Assembly (NCBI RefSeq): GCF_001425575.1
Contig: NZ_LMRD01000011.1
Span: 62,001-126,000, forward strand
From: Aurantimonas sp. Leaf443
GTDB taxonomy: Bacteria; Pseudomonadota; Alphaproteobacteria; Rhizobiales; Rhizobiaceae
Direction of reading: 5' to 3'
DNA: 64,000 nucleotides
Shown in pieces: positions 1 to 64,000 of this stretch. The notes beneath the pieces were generated by a model. That model searched no databases. It had not been told where the DNA came from and was given only the letters and a program-made list of their open reading frames with translations. The position numbers and the translations under genes were made by a program. Every line of letters begins with the position of its first letter. The first letter of the stretch is position 1.

Positions 1-27
1 TCGCGCGCCGGTGATCGGGACGGTCAT
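1..27 (-). CDS. Start of a second peptide-type ABC permease (partial, runs off the window)
   Basis: An ATG on the minus strand at 27-25 overlaps the TGA of the upstream permease gene (26-24) in an ATGA arrangement, and nine codons (MTVPITGAR) stay open to the window edge. DppB-type permease genes are normally followed by a DppC-type partner, so this is most likely the start of that gene. Only the position and the overlap are seen; the identity is inferred. Confidence 0.45.
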
Positions 28-980
28 GACCTGCGGAGCCTCGGGTTGGAGACGATGGCCACGAGGTCGGCGATCGTGATGAGGAGGAGATAGGCGATGC
101 AGAAGATCATCGCGCAGCTCTGGATCAGCGGCAGGTCGCGGGTCGACACGGCGTCCAGCATCAGCTTGGCGATGCCGGGATAGTTGAAGATCGTCTCCAC
201 GATGATGACGCCGCCCAGGAGATAGGAGAGCGACAGCGCCACGGCGTTGACGATCGGGCCGAGTGCGTTCGGCAGGGCGTGGTGCAGCACCATGCGGCGG
301 CGCGAGGCGCCCTTCAGAAGCGCCATCTCCACATAGGGCGTGTTCAGCGTCTCGATCACGGCCGCCCGCGTCATCCGGATCATCTGCGCCGAGATCACGA
401 AGCTCAGCGTGATCACCGGCATGGCGAAGGCCTTGAGGAGGCCGGAGAAGCTCGTCACGTCACCGGTCATGGACAAAGCCGGCAGCCAGCCGAGCGTGAC
501 CGCGAAGACGAGCACGGCGAGCGTGGCGACCATGAACTCTGGCACCGAGATGATGCCGATCGTCAGGAACGAGATGATGCGGTCGTAGACGGTGCCGCGC
601 AGGATCGCGGCCGTGATGCCGAGCGCGAGGGCGACGGGAACCGAGAGGGCGGCCGTGATGCCGGCCAGCTTCAGGGAATTGACGAGCCGTGCGCCGATGA
701 GGTCGGCGATGGGAATGTTGTTGACGTAGGAGACGCCGAGATCGCCGGTCGCCAGATTTCCGAGCCAGGCGAAGAACCGCAGGACGGCGGGCTGGTCGAG
801 ATTCATGGCGGTGCGCAGGCCGGCCACGGCCTCGGGCGTCGCGGCCTGGCCGAGGAGGATCTCCGCGACATCGCCGGGCAGGAGCGCCGTCGCGCAGAAG
901 ATCGTCACCGCGACGATGAGCAGCGTCGCCAGCGCCACCGCGATGCGGCCCGCGATCAGCCGGAGGATGAGAGAGTTCAT
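24..980 (-). CDS. Dipeptide/oligopeptide-type ABC transporter permease (DppB family)
   Basis: 318-residue inner-membrane permease that would form half of the channel of a peptide, opine or nickel type importer. An N-terminal hydrophobic helix (about residues 9-31) is followed by several more membrane segments. The cytoplasmic loop contacting the ATPase is visible at about residues 218-240 (KGASRRRMVLHHALPNALG), and the length matches the DppB family. It lies 88 bases downstream of the binding-protein gene on the same strand, and its stop overlaps a further start, so the order binding protein, DppB, DppC is the family standard. The ATPases must lie outside the window. The substrate cannot be read from the permease; the neighbouring aminotransferase and amine oxidoreductase suggest a nitrogen compound. 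Confidence 0.9.
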   Translation of the reverse strand: MNSLILRLIAGRIAVALATLLIVAVTIFCATALLPGDVAEILLGQAATPEAVAGLRTAMNLDQPAVLRFFAWLGNLATGDLGVSYVNNIPIADLIGARLVNSLKLAGITAALSVPVALALGITAAILRGTVYDRIISFLTIGIISVPEFMVATLAVLVFAVTLGWLPALSMTGDVTSFSGLLKAFAMPVITLSFVISAQMIRMTRAAVIETLNTPYVEMALLKGASRRRMVLHHALPNALGPIVNAVALSLSYLLGGVIIVETIFNYPGIAKLMLDAVSTRDLPLIQSCAMIFCIAYLLLITIADLVAIVSNPRLRRS

Positions 981-1068
981 GGACGACCCATCCGGCGCGA
1001 GGAGAGGAAGGAGGCACCCGGCGACGGCGGCGCGTGATGCGCCGTCGCCGGGGCATGGCGATGCCCGA

Positions 1069-2679
1069 TCAGGCCTCGAACCAGACGTATTCGGCCGCGC
1101 CGAAGCCCATCTGGCCGCCGAGCGGGTTCGGCACCAGGCCCTTCAGCTTCGGGGAGACGCCGTCGACATTCGACTGGAAGACGGGGATCACCGTGCCCGC
1201 GTCGTTGTGGATCATGGCCTGCATCTCGCCGTAGATCTCCTTTCGCTTGGCCTGGTCGAGAAGACCGCGCGCCTCCATGAGCATGGAGTCGAACCTCTCG
1301 GACTTGTAGCCGCTCTCGTTCCAGGCCGCCTCGGACTGGTAGAGCAGCGAGAAGAGGATGTCGGGCGTCGGGCGGGCGTTGAGATTGCCGAAATGGATCG
1401 GGTCCTTGATCCAGTGGTTCGACCAGTAGCCGTCGGAGGGAACGCGGTCGATGACCATGTTCAGGCCGATCTGGCCCGCCGCCTGCTGGAGGACGGCCGC
1501 GTAGTCGAGCGAGCTGCTCGCCGCCTCGGACGCGGTGACGTGGATCTCCTGGCCGAGGACGCCCGCCTTCTGAAAGAGCGACTTGGCGCGCTCCGGATCG
1601 AATTCGCGCTGCTTCAGCTCGGCGTTGAAATAGGGGTTCCAGGACGGGATCGGATGGTCGTTGGCGATCTCGGCGAGGCCGCGCAGGACCGATTTCTGGA
1701 TGGTCTCGCGGTTGATGAGATACTTGAATCCCTCGGCGACGCCCGCCTTGTCGCCCGGCGCGGTGTCCAGGCGGATGTTGAGGTCGGTATAGGTCCCGAG
1801 CTTGGTGACGAAGAGCTGGGCCGCCGGATCGTTCTCGAGGGCGCGCATGGAGCGCGGGTTGAGATTGGCGGCGAGATGGATGTCGCCGGAGAGGAGCGCG
1901 TTGCGGCGCGCCGTCTCGTCCATGATGGCGAAGAACTCGAAGGAGTCGAGATAGGGGCCGTTCGCCTTCCAGTAATGCTCGTTGCGCTCCACGACCGACC
2001 GCGTCCCCGGCTGGAACTCGCGGATCTTGAAGGGCCCGGTGCCGTTCCCCTTGGCGAAGTCGGTCGTGCCGTCGGCCACGATCATGAAATGGTGGAGGGC
2101 GAGAATCGTCGGCAGGTCGGCGTTCGGCGCGCCGAGTGTGATCTCGGCGGTCGTGTCGTCCACGGCCTTCACCTCGGCGATCTGCTTGGCGATCGCGTTG
2201 ACCTTCGAGCCGACGGCCGGGTCGAGATGGCGCTTCAGCGAGAAGACGACGTCCTTGGCGGTCAGGCTCTTGCCGTCGTGGAAGGTGACGCCCTGGCGCA
2301 GCTTCACGGTCCAGACCTTGGCGTCGGAGCTCTCGATGCTTTCGGCGAGCTCCATCGTCGCCTGTCCCGAACCGTCGATATAGGTCAGGCGGTTGTAGAC
2401 GCTGCAGCAGCGCGTGTAGTCGGTCGAGTTCGACGCCTTGGCCGGGTCCAGCGTGTCGGCGGTGGACGAGGTCCAGCCGGCGATCTTGAGATGGCCGCCG
2501 CGCACCGGTTCGGCGGCCAGCGCCGCCGTGGCGCGGCCGAGAAGGGTGGTGCCGGCCGCCAGCGCGACGCCGCCCATCAGCATCATCTGCAGGAGCTCGC
2601 GGCGGTTGGCCCCGCGCCGGATCGCGCTTTCGACCATGGCATCGTCGCGAGACGTCCAGTTGGCGATCTTGTCGGACAT
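1069..2679 (-). CDS. ABC transporter substrate-binding protein, family 5 (DppA-like)
   Basis: 536-residue periplasmic binding protein of the peptide/opine/nickel class. I chose the ATG at 2679 because it gives a complete export signal: residues 22-56 contain NRRELLQ followed by a hydrophobic stretch and an AxA-type cleavage site near ALAAEP, which resembles a Tat signal. The mature protein shows family hallmarks, including KLRQGVTFHDGKSLTAKDVVFS and a GTGPFKI segment. It precedes the DppB gene and follows a type II HAD hydrolase gene by 55 bases, so all three are probably co-transcribed. Length is usual for family 5. The ligand is unknown; family members bind peptides, opines, amines or metal chelates. 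Confidence 0.9.
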   Translation of the reverse strand: MSDKIANWTSRDDAMVESAIRRGANRRELLQMMLMGGVALAAGTTLLGRATAALAAEPVRGGHLKIAGWTSSTADTLDPAKASNSTDYTRCCSVYNRLTYIDGSGQATMELAESIESSDAKVWTVKLRQGVTFHDGKSLTAKDVVFSLKRHLDPAVGSKVNAIAKQIAEVKAVDDTTAEITLGAPNADLPTILALHHFMIVADGTTDFAKGNGTGPFKIREFQPGTRSVVERNEHYWKANGPYLDSFEFFAIMDETARRNALLSGDIHLAANLNPRSMRALENDPAAQLFVTKLGTYTDLNIRLDTAPGDKAGVAEGFKYLINRETIQKSVLRGLAEIANDHPIPSWNPYFNAELKQREFDPERAKSLFQKAGVLGQEIHVTASEAASSSLDYAAVLQQAAGQIGLNMVIDRVPSDGYWSNHWIKDPIHFGNLNARPTPDILFSLLYQSEAAWNESGYKSERFDSMLMEARGLLDQAKRKEIYGEMQAMIHNDAGTVIPVFQSNVDGVSPKLKGLVPNPLGGQMGFGAAEYVWFEA

Positions 2680-2734
2680 GGCATTTCCCCTGGATTGACG
2701 ACGAATGGTCGGTTGAGGGCGAGCGGAAAAAGGG

Positions 2735-3439
2735 TCAGGCTTCGACCGCGTCGGCGAGGGCCGCCATCGTGGTGAAATGGTGGTCGGGCCGGGTGAAGGC
2801 GCTCGGCTCGATGGTGCCGCCGTAGCCCTCCAGCCCGTGGCGCCGCTCGATCCAGCAATTGGCCAGCCCGAGACGGCGCGACACGCCGATGTCGTGATAC
2901 TGGCTCTGGGCGACATGGAGGATGTCGTCCTTCGAATGGCCCTCCCCTTCGACGAAGGCGAAGACCGTCTCGAAGAAGGCGGGGTCGGGCTTCTCGACGC
3001 CGGTATCGTCCACCGTGAAGCCCGCATGGAAGGGCTCGCCGAGCGTCCTGGAGAAGCCTTCGAAGGCCCAGCGCTGGGCGTTCGTCATCGCGATCAGCCG
3101 ATAGCGCCGGCCAAGGCGCGCCAAGGCCTCGGCGCTGTCGGGAAAGGCGGCCCATCTCTTCACGCCGTCCCGCAGCGCCTCTCCATGCTCGCGTCCCTCC
3201 GGCAGGCCGAGCGCCGGCGCGATGACGGAATAGACGCGGACGAGATCGTCGGGAAAGCGGTCGGCCTCCTTCGTGTAGCGCGCCTTGCGATAGAGGCCGA
3301 GCGCCTCCTCGCCGTCGACGCGCACGCCGGATTTCGCTCCGATCGCCTGGAGCGAGGAGACGAGGCCGCCTTCGAAGTCGATCAGCGTCCCCACGACGTC
3401 GAACGTCAGATAGCGGAACGATCGGAGGTCTTTTGCCAT
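2735..3439 (-). CDS. HAD superfamily hydrolase, haloacid dehalogenase type II
   Basis: 234-residue cytoplasmic hydrolase of the HAD fold. The nucleophile motif FDVVGT places Asp14 early in the protein, MTNAQ (Thr) is motif II, and VEKPDP carries the motif III lysine. The ILHVAQSQYHDIG segment is motif IV and resembles the type II dehalogenase subgroup, although many members act on other substrates. It is the first gene of the HAD, binding protein, permease unit. The 209-base gap upstream separates it from the aminotransferase and holds repeated CGAATTGC boxes. A second type II HAD gene lies at 6209-6877 and shares little beyond the motifs. Dehalogenase activity is not implied by family membership. 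Confidence 0.8.
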   Translation of the reverse strand: MAKDLRSFRYLTFDVVGTLIDFEGGLVSSLQAIGAKSGVRVDGEEALGLYRKARYTKEADRFPDDLVRVYSVIAPALGLPEGREHGEALRDGVKRWAAFPDSAEALARLGRRYRLIAMTNAQRWAFEGFSRTLGEPFHAGFTVDDTGVEKPDPAFFETVFAFVEGEGHSKDDILHVAQSQYHDIGVSRRLGLANCWIERRHGLEGYGGTIEPSAFTRPDHHFTTMAALADAVEA

Positions 3440-3648
3440 GGTCCACCTTCTCCAAGCCCGGCCCGGCGCGTGCCGGCCGGGCGTTCGACCGGGCGCCGGA
3501 GCCCGGCCGCGAGGTCTTTCGTCTGTGTCCTCAGTGTGCCGTCCGGCCGTCGCGAATTGCGCCGAATTGCCTTCGGTGGACGGCAGAAAATTGCGAATAC
3601 GGCGGCGCGGCAGAATTTATGCAGGCAGCCGACATGCGCAAAAAACCG
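3440..3648. promoter_or_regulatory. Probable promoter region with CGAATTGC direct repeats
   Basis: This gap precedes the minus-strand HAD, binding-protein and permease genes. CGAATTGC occurs at 3553-3560 and 3563-3570, exactly ten bases apart, and a related ATTGCGAAT lies at 3590-3598. Ten-base phasing would put the copies on one face of the helix, as expected for a regulator binding cooperatively. A GC-rich imperfect hairpin (3456-3482) sits just before the HAD start codon. No regulator can be named. Confidence 0.35.
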
Positions 3649-5025
3649 TCAGCCTCGCATGGCGGCCCGCACGTCCGGGTCCTCCAGCGTCTGGTCGAGC
3701 GTGAGGCGCGTGCGCTCGAGGATGCGGTCGATATCCTCGTCGGTGCAGCAGAGCGGCGGAGCGTAGCCGAGGATCCCGGTCGGAAAGGCGCGGACCACGA
3801 GCCCGTTGTCCCAGGCGCGATCGAAGATGCGGCGCGCCGGCTCGGCCGCCGCGGGCAGCGGGGTCTTGTTCGCCTTGTCGGTGACGAGTTCCACCGCGGC
3901 GAGCATGCCGCGGCCGCGCACCTCGCCGACCAGCGGATGGTCGCGCAGGGCGCCGAGCCCCTCCATCAGGCGTCGGCCCGCGCGGCGTCCGTTTTCCAGA
4001 AGGCCGTTCTCGTAGAGATCGAGGCAGGCAAGGCCGACCGCCGCGCTCACCGGATGGGCCGAATAGGTGTAGCCGTGGCCGACCGCGGCCATGCCCGCCC
4101 CGTCGGCGATCGTGTCGTAGACGCGATCGGAGAGGAAGACGGCGCCCATCGGGCAGTAGCCCGAGGTCAGGCCCTTGGCCACCGTCATCAGATCCGGCAC
4201 GACGTCATCGTCCGAGCAGGCGAAGAGCGGGCCGGTCCGTCCGAAGCCGGTGATGACCTCGTCGGCCACGAAGAGGATGTCGAGCTCGCGGCAGGTCTCG
4301 CGCATCGCCTTCAGCCAGCCGTCCGGCGGCACGAGGACGCCGCCCGACCCCTGGATCGGCTCGACGTAGAAGGCCGCGACGCGCTCGGGCCCGAGCTCCT
4401 CCACCTTCGCCCGCAGCGCCGCGACCGAGGCCTCGACGATGGCCTGGGGATCGGAGCCGACCGGGTTGCGATAGGCATAGTGGGAGGCGATCTTGTGCTG
4501 CCAGTCGAACGGCAGGCCGAAGCCGGCATGGAAGGCCGGCAGGGCCGTGAGGCCGGCGCCGACCGTCGAGGAGCCGTGATAGCCCTGCATGACGGAGATG
4601 AACTGGTCCTTCTCCGGCTTCCCGAGCGCATGATGGTAGTAGCGGATGAAGCGGACGGTGGAATCCACCGCGTCGGACCCGCCGAGGGTGAAGTAGACGT
4701 GGTTGAGATCGCCCGGGGCCCGGTCGGCGAGTTCCGAGGCAAGGCGGATCGCCGGCTCGGAGCCGAGGCCGAAATAGCCCGTCGCGTAGGGAAGCGTGCG
4801 CATCTGGCGCGTCGCGGCCTCCACGATCTTGTCCTGCCCGTAACCGGCATTCACGCACCACAGGCCCGCGAAACCGTCCACCAGCTCGTGGCCGGAGGCG
4901 TCGGTGACGGTGGCGCCCCGGCCCGATGCCAGGACCCGGACGCCGGCCTTCTCGTGGCCGCGATAGGAGGCGACGGGATGGACCAGATGGGCCCGGTCGA
5001 GTTCGACGAGCGAGTTCATGAGCAT
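3649..5025 (-). CDS. Class III aminotransferase (omega-amino acid:pyruvate type)
   Basis: 458-residue PLP enzyme that moves an amino group from a terminal or omega position to a keto acid. Asp255 in VADEV is the expected pyridine-nitrogen contact and Lys284 in TVAKGLTSGY the Schiff-base lysine. The GSDAVDSTVRFIRYYHH stretch binds the cofactor phosphate. Length is normal for the family. The start at 5025 has GGAG six bases upstream. It lies 13 bases downstream of the GNAT gene, so the two are likely one transcript. With the PuuB-like oxidoreductase and aldehyde dehydrogenase nearby, it fits catabolism of a diamine or omega-amino acid; the actual substrate cannot be read from sequence. Confidence 0.88.
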   Translation of the reverse strand: MLMNSLVELDRAHLVHPVASYRGHEKAGVRVLASGRGATVTDASGHELVDGFAGLWCVNAGYGQDKIVEAATRQMRTLPYATGYFGLGSEPAIRLASELADRAPGDLNHVYFTLGGSDAVDSTVRFIRYYHHALGKPEKDQFISVMQGYHGSSTVGAGLTALPAFHAGFGLPFDWQHKIASHYAYRNPVGSDPQAIVEASVAALRAKVEELGPERVAAFYVEPIQGSGGVLVPPDGWLKAMRETCRELDILFVADEVITGFGRTGPLFACSDDDVVPDLMTVAKGLTSGYCPMGAVFLSDRVYDTIADGAGMAAVGHGYTYSAHPVSAAVGLACLDLYENGLLENGRRAGRRLMEGLGALRDHPLVGEVRGRGMLAAVELVTDKANKTPLPAAAEPARRIFDRAWDNGLVVRAFPTGILGYAPPLCCTDEDIDRILERTRLTLDQTLEDPDVRAAMRG

Positions 5026-5038
5026 GGCGGACTCCGGT

Positions 5039-5878
5039 TCAGCCGAGGGCCTGATTGATCAGGGCGAAGGTGCGATAGGGGGTTGCGGGGCCGGAGGCCG
5101 CGGGCCCCCGCCGCATCGCGATGCCGCCGCCGACATGGACGAGCCCGCGCTCGGCGAGGTGCGGGCCGAGCCCGGTGGACCGGTCGGTATCGACCCGCGT
5201 GAAGGCGCCCTGCGCCTCCTGCGCGAGGAGGAAGTCGAGAAGCCGCAGAGCCTCCTGCGGCGAGCGCGCGAGGATCGGACCGATCACGGTGCCGCGGCCG
5301 AACGGGCGGCGGGCCGCCGCGGCCTCGACCGCCCCGCCCTCGCGAAGGACCGCGTAGCGCGCGACACGCCCGAGCGCGGCAAGGACGCGGTCGCGGCGGA
5401 AGCCCTGCGCCTTCGCGTCCAGATCGGCGATCCGAGAAAGGTCGCCCTCTTGCGCCCATTCGACGCCGTCCGGCGCGGCGACGCTTCCGCGCTCGCCCTG
5501 GTGCTGGACGATCTCGCCGGTCGCGACGAAGCCGAGCTTCTCGTAGAGGGGCAGCCCGTCCTGCGTCGCCGTCAGCCGGCAGCCGCCGTCGCCGGCGCGC
5601 GCGAGGGCCGCCTCCATCAGACGGCGGCCGATCCCGCGCCCGCGCATGGCCGCATCCACGATCACCATGTTGATCGCCGCGGTCGACGCGTCGAAACGGG
5701 TCGTCACGACGGTGCCGACGACGGCCTCGCCGTCCAGCGCGACGAGGCCGTCGCTGGCGGCCAGGACCAGGCGCCAGTCGTCGTGGCGATGCGGCCAGCC
5801 GGCTTCCCCGGACAGGCGCACGGCCTCGTCCAGATGCCGCTCGTCCATCGTTTCCAGCGTGATGTCCCGTGCCATCAT
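5039..5878 (-). CDS. GNAT family N-acetyltransferase with C-terminal second domain
   Basis: 279-residue cytoplasmic protein. The N-terminal GNAT domain shows the acetyl-CoA pyrophosphate loop MRGRGIGRRLME at about residues 80-91. The C-terminal half contains a second domain with RRPFGRGTVIGP, as in YitH-like two-domain GNATs (Acetyltransf_18 type). A GWPHRHDDW motif near residue 31 is also present in the homologue at 13604-14482, so the two are paralogues. The gene leads the unit that continues into the aminotransferase. It may acetylate an amine intermediate or toxic amine, but that is inference; these proteins are poorly characterised. Confidence 0.8.
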   Translation of the reverse strand: MMARDITLETMDERHLDEAVRLSGEAGWPHRHDDWRLVLAASDGLVALDGEAVVGTVVTTRFDASTAAINMVIVDAAMRGRGIGRRLMEAALARAGDGGCRLTATQDGLPLYEKLGFVATGEIVQHQGERGSVAAPDGVEWAQEGDLSRIADLDAKAQGFRRDRVLAALGRVARYAVLREGGAVEAAAARRPFGRGTVIGPILARSPQEALRLLDFLLAQEAQGAFTRVDTDRSTGLGPHLAERGLVHVGGGIAMRRGPAASGPATPYRTFALINQALG

Positions 5879-6208
5879 GCGGCCCGCTCGCCTCCCGTTC
5901 CCGTTCTGGATGAGGAATAGACCGGGACGGCCGGCAGCGGCTTTCGTCTTCGAGGCGCCGGCCGAGGGTTTTTCGCTTAAGGCACCGCCGCCTTCCGCAT
6001 CTTATGCCGCGCCCCCGGAAGGTCCGGCAAAGCCCGTCCGGCCGGAGCCCGCCGCCCCGCCGGCGAAAAACTCTCTGCCGCGCGGCTCGGACGATACGCA
6101 ACATTCTGCTTCGCGACCCCGCCAATGCGGTCGATCGTCCGAAACGCTGGTCCCTATGATCGGGACGCGCGGCACGGAATGCCGCCGCCATCTCCCGAGG
6201 ATCGATCC
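5879..6208. promoter_or_regulatory. Divergent intergenic region with a 9-bp inverted repeat
   Basis: This gap separates the minus-strand GNAT/aminotransferase unit from the plus-strand HAD/oxidoreductase unit and must hold both promoters. A perfect inverted repeat, TCGGACGAT at 6087-6095 and ATCGTCCGA at 6134-6142, is a candidate operator or looping site. I find no convincing small gene here. Confidence 0.35.
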
Positions 6209-6877
6209 ATGAGCCAGTTCCGGCCGAAATTCATCACCTTCGACTGCTACGGCACCCTGACCCATTTCCAGATGGCCGAGGCGGCGCGAGCGATCTACGG
6301 CGAGCAGCTCGACGAGCAGCGGATGCAGGCCTTCATCAGGGATTTCGCCGCCTACCGCCTCGACGAGATCCTCGGCGACTGGAAACCCTATGGGGAGGTC
6401 GTCCACAACGCGGTGGAGCGGACCTGCAAGCGCAACGGCGTCGCCTTCGACCCCGCGGACGCGCGCCGGATCTACGAGACGGTGCCGAGCTGGGGTCCCC
6501 ATCCCGACGTGCCGGCCGGGCTCGCCAGCGTCGCGAAGGAATTTCCGCTCGTCATCCTCTCGAACGCCATGGATTCGCAGATCATGTCGAATGTCGAGAA
6601 GCTGGGCGCGCCGTTCCACGCCGTGTTCACCGCCGAACAGGCCAAGTCCTACAAGCCCCGCATGCAGGGCTTCGAATACATGCTCGGCCAGCTGGACGCC
6701 CGTCCCGAGGACATTCTCCACGTCTCCTCGTCCTTCCGCTACGACCTGATGACGGCGCACGATCTCGGGATCGAGAACAAGGTCTGGGTCAATCGCGGCC
6801 ACGAGCCGGCCAACCCCTATTACGGCTATACGGAAATCCGGGATATTGGCGGCCTGCCCGGCGTCCTCGGCCTCTGA
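6209..6877 (+). CDS. HAD superfamily hydrolase, haloacid dehalogenase type II (second copy)
   Basis: 222-residue cytoplasmic HAD hydrolase. The start at 6209 is chosen because the nucleophile motif FDCYGT (Asp12) follows at the usual distance, while an upstream in-frame ATG would add an unrelated basic stretch. ILSNAMD is motif II, KPRMQGFEYML supplies the lysine, and HVSSSFRYDLM is motif IV with the serine-rich loop of the type II subgroup. A hairpin (6898-6923) separates it from the FAD oxidoreductase gene 80 bases downstream. Pairing with an amine oxidoreductase suggests a role in the same catabolic route, perhaps on a phosphorylated or halogenated intermediate; I cannot choose. Confidence 0.82.
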   Translation: MSQFRPKFITFDCYGTLTHFQMAEAARAIYGEQLDEQRMQAFIRDFAAYRLDEILGDWKPYGEVVHNAVERTCKRNGVAFDPADARRIYETVPSWGPHPDVPAGLASVAKEFPLVILSNAMDSQIMSNVEKLGAPFHAVFTAEQAKSYKPRMQGFEYMLGQLDARPEDILHVSSSFRYDLMTAHDLGIENKVWVNRGHEPANPYYGYTEIRDIGGLPGVLGL

Positions 6878-6897
6878 GCCCGACCGCGAAGCACTCC

Positions 6898-6923
6898 GTC
6901 CGGCGGCCCTTTCGCCGCCGGAC
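6898..6923 (+). other. Hairpin between HAD and oxidoreductase genes
   Basis: GTCCGGCGGC (6898-6907) pairs perfectly with GCCGCCGGAC (6914-6923) over a six-base loop. No T-tract follows, so it is more likely an mRNA processing or stability element than a strong terminator. Confidence 0.5.
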
Positions 6924-6957
6924 CTCTCCTCCGGGCACCAAGGCGGGAAGCGCATCC

Positions 6958-8235
6958 ATGCAGTTCAAATCCTACTGGCACGACACCGCCCCGCGCTTCG
7001 ACAAGGGAGCGGAGGGCCCCGTCGAGGGCCGCTACGACGTCGCCGTGATCGGGGCGGGCTTCACCGGTCTCTCGGCCGCGCTGCAACTGGCCAAGGCGGG
7101 CGCGCGGGTCGTCGTCCTGGAGAGCGGAACGGTCGGCGTCGGCGCGTCGGGGCGCAACGGCGGACATCTCAACAACGGCATCGCCCACGGCTATGCCAGC
7201 GCCAAGGCGCATCTGGGGGCCGAGCGCGCCAAGCGTCTCTACCGGACCTATGACGACGCCGTGGACTCGATCGAGCGGATCGTGCGCGAGGAGAGCATCG
7301 ATTGCGCCTTCCGCCGGTCGGGCAAGCTCAAGCTCGCCTCCAAGCCCGGGCATGTCGCGGCCCTGCGCAGCAATTTCGAGCTGGTCCATGCCGAGGTGGA
7401 CCCGGACACCGCCTTCCTCACCCGCGAGGAGCTGCGCGACGAGATCGGCTCCGACGCCTTTCACGGCGCGATGCTGTCGAAGAAGAGCGGCATGGCCCAT
7501 ATGGGCCGGCTGGTCACGGGCCTCGCGGAGGCCGCCGTGCGGCACGGCGCCACGATCCACGAGAACGCCGTGGTCTCGGAGCGCGTCGCGGAGGATGGGC
7601 GGAGCCGCATCGTCACGTCGCGCGGCACGATCGCCGCCGACGCGGTGCTGCTGGCGACGGGCGCCTACACGAGCGAAGGCTTCGCCCATTTCCGCCGGCG
7701 CATCGTGCCCGTCGGCAGCTTCATCCTCGCCACGCGCCCGCTCACCGAGGCGGAAATCGCGCGCACGCTGCCGGGCGACCGCACCTGCGTGACCTCTCTC
7801 AACATCGGCAACTATTTCCGCCTCGCGCCGGACGGACGGCTGATCTTCGGCGGGCGGGCGCGCTTCTCGGCGAAGTCCGACCAGACGTCCGACGCGCGCA
7901 GCGGCGCGATCCTGCGGGCGAGCCTCGCGCAGATCTTCCCGCATCTGGCCAAGATCGAGATCGACTATTGCTGGGGCGGTCTCGTCGACATGACGCAGGA
8001 CCGTTTCCCCCGGGCGGGCTTCGCGGAAGGGGTCTGGTTCGCCATGGGCTATTCCGGCCACGGCGCGCAGATGTCGGTGCAGATGGGCCTCATCCTCGCC
8101 GACGCGATCCTCGGCCGGGAGAACCGCAATCCCGTGGACGGGCTCGATTGGCCGACCATCGCCGGCTATTCCGGCAAGCCCTGGTTCCTGCCCATGGTGG
8201 GGCTCTACTACCGGATGCTCGACCGGATCCGCTGA
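6958..8235 (+). CDS. FAD-dependent amine/amino acid oxidoreductase (PuuB/DadA-like)
   Basis: 425-residue flavoprotein of the DAO family. The dinucleotide fold is clear: AVIGAGFTGLSAA with GxGxxG at residues 32-37 and an acidic residue closing the second strand in VVLESG. The VGVGASGRNGGHLNNG motif is typical of PuuB-like gamma-glutamylputrescine oxidoreductases and their relatives. YSGHGAQMSVQMG near the C terminus completes the FAD site. These enzymes oxidise a C-N bond to an imine, which hydrolyses to an aldehyde plus ammonia or amine. The aldehyde dehydrogenase at 9350-10816 could take the product. A bidirectional terminator separates the two convergent units. Confidence 0.88.
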   Translation: MQFKSYWHDTAPRFDKGAEGPVEGRYDVAVIGAGFTGLSAALQLAKAGARVVVLESGTVGVGASGRNGGHLNNGIAHGYASAKAHLGAERAKRLYRTYDDAVDSIERIVREESIDCAFRRSGKLKLASKPGHVAALRSNFELVHAEVDPDTAFLTREELRDEIGSDAFHGAMLSKKSGMAHMGRLVTGLAEAAVRHGATIHENAVVSERVAEDGRSRIVTSRGTIAADAVLLATGAYTSEGFAHFRRRIVPVGSFILATRPLTEAEIARTLPGDRTCVTSLNIGNYFRLAPDGRLIFGGRARFSAKSDQTSDARSGAILRASLAQIFPHLAKIEIDYCWGGLVDMTQDRFPRAGFAEGVWFAMGYSGHGAQMSVQMGLILADAILGRENRNPVDGLDWPTIAGYSGKPWFLPMVGLYYRMLDRIR

Positions 8236-8258
8236 GGACGGCGCCCAAATCGGGACGC

Positions 8259-8283
8259 AAAAGGCGGCTCGGGGCCGCCTTTT
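8259..8283. terminator. Bidirectional intrinsic terminator
   Basis: AAAAGGCGGC (8259-8268) and GCCGCCTTTT (8274-8283) form a ten-base perfect stem with a five-base loop and A/T tracts on both sides. It lies between the convergent oxidoreductase (ends 8235) and dehydrogenase (ends 8295) genes and can serve both. Confidence 0.85.
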
Positions 8284-8294
8284 CGCACGGGTCC

Positions 8295-9338
8295 TCAGCC
8301 GAGGGCGTTCAGCACGGCCTCGGTGATCGCATCGGTCCTGTCCCGGCCGGGGCTCGTGCCGACGCCCGCCGCGGTCGCCGCCTCCACGGCGCGCATCACG
8401 TCGGCCGCCGCCGCGCCCTCGCCGAGATGGTCCAGCATCATCGCGCCGGACCAGATCGTCGCGATCGGGTTGGCGATGCCGAGATGGGCGATATCGGGCG
8501 CCGAGCCGTGCACCGGCTCGAACATGGAGGGCGCCGTCCGGTCGGGATTGATATTGGCCGAGGCCGCGAAGCCGAGGCCGCCCTGGATGGCCGCGCCGAG
8601 GTCGGTCAGGATGTCGCCGAAGAGGTTGGAGGCGACGACGACGTCCAGCGTCTCGGGCGCCATCACCATGCGCGCCGCCATCGCGTCGATATGGTAGGGC
8701 GTCACCTCCACGTCCGGGAAGTCGGCCGCGATCGTGCGTGTCATCTCGTCCCAGAAGACCATCGTGTGCTTCTGGGCGTTGGATTTCGTCACCGAGGCGA
8801 GCTTGCCGCGACGCTTGCGCGCCTGGGCGAAGCCGAAGCGCAGGATGCGCTCGACCCCGGTCCTCGTGAAGATCGACGTCTCCACCGCCACCTCGTCGGG
8901 CGTGCCGACATGCACCCGGCCGCCGGCGCCCGAATACTCGCCCTCGGTGTTCTCGCGGATGCAGAGAATGTCGAAGCCCTCCTTGCGCAAGGGCCCCTCG
9001 ACGCCGGGCAGGAGGCGGTGCGGGCGGATATTGGCATATTGCGCGAAGGCCTTGCGGATCGGCAGGAGGAGGCCGTGCAGCGAGACGGAATCGGGCACCT
9101 CGGCCGGCCAGCCGACCGCGCCGAGAAAGATCGCGTTGAAGCCGCGCAGCGTCTCGATCCCGTCCGCCGGCATCATCGCGCCCGTCTCGCGATGAAAGGC
9201 GCAGGACCAGGGAAAGCGGGTGGCGCCGAGCGCGAAGCCGTGACGGGCGGCGGCGCGGTCCAGGACGGACCAGGCGGCGTCGATGACGGGAATGCCGATG
9301 CCGTCACCCGGAATCAGCGCGATGGAGTAGGTCTTCAT
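8295..9338 (-). CDS. Tartrate/D-malate-type dehydrogenase (isopropylmalate dehydrogenase superfamily)
   Basis: 347-residue NAD- and metal-dependent beta-decarboxylating dehydrogenase. Visible features are IPGDGIG near the N terminus, the substrate segment IRENTEGEYSG, KSNAQ, and SNLFGDILTDLGAA with the metal-binding aspartates. This pattern fits tartrate dehydrogenase/D-malate dehydrogenase (TtuC/DmlA) better than LeuB. The start at 9338 has GGGA eight bases upstream; an alternative ATG at 9350 overlaps the aldehyde dehydrogenase stop. It is last in a minus-strand set with aldehyde dehydrogenase, cupin, GhrA-like and ArgE-like genes, implying a hydroxy-dicarboxylate intermediate. Confidence 0.85.
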   Translation of the reverse strand: MKTYSIALIPGDGIGIPVIDAAWSVLDRAAARHGFALGATRFPWSCAFHRETGAMMPADGIETLRGFNAIFLGAVGWPAEVPDSVSLHGLLLPIRKAFAQYANIRPHRLLPGVEGPLRKEGFDILCIRENTEGEYSGAGGRVHVGTPDEVAVETSIFTRTGVERILRFGFAQARKRRGKLASVTKSNAQKHTMVFWDEMTRTIAADFPDVEVTPYHIDAMAARMVMAPETLDVVVASNLFGDILTDLGAAIQGGLGFAASANINPDRTAPSMFEPVHGSAPDIAHLGIANPIATIWSGAMMLDHLGEGAAAADVMRAVEAATAAGVGTSPGRDRTDAITEAVLNALG

Positions 9339-9349
9339 GGTGTGTCCCA

Positions 9350-10816
9350 TCACAGATCGATCAGCACGCTCTTGGACTTGCGGTTGGCGCGGTAGGCCTC
9401 GCGCCCGAGATCCTTGCCGATGCCCGAACTCTTGTAGCCGCCGGTCGGCAGGATGTGGTCGCGCGAGCGGTTGTAGCGGTTGACCCAGACCGTTCCGGCC
9501 TGGAGCGCACGCGACAGGCGCAGCGCGCGCGACAGGTCGCGCGTGAAGAGACCGGCCGCAAGGCCATAGGTCGGATGGTCGGCGAGCGCCATGGCCTCCT
9601 CCTCCTCGCGGAAGGTCTGCATCGTCAGCACCGGGCCGAAGATCTCCTCGCGCACGGCGGGCGATGCCTGATCGACGCCCGACAGAAGCGTCGGCGCGTA
9701 GAAATAGCCCTCGCGATCCAGGGCCGCGCCGCCCGTCCGGCATTGCGCGCCCGCGGCCACGCTGCGGCGGACGATATCGTCGATCCGCTCGATCTGGCGG
9801 CGCGAGATGATCGGCGAATATTGCGTCAGGCCGCTCCAGGTCGGGCCGGGCCGGATATCGGCCATGTGCCGCGCGATCGCCTCGGCCAGCGCCTCGGCCA
9901 CCTCTTCCGCCACGATCAGCCGCGAGCCGGCGACGCAGGCCTGGCCCGCATTCGACAGGATGCCGCGCGCGACGGCGGAGGCGGCGAGTTCGAGATCGGC
10001 ATCGGCGAAGACGAGCTGCGGGCTCTTGCCGCCGAGCTCCAGAGTCATCGGCTTGACGCCGGTGCGCGCGATATTCTCCATGATCGCCGCGCCCGCCGCC
10101 GTGGAGCCCGTGAAGGAGACCTTGGCGATCCCGGGATGGCCGGTGATGGCCGCGCCCGTCGTCGGCCCGTCGCCGAGAACGACGTTGACGAGCCCGGCGG
10201 GGATGCCGGCGCGAAGGGCGAGTTCGGCCATGAACAGCGTCGAGAAGGGCGTCATCTCGGACGGCTTCAACACCACGGCATTGCCGGCGGCCAGGGCGGG
10301 GCCCAGCTTCCAGCCGGCCATGGAGATCGGGAAGTTCCAGGGCGTGATCGCGCCGACGACGCCGTAGGGCTCGCTGAGGGTCATGCCGAGAGAGGTGCCG
10401 GCGGTCGGCACGACGTCGCTGCCCTCCTTGTCGGCGAACTCGGCGAAGAAACGGATCTGCTCGGCGGTGACGGCGATGTCGCCCTCTACGATCTGGGCGA
10501 TCGGGCGCGTCGAGGCGACGGACTCGAGCCGCGCGAGATGGGGCGCCTCCTCCTCCATCAGGTCGGCCCAGCGCTGCAGCGCCCGGACGCGCTCGCGCGG
10601 GCGCACCTCGCCCCAGCCGCTCGATCTCAGCGCCTGTTGCGCGACCTCGACCGCCTCGTCCACCAGCGCGGCGCCGGCCACCGGGCACTCGCCATTGGCC
10701 TGGTCGTCGGACGGGCGGCGCATCGGCAGGCCCCGCCCCTCGGGAGCGATCCGGCGCCCGCCGATGAAATGGTGGTAGGACAGGTCGAGCGCGTTCGGAT
10801 CGAAGCTCAGGTCCAT
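9350..10816 (-). CDS. NAD(P)-dependent aldehyde dehydrogenase
   Basis: 488-residue aldehyde dehydrogenase of normal length. Key residues are in place: Asn161 in PWNFP, Glu260 in LELGGKSPQ, and the catalytic Cys294 in NAGQACVAGSRL. GDGPTTGAAITGHP and FTGSTAAG form the cofactor site. GAGG lies upstream of the start at 10816. It would oxidise the aldehyde released by an amine oxidase or aminotransferase, in the way PuuC or betaine-aldehyde dehydrogenases do. The next gene follows with a TGATG junction, so translation is probably coupled. Substrate specificity is not readable. Confidence 0.92.
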   Translation of the reverse strand: MDLSFDPNALDLSYHHFIGGRRIAPEGRGLPMRRPSDDQANGECPVAGAALVDEAVEVAQQALRSSGWGEVRPRERVRALQRWADLMEEEAPHLARLESVASTRPIAQIVEGDIAVTAEQIRFFAEFADKEGSDVVPTAGTSLGMTLSEPYGVVGAITPWNFPISMAGWKLGPALAAGNAVVLKPSEMTPFSTLFMAELALRAGIPAGLVNVVLGDGPTTGAAITGHPGIAKVSFTGSTAAGAAIMENIARTGVKPMTLELGGKSPQLVFADADLELAASAVARGILSNAGQACVAGSRLIVAEEVAEALAEAIARHMADIRPGPTWSGLTQYSPIISRRQIERIDDIVRRSVAAGAQCRTGGAALDREGYFYAPTLLSGVDQASPAVREEIFGPVLTMQTFREEEEAMALADHPTYGLAAGLFTRDLSRALRLSRALQAGTVWVNRYNRSRDHILPTGGYKSSGIGKDLGREAYRANRKSKSVLIDL

Positions 10817-10927
10817 GGGGCAACCTCGGGGAGACTCGGGCGGATGGGGGCCGTCGCGATGCGGGTGCGCGGCCCCGTCATCGGGGCCTGTCGCGCGGCA
10901 AGGGGGTCGGGAGGCAGGCGCGGACGC

Positions 10928-11284
10928 CTACTCGTAGACGCAGACGTAGATCTTGCGCACGGTCTCGATCGTGCGCCACACGCCCACGAAGCCGGGCTTC
11001 ATCACGAAACTGTCGCCGGCCCGGTAGGTCTTCGTCTCGCCGCCCGCCTCCTCGATCTCGATGAGGCCGGACAGGATATGGCAGAACTCGAAGGTCGTGC
11101 CCTTGATCGAATGCGTCTCGCCGGGCGTCGCCTCCCAGATGCCGGTCTTGACCATGCCCTCGCGCGCCTCGTCGAGGGCCCAGGTCTTGAAGGCGGGCGC
11201 ACCCGAGATCAGCCGCTCGGGCAGCGGCAGCGCCTCCTTCGGCGCGAAGGAGGGATCGGTATCGAGAGTGACGAGAAGCGACAT
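10928..11284 (-). CDS. Small cupin-fold protein
   Basis: 118-residue single-domain cupin. The two cupin motifs are recognisable: the first around FCHILSGLIEIEE (residues 66-78) and the second around YRAGDSFVMKPGFVGVWRTIE. Only one histidine is in the first motif, so metal binding may be weak or absent, as in EutQ-like and DUF861-like cupins. An AAGGAGA ribosome site lies before the start at 11284. Placed between aldehyde dehydrogenase and reductase genes, it could be an isomerase, lyase or ligand-binding protein of the same pathway. I do not assign a reaction. Confidence 0.8.
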   Translation of the reverse strand: MSLLVTLDTDPSFAPKEALPLPERLISGAPAFKTWALDEAREGMVKTGIWEATPGETHSIKGTTFEFCHILSGLIEIEEAGGETKTYRAGDSFVMKPGFVGVWRTIETVRKIYVCVYE

Positions 11285-11305
11285 GCCTGTCTCCTTGGCT
11301 GACGG

Positions 11306-12241
11306 TCAGTAGCCGCGCGCGCGGTCGACGAGGCCGATCATCGGCTGGCCGGACCGGTGGCGGCGGATGTTGTCGATCACGGCTCTTACGGCCGTGCCGG
11401 GCTGGGTGACGCTCGCCACATGCGGCGTGATCACCACCTTCGGGTGGCGCCAGAGCGGGTGGCCGGGCGGCAGCGGCTCGGGATCGGTGACGTCGAGCAC
11501 CGCCGCCGACAGGTGGCCGGCATCCAGCGACGACAGGAGCGCATGCGCGTCGAGCTGCGGACCCCGTCCGACATGGACGAGCGCCGCCCCTTGCGGAAGC
11601 CGGCCGAAGAGCGCCGCGTCCAGGAAGCCGCGGGTCTCGTTCGTCAGCGGCAGGAGGCAGACGAGGATGTCCGTGCGGGCGAGAAAGGCCGGAAGCTGAT
11701 CGGCGCCATGGAAGCAGTCGACGCCGGCGAGCGCGCGCGGCGACCGGCTCCATCCCGCGAGCGGAAAGCCGAAGGGCGCAAGCCGCTCCATGGCCGCCTG
11801 CGCCAGGACCCCGAGCCCGAGGAACCCGACGCGCCTTTCGCCCGCCTGGCGCGGCGGCCGGGCGCGCCAGACCTCCCGCCCCTGCTGCTCGGCATAGGCG
11901 GGCCAGTCGCGATGCAGCGCCAGCACGGCGAGCGCGACATATTCCTGCATCATGCGCGCGATGCCGTCCTCGACCATGCGGACGACGGCGACACCGGGCG
12001 GCAGAGCGGTCGTGTCGAACTGGTCGACGCCCGCTCCGATGGAAAAAACGACCTCCAGCCGGCGGAACCTGTCGAGGCGCCCCGGCACCGTCCAGGTCAT
12101 CAGGTAGCGCACGGCGTCCGGGTCCGCCGTCTCCATGTCGTCGGCGAAGGCGACCTCCGGCAGGTGCCGCGCGAAGGCCTCGCGGAACACGGCGCCGCGC
12201 GCGGCATCGGAGTTGAAGAGGAAGACCGGCCGACCGCTCAT
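11306..12241 (-). CDS. D-2-hydroxyacid dehydrogenase, glyoxylate/hydroxypyruvate reductase A type
   Basis: 311-residue NAD(P)-dependent reductase of the GhrA subgroup. The nucleotide motif [12 protein letters not shown] is followed by the basic WSRSPR, consistent with NADPH. The HVGRGPQLD stretch carries the substrate arginine, and [11 protein letters not shown] the catalytic histidine. The start overlaps the stop of the ArgE-like gene (ATGA at 12241-12238), so the two are translationally coupled. It could reduce glyoxylate, hydroxypyruvate or a related 2-keto acid formed by the operon. Confidence 0.88.
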
Positions 12242-13359
12242 GCGCGGAGCCTTTCGCCGAGGGACAGGATCATGGCGAGACAGGCGTCGAGCTCGCCGCG
12301 CGTGATGTATTCGTCCGGACGATGGGCGCGGGCGATGTCGCCCGGTCCGCAGATGATGGCCTCGAGCCCGGCCTCCTGGAACAGGCCCGCCTCCGTGCCG
12401 TAGCTGACGGCCGGACGAGACGCGCGCCCCGTGAGATCGGCGACGAGACCGGCCAGGGCGCTATCGGCGTCGAGCGCCAGGGCGGGATAGGCGGACAGTT
12501 CCTGCCAGGCGGTGCCGAAACCGTCCGCCGCCAATGCGTCCAGCCGCCGGCGCACCGGCTCCAGCAGCGCGCGGGGCGAGACGCCGGAGATCGCGCGGAC
12601 CTCGATCTCGGCGCTGCAATGGTCGGGAATGACGTTGAGCGCACGACCGCCCTTCACGAGGCCGATCTGGAGCGAGGACGTGGCAGGCTCGAAACGGGCA
12701 TCGGACGGACCGGCCTCCAGCGCCCGGCCCTGCGCGAGCGCCTCCGCCAGCACCCCCGTCATCGCGTGGACGGCGTTGCGCCCGAGATCGGGCCTCGAGG
12801 AATGGCCGGAGACGCCGGTGACCTCGAGCCGCGCCGCCGCCTTGCCCTTATGGGCCAGGACGCCCTGAAGTCCGCTCGGCTCGCCGACGACGACGCCGAG
12901 CGGGCGGCGGCAGAGACCGGGAAGCGCGGCGATCATATGCGGCACGCCCCGGCATCCCGCCTCCTCGTCGTAGGAGAAGGCGAGATGGATCGGCCATTTC
13001 AGATCCATCGCCGCGAGCGCCGGCAGCGCCGCCAGAGCGCAGGCGAGAAACCCCTTCATGTCCGTCGTGCCGCGGCCGTAGAGCCGGTCGCCGTCGCGGC
13101 GCAGGACGAACGGGTCGGCGCTCCAGCCGCTCTCGTCGGCCGGCACCACGTCGGTATGGCCGGACAGGACGTAGCCGGGCGCCTCGGCCGGGCCGAGCGT
13201 GGCGAAGAGGTTGGCCCGGTCGCCCTCCGGTCCCGGCAGGATGCGGACCGTGGCGCCATGCGCGCGGCAATGGTCGGCGATACGCTGCGTGATCGGGCCG
13301 TTCGGCGTGCCGACGACGGAGGGACAGGCGACGAGCCATCCCAGAATGTCTTCCACCAT
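12238..13359 (-). CDS. M20 family deacetylase, acetylornithine deacetylase (ArgE)-like
   Basis: 373-residue zinc-dependent amidohydrolase. The metal ligands appear in order: [20 protein letters not shown] and SYDEEAGC, with a later HxxG-type dimerisation domain and [11 protein letters not shown] near the C terminus. GGAGG sits eight bases before the ATG at 13359. In an arginine operon this would be ArgE, but here it heads a catabolic set and is coupled to a GhrA-like gene, so removal of an acyl group from an N-acyl amino acid or amine intermediate is more likely. The two GNAT paralogues in the region might add the group this enzyme removes; that is speculation. Confidence 0.85.
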
Positions 13360-13603
13360 CGTTCGGGCCTCCGGTCAGGATGGCCCGATCCTATGGACCG
13401 CCCCGAAGATTTCCCTGCCGCTTTGGGGGAAGCTTTGGCCGATCCTGTCGAAATCGCCCCCCAAAGCAGCGGAAGCTTCCGCGCGGGAGCGACCATTCTG
13501 GACTCGATCAGGACAGTCGGGGCAATCCTGGCATCGTGCCGGACTCCAGCAGCGGTCCGCCCGAATCGTTCGACCCGCTGCCGAGTGGAAGACGGGTGTG
13601 GCC
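13360..13603. promoter_or_regulatory. Divergent promoter region with long inverted repeat
   Basis: The gap separates the minus-strand ArgE-led operon from the plus-strand GNAT gene. GCTTTGGGGG (13420-13429) and CCCCCAAAGC (13458-13467) are perfect ten-base inverted arms 28 bases apart, and GGAAGCTTCC (13471-13480) is a perfect palindrome. These are good candidates for regulator sites controlling both directions. Confidence 0.4.
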
Positions 13604-14482
13604 ATGTCGGACACGATGCGATTGCAATCGTTCGATCTCGCGACGCAGGACATCGCCGAAGCCGATCTCGACGGGCTGCACGCCCTCTCCATCAGCGTCG
13701 GCTGGCCGCATCGGCGCAGCGACTGGTCGCTGTTCAGATCGCTCGGGCGCGGCCTGGCCGCCTTCGACGACATCGGCCGCGTCTTCGCTTCGGCCATGTG
13801 GTTCGACCATGGCGAGACCGTCGCCACGATCGGAATGGTCATCACCTCTCCCCGCGTCCAGACCCATGGCGGCGGGCGTTTCATGATGGAGCATATCCTG
13901 CGCGAATGCGGCGCGCGGTCCCTGATGCTCAATTCGACCCGCGCGGCCCATGCCCTCTACCTGTCCCTCGGCTTCGAAGTGCAGGCCGTCGTCTGCCAGA
14001 TGCAGGGGATCGTCCGCGAAGGGTCCGGGGCACCGAAGCTCGACGCGAGCGCCGTGGAGGTTCTGGCCCCCGACGACCTTCCGCGGATCGTCGCGCTGGA
14101 CAAGGCGGCGTTCGGTGCCGACCGCTCGGTCGTCCTGACGCGCCTCGCCCCGCTGTCGCGGATCGTCGGCATCCGCCGGAACGGGCACCTCGAAGCCTAT
14201 GCGATGCGGCGTCCCTTCGGGCGCGGCACCGTGATCGGGCCGGTCGTCGCTCACAGCGAGGACGATGCCATCCTGCTTTCGGCATCGCTTCTCGGCGATC
14301 TCGGCGGTCGCTTCGCGCGTCTCGACACGCGCCAGCCGGAGGGACGTTTCCGGACGTTCCTTCAATCGTCGGGCCTTGAACTCTACGACACGGTGAAGAC
14401 CATGACCCGCGGCGCCCCGCTGGCCGCCGTCCGGCCCGGGCAGCCGGGCATCTACGCCCTCGCCGCGCAACCGCTCGGGTAA
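13604..14482 (+). CDS. GNAT family N-acetyltransferase, paralogue of the 5039-5878 protein
   Basis: 292-residue two-domain GNAT. I chose the ATG at 13604; an overlapping longer frame adds an unlikely 135-residue basic extension. The protein shares GWPHRRSDW in the N-terminal domain and RRPFGRGTVIGP in the C-terminal domain with the GNAT at 5039-5878. The acetyl-CoA loop is degenerate here (HGGGRFMMEH replaces RGRGIGRR), so binding may be altered. It is transcribed alone, divergent from the ArgE-led operon. A 41-base hairpin at 14538-14578 lies downstream and may end its transcript. Confidence 0.78.
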   Translation: MSDTMRLQSFDLATQDIAEADLDGLHALSISVGWPHRRSDWSLFRSLGRGLAAFDDIGRVFASAMWFDHGETVATIGMVITSPRVQTHGGGRFMMEHILRECGARSLMLNSTRAAHALYLSLGFEVQAVVCQMQGIVREGSGAPKLDASAVEVLAPDDLPRIVALDKAAFGADRSVVLTRLAPLSRIVGIRRNGHLEAYAMRRPFGRGTVIGPVVAHSEDDAILLSASLLGDLGGRFARLDTRQPEGRFRTFLQSSGLELYDTVKTMTRGAPLAAVRPGQPGIYALAAQPLG

Positions 14483-14780
14483 GCCTCGCCCTGCCTCACG
14501 GCCTTCGCAACGGGCCCGCCCGATCCTCGCCGCTCCTGCCGGCGATGGAGCGCAGACTGGTCCCGCGCCATCGCCGGCGCCCGTCCGGCGCGAGGCGGTA
14601 CGTGTCGCGGCAGCGCGGCTCGCCGGGAGTCGCGGCCGAAACGCCTGCATGGTCGAGCGGCGGGTTACACCCCTCGGCCATCAGCTCAATCGTCGAACCG
14701 GCCTCGCGCTTTAGAGCGCAGACGAACCGAGAGGATGTCTATACAAATTACGCACTATTTATCGACGCAAGGACCGAACG
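14483..14780. other. Intergenic region with hairpin; G+C falls toward its right end
   Basis: GCCGGCGATGG (14538-14548) and CCATCGCCGGC (14568-14578) form a perfect 11-base stem with a 19-base loop, a possible end signal for the GNAT gene. From about 14700 the sequence becomes A+T-rich and leads into the small membrane protein gene. No other gene is supported. Confidence 0.45.
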
Positions 14781-14972
14781 ATGCGCGATCTGATTGGACG
14801 ATTTCTTATACTCATCAATATAATGCTGTATGGAGTCATGATCTATGGCGTCCTCTTGATCGTAGAGGGCTATGATTTCAAGGCGATAATCTATTTCATG
14901 ATGGTTATCGCCTTTCCGATCATAACGGGATTTATAAGTATTTTGACTGTAGCTCTCATGAGAAGAAAATAG
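14781..14972 (+). CDS. Small two-helix membrane protein in an A+T-rich spot
   Basis: 63-residue protein with two hydrophobic helices (about residues 7-28 and 35-58), a short polar turn around EGYDFK, and a basic C terminus (MRRKK-like, ending RRK), so both ends probably face the cytoplasm. AAGGA lies seven bases before the ATG. Codons here are rich in A and T (ATA, TTT, AAT), unlike every neighbour, which points to recent acquisition or a weakly constrained gene. I recognise no family. The ribosome site, start and composition make it likelier real than chance, but the evidence is modest. Confidence 0.5.
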   Translation: MRDLIGRFLILINIMLYGVMIYGVLLIVEGYDFKAIIYFMMVIAFPIITGFISILTVALMRRK

Positions 14973-15360
14973 AGAAACTACTGTATTTTATCGCATATTT
15001 GCATCGAAGCGGGCCATGGCAACATGCGTTTCGTTTTAGGCAAGCTGAAGATCGCCCTCATGCCGGATGGCTCGGCGAAGTGCCACCGGCTTCCCTCGCA
15101 TCCTTTGCCTCGTGGCAGCCGTCGATTGGATCAGGCGCTGACAGCGCCCTGTTCTCCGCAAGACCGTCGTCAACCGGCAGATCGATCTGGTCAGGCTCGT
15201 TTCCGGACCGCCGAACGTCTAGGACGCCGGGAATCCCCATGGCTGGCCAGACGCTGGATCGGAGATGGTCGGCGTTATAGCCGCAACGGATATTCCTGGT
15301 CGAAGCTTCGCTTTTCGGCGCTCCGTTTTCGTTTTAGAACCGGATCGCAGGAGGTGGGCC
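14973..15360. promoter_or_regulatory. Region upstream of glpR with TTTCG repeats
   Basis: No gene is supported in this gap. Close to glpR, TTCGCTTTT (15307-15315) and TTTTCGTTTT (15326-15335) form a cluster of T-rich CG repeats. TTCGCTTTT recurs upstream of glpD at 16167-16175. DeoR-family regulators bind short repeats of this kind, so autoregulation by GlpR is likely. AGGAGG at 15350-15355 is the ribosome site of glpR. Confidence 0.45.
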
Positions 15361-16164
15361 ATGCTCTCGGACCGGCAGTCGCAGATCCTCAACATCGCCA
15401 AGCGCCACGGGCGCGTGCAGGTCGAGGACCTGGCGCAGCGCTACGAGGTCAGCGTCCAGACCATCCGCAAGGATCTGAACGACCTGTGCGACCAGCGGCT
15501 CCTGTCGCGCGTCCACGGCGGGGCGGTGATCTCGTCGGGCGTCGAGAATGTCGGCTACGACGCGCGGCGCGGCATCGCGGCGGGCGAGAAGGCCGCGATC
15601 GGGCGCGCGGTCGCCGACCTCATTCCCAACAACGCCTCGCTCTTCGTCAATATCGGCACGACGACCGAAGCCGTGGCGACGTCGCTCCTGCGCCATACCG
15701 GGCTGATGGTGATCACCAACAATATCAACGTGGCGACCGCCATGCGCCCCTATCCCGACATCGAGGTGGTGATCGCCGGCGGCGTCGTGCGGCGTTCGGA
15801 CGGCGGCATCGTCGGCGAGGCGGCGGTCGACTTCATCCGGCAGTTCCGGGTCGACTTCGCCGTGATCGGCGTCTCGGCCATCGATCCGGACGGCTCGCTC
15901 CTCGACTACGACTATCGCGAGGTGCGGGTCGCGCAGGCGATCATCTCGAACGCGCGCCATGTCATCCTGGCCTCGGACGCCACGAAATTCGAGCGCAGCG
16001 CCCCCGTGCGAATCGGCCACCTGTCGCAGGTGAACACGTTCGTCACCGACCATTGTCCCGTGCCCTCCATCCACGCCGTCTGCGCCGAGCACAGGGTGGC
16101 CCTCGTCGAGGCCCTGCAACCGGCCCGGTCCGAAACGGCTGCCTTGCCCGAGGCGGTCGATTGA
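15361..16164 (+). CDS. glpR: DeoR-family glycerol-3-phosphate regulon repressor
   Basis: 267-residue transcription factor. The start at 15361 follows a near-perfect AGGAGGTG site and opens directly with the winged helix-turn-helix (RQSQILNIAKRHGRVQVEDLAQRYEVSV, within residues 5-33). The C-terminal sugar-phosphate isomerase-like sensor contains NNASLFVNIGTTTEAVA and GGVVRRSDGGIVG. Family members are released from DNA by a phosphorylated sugar, here presumably glycerol 3-phosphate given the neighbours. It precedes glpD by 77 bases and candidate sites lie on both sides of the gene. Confidence 0.9.
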   Translation: MLSDRQSQILNIAKRHGRVQVEDLAQRYEVSVQTIRKDLNDLCDQRLLSRVHGGAVISSGVENVGYDARRGIAAGEKAAIGRAVADLIPNNASLFVNIGTTTEAVATSLLRHTGLMVITNNINVATAMRPYPDIEVVIAGGVVRRSDGGIVGEAAVDFIRQFRVDFAVIGVSAIDPDGSLLDYDYREVRVAQAIISNARHVILASDATKFERSAPVRIGHLSQVNTFVTDHCPVPSIHAVCAEHRVALVEALQPARSETAALPEAVD

Positions 16165-16165
16165 C

Positions 16166-16181
16166 TTTCGCTTTTGTTTCG
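16166..16181 (+). promoter_or_regulatory. Candidate GlpR operator upstream of glpD
   Basis: TTTCGCTTTTGTTTCG begins two bases after the glpR stop. Two TTTCG units lie eleven bases apart, one helical turn, and TTCGCTTTT matches the element before glpR. The position, about 60 bases before the glpD start, suits a repressor site. Confidence 0.5.
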
Positions 16182-16241
16182 CCGACCATGCGTTGGGTTT
16201 CGTAATCGCGGCGAATTTGCTGCGATGCGAAAGGGTGGACC

Positions 16242-17753
16242 ATGAAGCACTTCGATATTTTCGTCATCGGTGGCGGCATCAACGGCTGCGGCATCGCCCG
16301 CGACGCCGCGGGGCGCGGCTATAGCGTCGGCCTTGCCGAGATGAACGACCTTGCGAGCGGGACCTCGTCCTGGTCGACCAAGCTCATCCATGGCGGCCTG
16401 CGCTATCTGGAGCATTACGAGTTCCGGCTGGTGCGCGAGGCGCTGATGGAGCGCGAGGTGCTCTGGCGCATCGCGCCGCACATCATCCGCCCGCTGCGCT
16501 TCGTGCTGCCGCACGCCAGGGATCTTCGGCCGGCCTGGCTCCTGCGCCTCGGCCTCTTCATGTACGACCATCTCGGCGGCCGGAAGGATCTGGCCGCGAC
16601 GAAGACCGTGGACCTTTCGAAGGGCCCGCTCGGCGCGCCCCTGAAGAAGGTCTTCACCCGGGGCTTCGAATATTCGGACGCGCGGGTGGACGATGCCCGC
16701 CTCGTCGTCCTCAACGCCCGCGACGCGGCCGCGCACGGCGCCGACATCCGCGTGCGCACCGAGGTGACGGAGGCGCGGCGCGAGGGTAGGCGCTGGACGA
16801 TCACGCTGCGAGAGCGCGGCACCGGGCGCACCAGCACCGTCTCGGCCGATTTCCTCGTCAACGTCGCGGGCCCGTGGGTGGACCGCGTCATCCAGTCGGC
16901 GATGGGACGCAACGAGGCGCGGCACATCCGGCTCGTGCAGGGCTCGCACATCGTCACGAAGAAGCTCTACGACCACGACCGGGCCTACATCTTCCAGAAC
17001 GCCGACAACCGCATCATCTTCGCCATCCCCTACGAGGACGACTTCACCCTCGTCGGCACCACTGACCACGACTTCAAGGGCGAGCCGGGCGAGGCGAAGA
17101 TCACCGAGGCGGAGACGGACTACCTCCTCTCCGCGGCGAGCGAGTATTTCGAGCGGCCGCTGCAGCGCTCCGACATCGTCTGGACCTTCTCGGGCGTGCG
17201 CCCGCTCTACGACGACGGCGCCTCCAAGGCGCAGGAGGCGACGCGCGACTACGTGCTGAAGGTGGAAGGCGACAAGGCCCGGGGCGAGGCCGCGGTGCTG
17301 AACGCCTTCGGCGGCAAGATCACCACCTACCGGCGCCTCGCGGAAGAGGTGCTGGAGCGCATCGGCGAGCGAATCGGCACGCGCGGCAAGGGCTGGACGG
17401 GCGACAAGCCCCTGCCCGGCGGCGGTTTCCCGACGGACGGCGTCGCCGAACTCGAGCGCAGGGTCGAGGCCGCCGCGCCCGGCCTCGACAAGCGCAGCCT
17501 TCGCCGTATCGTGCGCGCCTACGGGCTCGACGCGCTGACCTTCCTGTCGCCCGAAGGGCCCGGCGAGGATTTCGGCCACGGGCTCGGGCGCGCGGAGGTC
17601 GACTGGCTGATCGCGCGCGAGTGGGCGATGACCGCCGAGGACGTTTTGTGGCGGCGCTCCAAGCTCGGCCTGCGCTTCACGGCGGCCGAGACGGAGCGGC
17701 TGGAGACCTACATGCGCGACCATGCCGGACAGGACCGCCTCGCGGCGGAGTGA
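16242..17753 (+). CDS. glpD: Aerobic glycerol-3-phosphate dehydrogenase
   Basis: 503-residue FAD enzyme that oxidises glycerol 3-phosphate to dihydroxyacetone phosphate and passes electrons to ubiquinone at the inner membrane. FVIGGGINGCGIARDA gives the FAD motif, and the family signature GTSSWSTKLIHGGLRYLE follows at about residues 45-62. TTDHDFKG and the C-terminal domain beginning near residue 390 are typical of GlpD. Length matches the family. It is preceded by glpR and a candidate operator and followed 71 bases later by the glycerol ABC transporter genes, so uptake and oxidation appear co-regulated. Confidence 0.96.
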   Translation: MKHFDIFVIGGGINGCGIARDAAGRGYSVGLAEMNDLASGTSSWSTKLIHGGLRYLEHYEFRLVREALMEREVLWRIAPHIIRPLRFVLPHARDLRPAWLLRLGLFMYDHLGGRKDLAATKTVDLSKGPLGAPLKKVFTRGFEYSDARVDDARLVVLNARDAAAHGADIRVRTEVTEARREGRRWTITLRERGTGRTSTVSADFLVNVAGPWVDRVIQSAMGRNEARHIRLVQGSHIVTKKLYDHDRAYIFQNADNRIIFAIPYEDDFTLVGTTDHDFKGEPGEAKITEAETDYLLSAASEYFERPLQRSDIVWTFSGVRPLYDDGASKAQEATRDYVLKVEGDKARGEAAVLNAFGGKITTYRRLAEEVLERIGERIGTRGKGWTGDKPLPGGGFPTDGVAELERRVEAAAPGLDKRSLRRIVRAYGLDALTFLSPEGPGEDFGHGLGRAEVDWLIAREWAMTAEDVLWRRSKLGLRFTAAETERLETYMRDHAGQDRLAAE

Positions 17754-17824
17754 GACGCGGGCGCCGGGCCTCGTCGGCCGCGTCCGAACCTTTGAAGACA
17801 TGCTGGCAACCTCGGGAGGGTGCG

Positions 17825-18904
17825 GTGCTGGAACTGATCGACGTCGGCAGGACCGTCGGAGCGGAGACGCACATCGCGAATGTGTCGTTGAAGCTCGAGC
17901 GCGGTTCGCTGAACGTGCTGCTCGGTCCGACGCTTTCGGGCAAGACGAGCCTGATGCGCCTGATGGCCGGCCTCGACCGGCCGACGACGGGGCGCATCGT
18001 GATGGACGGGCGCGACGTCACCGGCGTGCCCGTGGCCAAGCGCAACATCGCCATGGTCTACCAGCAGTTCATCAACTACCCGGCCATGACGGTCTACGAG
18101 AACATCGCCTCGCCGCTGCGCCTGCAGGGCAAGAGCGCGTCCGAGATCGACGCGGCGGTGCAGAAGGCCGCCGGGCTGATGAAGCTCGCGCCCTATCTCC
18201 AGCGCACGCCGCTCAACCTCTCGGGCGGCCAGCAGCAGCGCACGGCGCTCGCCCGGGCGCTCGTGAAGAACGCCGAGCTCGTGCTCCTCGACGAGCCCCT
18301 CGCCAATCTCGACTACAAGCTGCGCGAGGAGTTGCGCGAGGAACTGCCGCGGCTCTTCGCCGAGACGGGCGCGGTGTTCGTCTACGCCACGACCGAGCCG
18401 ACCGAGGCGCTGCTCCTGGGCGGCAACACGGCGACGCTCAGCGAAGGCCGCGTCACGCAGTTCGGCCGCACGCCCGACATCTATCGCCGTCCGGCCGATC
18501 TCGTGACGGCGCGCACCTTCTCCGATCCGCCGCTGAACGTCCTCGACCTGACCAAGCGCGGCGATCGCCTCTCGGCGTCGGGCCTTCAGGTACCGGTGCC
18601 GGCGAAATTCGTGGGGCTCGCGGACGGCGCCTACAAGGTCGGCCTGCGCCCCCATCATCTCTCGCTCGGCGCGCAGGGCGCGAGCGGCGTGCGGCTGAAG
18701 GGCCGGGTCGTGATCTCCGAGGTCACGGGCTCGGAAAGCTTCGTCCATGCCGACTGGGACGACACGCGCATCGTGGCGCTGGTGCGCGGCATCCACCGCG
18801 TCTCGCCGGGCGATGCGGTCGAGCTGCAGTTCGACCCCGCCGACATGCTTCTCTTCGAGCCGACGGGGCGCGCGGTCTCGCCCGCCCTCGCGATGGCGGC
18901 TTAG
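17825..18904 (+). CDS. glpS: Glycerol ABC transporter ATP-binding protein GlpS
   Basis: 359-residue ATPase of the GlpSTPQV glycerol importer known from rhizobia. It starts at a GTG (17825) with GGGAGGG just upstream. The Walker A is GPTLSGKT, in which the usual glycine of GxxGxGKS is replaced, as seen in this subfamily. LSGGQQQRTALARAL is the signature and LVLLDEPLANLD Walker B. Instead of the D-loop histidine switch it has YATTEPTEA, with Thr where His is expected, so this subunit may be a weak hydrolase paired with GlpT. The C-terminal TOBE domain is present. Confidence 0.92.
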   Translation: MLELIDVGRTVGAETHIANVSLKLERGSLNVLLGPTLSGKTSLMRLMAGLDRPTTGRIVMDGRDVTGVPVAKRNIAMVYQQFINYPAMTVYENIASPLRLQGKSASEIDAAVQKAAGLMKLAPYLQRTPLNLSGGQQQRTALARALVKNAELVLLDEPLANLDYKLREELREELPRLFAETGAVFVYATTEPTEALLLGGNTATLSEGRVTQFGRTPDIYRRPADLVTARTFSDPPLNVLDLTKRGDRLSASGLQVPVPAKFVGLADGAYKVGLRPHHLSLGAQGASGVRLKGRVVISEVTGSESFVHADWDDTRIVALVRGIHRVSPGDAVELQFDPADMLLFEPTGRAVSPALAMAA

Positions 18905-18913
18905 GAAACGACG

Positions 18914-19993
18914 ATGGCCCGAATCCGGCTCGACCATATCCGACACGCCTACACGCCCGAACTCGCCAGGGCCGGCAACTACGCGCTGCGCGAGATCGAC
19001 CACGCCTTCGAGGACGGCGGGGCCTATGCGCTTCTGGGCCCTTCGGGCTGCGGGAAGACGACGCTCCTCAACATCATCTCGGGGCTCCTCACCCCGTCCG
19101 AGGGCCATGTGCGCTTCGACGAGCGCGACGTGACGGAGCTCTCGCCGGAGCTGCGCAACATCGCGCAGGTGTTCCAGTTTCCGGTCATCTACGACACGAT
19201 GACGGTGCGCGAGAATCTCGCCTTCCCCCTGAAGAACCGCAAGGTGCCGAAGTCCGAGATCGACCGCCGCGTCTCCGACATGCTGCGCCGCATCGGGCTG
19301 GAGGCCAAGGCCGACCGCAAGGCGCAGGGGCTGACGGCCGACGAGAAGCAGAAGATCTCGCTCGGGCGGGGTCTCGTTCGGCCGGACGTCAACGCCATCC
19401 TCTTCGACGAGCCGCTCACCGTCATCGACCCGCACATGAAATGGCAGCTGCGCTCGCAGCTGAAGGAGCTGCATCGCCAGTTCAAGATGACCATGGTCTA
19501 CGTCACGCACGACCAGACCGAGGCGCTGACCTTCGCCGACAAGGTCGTCGTCATGTATGACGGCGAGGTCGTGCAGATCGGCACGCCCGAAGAGCTCTTC
19601 GAGCGGCCGCGCCACACATTCGTCGGCTATTTCATCGGCTCGCCCGGCATGAACGTGCTGCAGTGCCGGATGGAGGGCGGGCAGGCCGTGGTGGGCGAGG
19701 CCCGCATCGCGATGCCCGGCGGCGAGACGCCGCTGGCGGCGGCCCGCACCGAACTCGGCATCCGGCCGGAATTCGTGCGCCTCGTGCCGCGCGGCCAGGG
19801 CCTGCCCATCACCATCGACCGCGTCGAGGACGTCGGCTCCGAGCGCATCGTGCGCGCCTCGCTCTTCGGGCAGAAGCTCGTCTCCGTGCTCGGGGAAGGC
19901 ACGGGCCTGCCGAGCGAGGTGGACGCGGTGTTCGAACCCCACGCCCTCAATCTCTATGCCGATTCATGGCTCGTCGAGCGGAGGCCGTCATGA
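18914..19993 (+). CDS. glpT: Glycerol ABC transporter ATP-binding protein GlpT (ABC subunit)
   Basis: 359-residue ATPase, second of the heteromeric pair; not to be confused with the GlpT glycerol-phosphate antiporter. Walker A is canonical (GPSGCGKTT), the switch is YVTHDQTEALTF with His present, but the signature region reads LTADEKQKISLGRGL in place of LSGGQ. The two subunits are therefore complementary: GlpS has a canonical signature and altered Walker A and switch, GlpT the reverse, consistent with one active composite site. Starts nine bases after glpS; its stop overlaps the permease start (ATGA at 19990). Confidence 0.92.
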   Translation: MARIRLDHIRHAYTPELARAGNYALREIDHAFEDGGAYALLGPSGCGKTTLLNIISGLLTPSEGHVRFDERDVTELSPELRNIAQVFQFPVIYDTMTVRENLAFPLKNRKVPKSEIDRRVSDMLRRIGLEAKADRKAQGLTADEKQKISLGRGLVRPDVNAILFDEPLTVIDPHMKWQLRSQLKELHRQFKMTMVYVTHDQTEALTFADKVVVMYDGEVVQIGTPEELFERPRHTFVGYFIGSPGMNVLQCRMEGGQAVVGEARIAMPGGETPLAAARTELGIRPEFVRLVPRGQGLPITIDRVEDVGSERIVRASLFGQKLVSVLGEGTGLPSEVDAVFEPHALNLYADSWLVERRPS

Positions 19994-20873
19994 ATAAGAC
20001 GTTCGACAACAAGGCCTGGCTCTTCGTCCTGCCGGTGCTGCTGCTCGTCGCCTTCTCCGCGGTGATCCCGCTGATGACGGTGGTGAACTACTCGGTCCAG
20101 GACACGTTCGGGAACAACCAGTTCTTCTGGGCCGGCACCGACTGGTTCGTGGAGACGCTGACCTCGGAGCGCTTCCACCAGGCGCTCGGGCGCAACCTCC
20201 TCTTCTCGGCCATCATCCTGGCGATCGAGGTGCCGCTCGGCATTCTCGTGGCGCTCGCCATGCCCAAGAAGGGCATCTGGGTGCCGATCTGCCTCGTGCT
20301 GATGGCGCTGCCGCTGCTCATTCCCTGGAATGTCGTCGGCACGATCTGGCAGGTCTTCGGGCGCACAGACATCGGCCTTCTCGGCCACACGATCGCGGCG
20401 CTCGGCATCGAATACAACTACGTGCAGAACACGTTCGACGCCTGGGCGACGCTCATCGTCATGGACGTCTGGCACTGGACCAGCCTCGTCGTGCTGCTCT
20501 GCTATGCCGGCCTCGTCTCGATCCCCGACGCCTATTACCAGGCCGCCAAGATCGACGGCGCCTCGCGCTGGGCCGTGTTCCGCTACATCCAGCTGCCGAA
20601 GATGGGCCGTGTCCTGCTGATCGCCGTGCTCCTGCGCTTCATGGACAGTTTCATGATCTACACCGAGCCCTTCGTCGTCACCGGCGGCGGCCCCGGCAAC
20701 TCCACCACCTTCCTTTCGATCGACCTCGTGAAGATGGCGGTCGGACAGTTCGACCTCGGTCCGGCGGCGGCGATGAGCCTCGTCTACTTCCTGATCATCC
20801 TCCTCCTTTCCTGGATCTTCTACACCGTGATGGAAAACGCCGGCCGCGACCGCGCCATGAAGGAGCCGGTGGA

Positions 20874-20877
<4 letters not shown>
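19990..20877 (+). CDS. glpP: Glycerol ABC transporter permease GlpP
   Basis: 295-residue inner-membrane permease of the sugar (MalF-like) class. Six hydrophobic segments can be traced from FVLPVLLLVAFSAVIPL near residue 12 to the C-terminal LVYFLIILLLSWIFYTVM. The coupling loop is at YYQAAKIDGASRWAVFRYIQLP, with the EAA-like AAKIDGA pattern. It begins inside the glpT stop codon and its own stop overlaps glpQ (ATGA), so translation of the channel subunits is coupled. Confidence 0.93.
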
Positions 20878-21779
<902 letters not shown>

Positions 21780-21782
21780 CCT

Positions 21783-22067
21783 ATGCCCGACCTGTCCTGG
21801 ATGGCCTGGACCTGGCCGACCGCGATCTTCTTCCTCTCCATCTTCGCGCTGCTGGCGCTGATGGGCGCGTGGGAATACGCCTCGCCCGGTGGCAACCCGC
21901 GCTACGGCATCCTGCGCTTCGAGACGACGCGCGGCGACCGCCTGTTCCTTTCGCTCCTCGGCTCGGCCTTCATCTGCCTCGGCTGGCTGGGCCTCACCGA
22001 ACTCCCGCTCTGGTACGCGCTGATCGGCTGCGCCTTCTATGCGGGTCTCGTTTTCCGCCTCGTGTGA
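21783..22067 (+). CDS. DUF2160 small membrane protein of the glycerol transporter operon
   Basis: 94-residue protein with three hydrophobic stretches (about residues 10-29, 54-70 and 72-91) separated by a polar loop with GGNPRYGILRFETTRGDR. Proteins of this family are known as conserved neighbours of the GlpSTPQV genes; a defined function is not known to me. It lies three bases after glpQ and 118 bases before glpV. A role as an accessory membrane subunit or assembly factor of the importer is plausible but unproven. Confidence 0.8.
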   Translation: MPDLSWMAWTWPTAIFFLSIFALLALMGAWEYASPGGNPRYGILRFETTRGDRLFLSLLGSAFICLGWLGLTELPLWYALIGCAFYAGLVFRLV

Positions 22068-22185
22068 GGCGGCTCGACCTTTCGCCCCTTCCCCGGGGCG
22101 GGATACGGCGTGCGCGACCTCGGCCGGTCGACGCGGAACGCGCTGTGCTTGGCGACCGGCTGTGACATCTCTGGGAGGAGACATC

Positions 22186-23964
22186 ATGAAACGTCATTGG
22201 ATGATTTCGAGCGCCGCGCTCGCGATCGCGCTCGCCACCGGTCCGGCCATGGCCGACATGGCGGCGGCGACCAAGTTCCTGGATGCGGAGATCAAGGATC
22301 TCTCGACGCTGTCCCGCGCCGACCAGGAAAAGGAGATGCAGTGGTATATCGATGCCGCCAAGCCCTATGCCGGCATGGAGATCAAGGTCGTCTCCGAGAC
22401 GATCACCACGCATGAATACGAGTCGAAGGTGCTGGCGCCCGCCTTCACCGCCATCACCGGCATAAAGGTCACCCACGACCTGATCGGCGAGGGCGACGTC
22501 GTCGAGAAGCTCCAGACGCAGATGCAGTCGGGCGAGAACATCTACGACGCCTATGTCAACGACAGCGACCTCATCGGCACGCACTGGCGCTACAACCAGG
22601 TGCGCAACCTGACGGACTGGATGGAAGGCGACGGCAAGGCCGTGACCTCGCCCACGCTCGATCTCGCCGACTATATCGGCACCGACTTCACCACGGCGCC
22701 GGACAAGAAGCTCTACCAGCTGCCCGACCAGCAGTTCGCCAACCTCTACTGGTTCCGGTACGACTGGTTCAACGACGAAAAGAACAAGGCCGACTTCAAG
22801 GCGAAGTACGGCTATGATCTCGGCGTTCCCGTGAACTGGTCCGCCTACGAGGACATCGCCGAGTTCTTCACCGGTCGCGAAATCGACGGGAAGAAGGTCT
22901 TCGGCCACATGGACTACGGCAAGAAGGACCCGTCCCTCGGCTGGCGCTTCACCGACGCCTGGCTCTCCATGGCCGGCAACGGCGACAAGGGCCTGCCGAA
23001 CGGCCTGCCGGTCGACGAATGGGGCATCCGCGTCAACGAGCAGTCCCAGCCGGTCGGCTCCTGCGTCGCGCGCGGCGGCGACACCAACGGCCCGGCCGCC
23101 GTCTACTCCATCCAGAAATATCTCGACTGGATGAAGGCCTACGCGCCGCCGGCCGCCCAGGGCATGACCTTCTCCGAGAGCGGCCCCGTGCCGGCCCAGG
23201 GCGAGATCGCGCAGCAGATCTTCTGGTACACGGCCTTCACCGCCGATGCCGTGAAGCCGGGCCTGCCGGTCGTGAACGAGGACGGCACGCCGAAATGGCG
23301 CATGGCCCCCTCGCCGCACGGCGTCTACTGGAAGGACGGCATGAAGCTCGGCTACCAGGACGTGGGCTCCTGGACCCTGATGCAGTCGACCCCGGTCGAC
23401 CGCGCCCAGGCCGCCTGGCTCTACGCGCAGTTCGTCGGCTCCAAGACGGTCGACGTGAAGAAGAGCCATTACGGCCTGACTTTCACCCGCGAGTCCACCA
23501 TCCGCGACAAGAGCTTCACCGAGCGCGCCAAGGATCTCGGCGGTCTCGTCGAGTTCTACCGTTCGCCGGCCCGCAAGCAGTGGTCGCCGACGGGCACGAA
23601 CGTGCCGGACTACCCGAAGCTCGCCCAGCTCTGGTGGCAGGCGATCGGCGATGCCGCCGCCGGCAACAAGACGCCGCAGGAAGCCATGGACTCGCTCTGC
23701 GCCGAGCAGGAAAAGGTGATGCAGCGTCTCGAGCGCGCGGGCGTGCAGGGCGACAAGGGCCCCAAGCTCAACGAAGAGCGCGACATGGAATACTGGGTCG
23801 AGCAGGCCAAGGCCAACGGCACGCTCGCGCCCCAGCCCAAGGTCGAGAACGAGAAGGAAAAGCCCATCACCGTCAACTACGACGAGCTGGTGAAGAGCTG
23901 GGCCGACGCCAGCGCCTCCGGCGCGGCCGGTTCGGCCACCCCGGTCTCGGCACCGGCGAAGTAG
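22186..23964 (+). CDS. glpV: Glycerol ABC transporter substrate-binding protein GlpV
   Basis: 592-residue periplasmic binding protein. A strong GGAGGAG site precedes the ATG at 22186. Residues 1-24 form a Sec signal (MKRHW, hydrophobic core, AMA cleavage). The mature protein is longer than most family 1 binding proteins, which fits GlpV. It supplies glycerol to GlpPQ. A very stable hairpin after the stop (23988-24016) may raise the level of this part of the message relative to glpK, as is common for binding-protein genes. Confidence 0.93.
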
Positions 23965-23987
23965 GCTCGCCCTTCCGCAACGCCTCA

Positions 23988-24016
23988 GGAAAGGCCGGGC
24001 CCGTCCCGGCCTTTCC
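23988..24016 (+). terminator. Strong hairpin after glpV
   Basis: GGAAAGGCCGGG (23988-23999) pairs perfectly with CCCGGCCTTTCC (24005-24016) over a five-base loop. There is no T-tract, so partial termination or 3' end protection of the glpV message is likelier than full termination. Confidence 0.65.
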
Positions 24017-24053
24017 CATATCCGCACCAGAGTCTCGAAGAAGGCGCCTTTCC

Positions 24054-25547
<1,494 letters not shown>

Positions 25548-25570
25548 GTCTCGTTGCAGTCCGACAGGTT

Positions 25571-25596
25571 CGAACGGCGCCGCGGGGCGCCGTTCG
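25571..25596 (+). terminator. Terminator after glpK
   Basis: CGAACGGCGCC (25571-25581) and GGCGCCGTTCG (25586-25596) form a perfect 11-base stem with a four-base loop, followed by TGTTTGG. It closes the glp region. Confidence 0.75.
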
Positions 25597-25648
25597 TGTT
25601 TGGAGACGCCCCTCCCGCGGGGCATCGAACCCGGCGCCCAGCCGACCC

Positions 25649-25699
25649 GATATGAGTCCCGATATATCTTGATTGACGATATATCGCGTTCTATATCGG
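25649..25699 (+). promoter_or_regulatory. padR promoter with repeated GATATATC palindromes
   Basis: GATATATC, itself a palindrome, occurs at 25661-25668 and 25678-25685, flanked by GATAT (25649-25653) and its mirror TATATCGG (25692-25699). TTGATT (25669-25674), a 17-base spacer and TATATC (25692-25697) form a good sigma-70 promoter. Initiation six to eight bases further would coincide with the padR ATG at 25704, and no ribosome site is present. The palindromes overlap the promoter, so autorepression by PadR is likely. Confidence 0.6.
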
Positions 25700-25703
25700 C
25701 TTC

Positions 25704-26303
25704 ATGAAACACGGACATCACGGCGGCTTCGACCGCGACCCCACCCTTCCCGAAACGGACGCTCGGCACCGTCCCGACCATCCGCACGCCCGCCCGCATC
25801 GCGGCGGGCGACATGGCGGCGGACGTCACGGCGGACGCGTCTTCGACTATGGCGAGCTGCGCCTTCTGCTCCTCGCCATGCTCGCCGAGGCGCCGCGCCA
25901 TGGCTACGAGCTCATCAAGGTCATCGAGGAGCGCTTCGCCGGCAGCTACACGCCGAGCCCGGGCGTCATCTATCCGACGCTCTCCTGGCTGGAGGACATG
26001 GGCTACGCCTCGGTCGAGGCCGAGGCGGGCAACCGCAAGCTCTACCGCGTGACCGAGGAGGGCGGCGCCTTCCTCGCCGCCAACCGCAGCGCCGCCGACG
26101 AGCTCATCGCGCGCGGCGCGGCGGAGGGACCGGGCCCGCGCGGCGGCCGGCCCGACCTGCCGGCGCCGATCCTGCGCGCCATGGAGAACCTCAAACTCGC
26201 CATGCGGCTGCGGCTGCGGCAGGGCCCGCTCGACCCGCAGACCGCCGAGACCATCGCCGCCGCGCTCGACGCGGCCGCCCAGACCGTGGAGCGCAGCCGA
26301 TGA
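25704..26303 (+). CDS. PadR-family regulator with His-rich N terminus (YqjI-like)
   Basis: 199-residue DNA-binding protein. Nine histidines fall within the first 42 residues, followed by the PadR winged helix (FDYGELRLLLLAMLAEAPRHG, SPGVIYPTLSWLEDMG). E. coli YqjI has the same layout and responds to nickel and iron status while controlling a ferric-siderophore reductase gene. The C-terminal 60 residues likely form the dimerisation helix. The gene overlaps the DUF2218 gene (ATGA at 26300) and precedes a siderophore uptake cluster, so metal-responsive control of iron acquisition is the natural guess. The transcript may be leaderless. Confidence 0.85.
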   Translation: MKHGHHGGFDRDPTLPETDARHRPDHPHARPHRGGRHGGGRHGGRVFDYGELRLLLLAMLAEAPRHGYELIKVIEERFAGSYTPSPGVIYPTLSWLEDMGYASVEAEAGNRKLYRVTEEGGAFLAANRSAADELIARGAAEGPGPRGGRPDLPAPILRAMENLKLAMRLRLRQGPLDPQTAETIAAALDAAAQTVERSR

Positions 26304-26599
26304 CCGAGACCCAGACCCTGCGCGCTGTGGCGCATGTGCCGACCGCCCATGCCTCCAAGTACCTGCAGCAGCTCTGCAAGCACTTCGCGCACAAGATCCC
26401 CGCGACCTTCGACGAGGCGCAGGGAAGCCTCGCCTTCAGCCTCGGCGACTGCCGCCTGACGGCTCGCGGCGGGACACTGGAGCTGGCCGTCTCCTCGCCG
26501 GACGCGGCGGCGCTGGCGCAACTCGAGGACGTGGTCGCGCGCCATCTCGTGCGCTTCGCCTTTCGCGAGGAGCTCGCGATCGACTGGCAGGCGGCCTGA
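26300..26599 (+). CDS. DUF2218 domain protein
   Basis: 99-residue cytoplasmic protein made of one DUF2218 domain. The pattern ASKYLQQLCKHFAHKIP near residues 15-31 is the family's conserved start, and a FREEL segment lies near the C terminus. Genes of this family commonly sit beside siderophore-utilisation and PadR genes, but the biochemical function is unknown to me. Its start overlaps the padR stop by four bases, so the pair is translated together. The remnant of a TonB receptor gene begins immediately after its stop. Confidence 0.8.
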   Translation: MTETQTLRAVAHVPTAHASKYLQQLCKHFAHKIPATFDEAQGSLAFSLGDCRLTARGGTLELAVSSPDAAALAQLEDVVARHLVRFAFREELAIDWQAA

Positions 26600-27469
26600 T
26601 CGCCGGAAAGGCGCGACGATCGATCCCGGCGGCGACGACCAGCGCCGGATCTACGAGCGCCAGCACGACAAGGCGGCCTACGAGGGCCGGTACGAATGGG
26701 GCACGGTGATCGCCGACGTCCAGGACCACACGATCGAGGACGTCTCGCTCTTCGCGGAGGACGAGTGGCAGATGACCGACACCTTCGCCCTCACCGGCGG
26801 CGTGCGGATGAACTATCACGAGGTCTACAAGGAAAACGTCTCGCCCCGCCTCTACGGGGTCTGGCGCCCGGCGGAGAGCTGGACGGTGAAGGGCGGCGTC
26901 TCCACCGGCTACAAGGCGCCGGAAACTCGCCAGATCGTGGAGATCTACACCGATGCGACCGGCGGCGGCGGCTGCTTCTACGGGCCTGCGAACCGGCTTC
27001 GCCCGGGGCGCAGGCCCTGCGGCGTCATCCGCGCCAACACCGATCTCGTGCCCGAGACCAGCGTGAACGACGAGCTCGCCACGCTCTTCGACAGCTATGA
27101 CGGTTTGCGGGCCGGCGCGACCGCGCCTACAGTGCCGACGGCGGTTCCGCCCGCTGGTCGCAGGACCCGAACGACACGCTCTTCACCTATTCGAACGTCG
27201 ACGAGGCGCGACTGCGCGGCGTCGAGCTCACCGCGGGGTTCGACCCGACGGCGACGATCACCATCAATGCCAGCTACACCTATACGGTCGTCGCCCGGCG
27301 CTACGACGCCCATTTCACCGCCGATCTCGGCGCGAGCTACGCGGTGAACGAGGCGCTGAAGGTCAACGCGGCGGTCTACAACCTCTTCGACGAGGAGGTG
27401 CTGCCGGACGAGTTCAACACCGTCGTCGAAGGCCGCCGCTTCTCGGCCGGCGTGACCGCCTCGTTCTGA
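26600..27469 (+). pseudogene. Decayed TonB-dependent siderophore receptor
   Basis: The open frame from about 26601 to 27115 encodes outer-membrane beta-barrel sequence (SLFAEDEWQMTDTFALTGGV, then GGVSTGYKAPETRQ), and the C-terminal barrel continues from 27119 to 27469 in a different frame (ELTAGFDPTATITINASYTY, then NLFDEEV and a terminal Phe, the usual last residue of such barrels). The signal peptide, TonB box and plug domain are missing, and strands are lost at the frame switch near 27100-27120. So there is a 5' truncation plus an internal deletion with frameshift. The barrel resembles catecholate-type receptors (CirA/FepA kind). The siderophore ABC genes just downstream look intact. Confidence 0.8.
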
Positions 27470-27588
27470 AGCGCCGCGCCGCGGATTTGCGCTCGCCCCT
27501 TCCACCACTCTTATCTTGACTGTAATCATCCACTATTCGGCGGTCGCCGGGTTTCCCCCGGTCGCTCCGTTCCGTCCAAGGATCTGCC
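27470..27588. promoter_or_regulatory. Probable promoter region of the siderophore ABC operon
   Basis: A locally A+T-rich stretch, TTATCTTGACTGTAATCATC (27511-27530), contains TTGACT as a possible -35 box. I see no convincing -10 box and no clean Irr or RirA consensus, so this is a weak call based on position and composition. Confidence 0.25.
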
Positions 27589-28554
27589 ATGCCGTTCTCT
27601 CGCCTCCTCGTCGGTGCCCGCGCGCGCCTCGCGCCCCGCGCCTCGCGACGCCTCGTCGTCGCCGGGCTTCTGTCCGGCCTCCTTCCGGCGCTGCCCCTTC
27701 CCGCCGCCGCCCAGGACACCGTGACGGTCGCCACCGCCCGCGGCGAGGTCAGCGTGCCGGCCCGGCCCCGCACGGTCGTCGTCTTCGACCTGCCCTCCAT
27801 CGACACGCTGGACGCGCTGGGCGTCGAGATCGCCGGCGTTCCCCAGGGCCCCATCCCGACCTTTCTCGAGAAATATGCCGGCGAGCGCTACGCCAAGGTC
27901 GGAACGCTCTTCGAGCCGGACCTCGAGGCCGTGGCGGCCCTCATTCCCGATCTCATCATTGCCGGCGGCAGGTCGCAGGAGAAGACCGAGACGCTGAGCG
28001 CCATCGCGCCGACGATCGACATGACCGTGCCCGCGACGGATTTCGTGGGCGGCGCCGTGGCCCGCGTCGAAGCCTTGGCGACGATCTTCGGCAAGGAGGC
28101 GGAAGCGAGGACGCGCATCGACGCGCTGAGATCCTCCATCGCCGCGCTGAAGGCCGAGAGCGCCACGGTGGGCACGGGGCTGATCGTGCTCACCACGGGC
28201 AACCGCATGAGCGCCTTCGGGCCGGGCTCGCGGTTCGGCGTGCTCCATAGCGAATTCGGCATCGCGCCGGCCGATACCGGCCTCGACACGGCGAACCACG
28301 GCGAGGCGGTCTCCTTCGAATATATCGCCAAGACCGATCCCGACTGGCTCTTCGTGATCGACCGCGACGCCGCGATCGGGCGCGGTTCGGCGGCCGCGAT
28401 GCTGAAGAACGAGCTGGTCGAGAACACCAGAGCCTGGAAGGCGGACCAGGTCGTCTATCTCGACCCGGCCAACTGGTATCTCTCGTCCTCGGGGCTCCAG
28501 GCGATGCAGAAGAATGTCGACGAACTCGCGACGGCCCTCGCCAGGCGCTCCTGA
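27589..28554 (+). CDS. Siderophore ABC transporter substrate-binding protein (FatB/CeuE/YclQ-like)
   Basis: 321-residue periplasmic protein of the two-lobe, single-helix-linked class used for iron chelates. A long signal runs to the AAAQD site near residue 42, with an arginine-rich start (RASRRLVVAGLLSG) that could suit Sec or Tat. The mature part begins with the family motif TVVVFDLPSIDTLDALG and contains PDLIIAGGRSQEK. The following genes encode two permeases and an ATPase in the order of fat/ceu operons, which import catecholate or carboxylate siderophores. The matching outer-membrane receptor upstream is broken. Confidence 0.9.
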   Translation: MPFSRLLVGARARLAPRASRRLVVAGLLSGLLPALPLPAAAQDTVTVATARGEVSVPARPRTVVVFDLPSIDTLDALGVEIAGVPQGPIPTFLEKYAGERYAKVGTLFEPDLEAVAALIPDLIIAGGRSQEKTETLSAIAPTIDMTVPATDFVGGAVARVEALATIFGKEAEARTRIDALRSSIAALKAESATVGTGLIVLTTGNRMSAFGPGSRFGVLHSEFGIAPADTGLDTANHGEAVSFEYIAKTDPDWLFVIDRDAAIGRGSAAAMLKNELVENTRAWKADQVVYLDPANWYLSSSGLQAMQKNVDELATALARRS

Positions 28555-28628
28555 TCCGAAGGCCGACCATCCGTCTCGCGCCGCGCCCACCGCGCCGCGA
28601 CCTCGTTTCCAGGCAGTCTCATCCCTCC

Positions 28629-29600
28629 ATGACGCACCGCGCCATCCTGACGCTTTCGGGCCTTGCGCTCGCCTGCCTCGCGCTCGCCAGCCTCCTTGTC
28701 GGCGCCGGCGACCTGTCGCTTTCCGGCATCCTGGCGGGTGACGGGAGCGGCGGCGAATGGCGCCTCCTCCTCGCGAGCCGCCTGCCGCGGACGCTCGCGG
28801 CGATCCTTGCCGGGGCCAGCCTCGCGGTGGCCGGACTCATCATGCAGATGCTCTCCTCCAACCGCTTCGTCGAACCCTCCACGGTCGGAACGACGGAAGC
28901 GGCGAGCCTCGGAATGCTGTGCGTCACGATCCTCGCGCCGGGCCTGTCCGTCTTCGCGAAGATGCTCGTCGCCGGCGCCTTCGCGCTTGCCGGCACGGCG
29001 CTGTTCATGGCGATCGTCCAGCGGCTCGAAGCGCGGTCGGGCTATCTCGTTCCGCTGATCGGCCTCATCCTGTCGGGCATTATCGGGGCGATGGCGAGCT
29101 TCGTCGCCTTCCGGACCGACCTCGTGCAGTCGATCGGCGCCTGGACGAGCGGCGACTTCTCGGTCGTCCTGCGCGGCCGCTACGAGCTTCTCTGGATCGC
29201 GCTCGCGCTGACGGCAGCGGCCATCGTGGCGGCGGACCGGTTCACGCTCGCCGGGATGGGGCGCGACATGGCGACCAATCTCGGCATCGCCTACGAGCGG
29301 ATCGTGATGCTCGGCCTGATCGTCGTCTCGCTGGTGGCGGCGGTGACGATCGTCACGGTCGGCAGTATTCCCTTCGTCGGACTCGTCGTTCCGAACCTCG
29401 TCTCCCTGGTCGCCGGCGACAACGGCCGGCGTACGATCCCGTATGTCGCCTTGGCGGGCGCCGGACTGGTCCTCGCCTGCGACATTGTCGGCCGGCTCGT
29501 GCGCATGCCCTACGAAATCCCGGTCGGCACGATCATGGGCGTCGTCGGTGCGCTCGTCTTCCTCTCCATCGTCTTCGGCCGGAGGCCCGCCTTTGGCTGA
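28629..29600 (+). CDS. Siderophore ABC transporter permease (FatD/CeuB/YclN-like)
   Basis: 323-residue inner-membrane permease of the FecCD family, with about nine to ten hydrophobic segments. ILAGASLAVAGLIMQMLSSN near residues 58-77 is the family signature, followed by FVEPSTVGTTEAASLG. VGSIPFVGLVVPNLV near residue 245 is the ATPase-contact region. It lies 74 bases after the binding-protein gene, and its stop overlaps the next permease start by eight bases. Confidence 0.92.
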   Translation: MTHRAILTLSGLALACLALASLLVGAGDLSLSGILAGDGSGGEWRLLLASRLPRTLAAILAGASLAVAGLIMQMLSSNRFVEPSTVGTTEAASLGMLCVTILAPGLSVFAKMLVAGAFALAGTALFMAIVQRLEARSGYLVPLIGLILSGIIGAMASFVAFRTDLVQSIGAWTSGDFSVVLRGRYELLWIALALTAAAIVAADRFTLAGMGRDMATNLGIAYERIVMLGLIVVSLVAAVTIVTVGSIPFVGLVVPNLVSLVAGDNGRRTIPYVALAGAGLVLACDIVGRLVRMPYEIPVGTIMGVVGALVFLSIVFGRRPAFG

Positions 29601-30606
29601 CCTGTCCTCGCGCGGCACCGCCTCGCCGGCGCTCGCGGGCGCCGAAGCGCGCTCAAGACCCGCCCTGCCGCTCGCCATCCCGGTCCTCGTACTGGTCGCG
29701 CTCGCCGCCTGCCTCCTCTTCCTGACGCTCGGCGCGCGCGGCGACTGGTCCTTCGTCCTGACACTGCGGGGCGGCCGGCTGGCGGCGATGGTGATCGTCG
29801 CCCATGCGGTGGCGGTCTCCACCGTCGTCTTCCAGACGATCGCGGGAAACCGCATCCTGACGCCGTCGATCATGGGCTTCGACGCGCTCTACGCCCTGAT
29901 CCAGACCGTCCTCGTGTTCCTGGCCGGGGCCGCCTTCGCCGCGACGCTCGATCCGCGCGTCCTCTTCGTCGGCGAGGTGGCCGCCCTCGTCGTCTTCGCG
30001 GGGCTTCTCTACGGCACGCTCCTCTCGGCCGGCGCGCGCGATCTTCATCGCCTGCTCCTCGTCGGCATCATCCTCGGCGTTCTCTTCCGCTCGCTGGCCG
30101 GCCTCCTGCAGCGCCTCATCGACCCGAACGAGTTCGTGGTCCTTCAGGACCGGCTCTATGCGAGTTTCGGCGCGGTGCCGCCCGGCCTCCTCGCCGTCTC
30201 GGCGGCCATCGTCCTGGCCGCCAGCCTCGCGGTCTGGCGCCTGCGGCGGGTGCTCGACGTCCTCGCGCTCGGTCGAGAGCGCTCCATCGCGCTCGGCGTC
30301 GACCATCGGCGACTGGTCTTTCTCGTCCTGGCGCTCGTCGCCGTTCTCGTCAGCGTCTCCACCGCGCTGGTCGGGCCGGTCACCTTCTTCGGCCTCCTCG
30401 TCGCGGCGCTCGCGACGAGCCTCGTCGGCGGACGCAGCCACGCCTTGCTCCTGCCCGCCGCCTCGCTCGTCGCCATTGTCTGCATCGTCGGCGGGCAGAC
30501 GATCCTGGAACGCCTGCTCGGCTTCGACGGCGCCCTCGGCATGGTCGTGGAGTTCGTCGGCGGCCTCGTCTTCCTGGCGCTTCTCCTGCGGAAAGGCATC
30601 GCATGA
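29593..30606 (+). CDS. Siderophore ABC transporter permease (FatC/CeuC/YclO-like)
   Basis: 337-residue FecCD-family permease, partner of the preceding one. I place the start at TTG 29593 because GGAGG lies seven bases before it and the protein then begins shortly before the first membrane helix (LAIPVLVLVALAACLLFLTL); no ATG or GTG fits. VVFQTIAGNRILTPSIMGFDALYALIQT is the conserved core. It overlaps the previous gene by eight bases and the ATPase gene by four (ATGA at 30603). Confidence 0.88.
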   Translation: MADLSSRGTASPALAGAEARSRPALPLAIPVLVLVALAACLLFLTLGARGDWSFVLTLRGGRLAAMVIVAHAVAVSTVVFQTIAGNRILTPSIMGFDALYALIQTVLVFLAGAAFAATLDPRVLFVGEVAALVVFAGLLYGTLLSAGARDLHRLLLVGIILGVLFRSLAGLLQRLIDPNEFVVLQDRLYASFGAVPPGLLAVSAAIVLAASLAVWRLRRVLDVLALGRERSIALGVDHRRLVFLVLALVAVLVSVSTALVGPVTFFGLLVAALATSLVGGRSHALLLPAASLVAIVCIVGGQTILERLLGFDGALGMVVEFVGGLVFLALLLRKGIA

Positions 30607-31361
30607 TCGAGGCGGAGGCTCTCACCAAGCGCTACGGCGAGACGCTCGTCGTCGACGGCGTGTCGCTGACGATTCCCGCCGGCGGGATCACCGCCATCAT
30701 CGGGCCGAACGGCGCGGGAAAGTCGACGCTCCTCTCCATGCTCGCCCGGCTGTTGCCGATGGACGCAGGAAGCGCGGCGATCGACGGCCTCGACGTGACG
30801 CGCAGCCCGAGCGACCTCCTCGCGCGGCGTCTGGCCATCCTGCGGCAGGAGAACGGGCTCACCGTGCGCCTCACCGTGCGCGACCTCGTCGCCTTCGGTC
30901 GCTTCCCCCATTCCAAGGGTCGGCTCGGGCCGGAGGATCGCGCCAGGATCGACGAGGCGATCGCCTATCTCGATCTCGGCGCCTTCGCCGAACGCTATCT
31001 GGACGAGTTGTCGGGCGGCCAGCGCCAGCGCGCCTTCGTCGCCATGGTGCTGGCGCAGGACACCGGCACGATCCTCCTCGACGAGCCGCTGAACAATCTC
31101 GACATCCGCCACGCCGTCTCGATGATGCGCCTCCTGCGGCGGGCGGCGGACGAACTCGGCAAGACGATCGTCGCCGTCCTCCACGACATCAACTTCGCCG
31201 CCGCCTATGCCGACCGGATCGTGGCCATGCGCGGCGGCCGGATCGCGCATCAGGGCCCGGTGGACGCAATCGTCAGCGAGGCGGTCATCGGGGAGGTCTT
31301 CGGCCTGCCGGTGATCGTGCGCGAGGTCGAGGGCCAGCGCACCTGCCTCTTCCGGCGCTGA
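30603..31361 (+). CDS. Siderophore ABC transporter ATP-binding protein (FatE/CeuD/YclP-like)
   Basis: 252-residue ATPase of the FepC class that powers ferric-siderophore import. Walker A is GPNGAGKST at about residues 37-45, the signature is [15 protein letters not shown], Walker B ILLDEPLNNLD, and the switch histidine is in VLHDINFAAAYADR. Length is typical. It is last in the operon; no terminator hairpin is obvious in the following 220 bases, which hold the promoter of the next operon. Confidence 0.93.
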   Translation: MIEAEALTKRYGETLVVDGVSLTIPAGGITAIIGPNGAGKSTLLSMLARLLPMDAGSAAIDGLDVTRSPSDLLARRLAILRQENGLTVRLTVRDLVAFGRFPHSKGRLGPEDRARIDEAIAYLDLGAFAERYLDELSGGQRQRAFVAMVLAQDTGTILLDEPLNNLDIRHAVSMMRLLRRAADELGKTIVAVLHDINFAAAYADRIVAMRGGRIAHQGPVDAIVSEAVIGEVFGLPVIVREVEGQRTCLFRR

Positions 31362-31421
31362 AACCGCGCGTTCCCGCCGGACGGGGCACGACATCCCGTC
31401 AGCAGGGTTTCAGACATTACC

Positions 31422-32523
<1,102 letters not shown>

Positions 32524-32532
32524 GGATCGGAG

Positions 32533-32587
32533 GCGGGACCCGCGCCGGACGCCCGCCCGACCGGCGCGCCGCCGGCGCGGATCCCGC
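32533..32587 (+). terminator. Long hairpin after the sugar-binding-protein gene
   Basis: GCGGGACCCGCGCCGG (32533-32548) and CCGGCGCGGATCCCGC (32572-32587) pair at 15 of 16 positions over a 23-base loop. No T-tract follows and the operon continues at 32722, so it probably stabilises the upstream message or reduces read-through. Confidence 0.65.
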
Positions 32588-32721
32588 TCCCTGAACGATC
32601 GCTCGCGCGGCGCAGGCGGAAGCGGCGACGCGCGCCGCCCGCGCCAGGCGTCGGGCGCCTCTCCCGGCCGCACGGGCGGCACCGGCGCGACCCGCACCAA
32701 ACCCCATCGAGCGAAACGGCC

Positions 32722-33372
32722 ATGCCTCAGCTTCCGCGAAGTCTTGCCCCGGCGCTCGCGCTTCTGGCTCTCGCCCTGCCCGCCTGCAAATTCGTCGACA
32801 CGGCCGAGCTCGCAGCCCGGCGTCAGGCCGCGGCCGCGCCGACGGCCAGCGCCTCCGGCACCGCGCTCTACGGGGCGAAGGTCGTGCCCTATGTCAACGA
32901 GAAGGCCGTGCCCTTTGGCGAGATCCGCACCGCCGCGGCGGCGGATTTCGCATCCGCCGGCGAACGGTTCGGCTACCGCGAGGTGAAGGAGGGCGCGCCC
33001 TTCAATTTCCTCGCCCGCGTCGCCGGCACCATCGTCTCCGCCGACACCAAGTCGCGCGCCGCGACGGCTTTGGTCGACACGGACGGCGACGGAACCGGCG
33101 ACGTCACGATCCAGCTCGGCCCCGTCATCAAGGGCACGTCGCTGCGCGACGCCCTGCCCTTCGTCACCTTCACGAGCTACGCCAACCAGATCGAGTTCGC
33201 GGACGTCGCCAAGGCGTTCAACAGCCAGGCCTACGAGACCGCGCTGAAGGCGCTGCCGCGCGAGGCGCTGGTCGGCCGGAGCGTCGAGGCGGTCGGCGCC
33301 TTCACCCTGAAGTCGGGCGCCGACAGGGTGCTGCTCACGCCCGTCTCGGTGACGCTGGGAGGCGGCGCGTGA
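32722..33372 (+). CDS. DUF2291 lipoprotein of the sugar transporter operon
   Basis: 216-residue predicted lipoprotein. The lipobox LPAC puts Cys22 at the mature N terminus after a hydrophobic helix, and no Asp follows at position two (Lys does), so outer-membrane sorting is likely. The domain shows GTALYGAKVVPYVNEKAVP and an LVDTDGDGTGDV segment that resembles a calcium-binding loop. DUF2291 genes are known neighbours of ribose-type ABC operons; the role is unknown. It overlaps the ATPase gene by four bases (GTGA). Confidence 0.8.
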   Translation: MPQLPRSLAPALALLALALPACKFVDTAELAARRQAAAAPTASASGTALYGAKVVPYVNEKAVPFGEIRTAAAADFASAGERFGYREVKEGAPFNFLARVAGTIVSADTKSRAATALVDTDGDGTGDVTIQLGPVIKGTSLRDALPFVTFTSYANQIEFADVAKAFNSQAYETALKALPREALVGRSVEAVGAFTLKSGADRVLLTPVSVTLGGGA

Positions 33373-34952
33373 GCGAGGCCGCCCGACCCGACGCCATCCC
33401 CCTCGCCGACGACATCGTCCTCTCCGTGCGCGGCGCGACCAAGGTCTATCCGGGCACGCAGGCGCTGAAGGGCGTCGATTTCGACGTGCGGCGCGGCGCG
33501 GTCAACGTCCTCGTCGGCGAGAACGGCGCGGGCAAGTCGACGCTGATGAAGATCATCGCCGGCGTCGAGCAGCCGACGACGGGCGAGATCGTCCTCGACG
33601 GCCAGCCGATCGCCCTGCCCTCCACCGCGGCGGCGCGGGCGGCGGGCATCGGCATCGTGTTCCAGGAGCTCAACCTCTTCCCGAACATGACCATCGCCGA
33701 GAATATCTTCATCGGCCGCGAGAAGACGCGCGCCGGCATCGACATCGACATGCCGGCCCAGCGCGCCGTGGCGGCCGCGCTGCTCGAACGCCTCGAACAC
33801 GCCAATTCGCCGGACACGCTGGTCGCGGACCTTCGCATCGGCGAGCAGCAGATCGTGGAGATCGCCAAGGCTCTGGCGCAGGACGCGCGCATTCTCATCA
33901 TGGACGAGCCGACCTCGGCGCTCTCGGCGGCGGAGGTCGAGATCCTCTTCCGCGTCATCGGCGAGCTGAAAGCCCAAGGGGTCGCCATCGTCTACATCTC
34001 GCACCGGCTCGAGGAGCTGGTGCGCATCGGCGATTTCATCACCGTCCTGCGCGACGGGCGCATCACCGGCGCGCGGGCGATGACGGACGTGGACGTGCCC
34101 TGGATCGTGCGCGCCATGATCGGCGCCTCCTCCAAGGACTTCGCCAAGACGATCCACCACGAATTCGGCGCGGAAGTGCTGCGCGTCGAGGAGATGACGC
34201 TGCCGCGCAAGGCCGGCGGCTTCGCGGTGGACCACGTGTCCCTCTCGCTGCGGCGCGGCGAGATCGTCGGCATCTACGGGCTGATGGGCGCCGGGCGCAC
34301 CGAGCTCCTCTCCTGCATCATGGGCCGGGAAGAGGCCGCCACGGGCCGCGTGAGCCTCGACGGGCAGGACCTGTCCGACCGCAGCATCCACGGGCGCATC
34401 AAGCGCGGCGTCGCGCTGATTCCCGAGGACCGCAAGGCCGAGGGGCTCGTGCAGATCCTCTCGGTCGCGCAGAACATGAGCCTCTCCTCGCTGAAGAGCT
34501 TCACGACGGGCTTCCATCTCGACCTGGCCAAGGAGCGCCGTTCGGTCACCGACTTCGTCCGCCGGCTCGCCGTCAAGGTCGCGGGGCTGGAGAGCCCGGT
34601 CTCCTCGCTCTCGGGCGGCAACCAGCAGAAGATCGTCATCGGCAAGGCGCTGATGACGGGGCCGAAGGTGCTGCTGATGGACGAGCCGAGCCGGGGCATC
34701 GACATCGGCGCCAAGGCCGAGGTCTTCCGCGTCATGCGCACGCTCGCCGCCGAAGGGCTCGGCATCCTCTTCGTCACCTCCGACCTCGAGGAGGTGATGG
34801 AATTGTCCGACCGCATCATCGTCATGTCGAACGGGCGCGTCACCGGCGACCTGCCGCGCGGCGAGGCGAGCGAGGAGGCGGTCGTCGCCCTCTCCGCGCT
34901 CGGCCACGGCCTCCACGAGACACGTCCCACCGCCGCGGAGAACCGGCCATGA
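33369..34952 (+). CDS. Sugar ABC transporter ATP-binding protein (RbsA-like, two domains)
   Basis: 527-residue fused ATPase, as usual for ribose-type importers. Domain 1 has Walker A GENGAGKST and Walker B ILIMDEPTSALS; its signature is degenerate (LRIGEQQIVEIAKAL). Domain 2 lacks a canonical Walker A (GLMGAGRTE), has LSGGNQQKIVIGKAL and LLMDEPSRGID. This asymmetry is normal for RbsA. It starts at GTG 33369 inside the DUF2291 stop and ends overlapping the permease start (ATGA at 34949). Confidence 0.93.
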   Translation: MSEAARPDAIPLADDIVLSVRGATKVYPGTQALKGVDFDVRRGAVNVLVGENGAGKSTLMKIIAGVEQPTTGEIVLDGQPIALPSTAAARAAGIGIVFQELNLFPNMTIAENIFIGREKTRAGIDIDMPAQRAVAAALLERLEHANSPDTLVADLRIGEQQIVEIAKALAQDARILIMDEPTSALSAAEVEILFRVIGELKAQGVAIVYISHRLEELVRIGDFITVLRDGRITGARAMTDVDVPWIVRAMIGASSKDFAKTIHHEFGAEVLRVEEMTLPRKAGGFAVDHVSLSLRRGEIVGIYGLMGAGRTELLSCIMGREEAATGRVSLDGQDLSDRSIHGRIKRGVALIPEDRKAEGLVQILSVAQNMSLSSLKSFTTGFHLDLAKERRSVTDFVRRLAVKVAGLESPVSSLSGGNQQKIVIGKALMTGPKVLLMDEPSRGIDIGAKAEVFRVMRTLAAEGLGILFVTSDLEEVMELSDRIIVMSNGRVTGDLPRGEASEEAVVALSALGHGLHETRPTAAENRP

Positions 34953-36016
34953 CCCTCGCCCCCGCAACGGCGCCGACGGCGCGCCGGGACGTGTCGCCCG
35001 TCCTTCTCCTCCTGAAGGCGCGCACCTTCATCGCGCTGATCGCGGTCGTCCTGTTCTTCTCCTTCGCCGCGCCGAACTTCCTGTCGACGGCCAACCTCAT
35101 CATCATGGCCGAGCATGTGGCGCTCAACGCCTTCCTCGCCATCGGCATGACCTTCGTCATCATCACCGGCGGCATCGACCTCTCGGTCGGCTCGATCGTC
35201 GGCCTGTGCGGCATGGTCGCCGGCTATCTCGTGCTGAACGGGGTGGAGATCGGCGTCCTCGGCCAGACCGTGTTCTTCAACACCGCGGAGATCGTGGCGA
35301 TCACGCTTCTCGTCGGCGTGCTCGTCGGCGTCGTGAACGGGCTTCTCATCACCCGCCTCAACGTCGCGCCCTTCATCGCGACCCTCGGCACGCTCTATGT
35401 CGCGCGCGGCATGGCGCTCCTCTCCTCGGACGGCGCGACCTTTCCGAACCTTCGCGGCTCGGCCGAATGGGGCACCGACACGTTCCCGCTGATCGGCGCC
35501 GGGTCCTTTCTCAGCATTCCCGTCTCGATCTGGACGCTGATCGTCGTCGGGCTGGGCGCAGCCTATCTCGCCGCCCGCACGCCGCTCGGGCGCTACATCT
35601 ACGCCGTTGGCGGCAACGAGAAGGCGGCGGCGCTCTCGGGCATCCGGGTCAACCGCACGAAGATGTTCGTCTATATGTTCTCCGGCTTCTGCGCGGCGAT
35701 CGTCGGGCTGATCGTGGCCTCGCAGCTCGTCGCCTCGCATCCGGCCACCGGCGAGACCTTCGAGCTGAACGCCATCGCCGCGGCCGTCCTCGGCGGCACC
35801 TCCATGTCGGGCGGGCGCGGCAGGATCGGCGGCACGATCATCGGCGCCTTCGTCATCGGCATCCTCTCGGACGGTCTGGTGATGATGGGGGTCTCCTCCT
35901 TCTGGCAGACCGTCATCAAGGGCCTCGTCATCATCGCCGCCGTCGTCGTCGACCAGTTCCAGCAGCGCCTGCAGCAGCGCATCGCCCTGCAGCGCCAGGC
36001 CGCCCTCGGGCGCTGA
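34949..36016 (+). CDS. Sugar ABC transporter permease (RbsC-like)
   Basis: 355-residue inner-membrane permease with about ten hydrophobic helices. GMTFVIITGGIDLSVGSI near residue 68 is the family signature and YAVGGNEKAAALSGIRVN the ATPase-contact loop; AVLGGTSMSGGRGRIGGTIIGA lies in the C-terminal part. It completes the importer with the binding protein at 31585. A 17-base tandem duplication follows its stop. Confidence 0.93.
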   Translation: MTLAPATAPTARRDVSPVLLLLKARTFIALIAVVLFFSFAAPNFLSTANLIIMAEHVALNAFLAIGMTFVIITGGIDLSVGSIVGLCGMVAGYLVLNGVEIGVLGQTVFFNTAEIVAITLLVGVLVGVVNGLLITRLNVAPFIATLGTLYVARGMALLSSDGATFPNLRGSAEWGTDTFPLIGAGSFLSIPVSIWTLIVVGLGAAYLAARTPLGRYIYAVGGNEKAAALSGIRVNRTKMFVYMFSGFCAAIVGLIVASQLVASHPATGETFELNAIAAAVLGGTSMSGGRGRIGGTIIGAFVIGILSDGLVMMGVSSFWQTVIKGLVIIAAVVVDQFQQRLQQRIALQRQAALGR

Positions 36017-36030
36017 CCGCCTTCGAGACG

Positions 36031-36064
36031 GAAGCCCGTTCCAGACAGAAGCCCGTTCCAGACA
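36031..36064 (+). repeat. 17-bp perfect tandem duplication
   Basis: GAAGCCCGTTCCAGACA occurs at 36031-36047 and again at 36048-36064, then GAAGAAAG follows as a ribosome site for the next gene. It probably arose by slippage in the short spacer. Confidence 0.9.
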
Positions 36065-36079
36065 GAAGAAAGACCAGAC

Positions 36080-36907
36080 ATGACAGCGATCGCCCTGTTC
36101 GGCGCCGGCGGCAAGATGGGCTACCGGCTCTCCTCCAATCTCAAGGGATCTCGTTTCGACATGCGCCATGTCGAGCTGAGCCCGGCCGGCCGCGAGCGCC
36201 TGAAGTCCGGCCTCGGCTTCGACTGCGTGCCCCAGGACGAGGCGTTAAAGGGTGCCGAGGTCGTCGTGCTCGCCGTGCCCGACACCCATATCGGCAAGGT
36301 CGCCTCGGCCATCGTGGACGACCTCGCCCCCGGCACCATCATCGTCATCCTGGATGCCGCGGCCCCCTTCGCGGGCCACCTCCCCAAGCGCGCGGACATC
36401 ACCTATTTCGTCACCCATCCCTGCCATCCGCCGATCTTCAACGACGAGACCGATCCCGCCGCCAAGCGCGACTTCTTCGGCGGCGTCGCGGCCAAGCAGC
36501 ATATCGTCTCGGCGCTGATGCAGGGGCCGGAAGAGCACTTCGCGCTCGGCGAGGAAGTGGCCAAGGTCATCTGGGCGCCGGTCATGCGTTCGCATCGCGT
36601 CACGGTCGAGCAGATGGCGCTTCTGGAACCCGGCCTGTCGGAGACGGTCTGCGCCTCGCTTCTCGACGTCATGCGCGAGGCGATGGACGAGGTGGTGCGC
36701 CGGGGCGTGCCGCGCGAGGCGGCGCGCGATTTCCTGCTCGGCCACATGAACGTGCTCGGCTCCGTCATCTTCGAGGAGACGCCGGGCGTCTTCTCCGATG
36801 CGTGCAACAAGGCCATCGAATTCGGCAAGCCGATGCTGATGCGGCAGGACTGGAAGCGCGTGTTCGAGCCGCAGGAACTGGCGGACTCGATCCGCCGCAT
36901 CACCTGA
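36080..36907 (+). CDS. apnO: D-apionate oxidoisomerase
   Basis: 275-residue NAD-dependent enzyme that converts D-apionate to 3-oxo-isoapionate. The Rossmann motif GAGGKMG is at residues 8-14, followed by VVVLAVPDTHIGKV; the C-terminal helical half resembles the phosphogluconate-dehydrogenase C-terminal domain and carries FVTHPCHPPIFND and KAIEFGKPML. These are features I associate with ApnO of the D-apiose pathways described by functional genomics of sugar importers. Context agrees: an ApsD-like gene follows 104 bases later and OiaK and RuBisCO-like genes lie 4 kb away. Confidence 0.85.
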   Translation: MTAIALFGAGGKMGYRLSSNLKGSRFDMRHVELSPAGRERLKSGLGFDCVPQDEALKGAEVVVLAVPDTHIGKVASAIVDDLAPGTIIVILDAAAPFAGHLPKRADITYFVTHPCHPPIFNDETDPAAKRDFFGGVAAKQHIVSALMQGPEEHFALGEEVAKVIWAPVMRSHRVTVEQMALLEPGLSETVCASLLDVMREAMDEVVRRGVPREAARDFLLGHMNVLGSVIFEETPGVFSDACNKAIEFGKPMLMRQDWKRVFEPQELADSIRRIT

Positions 36908-37011
36908 GGCAGGCAAACCCGCTCCGATCCGCCGGCGGACGGCGGCTCCGCCAAGCCCAACGCCTCGGCACGCACCGGCGCCCGCGGCCATCGCAGGAAA
37001 GACGAGCGAGA

Positions 37012-38055
37012 ATGGCACTCCTCGAAGGCGGCCTCATCGGCTGCGGCTTCTTCGCCAACAACCATCTGAACGCCTGGCGCGATCTCTCGCGGCAGGCGGA
37101 CGGAGCCGCCATCGTCGCCTTGTGCGACCGTGACGCCGCGCGGCTGGCAAGGGTCGCGGCCGCCTTCGGCATCGAGCGCACCTATACGGACGCGGCGGCG
37201 ATGTTCGCGGCCGAAAGGCTCGACTTCGTGGACATCGCCACGACCGCGCCGACCCATCGCGCGCTGGTGGAACTGGCGGCCGCCCACAAGGTGCCGGTGA
37301 TCTGCCAGAAGCCGATGGCGCCGACCATCGCGGACGGCCGCGCCATGGTGGCGGCCTGCGAGGCCGCCGGCGTGGCGATGATGGTCCACGAGAACTTCCG
37401 CTGGCAGAGGCCCATCATGGCCGTGCGGGACATCCTGACCTCCGGCGCGATCGGCAGGCCGTTCTGGGGCCGCGTTTCCTTCCGCTCGGGCTACGACGTC
37501 ATTTCCGGGCAGCCGTATCTCGCGGAGGGCGAGCGCTTCATCATCGAGGATCTCGGCGTCCACGTGCTCGATACCGCGCGGTTCCTCTTCGGAGAGGTCG
37601 CGCGGCTGACCGCCTCCACCGCACGGGTGAACCCCGCCATCAAGGGCGAGGACGTCGCGACCATGCTCCTCGTCCACGAGAGCGGGGTCACCTCCATCGT
37701 CGACTGTTCCTATTCGAGTCGGCGCGCACGCGAACTCTTCCCCGAGGTGCTGATCGATGTCGAGGGCAGCGAGGGCTCGGTGCAGCTCGACGCGGGCTAC
37801 AAGCTGACGCTGATCTCCAAGGCGGGCGCGGAGACGCGCGACGTCTCCCCGACGCTGCTCGACTGGGCCGAACGCCCCTGGCACGGCGTGCAGGAAAGCG
37901 TCCTCAACATCGAGCGCCACTTCGTCGCGACGCTGCGGGCGGGGGTCGAACCGGCGACCTCCGGCGCCGACAATCTCAAGACCTTCGCCCTCGTGGAAGC
38001 CGCCTATGCGAGCGCGGCGAGCGGCAAGACGGTCGATCCGGCAAAGGTCGCCTGA
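37012..38055 (+). CDS. apsD: D-apiose dehydrogenase (Gfo/Idh/MocA family)
   Basis: 347-residue NAD(P)-dependent dehydrogenase. The nucleotide motif GLIGCGFFANNH is at residues 7-18. CQKPMAPT holds the catalytic lysine that sits in EKP in most family members, and EDLGVHVLDTARFLFG provides the conserved histidine and aspartate. It would oxidise D-apiofuranose to D-apionolactone, the first step after uptake. ApsD belongs to this family, and the gene is five bases from an ApnL-like gene and downstream of apnO. General sugar or inositol dehydrogenases look alike, so the name rests on context. Confidence 0.8.
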   Translation: MALLEGGLIGCGFFANNHLNAWRDLSRQADGAAIVALCDRDAARLARVAAAFGIERTYTDAAAMFAAERLDFVDIATTAPTHRALVELAAAHKVPVICQKPMAPTIADGRAMVAACEAAGVAMMVHENFRWQRPIMAVRDILTSGAIGRPFWGRVSFRSGYDVISGQPYLAEGERFIIEDLGVHVLDTARFLFGEVARLTASTARVNPAIKGEDVATMLLVHESGVTSIVDCSYSSRRARELFPEVLIDVEGSEGSVQLDAGYKLTLISKAGAETRDVSPTLLDWAERPWHGVQESVLNIERHFVATLRAGVEPATSGADNLKTFALVEAAYASAASGKTVDPAKVA

Positions 38056-38059
38056 CGCG

Positions 38060-39985
38060 ATGGCGAGAAGCGCGGCCGACCGCCTGAAGCTGACCGGCAC
38101 GAGCGAGCCCGTGCCCGTTCCCCGCCGCCTCGTCGCCGGCCCGTTGGAGGCGGATTTCGTGGACGCGGGCCTTCGCGCCATCCGCTGGCACGGCGTCGAG
38201 GTCCTGCGCGCGATCGCCTATATCGTACGCGACCGCGACTGGGGCACTTACGCGCTCGACATCGCCGATCTCGTCGTCGAGGAATTGGATTCCGGCATTC
38301 GCGTGAGCTACAGCGCCACCTGCCGCTCGAACGAGGGCGCGGTGCTGCGCCTTGCCGCCGCCATCGAGGCGGATGCGGGCGGGCGCCTCGCCTTCACCGT
38401 CGAGGCGACGCCCGACGCCGCCTTCGAGACCAATCGCTGCGGCTTCTGCATCCTCCACCCGATCGAGGGCCTGGCAGGGCGACCGGTCACCGTCACCCAA
38501 ACGGACGGCACGGTCGAGCAGGCGCGCTTTCCCGAACGGATCGAGCCCTGGCAGCCCTTCAAGGACATGCGTGCCATCGCGCACGAACTGGCGCCCGGCC
38601 TCCGCGCCGTCGTGACGATGACCGGCGACCGGTTCGAGATGGAGGATCAGCGCGCCTGGACGGACGCCTCCTACAAGACCTATGTGCGCCCGCTCGCCGA
38701 GCCCTGGCCCTATCGCCTGCCGGCCGGAAAGACCGACCGGCAGGCCGTGACGCTCTCGATCGACGGCGACCGCGGCGGCGTCCCCGCGCCGGCCGTCCGG
38801 CCGGGCGCGGAGGGCGTCTCCCTCTCGCTCGCAGGCGTCACGGATGTCTTCCTGCCGCGCATCGGCGTCGCAGTCGCGCCGGAGGAGGTGGGCCAAGCGC
38901 TCGCGGCAGCGGAGCGCCTTGCCGATCTGGCGCCGCGTCATCTCCTCCTGCATTTCGATCCGACGGCCGGACATGGCGCGCGGGAACTGGCGGCGCTCGC
39001 AGCCCTCGCGCATGTCCTGCCGGGCGTCCCGGCCATGCTCGAATGCGTCGTTCCCGGCGTGGATGCTCCAGCCGTCGAGCTGCCGCGGCTCGCAGCGCTC
39101 GTCGGCGCCTCGGCGCTGCGTCCCGCCGCGATCGTGGTCGGGCCGTCCGTCGACCGCCAGTCCACCCCGCCGGGCAGCGCCTGGCCGGACTGTCCGCCGC
39201 TGGAGGAGATCTACGAGGCGGCGCGCGAGGTCTTTCCCGGTGTGGCGCTCGGCGGCGGCATGTTCAGCTACTTCACCGAGCTGAACCGCAAGCGCGTGCC
39301 CGTCGCGCATCTCGATTTCGTCACCCACGCCACCTGCCCGATCGTCCACGCGGCGGACGATGCGAGCGTGATGCAGTCGCTGGAATCCCTGCCCTTCGTC
39401 ACCGCCTCGACGCGCGCCTTCGTCGGCGACACGCCCTACCATCTCGGGCCGACGACGATCGGCATGCGCCAGAACCCCTACGGGTCGCGGACCATGGACA
39501 ATCCGCAGGGCCGGCGGATCGCGATGGCGCATGACGACCCGCGCCAGCGCGGTCTCTTCGCGGCCGCCTGGCTGACCGGCTACGCCGCGCGGCTGGCGGG
39601 CGGCGAGGTCTCGAGCTGGACCGGCGCCTCCTTCGCCGGTCCGCGCGGACTTCTCGCCGGGGGCGAGACGGTGGTGCCGGCCTTCCATGTCGCCAGGGCG
39701 CTCGCCGACCTCTCCGGATGCCGCCGCCGCACGCTCGCCTCGTCGGGCCGCGCTCGGATCGACGGGTTCGCGGCGATGCGGGCCGATGGCGATACGGAGG
39801 TCTGGCTCGCCAACCTCACCGCGGAGGCGCAGGCCTTCCGCATGGATGCGCGGCCCCGCGAGGCTTGGTGCCTCGACCTTGCCGGATTCGACGCCGCCGC
39901 CGGGGGTCGCCTGCCCCAAGGCGATCCCGGCGCCGGGCTGATCGGGCCCTATGCGGTCATGCGGTTCCTCGTGGCCTCATCGTGA
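38060..39985 (+). CDS. apnL: D-apionate lactonase (ApnL-like)
   Basis: 641-residue cytoplasmic protein with no signal peptide. The start at 38060 lies five bases after the ApsD stop. It can be divided into an N-terminal beta-rich part (to about residue 250), a middle TIM-barrel-like part with alternating strands (ending around GGGMFSYFTELNRKR near residue 410), and a C-terminal beta part. This size and layout fit ApnL, the lactonase that opens D-apionolactone to D-apionate; conserved HPIEG and FVTHATCPIVHA segments may contribute to the site. I identify it from length, order and context more than from motifs. Confidence 0.7.
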   Translation: MARSAADRLKLTGTSEPVPVPRRLVAGPLEADFVDAGLRAIRWHGVEVLRAIAYIVRDRDWGTYALDIADLVVEELDSGIRVSYSATCRSNEGAVLRLAAAIEADAGGRLAFTVEATPDAAFETNRCGFCILHPIEGLAGRPVTVTQTDGTVEQARFPERIEPWQPFKDMRAIAHELAPGLRAVVTMTGDRFEMEDQRAWTDASYKTYVRPLAEPWPYRLPAGKTDRQAVTLSIDGDRGGVPAPAVRPGAEGVSLSLAGVTDVFLPRIGVAVAPEEVGQALAAAERLADLAPRHLLLHFDPTAGHGARELAALAALAHVLPGVPAMLECVVPGVDAPAVELPRLAALVGASALRPAAIVVGPSVDRQSTPPGSAWPDCPPLEEIYEAAREVFPGVALGGGMFSYFTELNRKRVPVAHLDFVTHATCPIVHAADDASVMQSLESLPFVTASTRAFVGDTPYHLGPTTIGMRQNPYGSRTMDNPQGRRIAMAHDDPRQRGLFAAAWLTGYAARLAGGEVSSWTGASFAGPRGLLAGGETVVPAFHVARALADLSGCRRRTLASSGRARIDGFAAMRADGDTEVWLANLTAEAQAFRMDARPREAWCLDLAGFDAAAGGRLPQGDPGAGLIGPYAVMRFLVASS

Positions 39986-40023
39986 CCGCGGGACGAGAAG
40001 GCCGCCATGCCGCCGCCCGGCCG

Positions 40024-40737
40024 CTAGCCCGCCTGATGGACGTAGAGGGCGCGCGAGCGCTCCAGGTGCCGCACCATCGCGCTTTCCGCCTCGCCCGCAT
40101 CGCGCGCCCGGATCGCGGCGACGATCTCCTCGTGCTCGACCAGCGTGAGGTTCTCCTTGCCGGTCCAGATGAGGAGGTCCGTATGGTACTGCTTCAGCCA
40201 GCCCAGCATGGATTCGGCGACGGCCTCCAGGATCGGGTTGCCGGAGATCGCGGCGATGCGCTGGTGAAAGCGCATGTCGGCGGCGATGAACGTGTCGGCG
40301 TCGCCGAGCGCGGCGCGCTGCGCGGCCATGAGCGCTTCGAGCGCCGCCACGTCCTCGGCCGTCGCGCGCTCCGCCGCCTGAACGACGAGGCCGCGCTCGA
40401 AGAAGATCCGTGCCTCCTTCAGATGGTCGAGCGCGGTCGGCGAGGTCTGCAGCATGATGGCCGCCGCCGCATCCACCTGCCCGAACAGCGAGCGCGGCGT
40501 CATCTTCAGGACGCGCGCCCGCTCGCCGTGCGAGATCGCCAGGAGCCCGATCCCGGCCAGCGACTGCATGGCCTCGCGGATGGCCGGGCGCCCGACCCCG
40601 AAGCGCTCCATCAGTTCGCGCTCGGAGGGCATGGCGTCGCCGGGCTTCAGTTCGCCTTCGGTGATCATCGCCTTCAGCCGCGCGAAGACCTCGGCGGAGA
40701 GCTTGCGGCGAACGATCGGCTCGGACGAAACGGACAT
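40024..40737 (-). CDS. GntR-family (FadR/FCD) regulator, probable apiose regulator
   Basis: 237-residue transcription factor. I start at 40737, from which the winged helix (SAEVFARLKAMITEGELKPGD, SERELMERFGVGRPAIREAMQSLAGIGLL) follows directly; a longer frame adds an unlikely 47-residue tail. The C-terminal FCD domain contains the metal-site histidines in DMRFHQRIA, MVRHLERS and the region between. Typical ligands are small organic acids, here perhaps apionate or 3-oxo-isoapionate. It lies divergent to the RuBisCO-like gene with a palindromic site between them, and the same site occurs before the transporter operon. Confidence 0.85.
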   Translation of the reverse strand: MSVSSEPIVRRKLSAEVFARLKAMITEGELKPGDAMPSERELMERFGVGRPAIREAMQSLAGIGLLAISHGERARVLKMTPRSLFGQVDAAAAIMLQTSPTALDHLKEARIFFERGLVVQAAERATAEDVAALEALMAAQRAALGDADTFIAADMRFHQRIAAISGNPILEAVAESMLGWLKQYHTDLLIWTGKENLTLVEHEEIVAAIRARDAGEAESAMVRHLERSRALYVHQAG

Positions 40738-40804
40738 GGCGTTCGGGTCTCCAGGGGCAGTGCGTCCCAGCCGGGATCGAAGCAGGCCGGGGCGCGCGGC
40801 ATGC

Positions 40805-40820
40805 TCATCATACGAGATGG
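40805..40820. promoter_or_regulatory. Candidate GntR operator between regulator and RuBisCO-like gene
   Basis: TCATCATACGAGATGG contains CATC and GATG arms six bases apart. Positions 40804-40813 (CTCATCATAC) are identical to 31421-31430 upstream of the transporter operon, and the next AG is also shared. The spot is 67 bases from the regulator start and 48 from the RuBisCO-like start. Confidence 0.5.
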
Positions 40821-40867
40821 CATCGTGCGGCGGGAGAGCCGACGCCGTGCCGGGAGGGAGATTTAGG

Positions 40868-42142
40868 ATGAGCGACACAATCGTCGTGACCTATCGCATC
40901 GAGACGGCCGGAAGCGTCGCCGCGCTCGCCGAGACGATCGCCAGCGACCAGTCCACCGGCACGTTCGTCGCACTTCCCGGCGAGACGCCGGCGCTGAAGG
41001 CCCGCGTCGGCGCGAGGGTTCTGGCCGTGCGCGACCTCGGCACGACCGAGGAGGCCGGCTTCGGCGCCGAGGCGGCGCCCGCACCCGGCCCGTACCGGCG
41101 CGGCGAGGCCGATATCGCCTTCCCCCTGGAGGCCGTCGGCGTCGATCTGGCGGCACTTCTGACGATCTGCATCAACGGCGTCTACGCGATCAAGGGCTTC
41201 ACCGGCATCCGCGTCGTCGGACTATCCCTGCCCGCCGCCTTCTCCGAGCGCTATCCCGGCCCGCAATTCGGCATCGACGGGTCCTTCGCCCTGACCGGCG
41301 TTGGGCGCGGGCGGCCGATCATCGGCACCATCGTCAAGCCGGCGCTCGGGCTTTACCCGCACGAGTCGGCCGCGATGATCCGCGACCTGGCCGAGGCCGG
41401 GGTCGATTTCGTCAAGGACGACGAGAAGCTGATGGGCCCGGCCTATTCCAGCCTGAAGGACCGCGTCCACGCCGTCATGCCCGTGATCCGCGACCACGAG
41501 CAGCGCACGGGCAAGAAAGTGATGATGGCCTTCGGCATCACCGCGACCGACCCCGACGAGATGTTGCGCAACCACGACATCGTGCTCGCGGCGGGCGGCA
41601 ACGCGGCGGTCGTCAACATCAACTCCATCGGCCCGGGCGCCATGCTCTTCCTGCGCAAGCGCTCCGGCCTCGTGCTCCATGCCCATCGCAACGGATGGGA
41701 CATCCTCACGCGCCATCCCGCGCTCGGGCTCGACTTCGCGGTCTACGAGACGCTCTGGCGGCTTCTCGGCGTCGACCAGTTCCAGATCAACGGCATCGCC
41801 GCGAAATACTGGGAGCCCGACGCCTCCTTCGTGCGCTCCTACGAGGCGCTGCGCAAACCGCTGGCGCGCGCGACGGACAGGCCGCTGCCGGTGGTCTGTT
41901 CGGGCCAATGGGGCGGGCAGGCGCCCGAGACGCTGCAGGCCACGCAGGGCTCGACCGACTTTCTCTATCTGTGCGGCGGCGGCGTCGTCAGCCATCCCGG
42001 CGGCCCGGCCGCGGGCGTGAAGGCGGTGGGTCAGGCCTGGGACGCGGCCAAGGCCGGCGTGCCGCTCGACGTCCATGCGCGCGACCATCCCGAACTGGCC
42101 GCCTCGCTCGCCAAGTTCGGCCCCGCGCCGTCCGCCCCCTGA
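40868..42142 (+). CDS. RuBisCO-like protein, 3-oxo-isoapionate-4-phosphate decarboxylase or transcarboxylase/hydrolase (OiaX/OiaT)
   Basis: 424-residue form IV RuBisCO homologue. The active site is largely retained: Lys157 in GTIVKPALGL, carbamate-type Lys183 with Asp185 and Glu186 in FVKDDEKL, His273 in LHAHRNG, and Lys313 in GIAAKYWEP at the loop 6 position. It is therefore no carbon-fixing RuBisCO by context: it is next to an OiaK-type kinase and in a D-apionate locus. Known members here either decarboxylate the phosphate to L-erythrulose 1-phosphate (OiaX) or cleave it to 3-phosphoglycerate and glycolate (OiaT). No erythrulose-phosphate isomerase gene is seen in the window, which slightly favours OiaT. 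Confidence 0.85.
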   Translation: MSDTIVVTYRIETAGSVAALAETIASDQSTGTFVALPGETPALKARVGARVLAVRDLGTTEEAGFGAEAAPAPGPYRRGEADIAFPLEAVGVDLAALLTICINGVYAIKGFTGIRVVGLSLPAAFSERYPGPQFGIDGSFALTGVGRGRPIIGTIVKPALGLYPHESAAMIRDLAEAGVDFVKDDEKLMGPAYSSLKDRVHAVMPVIRDHEQRTGKKVMMAFGITATDPDEMLRNHDIVLAAGGNAAVVNINSIGPGAMLFLRKRSGLVLHAHRNGWDILTRHPALGLDFAVYETLWRLLGVDQFQINGIAAKYWEPDASFVRSYEALRKPLARATDRPLPVVCSGQWGGQAPETLQATQGSTDFLYLCGGGVVSHPGGPAAGVKAVGQAWDAAKAGVPLDVHARDHPELAASLAKFGPAPSAP

Positions 42143-42153
42143 TGGAGACGACG

Positions 42154-43488
42154 ATGTCCCGCCAACCGCTTCTGATCGCCTTCTACGGCGACGACCTCAC
42201 CGGCTCGACGGACGTCATGGAGGCGCTGGCGCTTCGCGGCGTCGAGACCGTGCTCTTCCTCGACCGGCCGACGCCCGCGCAGCGGGCGCGGTTTCCCGGC
42301 CTGCAGGCGCTTGGCATCGCCGGCACCAGCCGCTCGGAGACGCCGGACTGGATGGACCGCAACCTCGCGCCCGCCTTCGCCTGGCTCGCGGCGCAGGGCG
42401 CCGAGCATTGCCATTACAAGGTCTGCTCGACCTTCGATTCCGCGCCCGGCCTCGGCAGCATCGGCCGCGCCATCGAGCTCGGCCGCGCCGCCTTCGGCGG
42501 AAACCCCGTGCCCGTCGTCGTGGGCGCCCCGCAGCTGAAGCGCTACACCGTCTTCGGCGAACTCTTCGCCGCCTTCCGCGGCGAGGTCTTCCGCATCGAC
42601 CGCCATCCCGTGATGAGCCGCCATCCCGTGACGCCGATGCACGAGGCCGACCTGCGCCGTCATCTGGCGGCCCAGACCGATCTCCCCATCGCCCTCGTCG
42701 ATCATTTGGCGCTTGGAAGCGGCGACGGCGACGCGGCGGTGGACGCCGCACGCGAGGCGGGCGCGGCGGCGATCCTCATCGACGTCCTGAACGAACCCAC
42801 GCAGCGCTCGGCGGGACGGCAGCTGCGGCGTCTGGCGCAGGCCGGCTGCCGCTTCGTCGTGGGCTCCTCCGGCGTCGAATACGCGCTCGCCGAAGCCTGG
42901 CGGGCCGAGGGGCGCACCGGGCCGCCCGCGCGGTTCGAGGCGCTGGCGCCGGTCGAGCGCCTCGCCGTCGTCTCGGGAAGCTGTTCGCCGACGACGGAGC
43001 GCCAGATCCGCCATGCCGAGGCCTGCGGCTTCGAGGCGATCGCCTTCGATCCGCGCGCCTTCGTCCATGGCGACGCGGCGCCCATCGCGGCCGTCACGCG
43101 GGAGGCGCTCTCGCGCCTTGCCGCGGGCCGCTCGGTGATCGTCCATACCGCGCTCGGCCCGCAGAGCGATCTCGGCGACGAGATCGCCGGACAGGAGGGA
43201 GCGCGCCACGCGATCGGGCGCGGGCTCGGCGCGTTGCAGGCGGCGCTGGTGCGCGAGAGCGGGCTGACGCGCGCGGTGATCGCCGGGGGCGACACGTCGA
43301 GCCACGCGCTGCGCCAACTTCGCGTCTTCGCGCTGACGCCGCGCTTCCCGCTGGCCGAGACGCCGGGCTCGCCCGTCTCGCTCAGCCATAGCGACGACCC
43401 CGCCTTCGACGGTCTGGAGATCGCGCTGAAGGGCGGCCAGGTCGGCAACGACGACTATTTCGTGCGCCTGCGCGACGGCATCGCCTGA
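42154..43488 (+). CDS. oiaK: 3-oxo-isoapionate kinase (four-carbon acid sugar kinase family, DUF1537)
   Basis: 444-residue ATP-dependent kinase. FYGDDLTGSTDVMEAL at residues 10-25 is the substrate-side family motif, SGSCSPTTERQI opens the nucleotide half near residue 275, and AGGDTSSHALRQL holds the GGDTS motif near the C terminus. The start at 42154 has GGAGA five bases upstream; an in-frame ATG at 42142 overlaps the previous stop. The family phosphorylates small acid sugars. Directly following the RuBisCO-like gene and in the same locus as apnO, it should make 3-oxo-isoapionate 4-phosphate. Confidence 0.85.
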   Translation: MSRQPLLIAFYGDDLTGSTDVMEALALRGVETVLFLDRPTPAQRARFPGLQALGIAGTSRSETPDWMDRNLAPAFAWLAAQGAEHCHYKVCSTFDSAPGLGSIGRAIELGRAAFGGNPVPVVVGAPQLKRYTVFGELFAAFRGEVFRIDRHPVMSRHPVTPMHEADLRRHLAAQTDLPIALVDHLALGSGDGDAAVDAAREAGAAAILIDVLNEPTQRSAGRQLRRLAQAGCRFVVGSSGVEYALAEAWRAEGRTGPPARFEALAPVERLAVVSGSCSPTTERQIRHAEACGFEAIAFDPRAFVHGDAAPIAAVTREALSRLAAGRSVIVHTALGPQSDLGDEIAGQEGARHAIGRGLGALQAALVRESGLTRAVIAGGDTSSHALRQLRVFALTPRFPLAETPGSPVSLSHSDDPAFDGLEIALKGGQVGNDDYFVRLRDGIA

Positions 43489-43507
43489 CGCGAGGCGCCG
43501 CCGTGCC

Positions 43508-44488
43508 TCAGCCGCCGAGTTCGGCGAAAGTGGCGCGCAACCGTGCGATGTCGGCGCCGTCGCCGAGGAGCACGGCGGCCAGGAGCCGGGCCTTCACGCC
43601 CGCGAGGTCGCCGGCGAAGATCGCGCCCGCGCGCTCGGCATCCTTGCCGCCGCCATTGCCGTAGACGGGCTTCACCCGGCCCTCCGGGCAGCGCGAGCAC
43701 AGGATCACCGGCACTCCCGCCGCCACGATCTCCTCGATCGCGCGGGTGACGACGGGCGTCGGATTGCCGCGCCCGAAGCCCTCGACGACGATCGCTTTGG
43801 CGCCGCTCTCGAAGGCATGGCGGATCAGCCGGTCCGAGGCGCCCATGGCGAGCTTGATCAGCTCGACCTCCGTCTCGATGCGCGGCGCGGCGAAGGTGCG
43901 GCGCAGGAGCGGGCGGCGGTGGACGGCGACGGTCGTCCCGTCCACCTCGCCGAGCTTGCCGTGCTCGCCCGAGCGGAACGTGTCGGTGCGCGAGGTGTGG
44001 GTCTTGGTCACGTCGCGGGCGGCGTGGAAATCCTCCTCGAAGCAGATCATGGCGCCGAGGCCCCGCGCGGCGGGCGCCGCGGCGAGGCGCACGGCATTGG
44101 CGATGTTGCGCGGCCCGTCCGTGTCCGGCGCGTCGGCCGAGCGCTGCGCGCCGGTGAAGACGACGGGCTTCTCGGACGCCACCAGAAGATCGGCGAGATA
44201 GGCGCTCTCCTCCATCGTGTCCGTGCCGTGGGTGACCACGACGCCGTGGCAGCGCTCGTCCGCCAGATGCTCGGCGATGCGTGCCGCGAGCGCGAAGGAG
44301 AGCGGCAGGTCCATCGCGAAGGAGCCCACCTTGCAGAAGTCGTCGACCTCGATCTCGATGCCGGAGAGGTCGCCGTGGAGACTGGCCTTCAGCTCGGCGC
44401 CGGAGATCTCGGCCACCACGTCCGCCTTCGCGCCGCCCGGCCGCGAGGCGATCGTGCCGCCGGTGGTGATGAGCTTGATCATGGTCAT
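43508..44488 (-). CDS. Asparaginase family amidohydrolase
   Basis: 326-residue enzyme of the L-asparaginase I/II family. Both threonine motifs are present: TTGGTIAS at residues 7-14 with the nucleophile Thr, and VVTHGTDTMEESAY near residue 87 with the second Thr, Asp and the downstream Lys in FTGAQR context. No signal peptide is visible, so it is cytoplasmic. It could act on asparagine, glutamine or another omega-amide. The gene ends 20 bases from oiaK on the opposite strand and is followed upstream by a GntR regulator gene. Given the nearby imide-hydrolase-like enzyme, a half-amide such as succinamate is an alternative substrate. Confidence 0.9.
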   Translation of the reverse strand: MTMIKLITTGGTIASRPGGAKADVVAEISGAELKASLHGDLSGIEIEVDDFCKVGSFAMDLPLSFALAARIAEHLADERCHGVVVTHGTDTMEESAYLADLLVASEKPVVFTGAQRSADAPDTDGPRNIANAVRLAAAPAARGLGAMICFEEDFHAARDVTKTHTSRTDTFRSGEHGKLGEVDGTTVAVHRRPLLRRTFAAPRIETEVELIKLAMGASDRLIRHAFESGAKAIVVEGFGRGNPTPVVTRAIEEIVAAGVPVILCSRCPEGRVKPVYGNGGGKDAERAGAIFAGDLAGVKARLLAAVLLGDGADIARLRATFAELGG

Positions 44489-44526
44489 GCGGTAAGACTC
44501 TCGGAAACGGGTTGAGGAGATCGGCC

Positions 44527-45546
44527 TCAGTCGCCGGCGGCGTCGGTGCGCCGCAGATAGGGTGCGAGGCTCGTTGGCGGCGGAATGACGGCGACGATCT
44601 TCATCTGGCCGATCGTGCGGTGCTGCGCGGCGTTGAGATGGGTGAAGAGCATGCTGGCGGCGGCGTCCAGCGCACCGTGGACGAGGAGTTCGACGGTCAT
44701 GCGCTGCTCGGTCAGCGCGGCGCGGTCCTGCGGCAGGCCGAGGCGGCGCAGGACCTGCTGGGAAAGCGCCACCATGCGCAGGTTTCGCGCCACGAGGTCG
44801 CGCAGCGCGGCATTGGGCGTCGCGAGCACGATCTCGTGGCTGACATAGGTGGACAGGTCGGCCGGCTCGGCCCCCATCGCCGGCGCGCAACTGTCGGCCT
44901 CGGCGCGGCGCAGTTCCTGCAGCGCCCGTTCCAGCCGCTCGGCCGGAAGGGCGGCGGCGGCAGAGACGAGCGCGCGCGGCTCCAGGATGCGGCGGATCTC
45001 GAACTGGTCCTTGATCGCCTGCGCGGTGATCGGCCCCGCGATCCAGTGGGAGCTGGCGCTCTTGTCGACGAGGCGGCGCTCCTGCAGGCGGCCGAGCACG
45101 TCGCGCACGATGGTGCGCGAGACGTGGAAATGCTCGGCGAGTTCCGTCTCGATGATGCGGTAGCGGCCGAAGACGAGGCAGCGGGTGATGTCGGCCTCGA
45201 CGGTCGCGTAGATCTGCCGCCAGGCCTGGCGGTCGCGGAACCCGTCGTCTGCCTCCACCGGCAGCTCGAGATCGAGCTCGCCGAGATCGACGCGCCGGGG
45301 CGCGACCGTCGCGCCGTCAGCCCCCACGACATAGCCGCGGCCTTCGAAGCGGGCGATCATCCGCTCGGCCTCCAGCGCCTGCAGCGCACGCTGCACCGGC
45401 GCGCGGGACAGGCGGAAGAGCTGCGCGAGCGGGCCCTCCAGGAGCACGGTGCCCTGGGGGAGCCGTCCGTCCAGGATGTTGCGCCTCAACGTGTCGGCGA
45501 CGACTTCGTAGCGGCGCGGCAGTGCCGCGAGGGCGCGATCCTCCAT
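44527..45546 (-). CDS. GntR-family regulator with two winged-helix domains
   Basis: 339-residue protein with a tandem layout. A first GntR-type winged helix covers about residues 11-75 (LAQLFRLSRAPVQRALQALEAERMI), and a second covers about 111-170 (LAEHFHVSRTIVRDVLGRLQERRLV), followed by an FCD-like helical domain to the end. Most family members have one DNA-binding domain and about 230 residues. It is 38 bases upstream of the asparaginase gene on the same strand and divergent from the ABC operon at 46003. Matching CTATTGNATAC elements in the gap may be its sites. Confidence 0.82.
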   Translation of the reverse strand: MEDRALAALPRRYEVVADTLRRNILDGRLPQGTVLLEGPLAQLFRLSRAPVQRALQALEAERMIARFEGRGYVVGADGATVAPRRVDLGELDLELPVEADDGFRDRQAWRQIYATVEADITRCLVFGRYRIIETELAEHFHVSRTIVRDVLGRLQERRLVDKSASSHWIAGPITAQAIKDQFEIRRILEPRALVSAAAALPAERLERALQELRRAEADSCAPAMGAEPADLSTYVSHEIVLATPNAALRDLVARNLRMVALSQQVLRRLGLPQDRAALTEQRMTVELLVHGALDAAASMLFTHLNAAQHRTIGQMKIVAVIPPPTSLAPYLRRTDAAGD

Positions 45547-45630
45547 GGCGATTCCCGTGATTTCAGCCCTCGATATCTCCCGCGCCGCCCTTCCCTTGTC
45601 CAGCGGAACCGGCGCCGCGCGAAAAAATGT

Positions 45631-45652
45631 CTATTGCATACTTATGCTGCAA
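45631..45652. promoter_or_regulatory. Candidate operator, proximal to the GntR gene
   Basis: CTATTGCATAC (45631-45641) lies within nested palindromes: GCATA and TATGC two bases apart (45636-45647), and TTGCA and TGCAA (45634-45638 and 45648-45652). The element recurs at 45898. It is about 85 bases from the regulator start. Confidence 0.5.
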
Positions 45653-45897
45653 CGCCGCTCAATCGCTGTGCGCCCACGTCGCCACGGTTGCGCCTTTCAC
45701 GACGTCACCACCGTCGTCGCAAGAGCCCTTTTCGAAGCGCGCGGGCCCCGCCGGCAAGCTCGCGAGGGCTTTCGGGCCCGGATATGGCGCCGACCTGGCC
45801 GCCCGAGCGGCAAATGCTGCATCTGCTCACTTTCGTGCCAACAGGATCCTCGCTCTCGCGCCGCCGTTGGTTGCATCTCCAGCACGCTCGTAAAGGA

Positions 45898-45929
45898 CTA
45901 TTGAATACAAAAAACACGGCTGCTAGCGT
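45898..45929 (+). promoter_or_regulatory. Candidate operator and promoter of the polyamine-type ABC operon
   Basis: CTATTGAATAC (45898-45908) matches the element at 45631 in ten of eleven bases. TTGAAT (45901-45906), a 17-base spacer and TAGCGT (45924-45929) form a possible promoter about 75 bases before the ATPase start, so the element overlaps the -35 box. Confidence 0.45.
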
Positions 45930-46002
45930 CCTCGGACTGGCAGCGGCGGACCACCCGACTTCAGGGTCCACGCCGCCGCGCGGCACACGGTCCGGAACGT
46001 TC

Positions 46003-47082
46003 ATGGCGACCATCCTCACCCTTTCCAACGTCTCCAAGTCCTTCGGCGGCAAGCCGGCGCTGGCGGGCATCGACCTCGCCATTCCCGCCGACGCCTATGT
46101 CTCGCTTCTGGGCGCGAGCGGGTCGGGCAAGACGACGCTGCTGCGGCTCATCGCCGGCTTCGAGGAGACCGAGACGGGCACGATCGCCTTCGAGGGACGG
46201 CGGCTGGACGGGCGCCCCGCCCACGAACGCGGCATCGGCTTCGTGTTCCAGAACTTCGCCCTGTTTCCCCATCTCAACGTGCGCGACAACGTCGCCTTCG
46301 GCCTTGCCCATCGCACGGTCGATCCCGTGCGCGACGAGCGGCAGCGCGCCGCCCGCGTCGCGGAGGCGATCGAGATGGTCGGCCTCAAGGGCCTCGAGCA
46401 GCGCTCCGTCACGCAGATCTCCGGCGGCCAGCGCCAGCGCGTCGCGCTCGCCCGCACGCTGGTGACGCGGCCGAAACTCGTCCTGCTCGACGAGCCGCTC
46501 GGCGCGCTCGACGCCCATCTGCGCGCCCGCATGCGCGACGAGCTGCGCCAGATCCGCCGCGATCTCGGCGTGACCTTCCTGCACGTGACCGGCTCGGAGA
46601 CCGAGGCGCTCGCCATGGGCGACCGGCTCGTCGTTCTCGACAAGGGCACGGTCGGCCAGTTCGCCGCGCCCGACGCCGTCTATGCCGAGCCCGCCTCGCC
46701 CGGCGTCGCGCGCTATCTGAACGCCTTCAACCTCCTGCCCGGCACGCTCGAGGCCGGCGCCTTCCGCACCACGGCGGGCCTCCTCTCCATGGACGCGGCG
46801 ACGCTGCGGCGCGGCCACGACGCGCCGGTCTACGCGGTGCGCCATGACGCGATCGACGTGCGACGGCCGGAAGCGGACGCCATGGCGGACGAGGCGAGCC
46901 TGCCGGCCCGCTTCCTCGCCAGCGAATATGGCGGAGCGTCCGTCCTCTCCTTCTTCGCCCTCGACGACGGCCGGATCGTGGAGGTGGAGGAACACTTGAG
47001 CCGCGGCGAGCCGCGCAGCCTTCAAGCCGACGCCCGCTACACGCTGGCCTGGAAACGCGCCGACGCGCTGGTCTTCGCGTGA
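46003..47082 (+). CDS. Polyamine-type ABC transporter ATP-binding protein (PotA-like, first copy)
   Basis: 359-residue ATPase of the spermidine/putrescine/opine class. Walker A is GASGSGKTT at about residues 37-45, signature ISGGQRQRVALARTL, Walker [13 protein letters not shown]. The switch reads HVTGSETEALAM, with Gly-Ser where His-Asp is usual, so the catalytic histidine is missing and ATP hydrolysis may be weak. A second ATPase with the normal histidine lies at 51803. The C-terminal TOBE domain is present. It is the first gene of the unit that continues into the two permeases. Confidence 0.88.
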   Translation: MATILTLSNVSKSFGGKPALAGIDLAIPADAYVSLLGASGSGKTTLLRLIAGFEETETGTIAFEGRRLDGRPAHERGIGFVFQNFALFPHLNVRDNVAFGLAHRTVDPVRDERQRAARVAEAIEMVGLKGLEQRSVTQISGGQRQRVALARTLVTRPKLVLLDEPLGALDAHLRARMRDELRQIRRDLGVTFLHVTGSETEALAMGDRLVVLDKGTVGQFAAPDAVYAEPASPGVARYLNAFNLLPGTLEAGAFRTTAGLLSMDAATLRRGHDAPVYAVRHDAIDVRRPEADAMADEASLPARFLASEYGGASVLSFFALDDGRIVEVEEHLSRGEPRSLQADARYTLAWKRADALVFA

Positions 47083-47093
47083 GGAAGCCCGAG

Positions 47094-48020
47094 ATGACGA
47101 CAGACACGCTCGCCCCCGCCCGCGGCGCCCACCCCGCCGAGGCCGGGCTCTCGCCCGCCGCCCTGCGCGAGGCCAAGCGCCGCCGCACCTCCTGGCTCCT
47201 GCTGGCGCCCGGCGTGGCCTGGATGCTGCTCTTCCTCGTCCTGCCGATGATCATGGTCGTCTACGTCTCCTTCTGGACGCAGACGACCTTCGCGGTGGAG
47301 CCCAAGCTCACCATCGCGAGCTGGGTGCGCTTCCTCACCAATGCCACCTATCTCGACGCGCTCTGGACGACGGTGCGCATCTGGCTGATCGTCCTCGTCT
47401 CGACGCTCGTCGTCGGCTACCCGGTCTCGCTCTTCATCGGGCTGATGCTGAAGTCGAAGACGCTGCAGACGGTGCTTCTCGTCCTCTGCGTCATCCCCTT
47501 CTGGACCTCGTTCCTCATCCGCGTGCTCGCCTGGCGGCCGATGCTCGGCACGCAAGGGGCGATCAACCTCATCCTGATGAATCTCGGCATCATCGACGAG
47601 CCGCTCGACGTGCTGCTCTTCTCCGAACTCTCGGTGATCATCGGCATGACGCAGATCTACTGCGTCTTCATGGTCGGCCCGATCACCTTCATGCTCGGCC
47701 GCATCGATCCGAACGTCATCGAGGCGGCGCGCGACCTCGGCGCCGGCTTCGGGCGCATCTTCCGCACCATCATCCTGCCGCTGTCGCTGCCGGGCGTGGT
47801 CGTCGGGGCAATCTTCGTCTCGGTCATGGTGCTGGGCGAGTTCGCCACCGCCGCCGCCCTCTCGGGCCGCAAGACCAACATGCTCGGCAACATCATCGTG
47901 AGCCAGGTCGGCTCCCTCAAATGGGCCTTCGCCGCCGTCGCCGGCTGCATCCTCACGCTCCTGATGGGCGCGGTGATCGCGGGGCTCCTGCGCGTCGTCA
48001 ACCTTCGCAACGAGCTTTGA
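47094..48020 (+). CDS. Polyamine-type ABC transporter permease (PotB-like)
   Basis: 308-residue inner-membrane permease. The ATG at 47094 is preferred because GAGGAA lies seven bases upstream; a GTG at 47079 overlaps the ATPase stop. A polar N-terminal tail leads into the first helix SWLLLAPGVAWMLLFLVLPM. The ATPase-contact loop is IEAARDLGAGFGRIFRTIILPLSLPG. FLIRVLAWRPMLGTQGAINLIL is typical of PotB homologues. Confidence 0.92.
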   Translation: MTTDTLAPARGAHPAEAGLSPAALREAKRRRTSWLLLAPGVAWMLLFLVLPMIMVVYVSFWTQTTFAVEPKLTIASWVRFLTNATYLDALWTTVRIWLIVLVSTLVVGYPVSLFIGLMLKSKTLQTVLLVLCVIPFWTSFLIRVLAWRPMLGTQGAINLILMNLGIIDEPLDVLLFSELSVIIGMTQIYCVFMVGPITFMLGRIDPNVIEAARDLGAGFGRIFRTIILPLSLPGVVVGAIFVSVMVLGEFATAAALSGRKTNMLGNIIVSQVGSLKWAFAAVAGCILTLLMGAVIAGLLRVVNLRNEL

Positions 48021-48030
48021 GGAGGCGAGG

Positions 48031-48873
48031 ATGCACACCGGAATCCTGAAGCCCGCGCTGGCGCTCTACACCGCGCTCTTCCTCGTCTTCCTCTACGGGC
48101 CCTTCGTGGTCCTCGCCATCCTGTCCTTCCAGGCGGGGCCGGAAGGCGGGCCGCAATTCCCGATCGTGGAATGGTCGACCTACTGGTATCGCCAGCTCTT
48201 CGGCCTCGTGCCCGCCACGCGCATCGCGCCTCTGCCGATCGCGGACGGCCTCCTGCGCTCCCTGACTCTCGCCTTCATGACGATGGTCGTCTCCACTCTC
48301 CTCGGCGTCGCCTCGGCGCAGGCCTTCCGCCAGCGCTTCACGGGTTCGGGCCCGGTCTTCTACCTCATCGTCCTCGGCATGATGGTGCCCGGCATCCTCG
48401 TCGGCCTCGGCATGGCGCTGTTCTCGAACCTCATCGGCGTCGACCGCACCTGGTGGGGCACCGCCTTCGTCCTCCACGTCGTCTACACCTATCCCTTCGC
48501 CTTCCTCGTCATGCTCGCGATCTTCAACCGCTTCGACCGCTCGATCGAGGAGGCCGCCTGGTCGCTCGGCGTCTCGCCGGTGACGACCTTCCGGAAGGTG
48601 ACCTTTCCGGTGATCTTCCCCGGCGTCCTCTCCGCCATGCTCTTCGCCTTCACCCTCTCCTACGACGAGTTCGCCCGCACGCTCTTCACCTCCGGCTCGC
48701 AGCTCACCCTGCCGCTGGCGATCTACGGAACCTTCTCGGTCGAGATCCATCCCAACGTCTTCGCCTTCGGCGTGTTGACGACCCTGTTCTCCTTCGCGCT
48801 CCTCGCGGTCTACGCCATCCTCATGGTGCAGTCGGTCAAGCGGGCGAAGCGCGTGCCGGTGGAGGCCGCGTGA
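48031..48873 (+). CDS. Polyamine-type ABC transporter permease (PotC-like)
   Basis: 280-residue permease, second channel half. Six helices are evident from LALYTALFLVFLYGPFVVLA onward, with the coupling loop IEEAAWSLGVSPVTTFRKVTFP. It follows PotB by ten bases and its stop overlaps the start of the SDR gene (TGATG at 48871-48875), so the transporter and the dehydrogenases are one transcription unit. Confidence 0.92.
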   Translation: MHTGILKPALALYTALFLVFLYGPFVVLAILSFQAGPEGGPQFPIVEWSTYWYRQLFGLVPATRIAPLPIADGLLRSLTLAFMTMVVSTLLGVASAQAFRQRFTGSGPVFYLIVLGMMVPGILVGLGMALFSNLIGVDRTWWGTAFVLHVVYTYPFAFLVMLAIFNRFDRSIEEAAWSLGVSPVTTFRKVTFPVIFPGVLSAMLFAFTLSYDEFARTLFTSGSQLTLPLAIYGTFSVEIHPNVFAFGVLTTLFSFALLAVYAILMVQSVKRAKRVPVEAA

Positions 48874-49616
48874 TGGCCGCCTTCCAAGGAACCGCCCTCG
48901 TCACGGGCGCGGCCTCGGGCATCGGCCTTGCCGTCGCCGAGCGGCTCGCCGCGGACGGGGCGAGCGTCGTGCTGGTCGATCTCGACGCGGAAAAGGCCGC
49001 GCTCGCCGCCGAGCGCCTGCGCGATACCGGCTACAAGGCCGTCCACGCGCAGGCAGACGTCGCGCAGGAGGCGAGCGTCTCGGCCGCCGTCGCTCTCGCG
49101 GTGGAGACGTTCGGGCCCGTCGAGCTCCTCGTCAACAATGCCGGCCACGTGCATCAGGCCCGTTTCGAGGATCTGGCGGTCGCCGACTTCGACCGGATGT
49201 TCGCCGTCCATGTGCGCGGCACCTTCCTGACGACCCGCGCCGTGCTGCCTTCCATGCTGGAGCGGGGCGCCGGCATCGTCGTCAACATGGCCTCGCAGCT
49301 CGGCCAGATTGGCGGCGTCGAGCTCACGCACTATTCGGCCGCCAAGGCCGCGATCATCGGGCTCACCAAGGCGCTGGCGCGCGAGGTGTCGGACCGGGGC
49401 GTGCGCGTCAACGCCGTCGCGCCGGGGCCGATCAACACGCCGCTCGTGCGGGCGCTCTCGCCGGACTGGCAGGCCGCCAAGCGCGCCGAACTGCCGCTCG
49501 GCGCCTTCGGCGAGCCGGAGGACGTGGCGGGCACCGTCGCCTTCCTCGCCTCGTCCGACGCCCGGATCTTCGTCGGCCAGACGCTCGGGCCCAATTCCGG
49601 CGACGTGATGCTGTGA
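48873..49616 (+). CDS. SDR-family oxidoreductase (first of two)
   Basis: 247-residue classical short-chain dehydrogenase. The cofactor motif TGAASGIGLAVAE is at residues 9-21, NNAG follows near 89, and the catalytic triad is in NMASQLG (Ser) and HYSAAK (Tyr, Lys). An Asp after the second strand (VLVDLDAEK) favours NAD over NADP. The active site is complete. Its role is to oxidise or reduce a hydroxyl or keto group in the pathway of the transported compound; the substrate cannot be told. Confidence 0.9.
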   Translation: MAAFQGTALVTGAASGIGLAVAERLAADGASVVLVDLDAEKAALAAERLRDTGYKAVHAQADVAQEASVSAAVALAVETFGPVELLVNNAGHVHQARFEDLAVADFDRMFAVHVRGTFLTTRAVLPSMLERGAGIVVNMASQLGQIGGVELTHYSAAKAAIIGLTKALAREVSDRGVRVNAVAPGPINTPLVRALSPDWQAAKRAELPLGAFGEPEDVAGTVAFLASSDARIFVGQTLGPNSGDVML

Positions 49617-49633
49617 CACAGAAGGACCCGATC

Positions 49634-50401
49634 ATGACGACCGACAAGCCCCGCATCGTCCTCGTCACCGGCGCCGGCATCGGCATCGGCCGCGCCACCG
49701 CCGAGGCCTTCGCGGCGGAAGGCGACCATGTCGTCGTCACCGACGTGCTGCGGGCCGAGGGACAGGAGACCGTGAAGGCCATTTCCGCCGCCGGCGGCTC
49801 GGCCGAGTTCCTTCCCCTCGACGTCACCTCCACGGCGGAGGCCGACGCGCTGGTGGCCGATGTCGAGGCCCGGCACGGGCGGCTCGACGTCATCGTCGCC
49901 AATGCCGGCATCGCCCACAAGGTGCCGCTCGTGGAGATGAGCGACGAGCGCTGGGACCACACGTTCGACGTCGATCTCAAGGGCATGCTGCGCGTCGTGC
50001 GCCCGGCGCTCGCGGGCATGCGCGCCCGCCGCTCGGGGGCGATCGTCTGCCTCTCCTCGATCATGGGCGTCGCCTATGGCTGGGACGAGCACGTGCACTA
50101 TTCCGCCGCCAAGGCCGGCGTCGTCGGGCTGGTGCGCGGCCTTGCCGTGGAGCTCGCCCGCGACGGCATCCGCGTGAACGGCGTGGCGCCCGGCTACATC
50201 CGCACCGCGCAGCTTCTCTCGGAGAAGAACTCGCTCGGGCCGGCGGGCGCCGAGAAGGCGGCCGAGTTCATCCCGATGGGGCGCCTCGGCGAGCCCGCCG
50301 ACATCGCCGACGTCATCGCCTTCCTCGCCTCGGATGCGGCCCGCTACCTCACGGGCCAGACCATCGCCGTCGACGGCGGCCTTCTCGTCGGCCGCTACTG
50401 A
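49634..50401 (+). CDS. SDR-family oxidoreductase (second of two)
   Basis: 255-residue classical SDR, start at 49634 with AAGGA seven bases upstream. The cofactor motif TGAGIGIGRATAE is at residues 12-24, the sequence ANAG replaces NNAG, and the triad is in CLSSIMG and HYSAAK. VVTDVLRAE suggests NAD use. It lies 17 bases after the first SDR and before the binding-protein gene. Two adjacent but different SDRs suggest two successive steps, or two stereochemistries, in one route. Confidence 0.9.
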   Translation: MTTDKPRIVLVTGAGIGIGRATAEAFAAEGDHVVVTDVLRAEGQETVKAISAAGGSAEFLPLDVTSTAEADALVADVEARHGRLDVIVANAGIAHKVPLVEMSDERWDHTFDVDLKGMLRVVRPALAGMRARRSGAIVCLSSIMGVAYGWDEHVHYSAAKAGVVGLVRGLAVELARDGIRVNGVAPGYIRTAQLLSEKNSLGPAGAEKAAEFIPMGRLGEPADIADVIAFLASDAARYLTGQTIAVDGGLLVGRY

Positions 50402-50468
50402 TCCCTTCGATCCCGCGCCGGTTTCCGGCGGGCAGCAGTGCAACCCTCTCTCAACGGAGCTCGCGACA

Positions 50469-51701
50469 ATGATCCGCAAAGACCTCGACAGGCGCACCCT
50501 GCTGAAGGGCACCGCCGGCGCCATGGCCCTGGCGCTGGGCGGCGGCACGCCGTTCCTCTCCTCCACCCGCGCCTTCGCGCAGGCGGCCGACCTCTCCAAG
50601 CAGAGTCTTCGCACCACGGGTCTCTCGACCACGGTGCAGGAACGCATCCTCGCCGACTTCAAGACGGCGTCGGGCGTCGGCTCCACCTCGGGCACGGCCG
50701 CGACCTTCCCGGACGCGCAGACCAAGATCCTCTCCGGCTCCTCGGACTACGACTGCTGGGAGGTGATCGGCGAACGCCTGCCGGCCATCACCATGACCGA
50801 CCACGCCGCCCCGATCGCCGTCTCCGACGTGCCGAACTGGGCCGCCATCCGCGACACCTTCACCAAGCCCGACCCGAAATGGGACCGCTCGGCGCAGATC
50901 GTCGGCCAGATCTGGACCGACGAGAGCCAGACCAGCCTCTGGATGGTGCCGGCCGTCTACAACTACGATTCCATCGGCTACAATCCGGACGTCGTCTCCG
51001 ACGAGGAGGCCAACAGCTGGACGGCCCTGTTCGACCCGAAGTGGAAGGGCAAGTCCGGCCTCAACACCGACCCGCTCATCGCCATCGGCCAGGCCGTCCT
51101 CGCCATGAACTCGCTCGGTCTCCTGGAGGCCAAGAACCCCGGCAACCCGACCGCCGAGGAGATCGAGGAGGCCGGAAACTTCCTGATCTCCAAGAAGAAG
51201 GAAGGCCAGTTCCGCGCGCTCTGGGGCGATTTCGGCGAGCTGGTGAACCTCCTTGCCTCCGGCGAGATGGTGGTCTGCGACGCCTGGCAGCCGGCCGTGA
51301 TGGCGGTGAAGGCGCAGGGCAAGGCCTGCCGCTACGCCGTGCCGAAGGAAGGCTACCGCGCCTGGGCCATCGGACCTGCGATGATCAAGGGCACGCCGAA
51401 CGCGGCGGCGGTGGCCGCCTATGCCAATTACTGGCTGTCGGGCGAGCCGGGCATCACCGTCTCGGAACAGGGCTACTACTCGCCCTCGACCAATATCGAG
51501 AAGGCGATGGACCCGAAGAAATATGCCTTCTGGTACGAGGGCAAGCCCTGGGACATGGCGGAAGAGCGCGGCATCAAGCCGGGCGACCTGCGCGACGGCG
51601 GCTCGCTGGCCACCCGCGCCTCGAACGTCGCCTACTGGCACCAGTGGCCGGAAGAATACGACGCGCTCGTGCAGAAGTGGGACGAGTTCCTGAACGCCTG
51701 A
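50469..51701 (+). CDS. Polyamine-type ABC transporter substrate-binding protein (PotD-like)
   Basis: 410-residue periplasmic protein. The start at 50469 gives a twin-arginine-type signal ([11 protein letters not shown], hydrophobic helix, cleavage near AFAQA at residue 38). The mature part shows binding-protein features such as [26 protein letters not shown] and the ligand-side [11 protein letters not shown]. It is homologous over its C-terminal 90 residues to the signal-less protein at 55297 (shared LSGxPG, QGYY, DLRDGGS/SLRSGGS). A perfect 13-base hairpin follows. Confidence 0.9.
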
Positions 51702-51714
51702 GCGCTTCGCTCGG

Positions 51715-51747
51715 CCCGACGGGACGGCCACGCGCCGTCCCGTCGGG
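51715..51747 (+). terminator. Perfect 13-bp hairpin after the binding-protein gene
   Basis: CCCGACGGGACGG (51715-51727) and CCGTCCCGTCGGG (51735-51747) pair without mismatch over a seven-base loop; TTCCTTCC follows. The next gene starts 55 bases later on the same strand, so partial termination or message protection is likely. Confidence 0.7.
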
Positions 51748-51802
51748 TTCCTTCCCTCTCCCTCGTCGGCCCGGCGCCGGCTCCCGCGCGGATGGCAGCC
51801 CC

Positions 51803-52888
51803 ATGCACGATCTCGAACTCATCCAGGTGGGCAAGGTCTACGACGACGGCACGACGGCCGTCTCGAACTTCGACCTCGCGGTCGAGAAGGGCGAGTTCGT
51901 GGCCTTTCTCGGCCCGTCCGGCTGCGGCAAGACGACGACGCTGCGCATGATCGCCGGCTTCGAGACGATCACTTCCGGCGACATCCTCATCAAGGGCCGC
52001 AACGTCAGCAATCTCTCGGCCGAGCGCCGGCCGACCTCGATGATCTTCCAGAACTACGCGCTCTTCCCGCATATGGACGTGTGGAAGAACGTCGAATACG
52101 GCCTGAGCGTGAAGGGCGTCGGCGCACCCGAGCGCAAGCGGCGCGTGGGACAGATCCTCGAGAAGCTCGGCCTCACCGACATCGCCCATCACCGCGCCGA
52201 CCGGCTCTCGGGAGGGCAGCGCCAGCGCATCGCGCTCGCGCGCGGCCTCGTCGTGGAGCCGGACATCCTCCTTCTCGACGAGCCGCTCGGCGCGCTCGAC
52301 GCGAACCTGCGCCGCATCATCCAGAACGAGCTGAAGCTTCTGCAGAAGGAGCTCGGCATCACCTTCGTCTTCGTCACCCATGCCCAGTCCGAGGCGCTCG
52401 GCCTGTCGGACCGCGTCGTTGTGATGAGCAACGGGCGCGTCGAGCAGATCTCGGACCCGCGCGACCTCTACACGCGGCCGCAGACGCCCTTCGTCGCCGG
52501 CTTCATCGGGGCCAACACGATCTTCGAGGGCACGATCGCGCCCTGCGACAGGGCGGGTGCCGCCCGCATCGACACGCCGTTCGGCCCGATGGAGGGCGTC
52601 GGGCCGCGCGCCATCGCGCCCGGCGGCAAGGCGATCATCGCCATCCCGTCCGACGCGCTCGACGTCCATCCCGCCGGCTTCCCGGCCACGGGGCGCAACC
52701 GCGTCGAGGGTACGGTTCTGACGCGCGAGATCGTCGGCCATATCGGCACGCTGCGCGTCGCCCTGCCCGGTCGCCGGCCGGTGCAGGTCGAGTCCCATGT
52801 CGAGCGTTTCCGCGACCTCGAGGCCCGCGAGGGCGACACCGTCGTCCTCACCTGGGACCCCGCCCGCTCCACCGTCATCGCGGCCTGA
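51803..52888 (+). CDS. Polyamine-type ABC transporter ATP-binding protein (PotA-like, second copy)
   Basis: 361-residue ATPase with every motif intact: Walker [20 protein letters not shown], signature [15 protein letters not shown], Walker [13 protein letters not shown], and switch [12 protein letters not shown] with the histidine. The C-terminal TOBE domain ends near PARSTVIAA. The permease pair at 47094-48873 has no other partner nearby except the degenerate ATPase at 46003, so the two may form a heterodimer as in GlpS/GlpT. Confidence 0.93.
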
Positions 52889-52929
52889 AAGGCCACGCAA
52901 AACCAGAAGACATGAAAGGGAGACATTCC

Positions 52930-53811
52930 ATGGCCAAGGAAATCCTCTGCGGATTCGGCATCGACGTCGACGCCGTCGCCGGCTGGCTCGGGTCCTATGG
53001 CGGCGAGGATTCGCCGGACGACATCTCGCGCGGCCTCTTCGCCGGCGAGGTCGGCAGCCCCCGCCTCCTCAAGCTCTTCAAGCGCCTGGACATCCAGACG
53101 ACCTGGTTCATCCCCGGCCACTCGATCGAGACCTTCCCCGACCAGATGAAGGCGGTCGCCGACGCCGGCCACGAGATCGGCATCCACGGCTACACCCACG
53201 AGAATCCGATCGCGATGACGCGCGAGCAGGAGACCGAGGTGCTCGACAAGTGCATCGACCTCGTCGAGACGCTCTCGGGCAAGCGCCCGACCGGCTACGT
53301 CGCGCCGTGGTGGGAATTCTCCAACGTCACCAACGAGCTGCTGCTGGAGCGCGGCATCAAGTACGACCACTCGCTGATGCATGACGACTTCACGCCCTAC
53401 TACGTGCGCGTCGGCGACAAGTGGACGAAGATCGACTACGCCGGCAAGCCCAAGGACTGGATGGTGCCGCTGACGCGCGGCCACGAGACCGATCTCATCG
53501 AGATCCCCGCCAACTGGTATCTCGACGACCTGCCGCCGATGATGTTCATCAAGAAGGCGCCCAACAGCCACGGCTTCGTGAACCCGCGCGACATTGAGCA
53601 GATGTGGCGCGACCAGTTCGACTGGGTCTATCGCGAGATGGACTATGCCGTCTTCCCCATCACCATCCATCCCGACGTGTCCGGGCGCCCGCAGGTGCTG
53701 CTCATGCTCGAGCGCCTGTTCGAGTACATGAAGGGCCACGAGGGCGTGCGCTTCGTGACGATGAACGAGATGGCGGACGACTTCGCCCGCCGCTCGCCGC
53801 GCAGGGCGTAG
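52930..53811 (+). CDS. Polysaccharide-deacetylase-fold amidohydrolase, probable cyclic imide hydrolase
   Basis: 293-residue cytoplasmic enzyme of the PuuE/allantoinase-like branch of carbohydrate esterase family 4. FGIDVDA near residue 10, [14 protein letters not shown] and [11 protein letters not shown] (HxxxH metal site in GYTHEN with upstream Asp) give the metal centre; [17 protein letters not shown] and [11 protein letters not shown] follow. There is no signal, and substrates of this branch are cyclic ureides or imides, not sugars. Size and motif layout recall bacterial imidases. AAGGGAG lies upstream of the start at 52930. A hydrolysed cyclic imide would give a half-amide, which the asparaginase homologue could process. 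Confidence 0.65.
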
Positions 53812-53820
53812 GCGTCCATC

Positions 53821-53849
53821 GCCCGGGCGCCCTCGCGGGGGGCCCGGGC
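53821..53849 (+). other. GC-rich hairpin after the hydrolase gene
   Basis: GCCCGGGC at 53821-53828 and again at 53842-53849 pair, extended by CCC/GGG with one mismatch around a short loop. No T-tract follows; the next gene starts at 53872. Confidence 0.5.
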
Positions 53850-53871
53850 TTCGGCTCAACGGAGGCTTGCC

Positions 53872-54198
53872 ATGTGTTCCCTCTGCGGCGTTCTCGGCGT
53901 CGACGATCACTGGAGCGACGCGGTCGCGCGGCCGGGCGTCTACTCGCGCAACGAGGAGCCGCGCGAGCGGCGGGCCGAGCGCACGCGACGCATCCGGGCG
54001 GCCAACGACGTGCTGCGCGCCTACCGCCTCTCGCTCGGCGACTGGCACGGTCGTGCCTATCTCCTCTCCACCGCCACCGGCAAGACGGAGGTGGTGGAGA
54101 ACCTCGCCCATCTCTGGCCCACCGCCGAGGCGCTGTCGGGCCGGCTCTTCGACCCGCTCGATCCCGACCTCCTCGCCCGGCTGGAGGCCGCCTCGTGA
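53872..54198 (+). CDS. Small conserved-looking protein with N-terminal CxxC, upstream of a COG0523 GTPase
   Basis: 108-residue soluble protein beginning MCSLCGVLG, where Cys2 and Cys5 form a CxxC pair. A basic helix follows (RERRAERTRRIRAAN, about residues 31-45), then a folded-looking C-terminal half. I do not recognise the family. The start overlaps nothing upstream, but its stop overlaps the GTPase start (GTGA at 54195), so the two are translated together. A metal-handling partner or client of the GTPase is a fair guess from the CxxC and the coupling. The MCG-like start is not that of a glutamine amidotransferase. Confidence 0.65.
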   Translation: MCSLCGVLGVDDHWSDAVARPGVYSRNEEPRERRAERTRRIRAANDVLRAYRLSLGDWHGRAYLLSTATGKTEVVENLAHLWPTAEALSGRLFDPLDPDLLARLEAAS

Positions 54199-55265
54199 GC
54201 ACGGCGCCGACCTTCACCCCCGTCCATCTCCTCACCGGCTTCCTCGGCTCGGGCAAGACGACGCTCCTGCGCTCCATCCTGCAGGACGAGGCGTTGAAAG
54301 GCGCGGCCGTCCTCATCAACGAGTTCGGCGAGGTCGGGCTCGACCATCACCTCATCGAGCGCATCGACGAGACGACGGTGCTCCTCCAGTCCGGCTGCCT
54401 CTGCTGCACGATCCGCGGGGAGCTCGCCGAGGCGATGCGCGACCTCCTGTCGAAGCGCGAGCGCGGGCTGGTGCCGGCCTTCGACCGGCTCGTCATCGAA
54501 TCGACCGGTCTCGCCGATCCCTTCCCGATCCTCTCCACGATCCGCGCCGACCCGGTGGTGAGCCACCATTTCACCGTCGCCGGCACCTGGGCGACGATCG
54601 ACGCGGTGAACGCGCCGGAGGGGATCGACCGCCGCGGGGAGATGCGCAAGCAGATCGCGAGCGCCGACCGCATCCTCCTCACCAAGACCGACCTCGTGGA
54701 CCGCCAGACCGCCGAGGCCCTCGCCGCCCGGCTCGCCCTCCTGAACCCGACCGCCGCGATCCGCGACGTGCGGGGCGACGACTGGGACGTCGCCTGGCTC
54801 CTGGCGGACACGCCCGTCGAGGCCGCAGACCCGGCGCCGCACGAGGCGCATCGGCATCACCGTCATGGCGCCGAGGGACACGGCCACCACGCCCATCACG
54901 GGCACGACCCGAACCGGCACGGAGACTCCATCGTCGCCTTCTCGATCGTGCCCGAACGCGCCGTCGACTGGACGCGCTTCGGCATCTGGTTGTCGATGCT
55001 GCTCAACCGCCATGGCGGTTCGATCCTGCGCGTGAAGGGCATTCTCGATCTCGAAGGCGAGACGCGGCCTGTCGCCGTCCACGGCGTGCAGCATCTCGTC
55101 CATCCGCCCACCCACATGGCGGCCTGGCCGAGCGAGGACCGGCGCTCGCGCCTCGTCTTCATCGTCGACGGGCTGGACCCCGAGCGCATCCGCCGCTCCT
55201 TCGAGGGCTTCGTCCTCGGCCCTTCGGCGAAGGCGGCCGGGCGCGGAAACGTCGAGGCGGCTTGA
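54195..55265 (+). CDS. COG0523 (CobW-like) GTP-binding metallochaperone
   Basis: 356-residue G3E-family GTPase. Walker A GFLGSGKT is at residues 15-22, the metal-binding CLCC at 68-71, ESTGLADP is the Walker B region and TKTDL gives guanine specificity. A His-rich loop (about residues 218-240, many HH pairs) suggests zinc or nickel handling, and the C-terminal CobW domain follows. It starts at GTG 54195 inside the stop of the 108-residue protein. Such proteins insert metal into neighbouring enzymes; the zinc-type amidohydrolase at 52930 is the obvious client, by inference. Confidence 0.88.
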   Translation: MSTAPTFTPVHLLTGFLGSGKTTLLRSILQDEALKGAAVLINEFGEVGLDHHLIERIDETTVLLQSGCLCCTIRGELAEAMRDLLSKRERGLVPAFDRLVIESTGLADPFPILSTIRADPVVSHHFTVAGTWATIDAVNAPEGIDRRGEMRKQIASADRILLTKTDLVDRQTAEALAARLALLNPTAAIRDVRGDDWDVAWLLADTPVEAADPAPHEAHRHHRHGAEGHGHHAHHGHDPNRHGDSIVAFSIVPERAVDWTRFGIWLSMLLNRHGGSILRVKGILDLEGETRPVAVHGVQHLVHPPTHMAAWPSEDRRSRLVFIVDGLDPERIRRSFEGFVLGPSAKAAGRGNVEAA

Positions 55266-55296
55266 CCGCGAGGCTCCCGGCCCGCAAAGGCGCGGC

Positions 55297-56529
55297 ATGA
55301 ACGACCTGACCGTGAAATCCCGGCCCGCGCCGGCCCGCCTCGCCGCCCCGGCCGTGCAGACGGATCCGCGCCCGATGCTGCGCATCCTCGGCACCGAGAT
55401 CACGCTTCTGGAGGAGATCCGCGTCCAGGCGGAGGCCGATCTCGGCATCCGCATCGCCTTCGACTGCCGCAACTTCCAGGCGACCCAGCGCCATGCCGCC
55501 GGTTCGCCCGACGCGTTCGACATCTACGACCAGTGCTTCCACAATCTCGACATCGTCTGGTACTGGCGCGCCGTGCAGGCGATCGACACGGCGCGGATCG
55601 CGGCCTGGGGCGAGGTCAGCGAACTCACCAAGGAAGGCACGATCCGCCCCTCGGCGCGCGTCGGGCGCGGCGACGCGCCGGTGACGCGGCTCTACGTGCA
55701 GGCCGACGGCTCGCTCGGCTCGCGCGCCTCGCGCTTCATCTCGATGCTGCCGACGGTCCACAATTTCGACGCCTTCGCCTATGACGAGCGCGCCGTGGAC
55801 GGGCATCCCGAACGCGTCACCAGCTGGAAGGCGCTGTTCGATCCCGCCTTCCACGGCCGCGTGGCGCTGGTGGACGAGCCGGCCATCGGCATCTTCGACG
55901 CGGTGCTCGCGGCCGAAGCCGCCGGTCTCATGCGCTTCGCCGATTCCGGCAATCTCTCGGTGGAGGAGATCGACGCGCTGATCGATCTCCTCCTGACGAT
56001 GAAGGCGGACGGCCATTTCGCCGGCTTCTGGCAGACGGTGGACGATGCGACCGCCATGATGGCGGACCGGCGCATGGCGCTCGGCAGCATGTGGTCGCCC
56101 AGCATCGCCGCGCTCAAGCAGCGGCAGGTGCCCGTGCGACAGGCCGTCCCGGTCGAGGGCTACCGGGCCTGGCATGGCGGCCTGTCGCTCTCGGCGCGGC
56201 TGGAAGGGCGCCTTCTCGACGTCGCCTACGACTATCTCAACTGGTGGCTCTCCGGCTGGCCCGGCGCCGTGGTCGCGCGGCAGGGCTACTACATGTCCGT
56301 GCCCGAACGCATCCGGCCGCATCTGAGCGCGGCCGAATGGGACTACTGGTACGGCGGCATGCCCGCGGCGCGCGACCTGCCCGGCCCCGGCGGCAGGCCC
56401 TCCATCACGGCGGGCTCGCTGCGCTCGGGCGGCTCCTACTGGGACCGCGCGGCCAATATCGCGGTCTGGAACACGACGATGGACGAGCACAACTATCTCG
56501 TGCGCCGCTGGGTCGAGCTCGTCGGCTGA
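55297..56529 (+). CDS. Binding-protein homologue without a signal peptide
   Basis: 410-residue protein homologous to the polyamine-type binding protein at 50469: both end with an LSGxPG, QGYY, DYWYGG/FWYEGKP and SGGS-type series. Here the N terminus (MNDLTVKSRPAPARLAAPAV) is polar and proline-rich, with no hydrophobic helix within 40 residues, so export by Sec or Tat is not expected. ILGTEITLLEEIRVQAEADLG opens the conserved domain. An upstream start giving a signal is not available since the CobW gene ends 31 bases before. It may be a cytoplasmic ligand sensor or carrier; it could also be a start lost by mutation. Confidence 0.8.
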   Translation: MNDLTVKSRPAPARLAAPAVQTDPRPMLRILGTEITLLEEIRVQAEADLGIRIAFDCRNFQATQRHAAGSPDAFDIYDQCFHNLDIVWYWRAVQAIDTARIAAWGEVSELTKEGTIRPSARVGRGDAPVTRLYVQADGSLGSRASRFISMLPTVHNFDAFAYDERAVDGHPERVTSWKALFDPAFHGRVALVDEPAIGIFDAVLAAEAAGLMRFADSGNLSVEEIDALIDLLLTMKADGHFAGFWQTVDDATAMMADRRMALGSMWSPSIAALKQRQVPVRQAVPVEGYRAWHGGLSLSARLEGRLLDVAYDYLNWWLSGWPGAVVARQGYYMSVPERIRPHLSAAEWDYWYGGMPAARDLPGPGGRPSITAGSLRSGGSYWDRAANIAVWNTTMDEHNYLVRRWVELVG

Positions 56530-56531
56530 GA

Positions 56532-57122
56532 TCACGGCGCGGGAAACCGCGTCGCGGCCATCGACGCCCGCTCGCCCGCCACCGCGAACCAGCCGGCGAG
56601 CGCCGGGCTCGCCTCTCGCCAGCGGGGGCCGACGCGGAAGTCCACGTAGGCGAGGAGGACCGCCGCGGCGATCGCGTCCATGCGCGGCCAGGCGTCGGCG
56701 AAGGCCTGGAAATCACGGTCGAGCGCGGCGATCCCCTTGGCGAGGCGCCGCTCGAACACCGCGATCGCAGCCTCGCTGCGCGAGGCCTCCGGCCGCGAGC
56801 GCTCGCCCTGGCGCGCGACGCCCGCATCCATGATGCCCGAGATCAGCGCCAGCCGCGTCTCGAAGCGCCAGTCCGCGGCGGCGGGATAGAAACCGACGTC
56901 CGACGAGAGACTGGCGAGGTAGCGGCAGATGACGCGGCTGTCGTGGATCGTGCCGTGCGGCGTGTCGACGAGCGTCGGGATGAGGCGCAGCGGGTTCGCC
57001 TCGTCGAGGAAGCGCGCTTCCGTCACCTTGACGACTTCGCGCGGCAGTTCGAGCCCCGCCTCGATCGCGAGGACCTCCACCATCCGCCCGAAGGGCGTCG
57101 TCGGGCCGGTATAGAGGCGCAT
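56532..57122 (-). CDS. Glutathione S-transferase family protein
   Basis: 196-residue cytosolic protein. The N-terminal thioredoxin-like half has YTGPTTPFGRMVEV near residue 4, where Thr or Ser of TTPFG is the candidate activating residue, and the cis-proline and glutathione contacts RLIPTLVD and DSRVICRYL follow. The C-terminal half is helical. The stop lies two bases from the stop of the convergent binding-protein homologue. It follows PxpA by five bases on the minus strand. A function in glutathione or pyroglutamate-linked metabolism would fit the neighbour, but this is only an association. Confidence 0.85.
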   Translation of the reverse strand: MRLYTGPTTPFGRMVEVLAIEAGLELPREVVKVTEARFLDEANPLRLIPTLVDTPHGTIHDSRVICRYLASLSSDVGFYPAAADWRFETRLALISGIMDAGVARQGERSRPEASRSEAAIAVFERRLAKGIAALDRDFQAFADAWPRMDAIAAAVLLAYVDFRVGPRWREASPALAGWFAVAGERASMAATRFPAP

Positions 57123-57127
57123 GGCGC

Positions 57128-57853
57128 TCAGTCGAACCAGGGACGCAGCGCCTCGTTCACGGCACGGGCGAGTTCCACCGCGTTCGGCGTATCGGAATGG
57201 ACGCAGACGCAGTCCGCCCGCATCGCAAATTCCGTGCCGTCGATGGCGGTCGCGACGCCCTCTTCCATCACCCGCACGGCGCGCCGCGCCGCATCCGCCG
57301 GATCCTTGGCCTCGTGCTCGCGGGTGATGATGAGCCGCCCCTCGGCATCGTAGTCGAGATCGACGTAATATTCCGCCCGGAAGGGAAGCCCGCGCGCCGT
57401 ATAGACCTTCTCCTGGTTCGTGCCGGCCATGCCGAGCACGGGCACGCCGAAGGCCAGGGCGGCGTCGGCGATGGCCTCGGCCACCTCCTCGTTGCGCACC
57501 GCCGCGCCGTAGAGGGCGCCATGCGGCTTGATATGGTTGAGCGGCATGCCTTCGACGTCGAGAAAGGCCTTCAGCGCGCCGATCTGATAGAGAAGGCAGG
57601 CGGAGAGTTCGTCGCGACCCATCTTCATTTCGCGCCGGCCGAAGCCCTGCAGGTCGGGAAAGGACGGGTGCGCGCCGACGGCGACGCCCTGTGCCTTGGC
57701 CAGTGCCACCGTCTTGCGCATCACCACGGGGTCCGAGGCATGGAAGCCGCAGGCGACGTTGGCGATGTGGATGAGCGGCATCAGCCCCTCGTCGTCGCCG
57801 CAGCGATAGAGGCCGAAGCTCTCGCCCATGTCGCAGTTGATCTGAACGCCCAT
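57128..57853 (-). CDS. pxpA: 5-oxoprolinase subunit PxpA (LamB/YcsF family)
   Basis: 241-residue protein starting at 57853 after a GGGGAGA ribosome site. The family hallmarks are NCDMGESFG at residues 6-14, IANVACGFHASDP at about 37, and HIKPHGALY near 116. In PxpABC this subunit supplies the amidohydrolase that opens 5-oxoproline to glutamate with ATP. It is separated by a LysR gene from the pxpB/pxpC genes, which face the other way, together making a divergent locus. Alternative substrates among related lactams cannot be excluded. Confidence 0.9.
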   Translation of the reverse strand: MGVQINCDMGESFGLYRCGDDEGLMPLIHIANVACGFHASDPVVMRKTVALAKAQGVAVGAHPSFPDLQGFGRREMKMGRDELSACLLYQIGALKAFLDVEGMPLNHIKPHGALYGAAVRNEEVAEAIADAALAFGVPVLGMAGTNQEKVYTARGLPFRAEYYVDLDYDAEGRLIITREHEAKDPADAARRAVRVMEEGVATAIDGTEFAMRADCVCVHSDTPNAVELARAVNEALRPWFD

Positions 57854-57919
57854 CGTCGTCTCCCCGTGGCACAGTGCGCCTCGAAGGGTCGCCGCCGGGC
57901 GGCGGCAGGTCAAATGGGA

Positions 57920-58885
57920 TTAACTGGCGGGCGCCATCGACAAAATCGATGACGCAGCCGCGCGCTCCTCGGCACGGTGGTTGCCGACGCCGGTCAGGGC
58001 GAAGCGCAGGAAGTCGCGGAAGGCCTCGGCGGCGGGCGTCAGAGCCGCGCCGCGCATCCAGGCGAGGCCGACATCCATGGTCGGGATCTCCTCCTCCAGA
58101 AGCCGCGTCTCGATGCGCTGGCCCTCGAGCGACCAGGGCCGGTAGACCATGTCGGACAGGACGGTGACGCCCATGCCGCCCGCCACCATGGAGCGCACGG
58201 CCTCGACGGAGGAGGTGCGGAAGACGACGTCCGGCTCGATGCCCGCGCTCGTCCAGTACCGCAGCGCCGTCGCCCGCGCCTCGTCGACGGTGAGCATGAC
58301 GTAAGGGTGGCGGGCGACGTCGGCGAGACCGACGCGGTCGAGCTTGGACAGCGCGTGGCCGGGCGCCATCCACAGGCGGCGGCGAGAGCGCGTGAGCGTC
58401 TCGAAGCCGATGGGACCGCCGGGATCGACATTCGACACGAGAAGCACGGCGATATCGAGCGCGCCGTCGCGCAGCGCCTGCTCGACGACGGTGCGCGGTG
58501 CCTCGAAGAGCTCGAGTTCGACGGCGGGAAAGCTCGCCGAAAAGCGCACGAGGTGGCGCGGCAGGAAATAGCCGGCGACCGTGTAGGTGACGCCGACGCG
58601 CAGCGGGCCCGCGACCTCGCGCGGCGCGACGCGCGAATGGCGCGTGGCCTCGGCGACGGCCATCAGGATATCGCGCGCCTGCTGCAGGAACCGCCCGCCC
58701 TCGAGCGTCACCGACACGCCGAGCGCGGTGCGGTCGAGCAGGCGGAACCCGAGCGCGCCCTCCAGCTGCTGGATCGCCGCGGTGACGGCCGATTGCGAGA
58801 CGTTCAGCTCCACGGCCGCCTGCCCGATGCGCCCGGCTTCGGCCGCGGCCACGAAATAGCGCATCTGCTTCAGCGAGACGGACAC
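57920..58885 (-). CDS. LysR-family transcriptional regulator
   Basis: 321-residue regulator. The N-terminal helix-turn-helix is at about residues 8-40 (FVAAAEAGRIGQAAVELNVSQSAVTAAIQQLE), and the remainder is a periplasmic-binding-protein-like sensor. It lies between pxpA (67 bases downstream on its strand) and the divergent biotin carrier gene, so it is placed to control both sides. Its start is 140 bases from the biotin carrier start. ATCGGTTTTTCAGAT at 58921-58935 has the ATC-N9-GAT form of a LysR site. Confidence 0.88.
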   Translation of the reverse strand: MSVSLKQMRYFVAAAEAGRIGQAAVELNVSQSAVTAAIQQLEGALGFRLLDRTALGVSVTLEGGRFLQQARDILMAVAEATRHSRVAPREVAGPLRVGVTYTVAGYFLPRHLVRFSASFPAVELELFEAPRTVVEQALRDGALDIAVLLVSNVDPGGPIGFETLTRSRRRLWMAPGHALSKLDRVGLADVARHPYVMLTVDEARATALRYWTSAGIEPDVVFRTSSVEAVRSMVAGGMGVTVLSDMVYRPWSLEGQRIETRLLEEEIPTMDVGLAWMRGAALTPAAEAFRDFLRFALTGVGNHRAEERAAASSILSMAPAS

Positions 58886-58920
58886 GTCTGCTCCTCATTC
58901 GGCCCCGGACGCGCGACCTT

Positions 58921-58935
58921 ATCGGTTTTTCAGAT
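58921..58935. promoter_or_regulatory. Possible LysR-type binding site
   Basis: ATCGGTTTTTCAGAT shows the ATC-N9-GAT symmetry common in LysR sites and lies between the divergent LysR and biotin carrier genes. One site, weak palindrome, position-based call. Confidence 0.3.
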
Positions 58936-59025
58936 GGGGTGAATTCCTATTTGCGATTTTACACGCCGCCCCGGCTTTGCAAGTCTTTCGCCACGGTTCG
59001 CAACCATTGCGTAGGAGTGCTCCCG

Positions 59026-59268
59026 ATGTCGGTCGTCACGATCATGGCCCCCCTTCCCGGCACGTTCTACCGCTCGCCCTCGCCCGGCGAACCGGTCTTC
59101 AAGACCGAGGGAGACACGGTGGCGGTCGGCGACACGATCGGCCTCATCGAGGTGATGAAGAGCTTCACCCCCGTCGTCGCCGAGACGGCCGGGACGCTGA
59201 CCGCCTTCCATGTCGAGAACGAGGACGCCGTCATGGCCGGCCAGCCGCTCTACGATCTCGACGCCTGA
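59026..59268 (+). CDS. Biotin carboxyl carrier protein (single-domain)
   Basis: 80-residue biotinyl domain. Lys45 in IEVMKSF is the biotinylation lysine, and the flanking sequence GDTIGLIE and ENEDAVMAGQPLYDLDA completes the fold. It is far shorter than a typical AccB, lacking the N-terminal linker, as in urea carboxylase-like and PxpBC-associated carriers. GGAG precedes the ATG at 59026. It lies three bases before the biotin carboxylase gene. Confidence 0.92.
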   Translation: MSVVTIMAPLPGTFYRSPSPGEPVFKTEGDTVAVGDTIGLIEVMKSFTPVVAETAGTLTAFHVENEDAVMAGQPLYDLDA

Positions 59269-59271
59269 ACG

Positions 59272-60660
59272 ATGGCGATCCGCAAGCTCTTCGTCGCCAA
59301 TCGCGGCGAGATCGCGGTGCGCATCATCCGCGCCGCAAAGGATCTCGGCATCGCGACCGTGCAGGCCGTCAGCGCCGCGGACCGGGATATGCTGGCCGCG
59401 CGCCTCGCCGACGAGACGGTCGAGGTCGGACCCGCCCATGCCTCGAAATCCTATCTGAACGTCGAGTCGATGCTGCGGGCCGCGCTTTCCACCGGCTGCG
59501 ACGCGGTCCATCCCGGCTACGGCTTCCTCTCCGAGAACGCCGCCTTCGCCGAGGCGGTGGAGACGGCGGGGCTGATCTTCGTCGGTCCGAAGGCCGAGAC
59601 GATCCGCGCCATGGGCGACAAGGCCAAAGCGCGGGAGATCGCCGAAGGCGCCGGCGTGCCCGTCGTGCCCGGCAGCCAGGGCGTGATCGCGACGCTGGAC
59701 GAGGCGGTGGGCGAGGCCTCGCGCATCGGCTACCCGGTGATGATCAAGGCCGCGGCCGGCGGCGGCGGGCGCGGCATCCGCGTGGCCGAGGACGAGGCGG
59801 CGCTGCGCGCCCAGTTCGGCGCGGCGAGCGCGGAGGCCAAGGCCGCCTTCGGCGACGGCGGGCTCTATCTCGAACGTTTCATCGCGCGCGCCCGGCATGT
59901 CGAAGTGCAGATCATGGGCGACGGAACGAACGTCGTGCATTTCTTCGAGCGCGAATGCTCGCTGCAGCGGCGGCGCCAGAAGATCTGGGAGGAGGCGCCG
60001 GCCGCCTGCCTCGATGCCGAGACGCGCCGCTCGCTCTGCGACTCGGCCGTGGCGCTCGCCCGGAGCGTCTCCTATCGCGGCGCCGGAACGCTCGAATATC
60101 TCTACGACGAGACGCGCGGCGACTTCCATTTCATCGAGATGAACACGCGCATCCAGGTCGAGCATCCGGTGACCGAGATGATCACCGGCTTCGACCTCGT
60201 GCGCGAGATGATCCGCATCGCCGGCGGCCAAGCCCTCTCGGTGCGCCAGGAGGACATCGTCCTGCGCGGCCATGCGATCGAGGTGCGCATCAACGCCGAG
60301 GATCCGGCGCTGGACTTCCGGCCCTCGCCCGGCACCGCGAGCGGCCTCGCCCTGCCCGGCGGCATGGGCGTGCGCTTCGACACGATGCTCTACGAGGGCT
60401 ACGCGATCCCGCCCTTCTACGATTCCCTCGTCGGCAAGCTGATCGTCTGGGACGACACGCGCCAGGGCGCCATCGCGCGCCTTCGCCGTGCGCTGGGCGA
60501 GCTGCGCATCGAGGGCATCGCCACCACCGCGCCGCTGCACATGGCGCTCGCGCGCGAGCCCGACATCCTGGCCGGGCGGTTCCACACGCGCTGGCTCGAG
60601 GAGCGCGCGCTCCCGAGCCTTCAGGCGCCGGCCCTTCCCACGACGGAGACCGCGAGATGA
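59272..60660 (+). CDS. Biotin carboxylase (AccC-like)
   Basis: 462-residue ATP-grasp enzyme that carboxylates biotin using bicarbonate. RKLFVANRGEIAVRIIRA opens the N-terminal domain, VIKAAAGGGGRGIR is the glycine-rich ATP loop near residue 160, and MNTRIQVEHPVTE holds the active-site residues. A housekeeping AccC should exist elsewhere, since this copy sits with pxpB/C and a minimal carrier and overlaps the pxpB start (ATGA at 60657). Length is normal. Confidence 0.94.
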   Translation: MAIRKLFVANRGEIAVRIIRAAKDLGIATVQAVSAADRDMLAARLADETVEVGPAHASKSYLNVESMLRAALSTGCDAVHPGYGFLSENAAFAEAVETAGLIFVGPKAETIRAMGDKAKAREIAEGAGVPVVPGSQGVIATLDEAVGEASRIGYPVMIKAAAGGGGRGIRVAEDEAALRAQFGAASAEAKAAFGDGGLYLERFIARARHVEVQIMGDGTNVVHFFERECSLQRRRQKIWEEAPAACLDAETRRSLCDSAVALARSVSYRGAGTLEYLYDETRGDFHFIEMNTRIQVEHPVTEMITGFDLVREMIRIAGGQALSVRQEDIVLRGHAIEVRINAEDPALDFRPSPGTASGLALPGGMGVRFDTMLYEGYAIPPFYDSLVGKLIVWDDTRQGAIARLRRALGELRIEGIATTAPLHMALAREPDILAGRFHTRWLEERALPSLQAPALPTTETAR

Positions 60661-61526
60661 CGATGCGATATTCCTTCGGCGGCGACGAGCACATCTTCGT
60701 GGAAGTGAACGAGGAGATGTCCCTCCCGGCCTTCTTCAAGAGCCTGTCGATGACCAACGCGGTGCGCGAGAGCGCCATTCGCGGCGTCACCGAGATCTGC
60801 CCCTCCAACGCCTCGTTCCAGATCAAGTTCGATCCGGACGTGATCGCGCCGGACGACCTGATGGCGGAGCTGAAGAGCTTCGAGAGCGGCGCGCAGACGA
60901 CCGACACGGTGATCTCCACCCGCGTCATCGAGGTGCCCGTCCTCTACGACGACCCCTGGACGCGCGAGACGCTGATGCGCTTTCGCGAGCGCCACCAGGA
61001 TCCGGGCGGCACCGATCTCGACTATGCCGCGCGCATCAACGGGTTCGACGACGTGGAGGCCTTCATCGCCGCCCATTCGGGCGCGCCGTGGTTCGTCTCC
61101 ATGGTCGGCTTCGTGGCGGGCCTGCCCTTCATGTACCAGATGGTCGAGCGCAAGCGGCAGATCGAGGTGCCGAAATATCTTCGGCCCCGCACCGACACGC
61201 CGCGCCTCACCGTCGGCCACGGCGGCTGCTTCGGCTGCATCTACTCGGTGCGCGGGGCCGGCGGCTACCAGATGTTCGGCATCACGCCGATGCCGATCTA
61301 CGACCCCGCCCAGCGCATCAGCTATCTGCGCGACTTCATGATCCTCTTCCGCCCGGGCGACATCGTACAGTTCCGCCGCGTCGACCGCGAGGGCTACGAC
61401 GCCGCCGTGGAGGCGGTGGACGGCGGGCGTTTCGAGCCGGTCATCCGCGACGTCCGCTTCTCCCTTGCCGATTTCCTCGCCGATCCGGACGGCACCAATG
61501 CCTCGCTCCTGAAGGTTCAGCCATGA
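60657..61526 (+). CDS. pxpB: Carboxyltransferase-domain protein subunit B (PxpB, AHS1)
   Basis: 289-residue cytoplasmic subunit of the urea amidolyase/carboxyltransferase-like AHS1 class. It opens MTMRYSFGGDEHIFVEVNE, and holds FMYQMVER and PRLTVGHGGCFGCIYSV, with GCFG-type and AGGYQMFG motifs that I associate with the family. In E. coli such proteins pair with PxpC and PxpA as 5-oxoprolinase; with a carboxylase and carrier upstream it may act as a true biotin-dependent carboxyltransferase. It overlaps pxpC by four bases. Confidence 0.88.
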   Translation: MTMRYSFGGDEHIFVEVNEEMSLPAFFKSLSMTNAVRESAIRGVTEICPSNASFQIKFDPDVIAPDDLMAELKSFESGAQTTDTVISTRVIEVPVLYDDPWTRETLMRFRERHQDPGGTDLDYAARINGFDDVEAFIAAHSGAPWFVSMVGFVAGLPFMYQMVERKRQIEVPKYLRPRTDTPRLTVGHGGCFGCIYSVRGAGGYQMFGITPMPIYDPAQRISYLRDFMILFRPGDIVQFRRVDREGYDAAVEAVDGGRFEPVIRDVRFSLADFLADPDGTNASLLKVQP

Positions 61527-62521
61527 GCGCCGCACACGACTACGCCCTCGAAATCCTGAAGCCCGGCCTGTCGACGCAGGTGCAGGATCTCGGGCGGCCC
61601 GGCTACTACCATCTCGGCATCCCGATCTCCGGCGCGATGGACCGCCACGCGCTCGTCGCCGCCAACCGGCTCGTCGGCAACGAGCCGGGCGCGGCGGCGC
61701 TGGAAGCGGTGTTCATGGGGCCGGAGATCCGGTTCGAGCGCGACGCGAGCGTGGCGGTGACGGGCGCGACCATGCCGCCGAAGGTGGACGGCGTCGAGCA
61801 GCCCGGCTGGACGGCGTTTTCCGTCAAGGCGGGCCAGGTCCTCTCCTTCGGCTATCTCAAGGCCGGCGCGCGCGCCTATATCGCGATCTCCGGCGGCGTG
61901 GACGTGCCGCTCGTCCTCGGCTCGCGCTCGACCTACGCGCTGGGCGCGCTCGGCGGCTTCGAGGGACGGCCGTTGAAGGCCGGCGACAGACTCTCGCTCG
62001 GCGTGCCGTCCGGTGCGGCGCGCGAGGGCGCGAGCGTGCCGGGCGATCTCCGCCGCCTGCCGGGTTCGCCGCCCACCCTGCGCGTGCTGCCCGGCCTCTA
62101 CTGGCACCGCATCACGGAAGGCTCGCAGGCGCGCTTCTTCGAGGACGAGTGGAAGGTGGCGCCCGAGGCGGACCGCATCGGCTACCGGTTCCGCGGCGGG
62201 CGCAAGCTGGAGTTCGAGCCGCGCGAGCAGCCGTTCGGCGCGGGCTCGGACCCGTCCAACATCGTCGACAGCTGCTACCCCTACGGCTCGATCCAGGTGC
62301 CGGGCGGCACGGAGCCGATCGTGCTCCACCGCGACGCGGTCTCGGGCGGCGGCTACTTCATGCTCGGCACGGTGATCTCGGCCGACATGGACCTGATCGG
62401 CCAGTTGCAGCCGCATCAGGCGGTGCGCTTCGAGGCGGTGACCATGGACGAAGCGCTCGCCGCGCGGCGCGAGGCCCGGCGCCTCGCCGACGGGATCGCC
62501 GAAGCTCTGAACCAGCGCTGA
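61523..62521 (+). CDS. pxpC: Carboxyltransferase-domain protein subunit C (PxpC, AHS2)
   Basis: 332-residue AHS2-class subunit, partner of PxpB. Conserved segments include LSTQVQDLGRPGYYHLG near residue 20, SGAMDRHALVAANRLVGN, and ISGGVDVPLVLGSRST at about 122. It ends the operon. Whether the complex is 5-oxoprolinase or a lactam/amide carboxylase depends on the biotin proteins upstream; I cannot decide. No clear terminator follows; a convergent gene starts 44 bases later. Confidence 0.9.
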   Translation: MSAAHDYALEILKPGLSTQVQDLGRPGYYHLGIPISGAMDRHALVAANRLVGNEPGAAALEAVFMGPEIRFERDASVAVTGATMPPKVDGVEQPGWTAFSVKAGQVLSFGYLKAGARAYIAISGGVDVPLVLGSRSTYALGALGGFEGRPLKAGDRLSLGVPSGAAREGASVPGDLRRLPGSPPTLRVLPGLYWHRITEGSQARFFEDEWKVAPEADRIGYRFRGGRKLEFEPREQPFGAGSDPSNIVDSCYPYGSIQVPGGTEPIVLHRDAVSGGGYFMLGTVISADMDLIGQLQPHQAVRFEAVTMDEALAARREARRLADGIAEALNQR

Positions 62522-62565
62522 TCGCCGCCGATCGCGCGGATGGCCGAGACCGCGATCCAGAACGA

Positions 62566-63819
62566 TCAGCCGCGCGTCGCCAGCGCGAGATAGGCCTCCA
62601 CCATCGCCTGCGGCGCGGTCGGCGGCCGCGTCCCGGCGGCAAGCGTCGGCCCGAGGCTCGGGTCGGCGAGAAGGCGGCGGAGCGCCCGTGCGAGGTCGCG
62701 GGCGTCGCCGGGGGCGAAGAGGAGGCCGTCGGTCCCGTCCCGCACCCTCTCGGCGATGCCGCCGAGGCGCGATCCGATCACCGGCCGCCCGCGCGCGAAG
62801 GCTTCCGCGATGACGAGCGGGGCGTTCTCCCACCAGGTCGACGGGACGAGGACCGTATCGACGGACGCCATGCGCGCGTCGAGGTCGCCGGGCGCATAGG
62901 CGCCGTGCCACGTCACGATCCCGGCCGCCTCCAGCGGCTCGGCGAGCCGGCGCACGAGCGCGCGATACCATGGCTCCTGCGCCTCCAGCCGGCTCGCGTT
63001 CACACCGAAGCGAAAGCGGGCACGCGACGCCGGCTCCAGCACGTGCAAGGCCGCGAGCGCGACCTCCAGCCCCTTGCGCGGCCGTGCCTGCCCGAAGAAG
63101 CCGAGGCGGATCGGCGCCTCGAACCGGGGTGCGGGCATGGTCGATCCTTCGACGCCGTTGCCGATCACCGCGATGCGCGCGCCCTCCAGCCCCCAGTCGA
63201 CATAGCGCGCCTTCAGAAAGGCCGAAGGCGCGACGAAGGCGTCGAGCGCCGCGAAGGCCGAGAGCATCCGCGCGCGCCGTCGGTCGAAGAGGTCTTCGGG
63301 CTGGTCGGGAAAGCAGCGGTGGCACGCGGCCGCGCCGCTCCGGGCGCAGAACGTGCCGGCCGGGCCCGTCGTCACCATCAGACCCTGGTTGCGGCAGATC
63401 GCGACATAGTCGTGGAGGGTGAGGACAAGCCTTGCGGCCGGCAGGGCGGCGCGGATCTCGGCGAGCGTCTCCAGCCCCATATGGACGTAATGGTGCAGGA
63501 AAACGACATCCGGCGAAAGCTCGGCGAGGAGGTCGGCAAGGCCGCGCCCCGGAGGCGCGTCGCAGGGCGCGCCCCGCATCAGCGGCCAGTCGGCGATCTC
63601 GCCGCGCACGAGATATTCGCCCTCGCGAAGACGACCCACCGCGCCGATGGGCAGACGCGGCTCGGCGGTGCGCGCGAGGAAGGCGGCGGTCTCGACGCCG
63701 GGATGCGAGCGGAGCGCCCGGAAGAGCGTGTAGGCCGCGATCTCGCCGCCGCCCGGCCCGAAATCGGGATGGCCATGGGCGACGACCAGCACCCGCCGCC
63801 GTTCGGCCGCCCGCTCCAT
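62566..63819 (-). CDS. Glycosyltransferase family 4 protein
   Basis: 417-residue cytoplasmic glycosyltransferase of the GT-B fold. The N-terminal half starts RVLVVAHGHPDFGPGGGE with the family glycine loop, and the C-terminal donor domain has RLGFFGQARPRKGLEVAL and the EX7E-type segment ENAPLVIAEAFARGRPVIGS. It uses an activated sugar nucleotide. It starts one base after the stop of the adaptor gene on the same strand, suggesting an exopolysaccharide or secretion link. The acceptor is unknown. Confidence 0.88.
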   Translation of the reverse strand: MERAAERRRVLVVAHGHPDFGPGGGEIAAYTLFRALRSHPGVETAAFLARTAEPRLPIGAVGRLREGEYLVRGEIADWPLMRGAPCDAPPGRGLADLLAELSPDVVFLHHYVHMGLETLAEIRAALPAARLVLTLHDYVAICRNQGLMVTTGPAGTFCARSGAAACHRCFPDQPEDLFDRRRARMLSAFAALDAFVAPSAFLKARYVDWGLEGARIAVIGNGVEGSTMPAPRFEAPIRLGFFGQARPRKGLEVALAALHVLEPASRARFRFGVNASRLEAQEPWYRALVRRLAEPLEAAGIVTWHGAYAPGDLDARMASVDTVLVPSTWWENAPLVIAEAFARGRPVIGSRLGGIAERVRDGTDGLLFAPGDARDLARALRRLLADPSLGPTLAAGTRPPTAPQAMVEAYLALATRG

Positions 63820-63820
63820 C

Positions 63821-64000
63821 TCAGCGCTCGCGGAAGGCTTCGTCGAGATTCTCGGCCACCGGCGCCACGAGATATTGCAGCACCGAGCGCCCGGCCGTCG
63901 GGATGATGACGGCCGCCTCCATGCCCGCCGTCAGCTTGCCGCGGATCTCTTCGGGCACCGCGTCGCGGTTCACCGCGACCTCGACGGCGAAATAGGGCGG
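63821..64000 (-). CDS. C-terminal end of a HlyD-family secretion adaptor (partial)
   Basis: The last 59 codons and stop of a gene that continues beyond the window. The peptide has the C-terminal pattern of type I secretion adaptors: a VAVN-type strand, LTAGMEAAVIIPTAGRSVLQYLVAP, and AFRER at the end, where HlyD, EmrA and PrsE proteins end with very similar sequence. The full protein would connect an inner-membrane ABC exporter to an outer-membrane channel. It is followed after one base by the glycosyltransferase, so polysaccharide or surface-protein export is likely. Confidence 0.75.
   Translation of the reverse strand, partial: PPYFAVEVAVNRDAVPEEIRGKLTAGMEAAVIIPTAGRSVLQYLVAPVAENLDEAFRER

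Follow-up and report, generated by a model that had tools for sequence, protein, structure and literature searches.

A conserved substrate-binding protein homologue without an export signal in an ABC transporter locus of Aurantimonas sp. Leaf443, and its possible role in ligand sensing

The window, i.e. the whole stretch of 64,000 nucleotides that was analysed, carries an operon that encodes a PotA/PotB/PotC-like transporter and ends with the gene of a signal-less protein of substrate-binding protein (SBP) fold, hereafter called SBPc. The operon encodes in order ABC ATPase 1, two permeases, two dehydrogenases, SBP1, ABC ATPase 2, an imidase, a small protein X, a CobW-family GTPase and SBPc. 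A GntR regulator gene is divergent from the operon and lies about 9.8 kb from SBPc. The genes and the features of SBPc are as follows:

44527 to 45546, minus strand: GntR regulator; it has two winged-helix domains and, at the C terminus, an FCD-like part with a broken metal site
46003 to 47082, plus strand: ABC ATPase 1 (PotA-like)
47094 to 48020, plus strand: permease 1 (PotB-like)
48031 to 48873, plus strand: permease 2 (PotC-like), named by position and homologues rather than by a family match
48873 to 49616, plus strand: short-chain dehydrogenase 1
49634 to 50401, plus strand: short-chain dehydrogenase 2
50469 to 51701, plus strand: SBP1, the Tat-exported SBP of the transporter (RRTLLKG leader; SBP_bac_8, 2e-13)
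51803 to 52888, plus strand: ABC ATPase 2 (PotA-like)
52930 to 53811, plus strand: predicted imidase, a polysaccharide-deacetylase-fold hydrolase of the HP0310 / cyclic-imide-hydrolase kind (match to HP0310, 3qbu)
53872 to 54198, plus strand: small protein X (P0002), 108 aa, between imidase and CobW, conserved in the loci
54195 to 55265, plus strand: CobW-family GTPase (Pfam cobW 1.5e-45, CobW_C 5e-24)
55297 to 56529, plus strand: SBPc (P0001), signal-less SBP-fold protein, ATG start, 410 aa (Pfam SBP_bac_8 and SBP_bac_6; AF2 model)
55297 to 55374, plus strand: SBPc residues 1-26, a short polar N terminus where exported relatives carry a Tat leader
55525 to 55572, plus strand: SBPc residues 77-92, YDQCFHNLDIVWYWRA, an N-lobe motif that includes C80 and H82 and is fixed only in the signal-less clade (conservation windows)
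56041 to 56073, plus strand: SBPc residues 249-259, the eroded equivalent of the PotD segment D212-E222 that docks on PotB/PotC (PotD alignment, column counts)

The SBP1 leader matches the Pfam TAT_signal model with an E value of 0.011, below Pfam's cut-off, and no Pfam or NCBIfam match was found for small protein X. The operon encodes two different PotA-like ATPases and one permease pair; the two ATPases perhaps form a heterodimer.

SBPc matches the Pfam families SBP_bac_8 (1e-10, 42.3 bits for a cut-off of 27) and SBP_bac_6 (2e-5). The preliminary description of this DNA viewed it as a paralogue sharing its C-terminal half with SBP1, the protein encoded at 50469. A similarity was indeed found there, BLASTP aligning residues 150-409 of SBPc with residues 159-408 of SBP1 (36% identity over 261 columns, E 7e-45). 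However, this match is confined to the C-terminal half because pairwise BLAST is limited: the whole two-lobed SBP fold is covered by the AF2 model and by a profile that combines sequences of the clade with those of its exported relatives, and the tree described below assigns SBPc to a different exported lineage. A third relative encoded by the same genome shows 33% identity to SBPc over residues 17-409 and carries a Tat leader.

Residues 1-26 of SBPc are polar or Pro/Ala-rich. The CobW ORF stops at 55265, leaving a gap of 31 nt before the ATG of SBPc, and no in-frame ATG, GTG or TTG is found within the 70 residues upstream. This agrees with the earlier view that the upstream gene leaves no room for a signal. 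Furthermore, the lack of an export signal is not particular to this gene. A leader was scored as an RR motif plus a hydrophobic 12-mer, starting from the farthest in-frame start within 60 codons. Both were present in 0/92 signal-less loci (at most 89 distinct ones, three contigs, recognised by their equal lengths, being counted twice: L004/L070, L005/L049 and L006/L120) versus 45/48 exported relatives. The possibility that orthologues have a signal peptide that SBPc had lost was thus checked, and none of the clade loci carries a Tat-type leader. A start-codon error, a frame error or a local loss of the signal in SBPc was rejected, since the leader is missing throughout the clade.

The sampling behind these counts combines several searches. 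SBPc found a match at E <= 1e-20 in 64 of 151 genomes of the family. A leader is missing from the ten best matches besides the window (about 42-64% identity); the 19 weaker full-length loci read (about 35-38% identity) all have a Tat leader. The named set comprises the best 80 of 486 relatives obtained from one scan, and a class-wide search of 385 genomes added 29 loci, a dozen weaker matches being left out. The signal-less clade belongs mainly to Hyphomicrobiales. In the part of the literature on cytoplasmic SBPs and "pre-PotD" that was covered, no description of this clade was found.

A quick maximum-likelihood tree of 80 rows, restricted to the mature part and with SH-aLRT support, groups the 27 signal-less rows (27/27) in one clade with a support of 100, and the leader state changes only once. 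The tree program flags long branches, among them L013 and L124. On this tree, the loss of the leader is a single ancestral event in the signal-less clade. SBP1 belongs to a separate clade, far from SBPc, and therefore SBPc is not a tandem copy of SBP1. A tandem duplication of the 50469 gene was thus rejected on the basis of this quick tree, in which SH-aLRT is the sole measure of support and some long branches are flagged. Judging from the same tree, SBPc is a descendant of another exported lineage, one that adjoins cyclic-amide/imide hydrolases as the SBPc locus does.

The SBPc gene is under purifying selection. The dN/dS values of 12 close pairs range from 0.024 to 0.169, which is low although 11 of these pairs exceed the SBP1 value, and the frames are open in the loci read. 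SBPc evolves faster than SBP1, the identity to the window's proteins across loci being about 60% for SBPc vs 78% for SBP1. This higher rate is what one would expect if SBPc were the decaying remnant of an SBP that had lost its leader. Such decay is hard to reconcile with these dN/dS values, the open frames, a newly fixed motif (see below) and a single old loss, and we give it next to no credit. Export of SBPc after all, as a second uptake SBP that would travel with a Tat partner or use another route, could be suspected from its homology to SBPs and its linkage to permeases. The complete lack of Tat-type leaders in the 92 loci, also when the most distant start within 60 codons is taken, and the erosion of the docking segment make it very improbable.

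The AF2 model obtained with an alignment of 81 sequences corresponds to a complete two-lobed SBP, with a pLDDT of 92.6 (66.1 with the 11 signal-less sequences alone). Since the 81-sequence alignment includes exported relatives, the fold of the model is partly informed by them. The best structural match is YdcS (Z 34.2, 326 residues, 2.5 A), followed by VcPotD1 and E. coli PotD (Z about 31, 30.6 for PotD) and by PotF (about 30). The structural matching covers SBPc residues 22-410 and the rows shown are binding proteins. The profile alignment used to map residues on PotD begins downstream of the first helix of PotD and leaves W34, E36 and Y37 outside. PotD W229, W255 and Y293 correspond to W266, W292 and Y332 of SBPc, an aromatic cage that is invariant in 92/92 signal-less loci. 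In the same alignment, D168 of PotD corresponds to E194, E171 to G198 and D257 to G294. A polyamine is therefore an unlikely ligand of SBPc and was disfavoured as a candidate, the acids E171 and D257 of PotD being replaced by G198 and G294.

In windows of 11 residues, the largest excess of conservation in the signal-less clade vs the exported lineages is found at residues 77-92. H82 is present in 92/92 signal-less loci and C80 and E194 in 90/92 each, W replacing C80 in the two others. C80, H82 and E194 are absent at those columns in the 48 Tat-exported relatives and in 16 SBP1 sequences, SBP1 having D at 194 and E at 82. C80 aligns with S83 of PotD and H82 with Y85, two positions that presumably touch spermidine. 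Residues that are fixed in the signal-less clade and differ in its exported relatives would fit a new catalytic site, and SBPc might be an enzyme of PBP fold whose pocket (C80, H82, E194 and their neighbours) is the active site for a pathway intermediate. MqnA, MqnD and THI5 are cytoplasmic enzymes of this kind. However, SBPc retains both the aromatic cage and the complete fold of a binding protein, C80 is replaced by W in 2 of the 92 signal-less loci, no cofactor or catalytic motif was recognised and the structural rows shown are those of binding proteins. We consider an enzymatic function unlikely. None of the Pfam or NCBIfam matches of SBPc up to E 1 belongs to the MqnA, MqnD or THI5 families, and structural matches to binding proteins are compatible with an enzyme of this fold too.

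In contrast to the cage, the segment that would contact the permeases is eroded. According to section 7 of PMC11414716, PotD D212-E222 is sandwiched between PotB and PotC, and the PotD mutant E220A/G221A/E222A binds PotABC weakly. In the equivalent segment of SBPc (residues 249-259), V252, G258 and E259 are found in 48/48 Tat-exported relatives and 16/16 SBP1, N253 in 45/48 and 16/16, and S257 in 47/48 and 16/16, and all five positions are scattered in the 92 signal-less loci. In a sliding-window test, this segment ranks 15 out of 374, the top windows being the loop 160-178, which shows length changes. Sixteen of the 65 positions conserved in both exported lineages are replaced in the signal-less clade. 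As the equivalent count is 24/70 for SBP1 and 5/61 for the Tat-exported relatives, this total alone is no evidence, and only the location of the replacements in the docking segment was used. An aromatic cage that is kept and a docking segment that is eroded fit a sensor or a carrier better than an uptake subunit. Compared with the SBP_bac_8 / PotD-PotF kind, SBPc has the fold, the profile match and the permease and ATPase neighbours but neither the export leader nor a conserved docking segment. That SBPc is probably cytoplasmic, conserved and no longer a subunit of transport is much better supported by these comparisons than any mechanism.

The genetic context of SBPc is largely conserved. Counting only ORFs that match the named proteins, SBP1 and permease 2 are present in the stretch in 75/80 named loci, imidase, X and CobW in 76/80, and CobW lies directly upstream of SBPc in 77/80. 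The exceptions L043, L071 and L083 are located on short contigs. In L065, SBPc and the transporter are present, and imidase, X and CobW are missing from the stretch. The Methylocapsa locus L068 has neither SBP1 nor permeases in the stretch, SBP1 being on another contig, and keeps GntR, an amidase, imidase, X, CobW and SBPc as one group. An open SBPc gene is also found on a Rhizobium plasmid (L099:10001-11197) without transporter, SBP1 or GntR. The proposal that a signal-less protein is encoded beside the transporter thus holds with few exceptions, and the protein is conserved and under selection. GntR is visible in 31/80 named loci, always divergent from ATPase 1. The stretches may stop short of GntR, as was the case for L033 and L034, where it was found farther out (L161, L162). 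Five loci (L037-L041, layout B) have another order: SBPc comes first, followed by GntR and then by ATPase 1 to ATPase 2. In all five, the stop codon of SBPc overlaps the start codon of GntR as ATGA. In the genome of L037, imidase, X and CobW are found after ATPase 2 (L180). The order of genes seen in the window also occurs in Rhizobium johnstonii 3841 (L067).

Co-occurrence was counted in two genome draws of one class (151 genomes of the family and 385 of the class). SBP1 (E <= 1e-80) is found in 11/151 family genomes, a set identical to that of the SBPc genomes, and in 2/385 class genomes (G246 and the genome of the window); no other genome of that draw has a signal-less SBPc in the loci read. 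The same 11 family genomes exceed 400 bits with the GntR profile; 16 others pass E 1e-30 with at most 235 bits. The imidase is found in 20/151 family genomes, including 10 of the 11 SBPc genomes (not G121). Two other genomes deviate: G536, which carries L099, has SBPc without an SBP1 orthologue and no GntR match at E <= 1e-20, and the MAG G539 (L043, 2.6 Mb) lacks the SBP1 orthologue and has GntR. The association of SBPc and SBP1, together in 12/12 genomes that have either in the two draws, and an operon that encodes two ATPases and one permease pair would suit a modulator of the transporter: SBPc would sense the internal substrate and inhibit the PotA-like ATPases or the permeases (trans-inhibition). 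SBPc is nevertheless found away from the transporter (L068) or without SBP1 (L099) and both ATPases already have regulatory TOBE domains, so that we regard this role as quite unlikely.

The other genes of the locus provide indications on the ligand. The imidase is homologous over its full length to HP0310 of H. pylori (3qbu; E 1.7e-160, residues 1-292), and by this homology the 52930 gene is predicted to encode a cyclic imide hydrolase of the HP0310 kind. HP0310 is described as inactive on the substrates tried and as lacking a signal peptide in PMC3084791. PMC9304392 assigns the fungal imidase HxnM and a P. putida imidase to the HP0310 group and proposes that HxnM opens 3-hydroxypiperidine-2,6-dione. 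Furthermore, six loci (L174-L179) were picked because the imidase and a Tat-exported relative of SBPc share a contig; in these, imidase and X (and CobW in five of the six) adjoin the permeases of the exported relative. A seventh locus of this SBP (L182) has no imidase in the stretch. The sister exported lineage is located near a dihydropyrimidinase (TIGR02033, above cut-off) in two loci scanned. In G121, the SBPc genome that misses the imidase, an amidase and HyuA/HyuB-like genes were recognised by eye. Considering the imidase, dihydropyrimidinase and HyuA/HyuB contexts, a cyclic amide, an imide or a hydantoin is therefore our best guess of the ligand class that we infer for SBPc.

The region L181:3551-7419 of G121 was also seen by eye to carry HyuA/HyuB-like, amidase and nitrilase-like genes beside the same transporter. 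Small protein X, which starts with MCSLCGVLG, recurs with the imidase both here and in the independent locus type L174-L179. It is possibly a metal-insertion helper for the imidase.

Such neighbours could also suggest a carrier or a buffer: SBPc would take the imported compound from the transporter to the imidase or the dehydrogenases, or would protect the cell from it. The catabolic neighbours (imidase, X and CobW in 76 of the 80 named loci), a pocket that is kept while docking is lost, and exported kin that adjoin cyclic-amide hydrolases are all compatible with this role. However, SBPc persists with the transporter in L065, where the stretch contains no imidase, X or CobW gene, and a small soluble metabolite is not known to require a soluble carrier. 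This role appears improbable to us.

The regulator of the locus differs from the FCD (FadR-type) kind, which has one winged helix and a three-histidine site: it has two winged-helix stretches followed by an FCD-like part. The metal site of FCD domains consists of three histidines, namely His134, His174 and His196 in TM0439, according to PMC6608401. Twelve of 14 GntR orthologues have another residue in place of the first FCD histidine, and L042 and L165 alone have the complete set of three. As these two loci also carry SBPc, a broken FCD site is no requirement for SBPc. A metal may also be dispensable for some FCD domains. The effector site of GntR is damaged and the regulator is encoded with SBPc, even translationally coupled to it in layout B, which suggests that SBPc supplies ligand sensing.

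We therefore tentatively favour, as somewhat short of probable, the reading that SBPc is a detached cytoplasmic ligand sensor for the GntR regulator of the locus. The computed support consists of a full SBP fold, one loss of the leader, purifying selection, a cage that is kept, an eroded docking segment, the N-lobe motif and co-occurrence. The ligand would be a cyclic amide or imide, or a close product, that is taken up and opened by the locus. SBPc would close on it inside the cell and might then contact the tandem-winged-helix GntR by the new face of its N-lobe and modulate it, in one direction or the other. It would thereby replace the effector site lost from the FCD-like domain, and the uptake and catabolism genes would respond to the internal level of the ligand, much as ligand-loaded PotD is reported to act on its operon, except that a protein would here be dedicated to this task. 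L068, where GntR stays in one group with SBPc and SBP1 lies on another contig, speaks for this reading. The divergent GntR gene about 9.8 kb from SBPc in the window, L099 with its SBPc but neither GntR nor SBP1, and the altered residues C80, H82 and E194 speak against it. The signal-less type has an older origin and a wider distribution than one gene alone, and this mechanism is plausible. A more specific version is possible but rather doubtful: a split one-component regulator, in which an SBP withdrawn once from the periplasm has lost docking and is now the sensing subunit of a GntR with a dead effector domain. If this version is true, a single protein fold recognises one class of nutrient outside as well as inside the membrane.

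PotD offers a precedent for the sensor reading. Antognoni is said to have described PotD as a repressor of potABCD in 1999. The spermidine-PotD complex is stated to inhibit potABCD transcription in PMC4951125. As in the role proposed for SBPc, a protein of SBP fold would act, ligand-bound, on the transcription of the operon of its own transporter. However, PotD also serves transport, whereas SBPc is separate, permanently signal-less and encoded beside GntR. SBPc shares its fold and its aromatic cage with PotD, PotF and YdcS but differs from them by the lack of a leader, by G198 and G294 in place of the PotD acids and by the eroded docking segment. Its Tat-exported relatives (L125-L133, L174-L179) are full-length homologues, about 31-44% identical and located in dihydropyrimidinase or imidase loci. 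Unlike SBPc, they have the leader and are, in the stretches read, the only SBP of these families beside the permease pair. MqnA, MqnD and THI5 also use the PBP fold in the cytoplasm, but no sequence or annotation match to them was found for SBPc in Pfam or NCBIfam.

SBPs serve as markers of uptake, and by family models SBPc would be labelled an ABC transporter substrate-binding protein. Here, a whole clade appears to have made a binding protein cytoplasmic. The signature of the switch would be a leader that is gone, a docking segment that is eroded, an N-lobe motif that is fixed and a pocket cage that is kept. Hence, the clade may offer a clean system for the change of a Venus-flytrap protein from transport to sensing or catalysis, and SBPc joins the transporter, the regulator and the imidase-X-CobW cassette into one testable pathway.

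Other genes of the window were noticed beside the operon. Positions 57128-62521 carry a PxpA-type (LamB/YcsF) gene, biotin-carboxylase/5-oxoprolinase-like genes recognised by eye and a LysR-like regulator gene. These neighbours again point to cyclic-amide chemistry, and similar genes are found near SBPc in L040 and L041. On the other side, a gene for a RuBisCO-like protein and, after it, one for a DUF1537 protein (four-carbon acid sugar kinase-like) were recognised by eye at about 40454-43488 on the plus strand, a pair that we take to resemble an isoapionate-type pathway.
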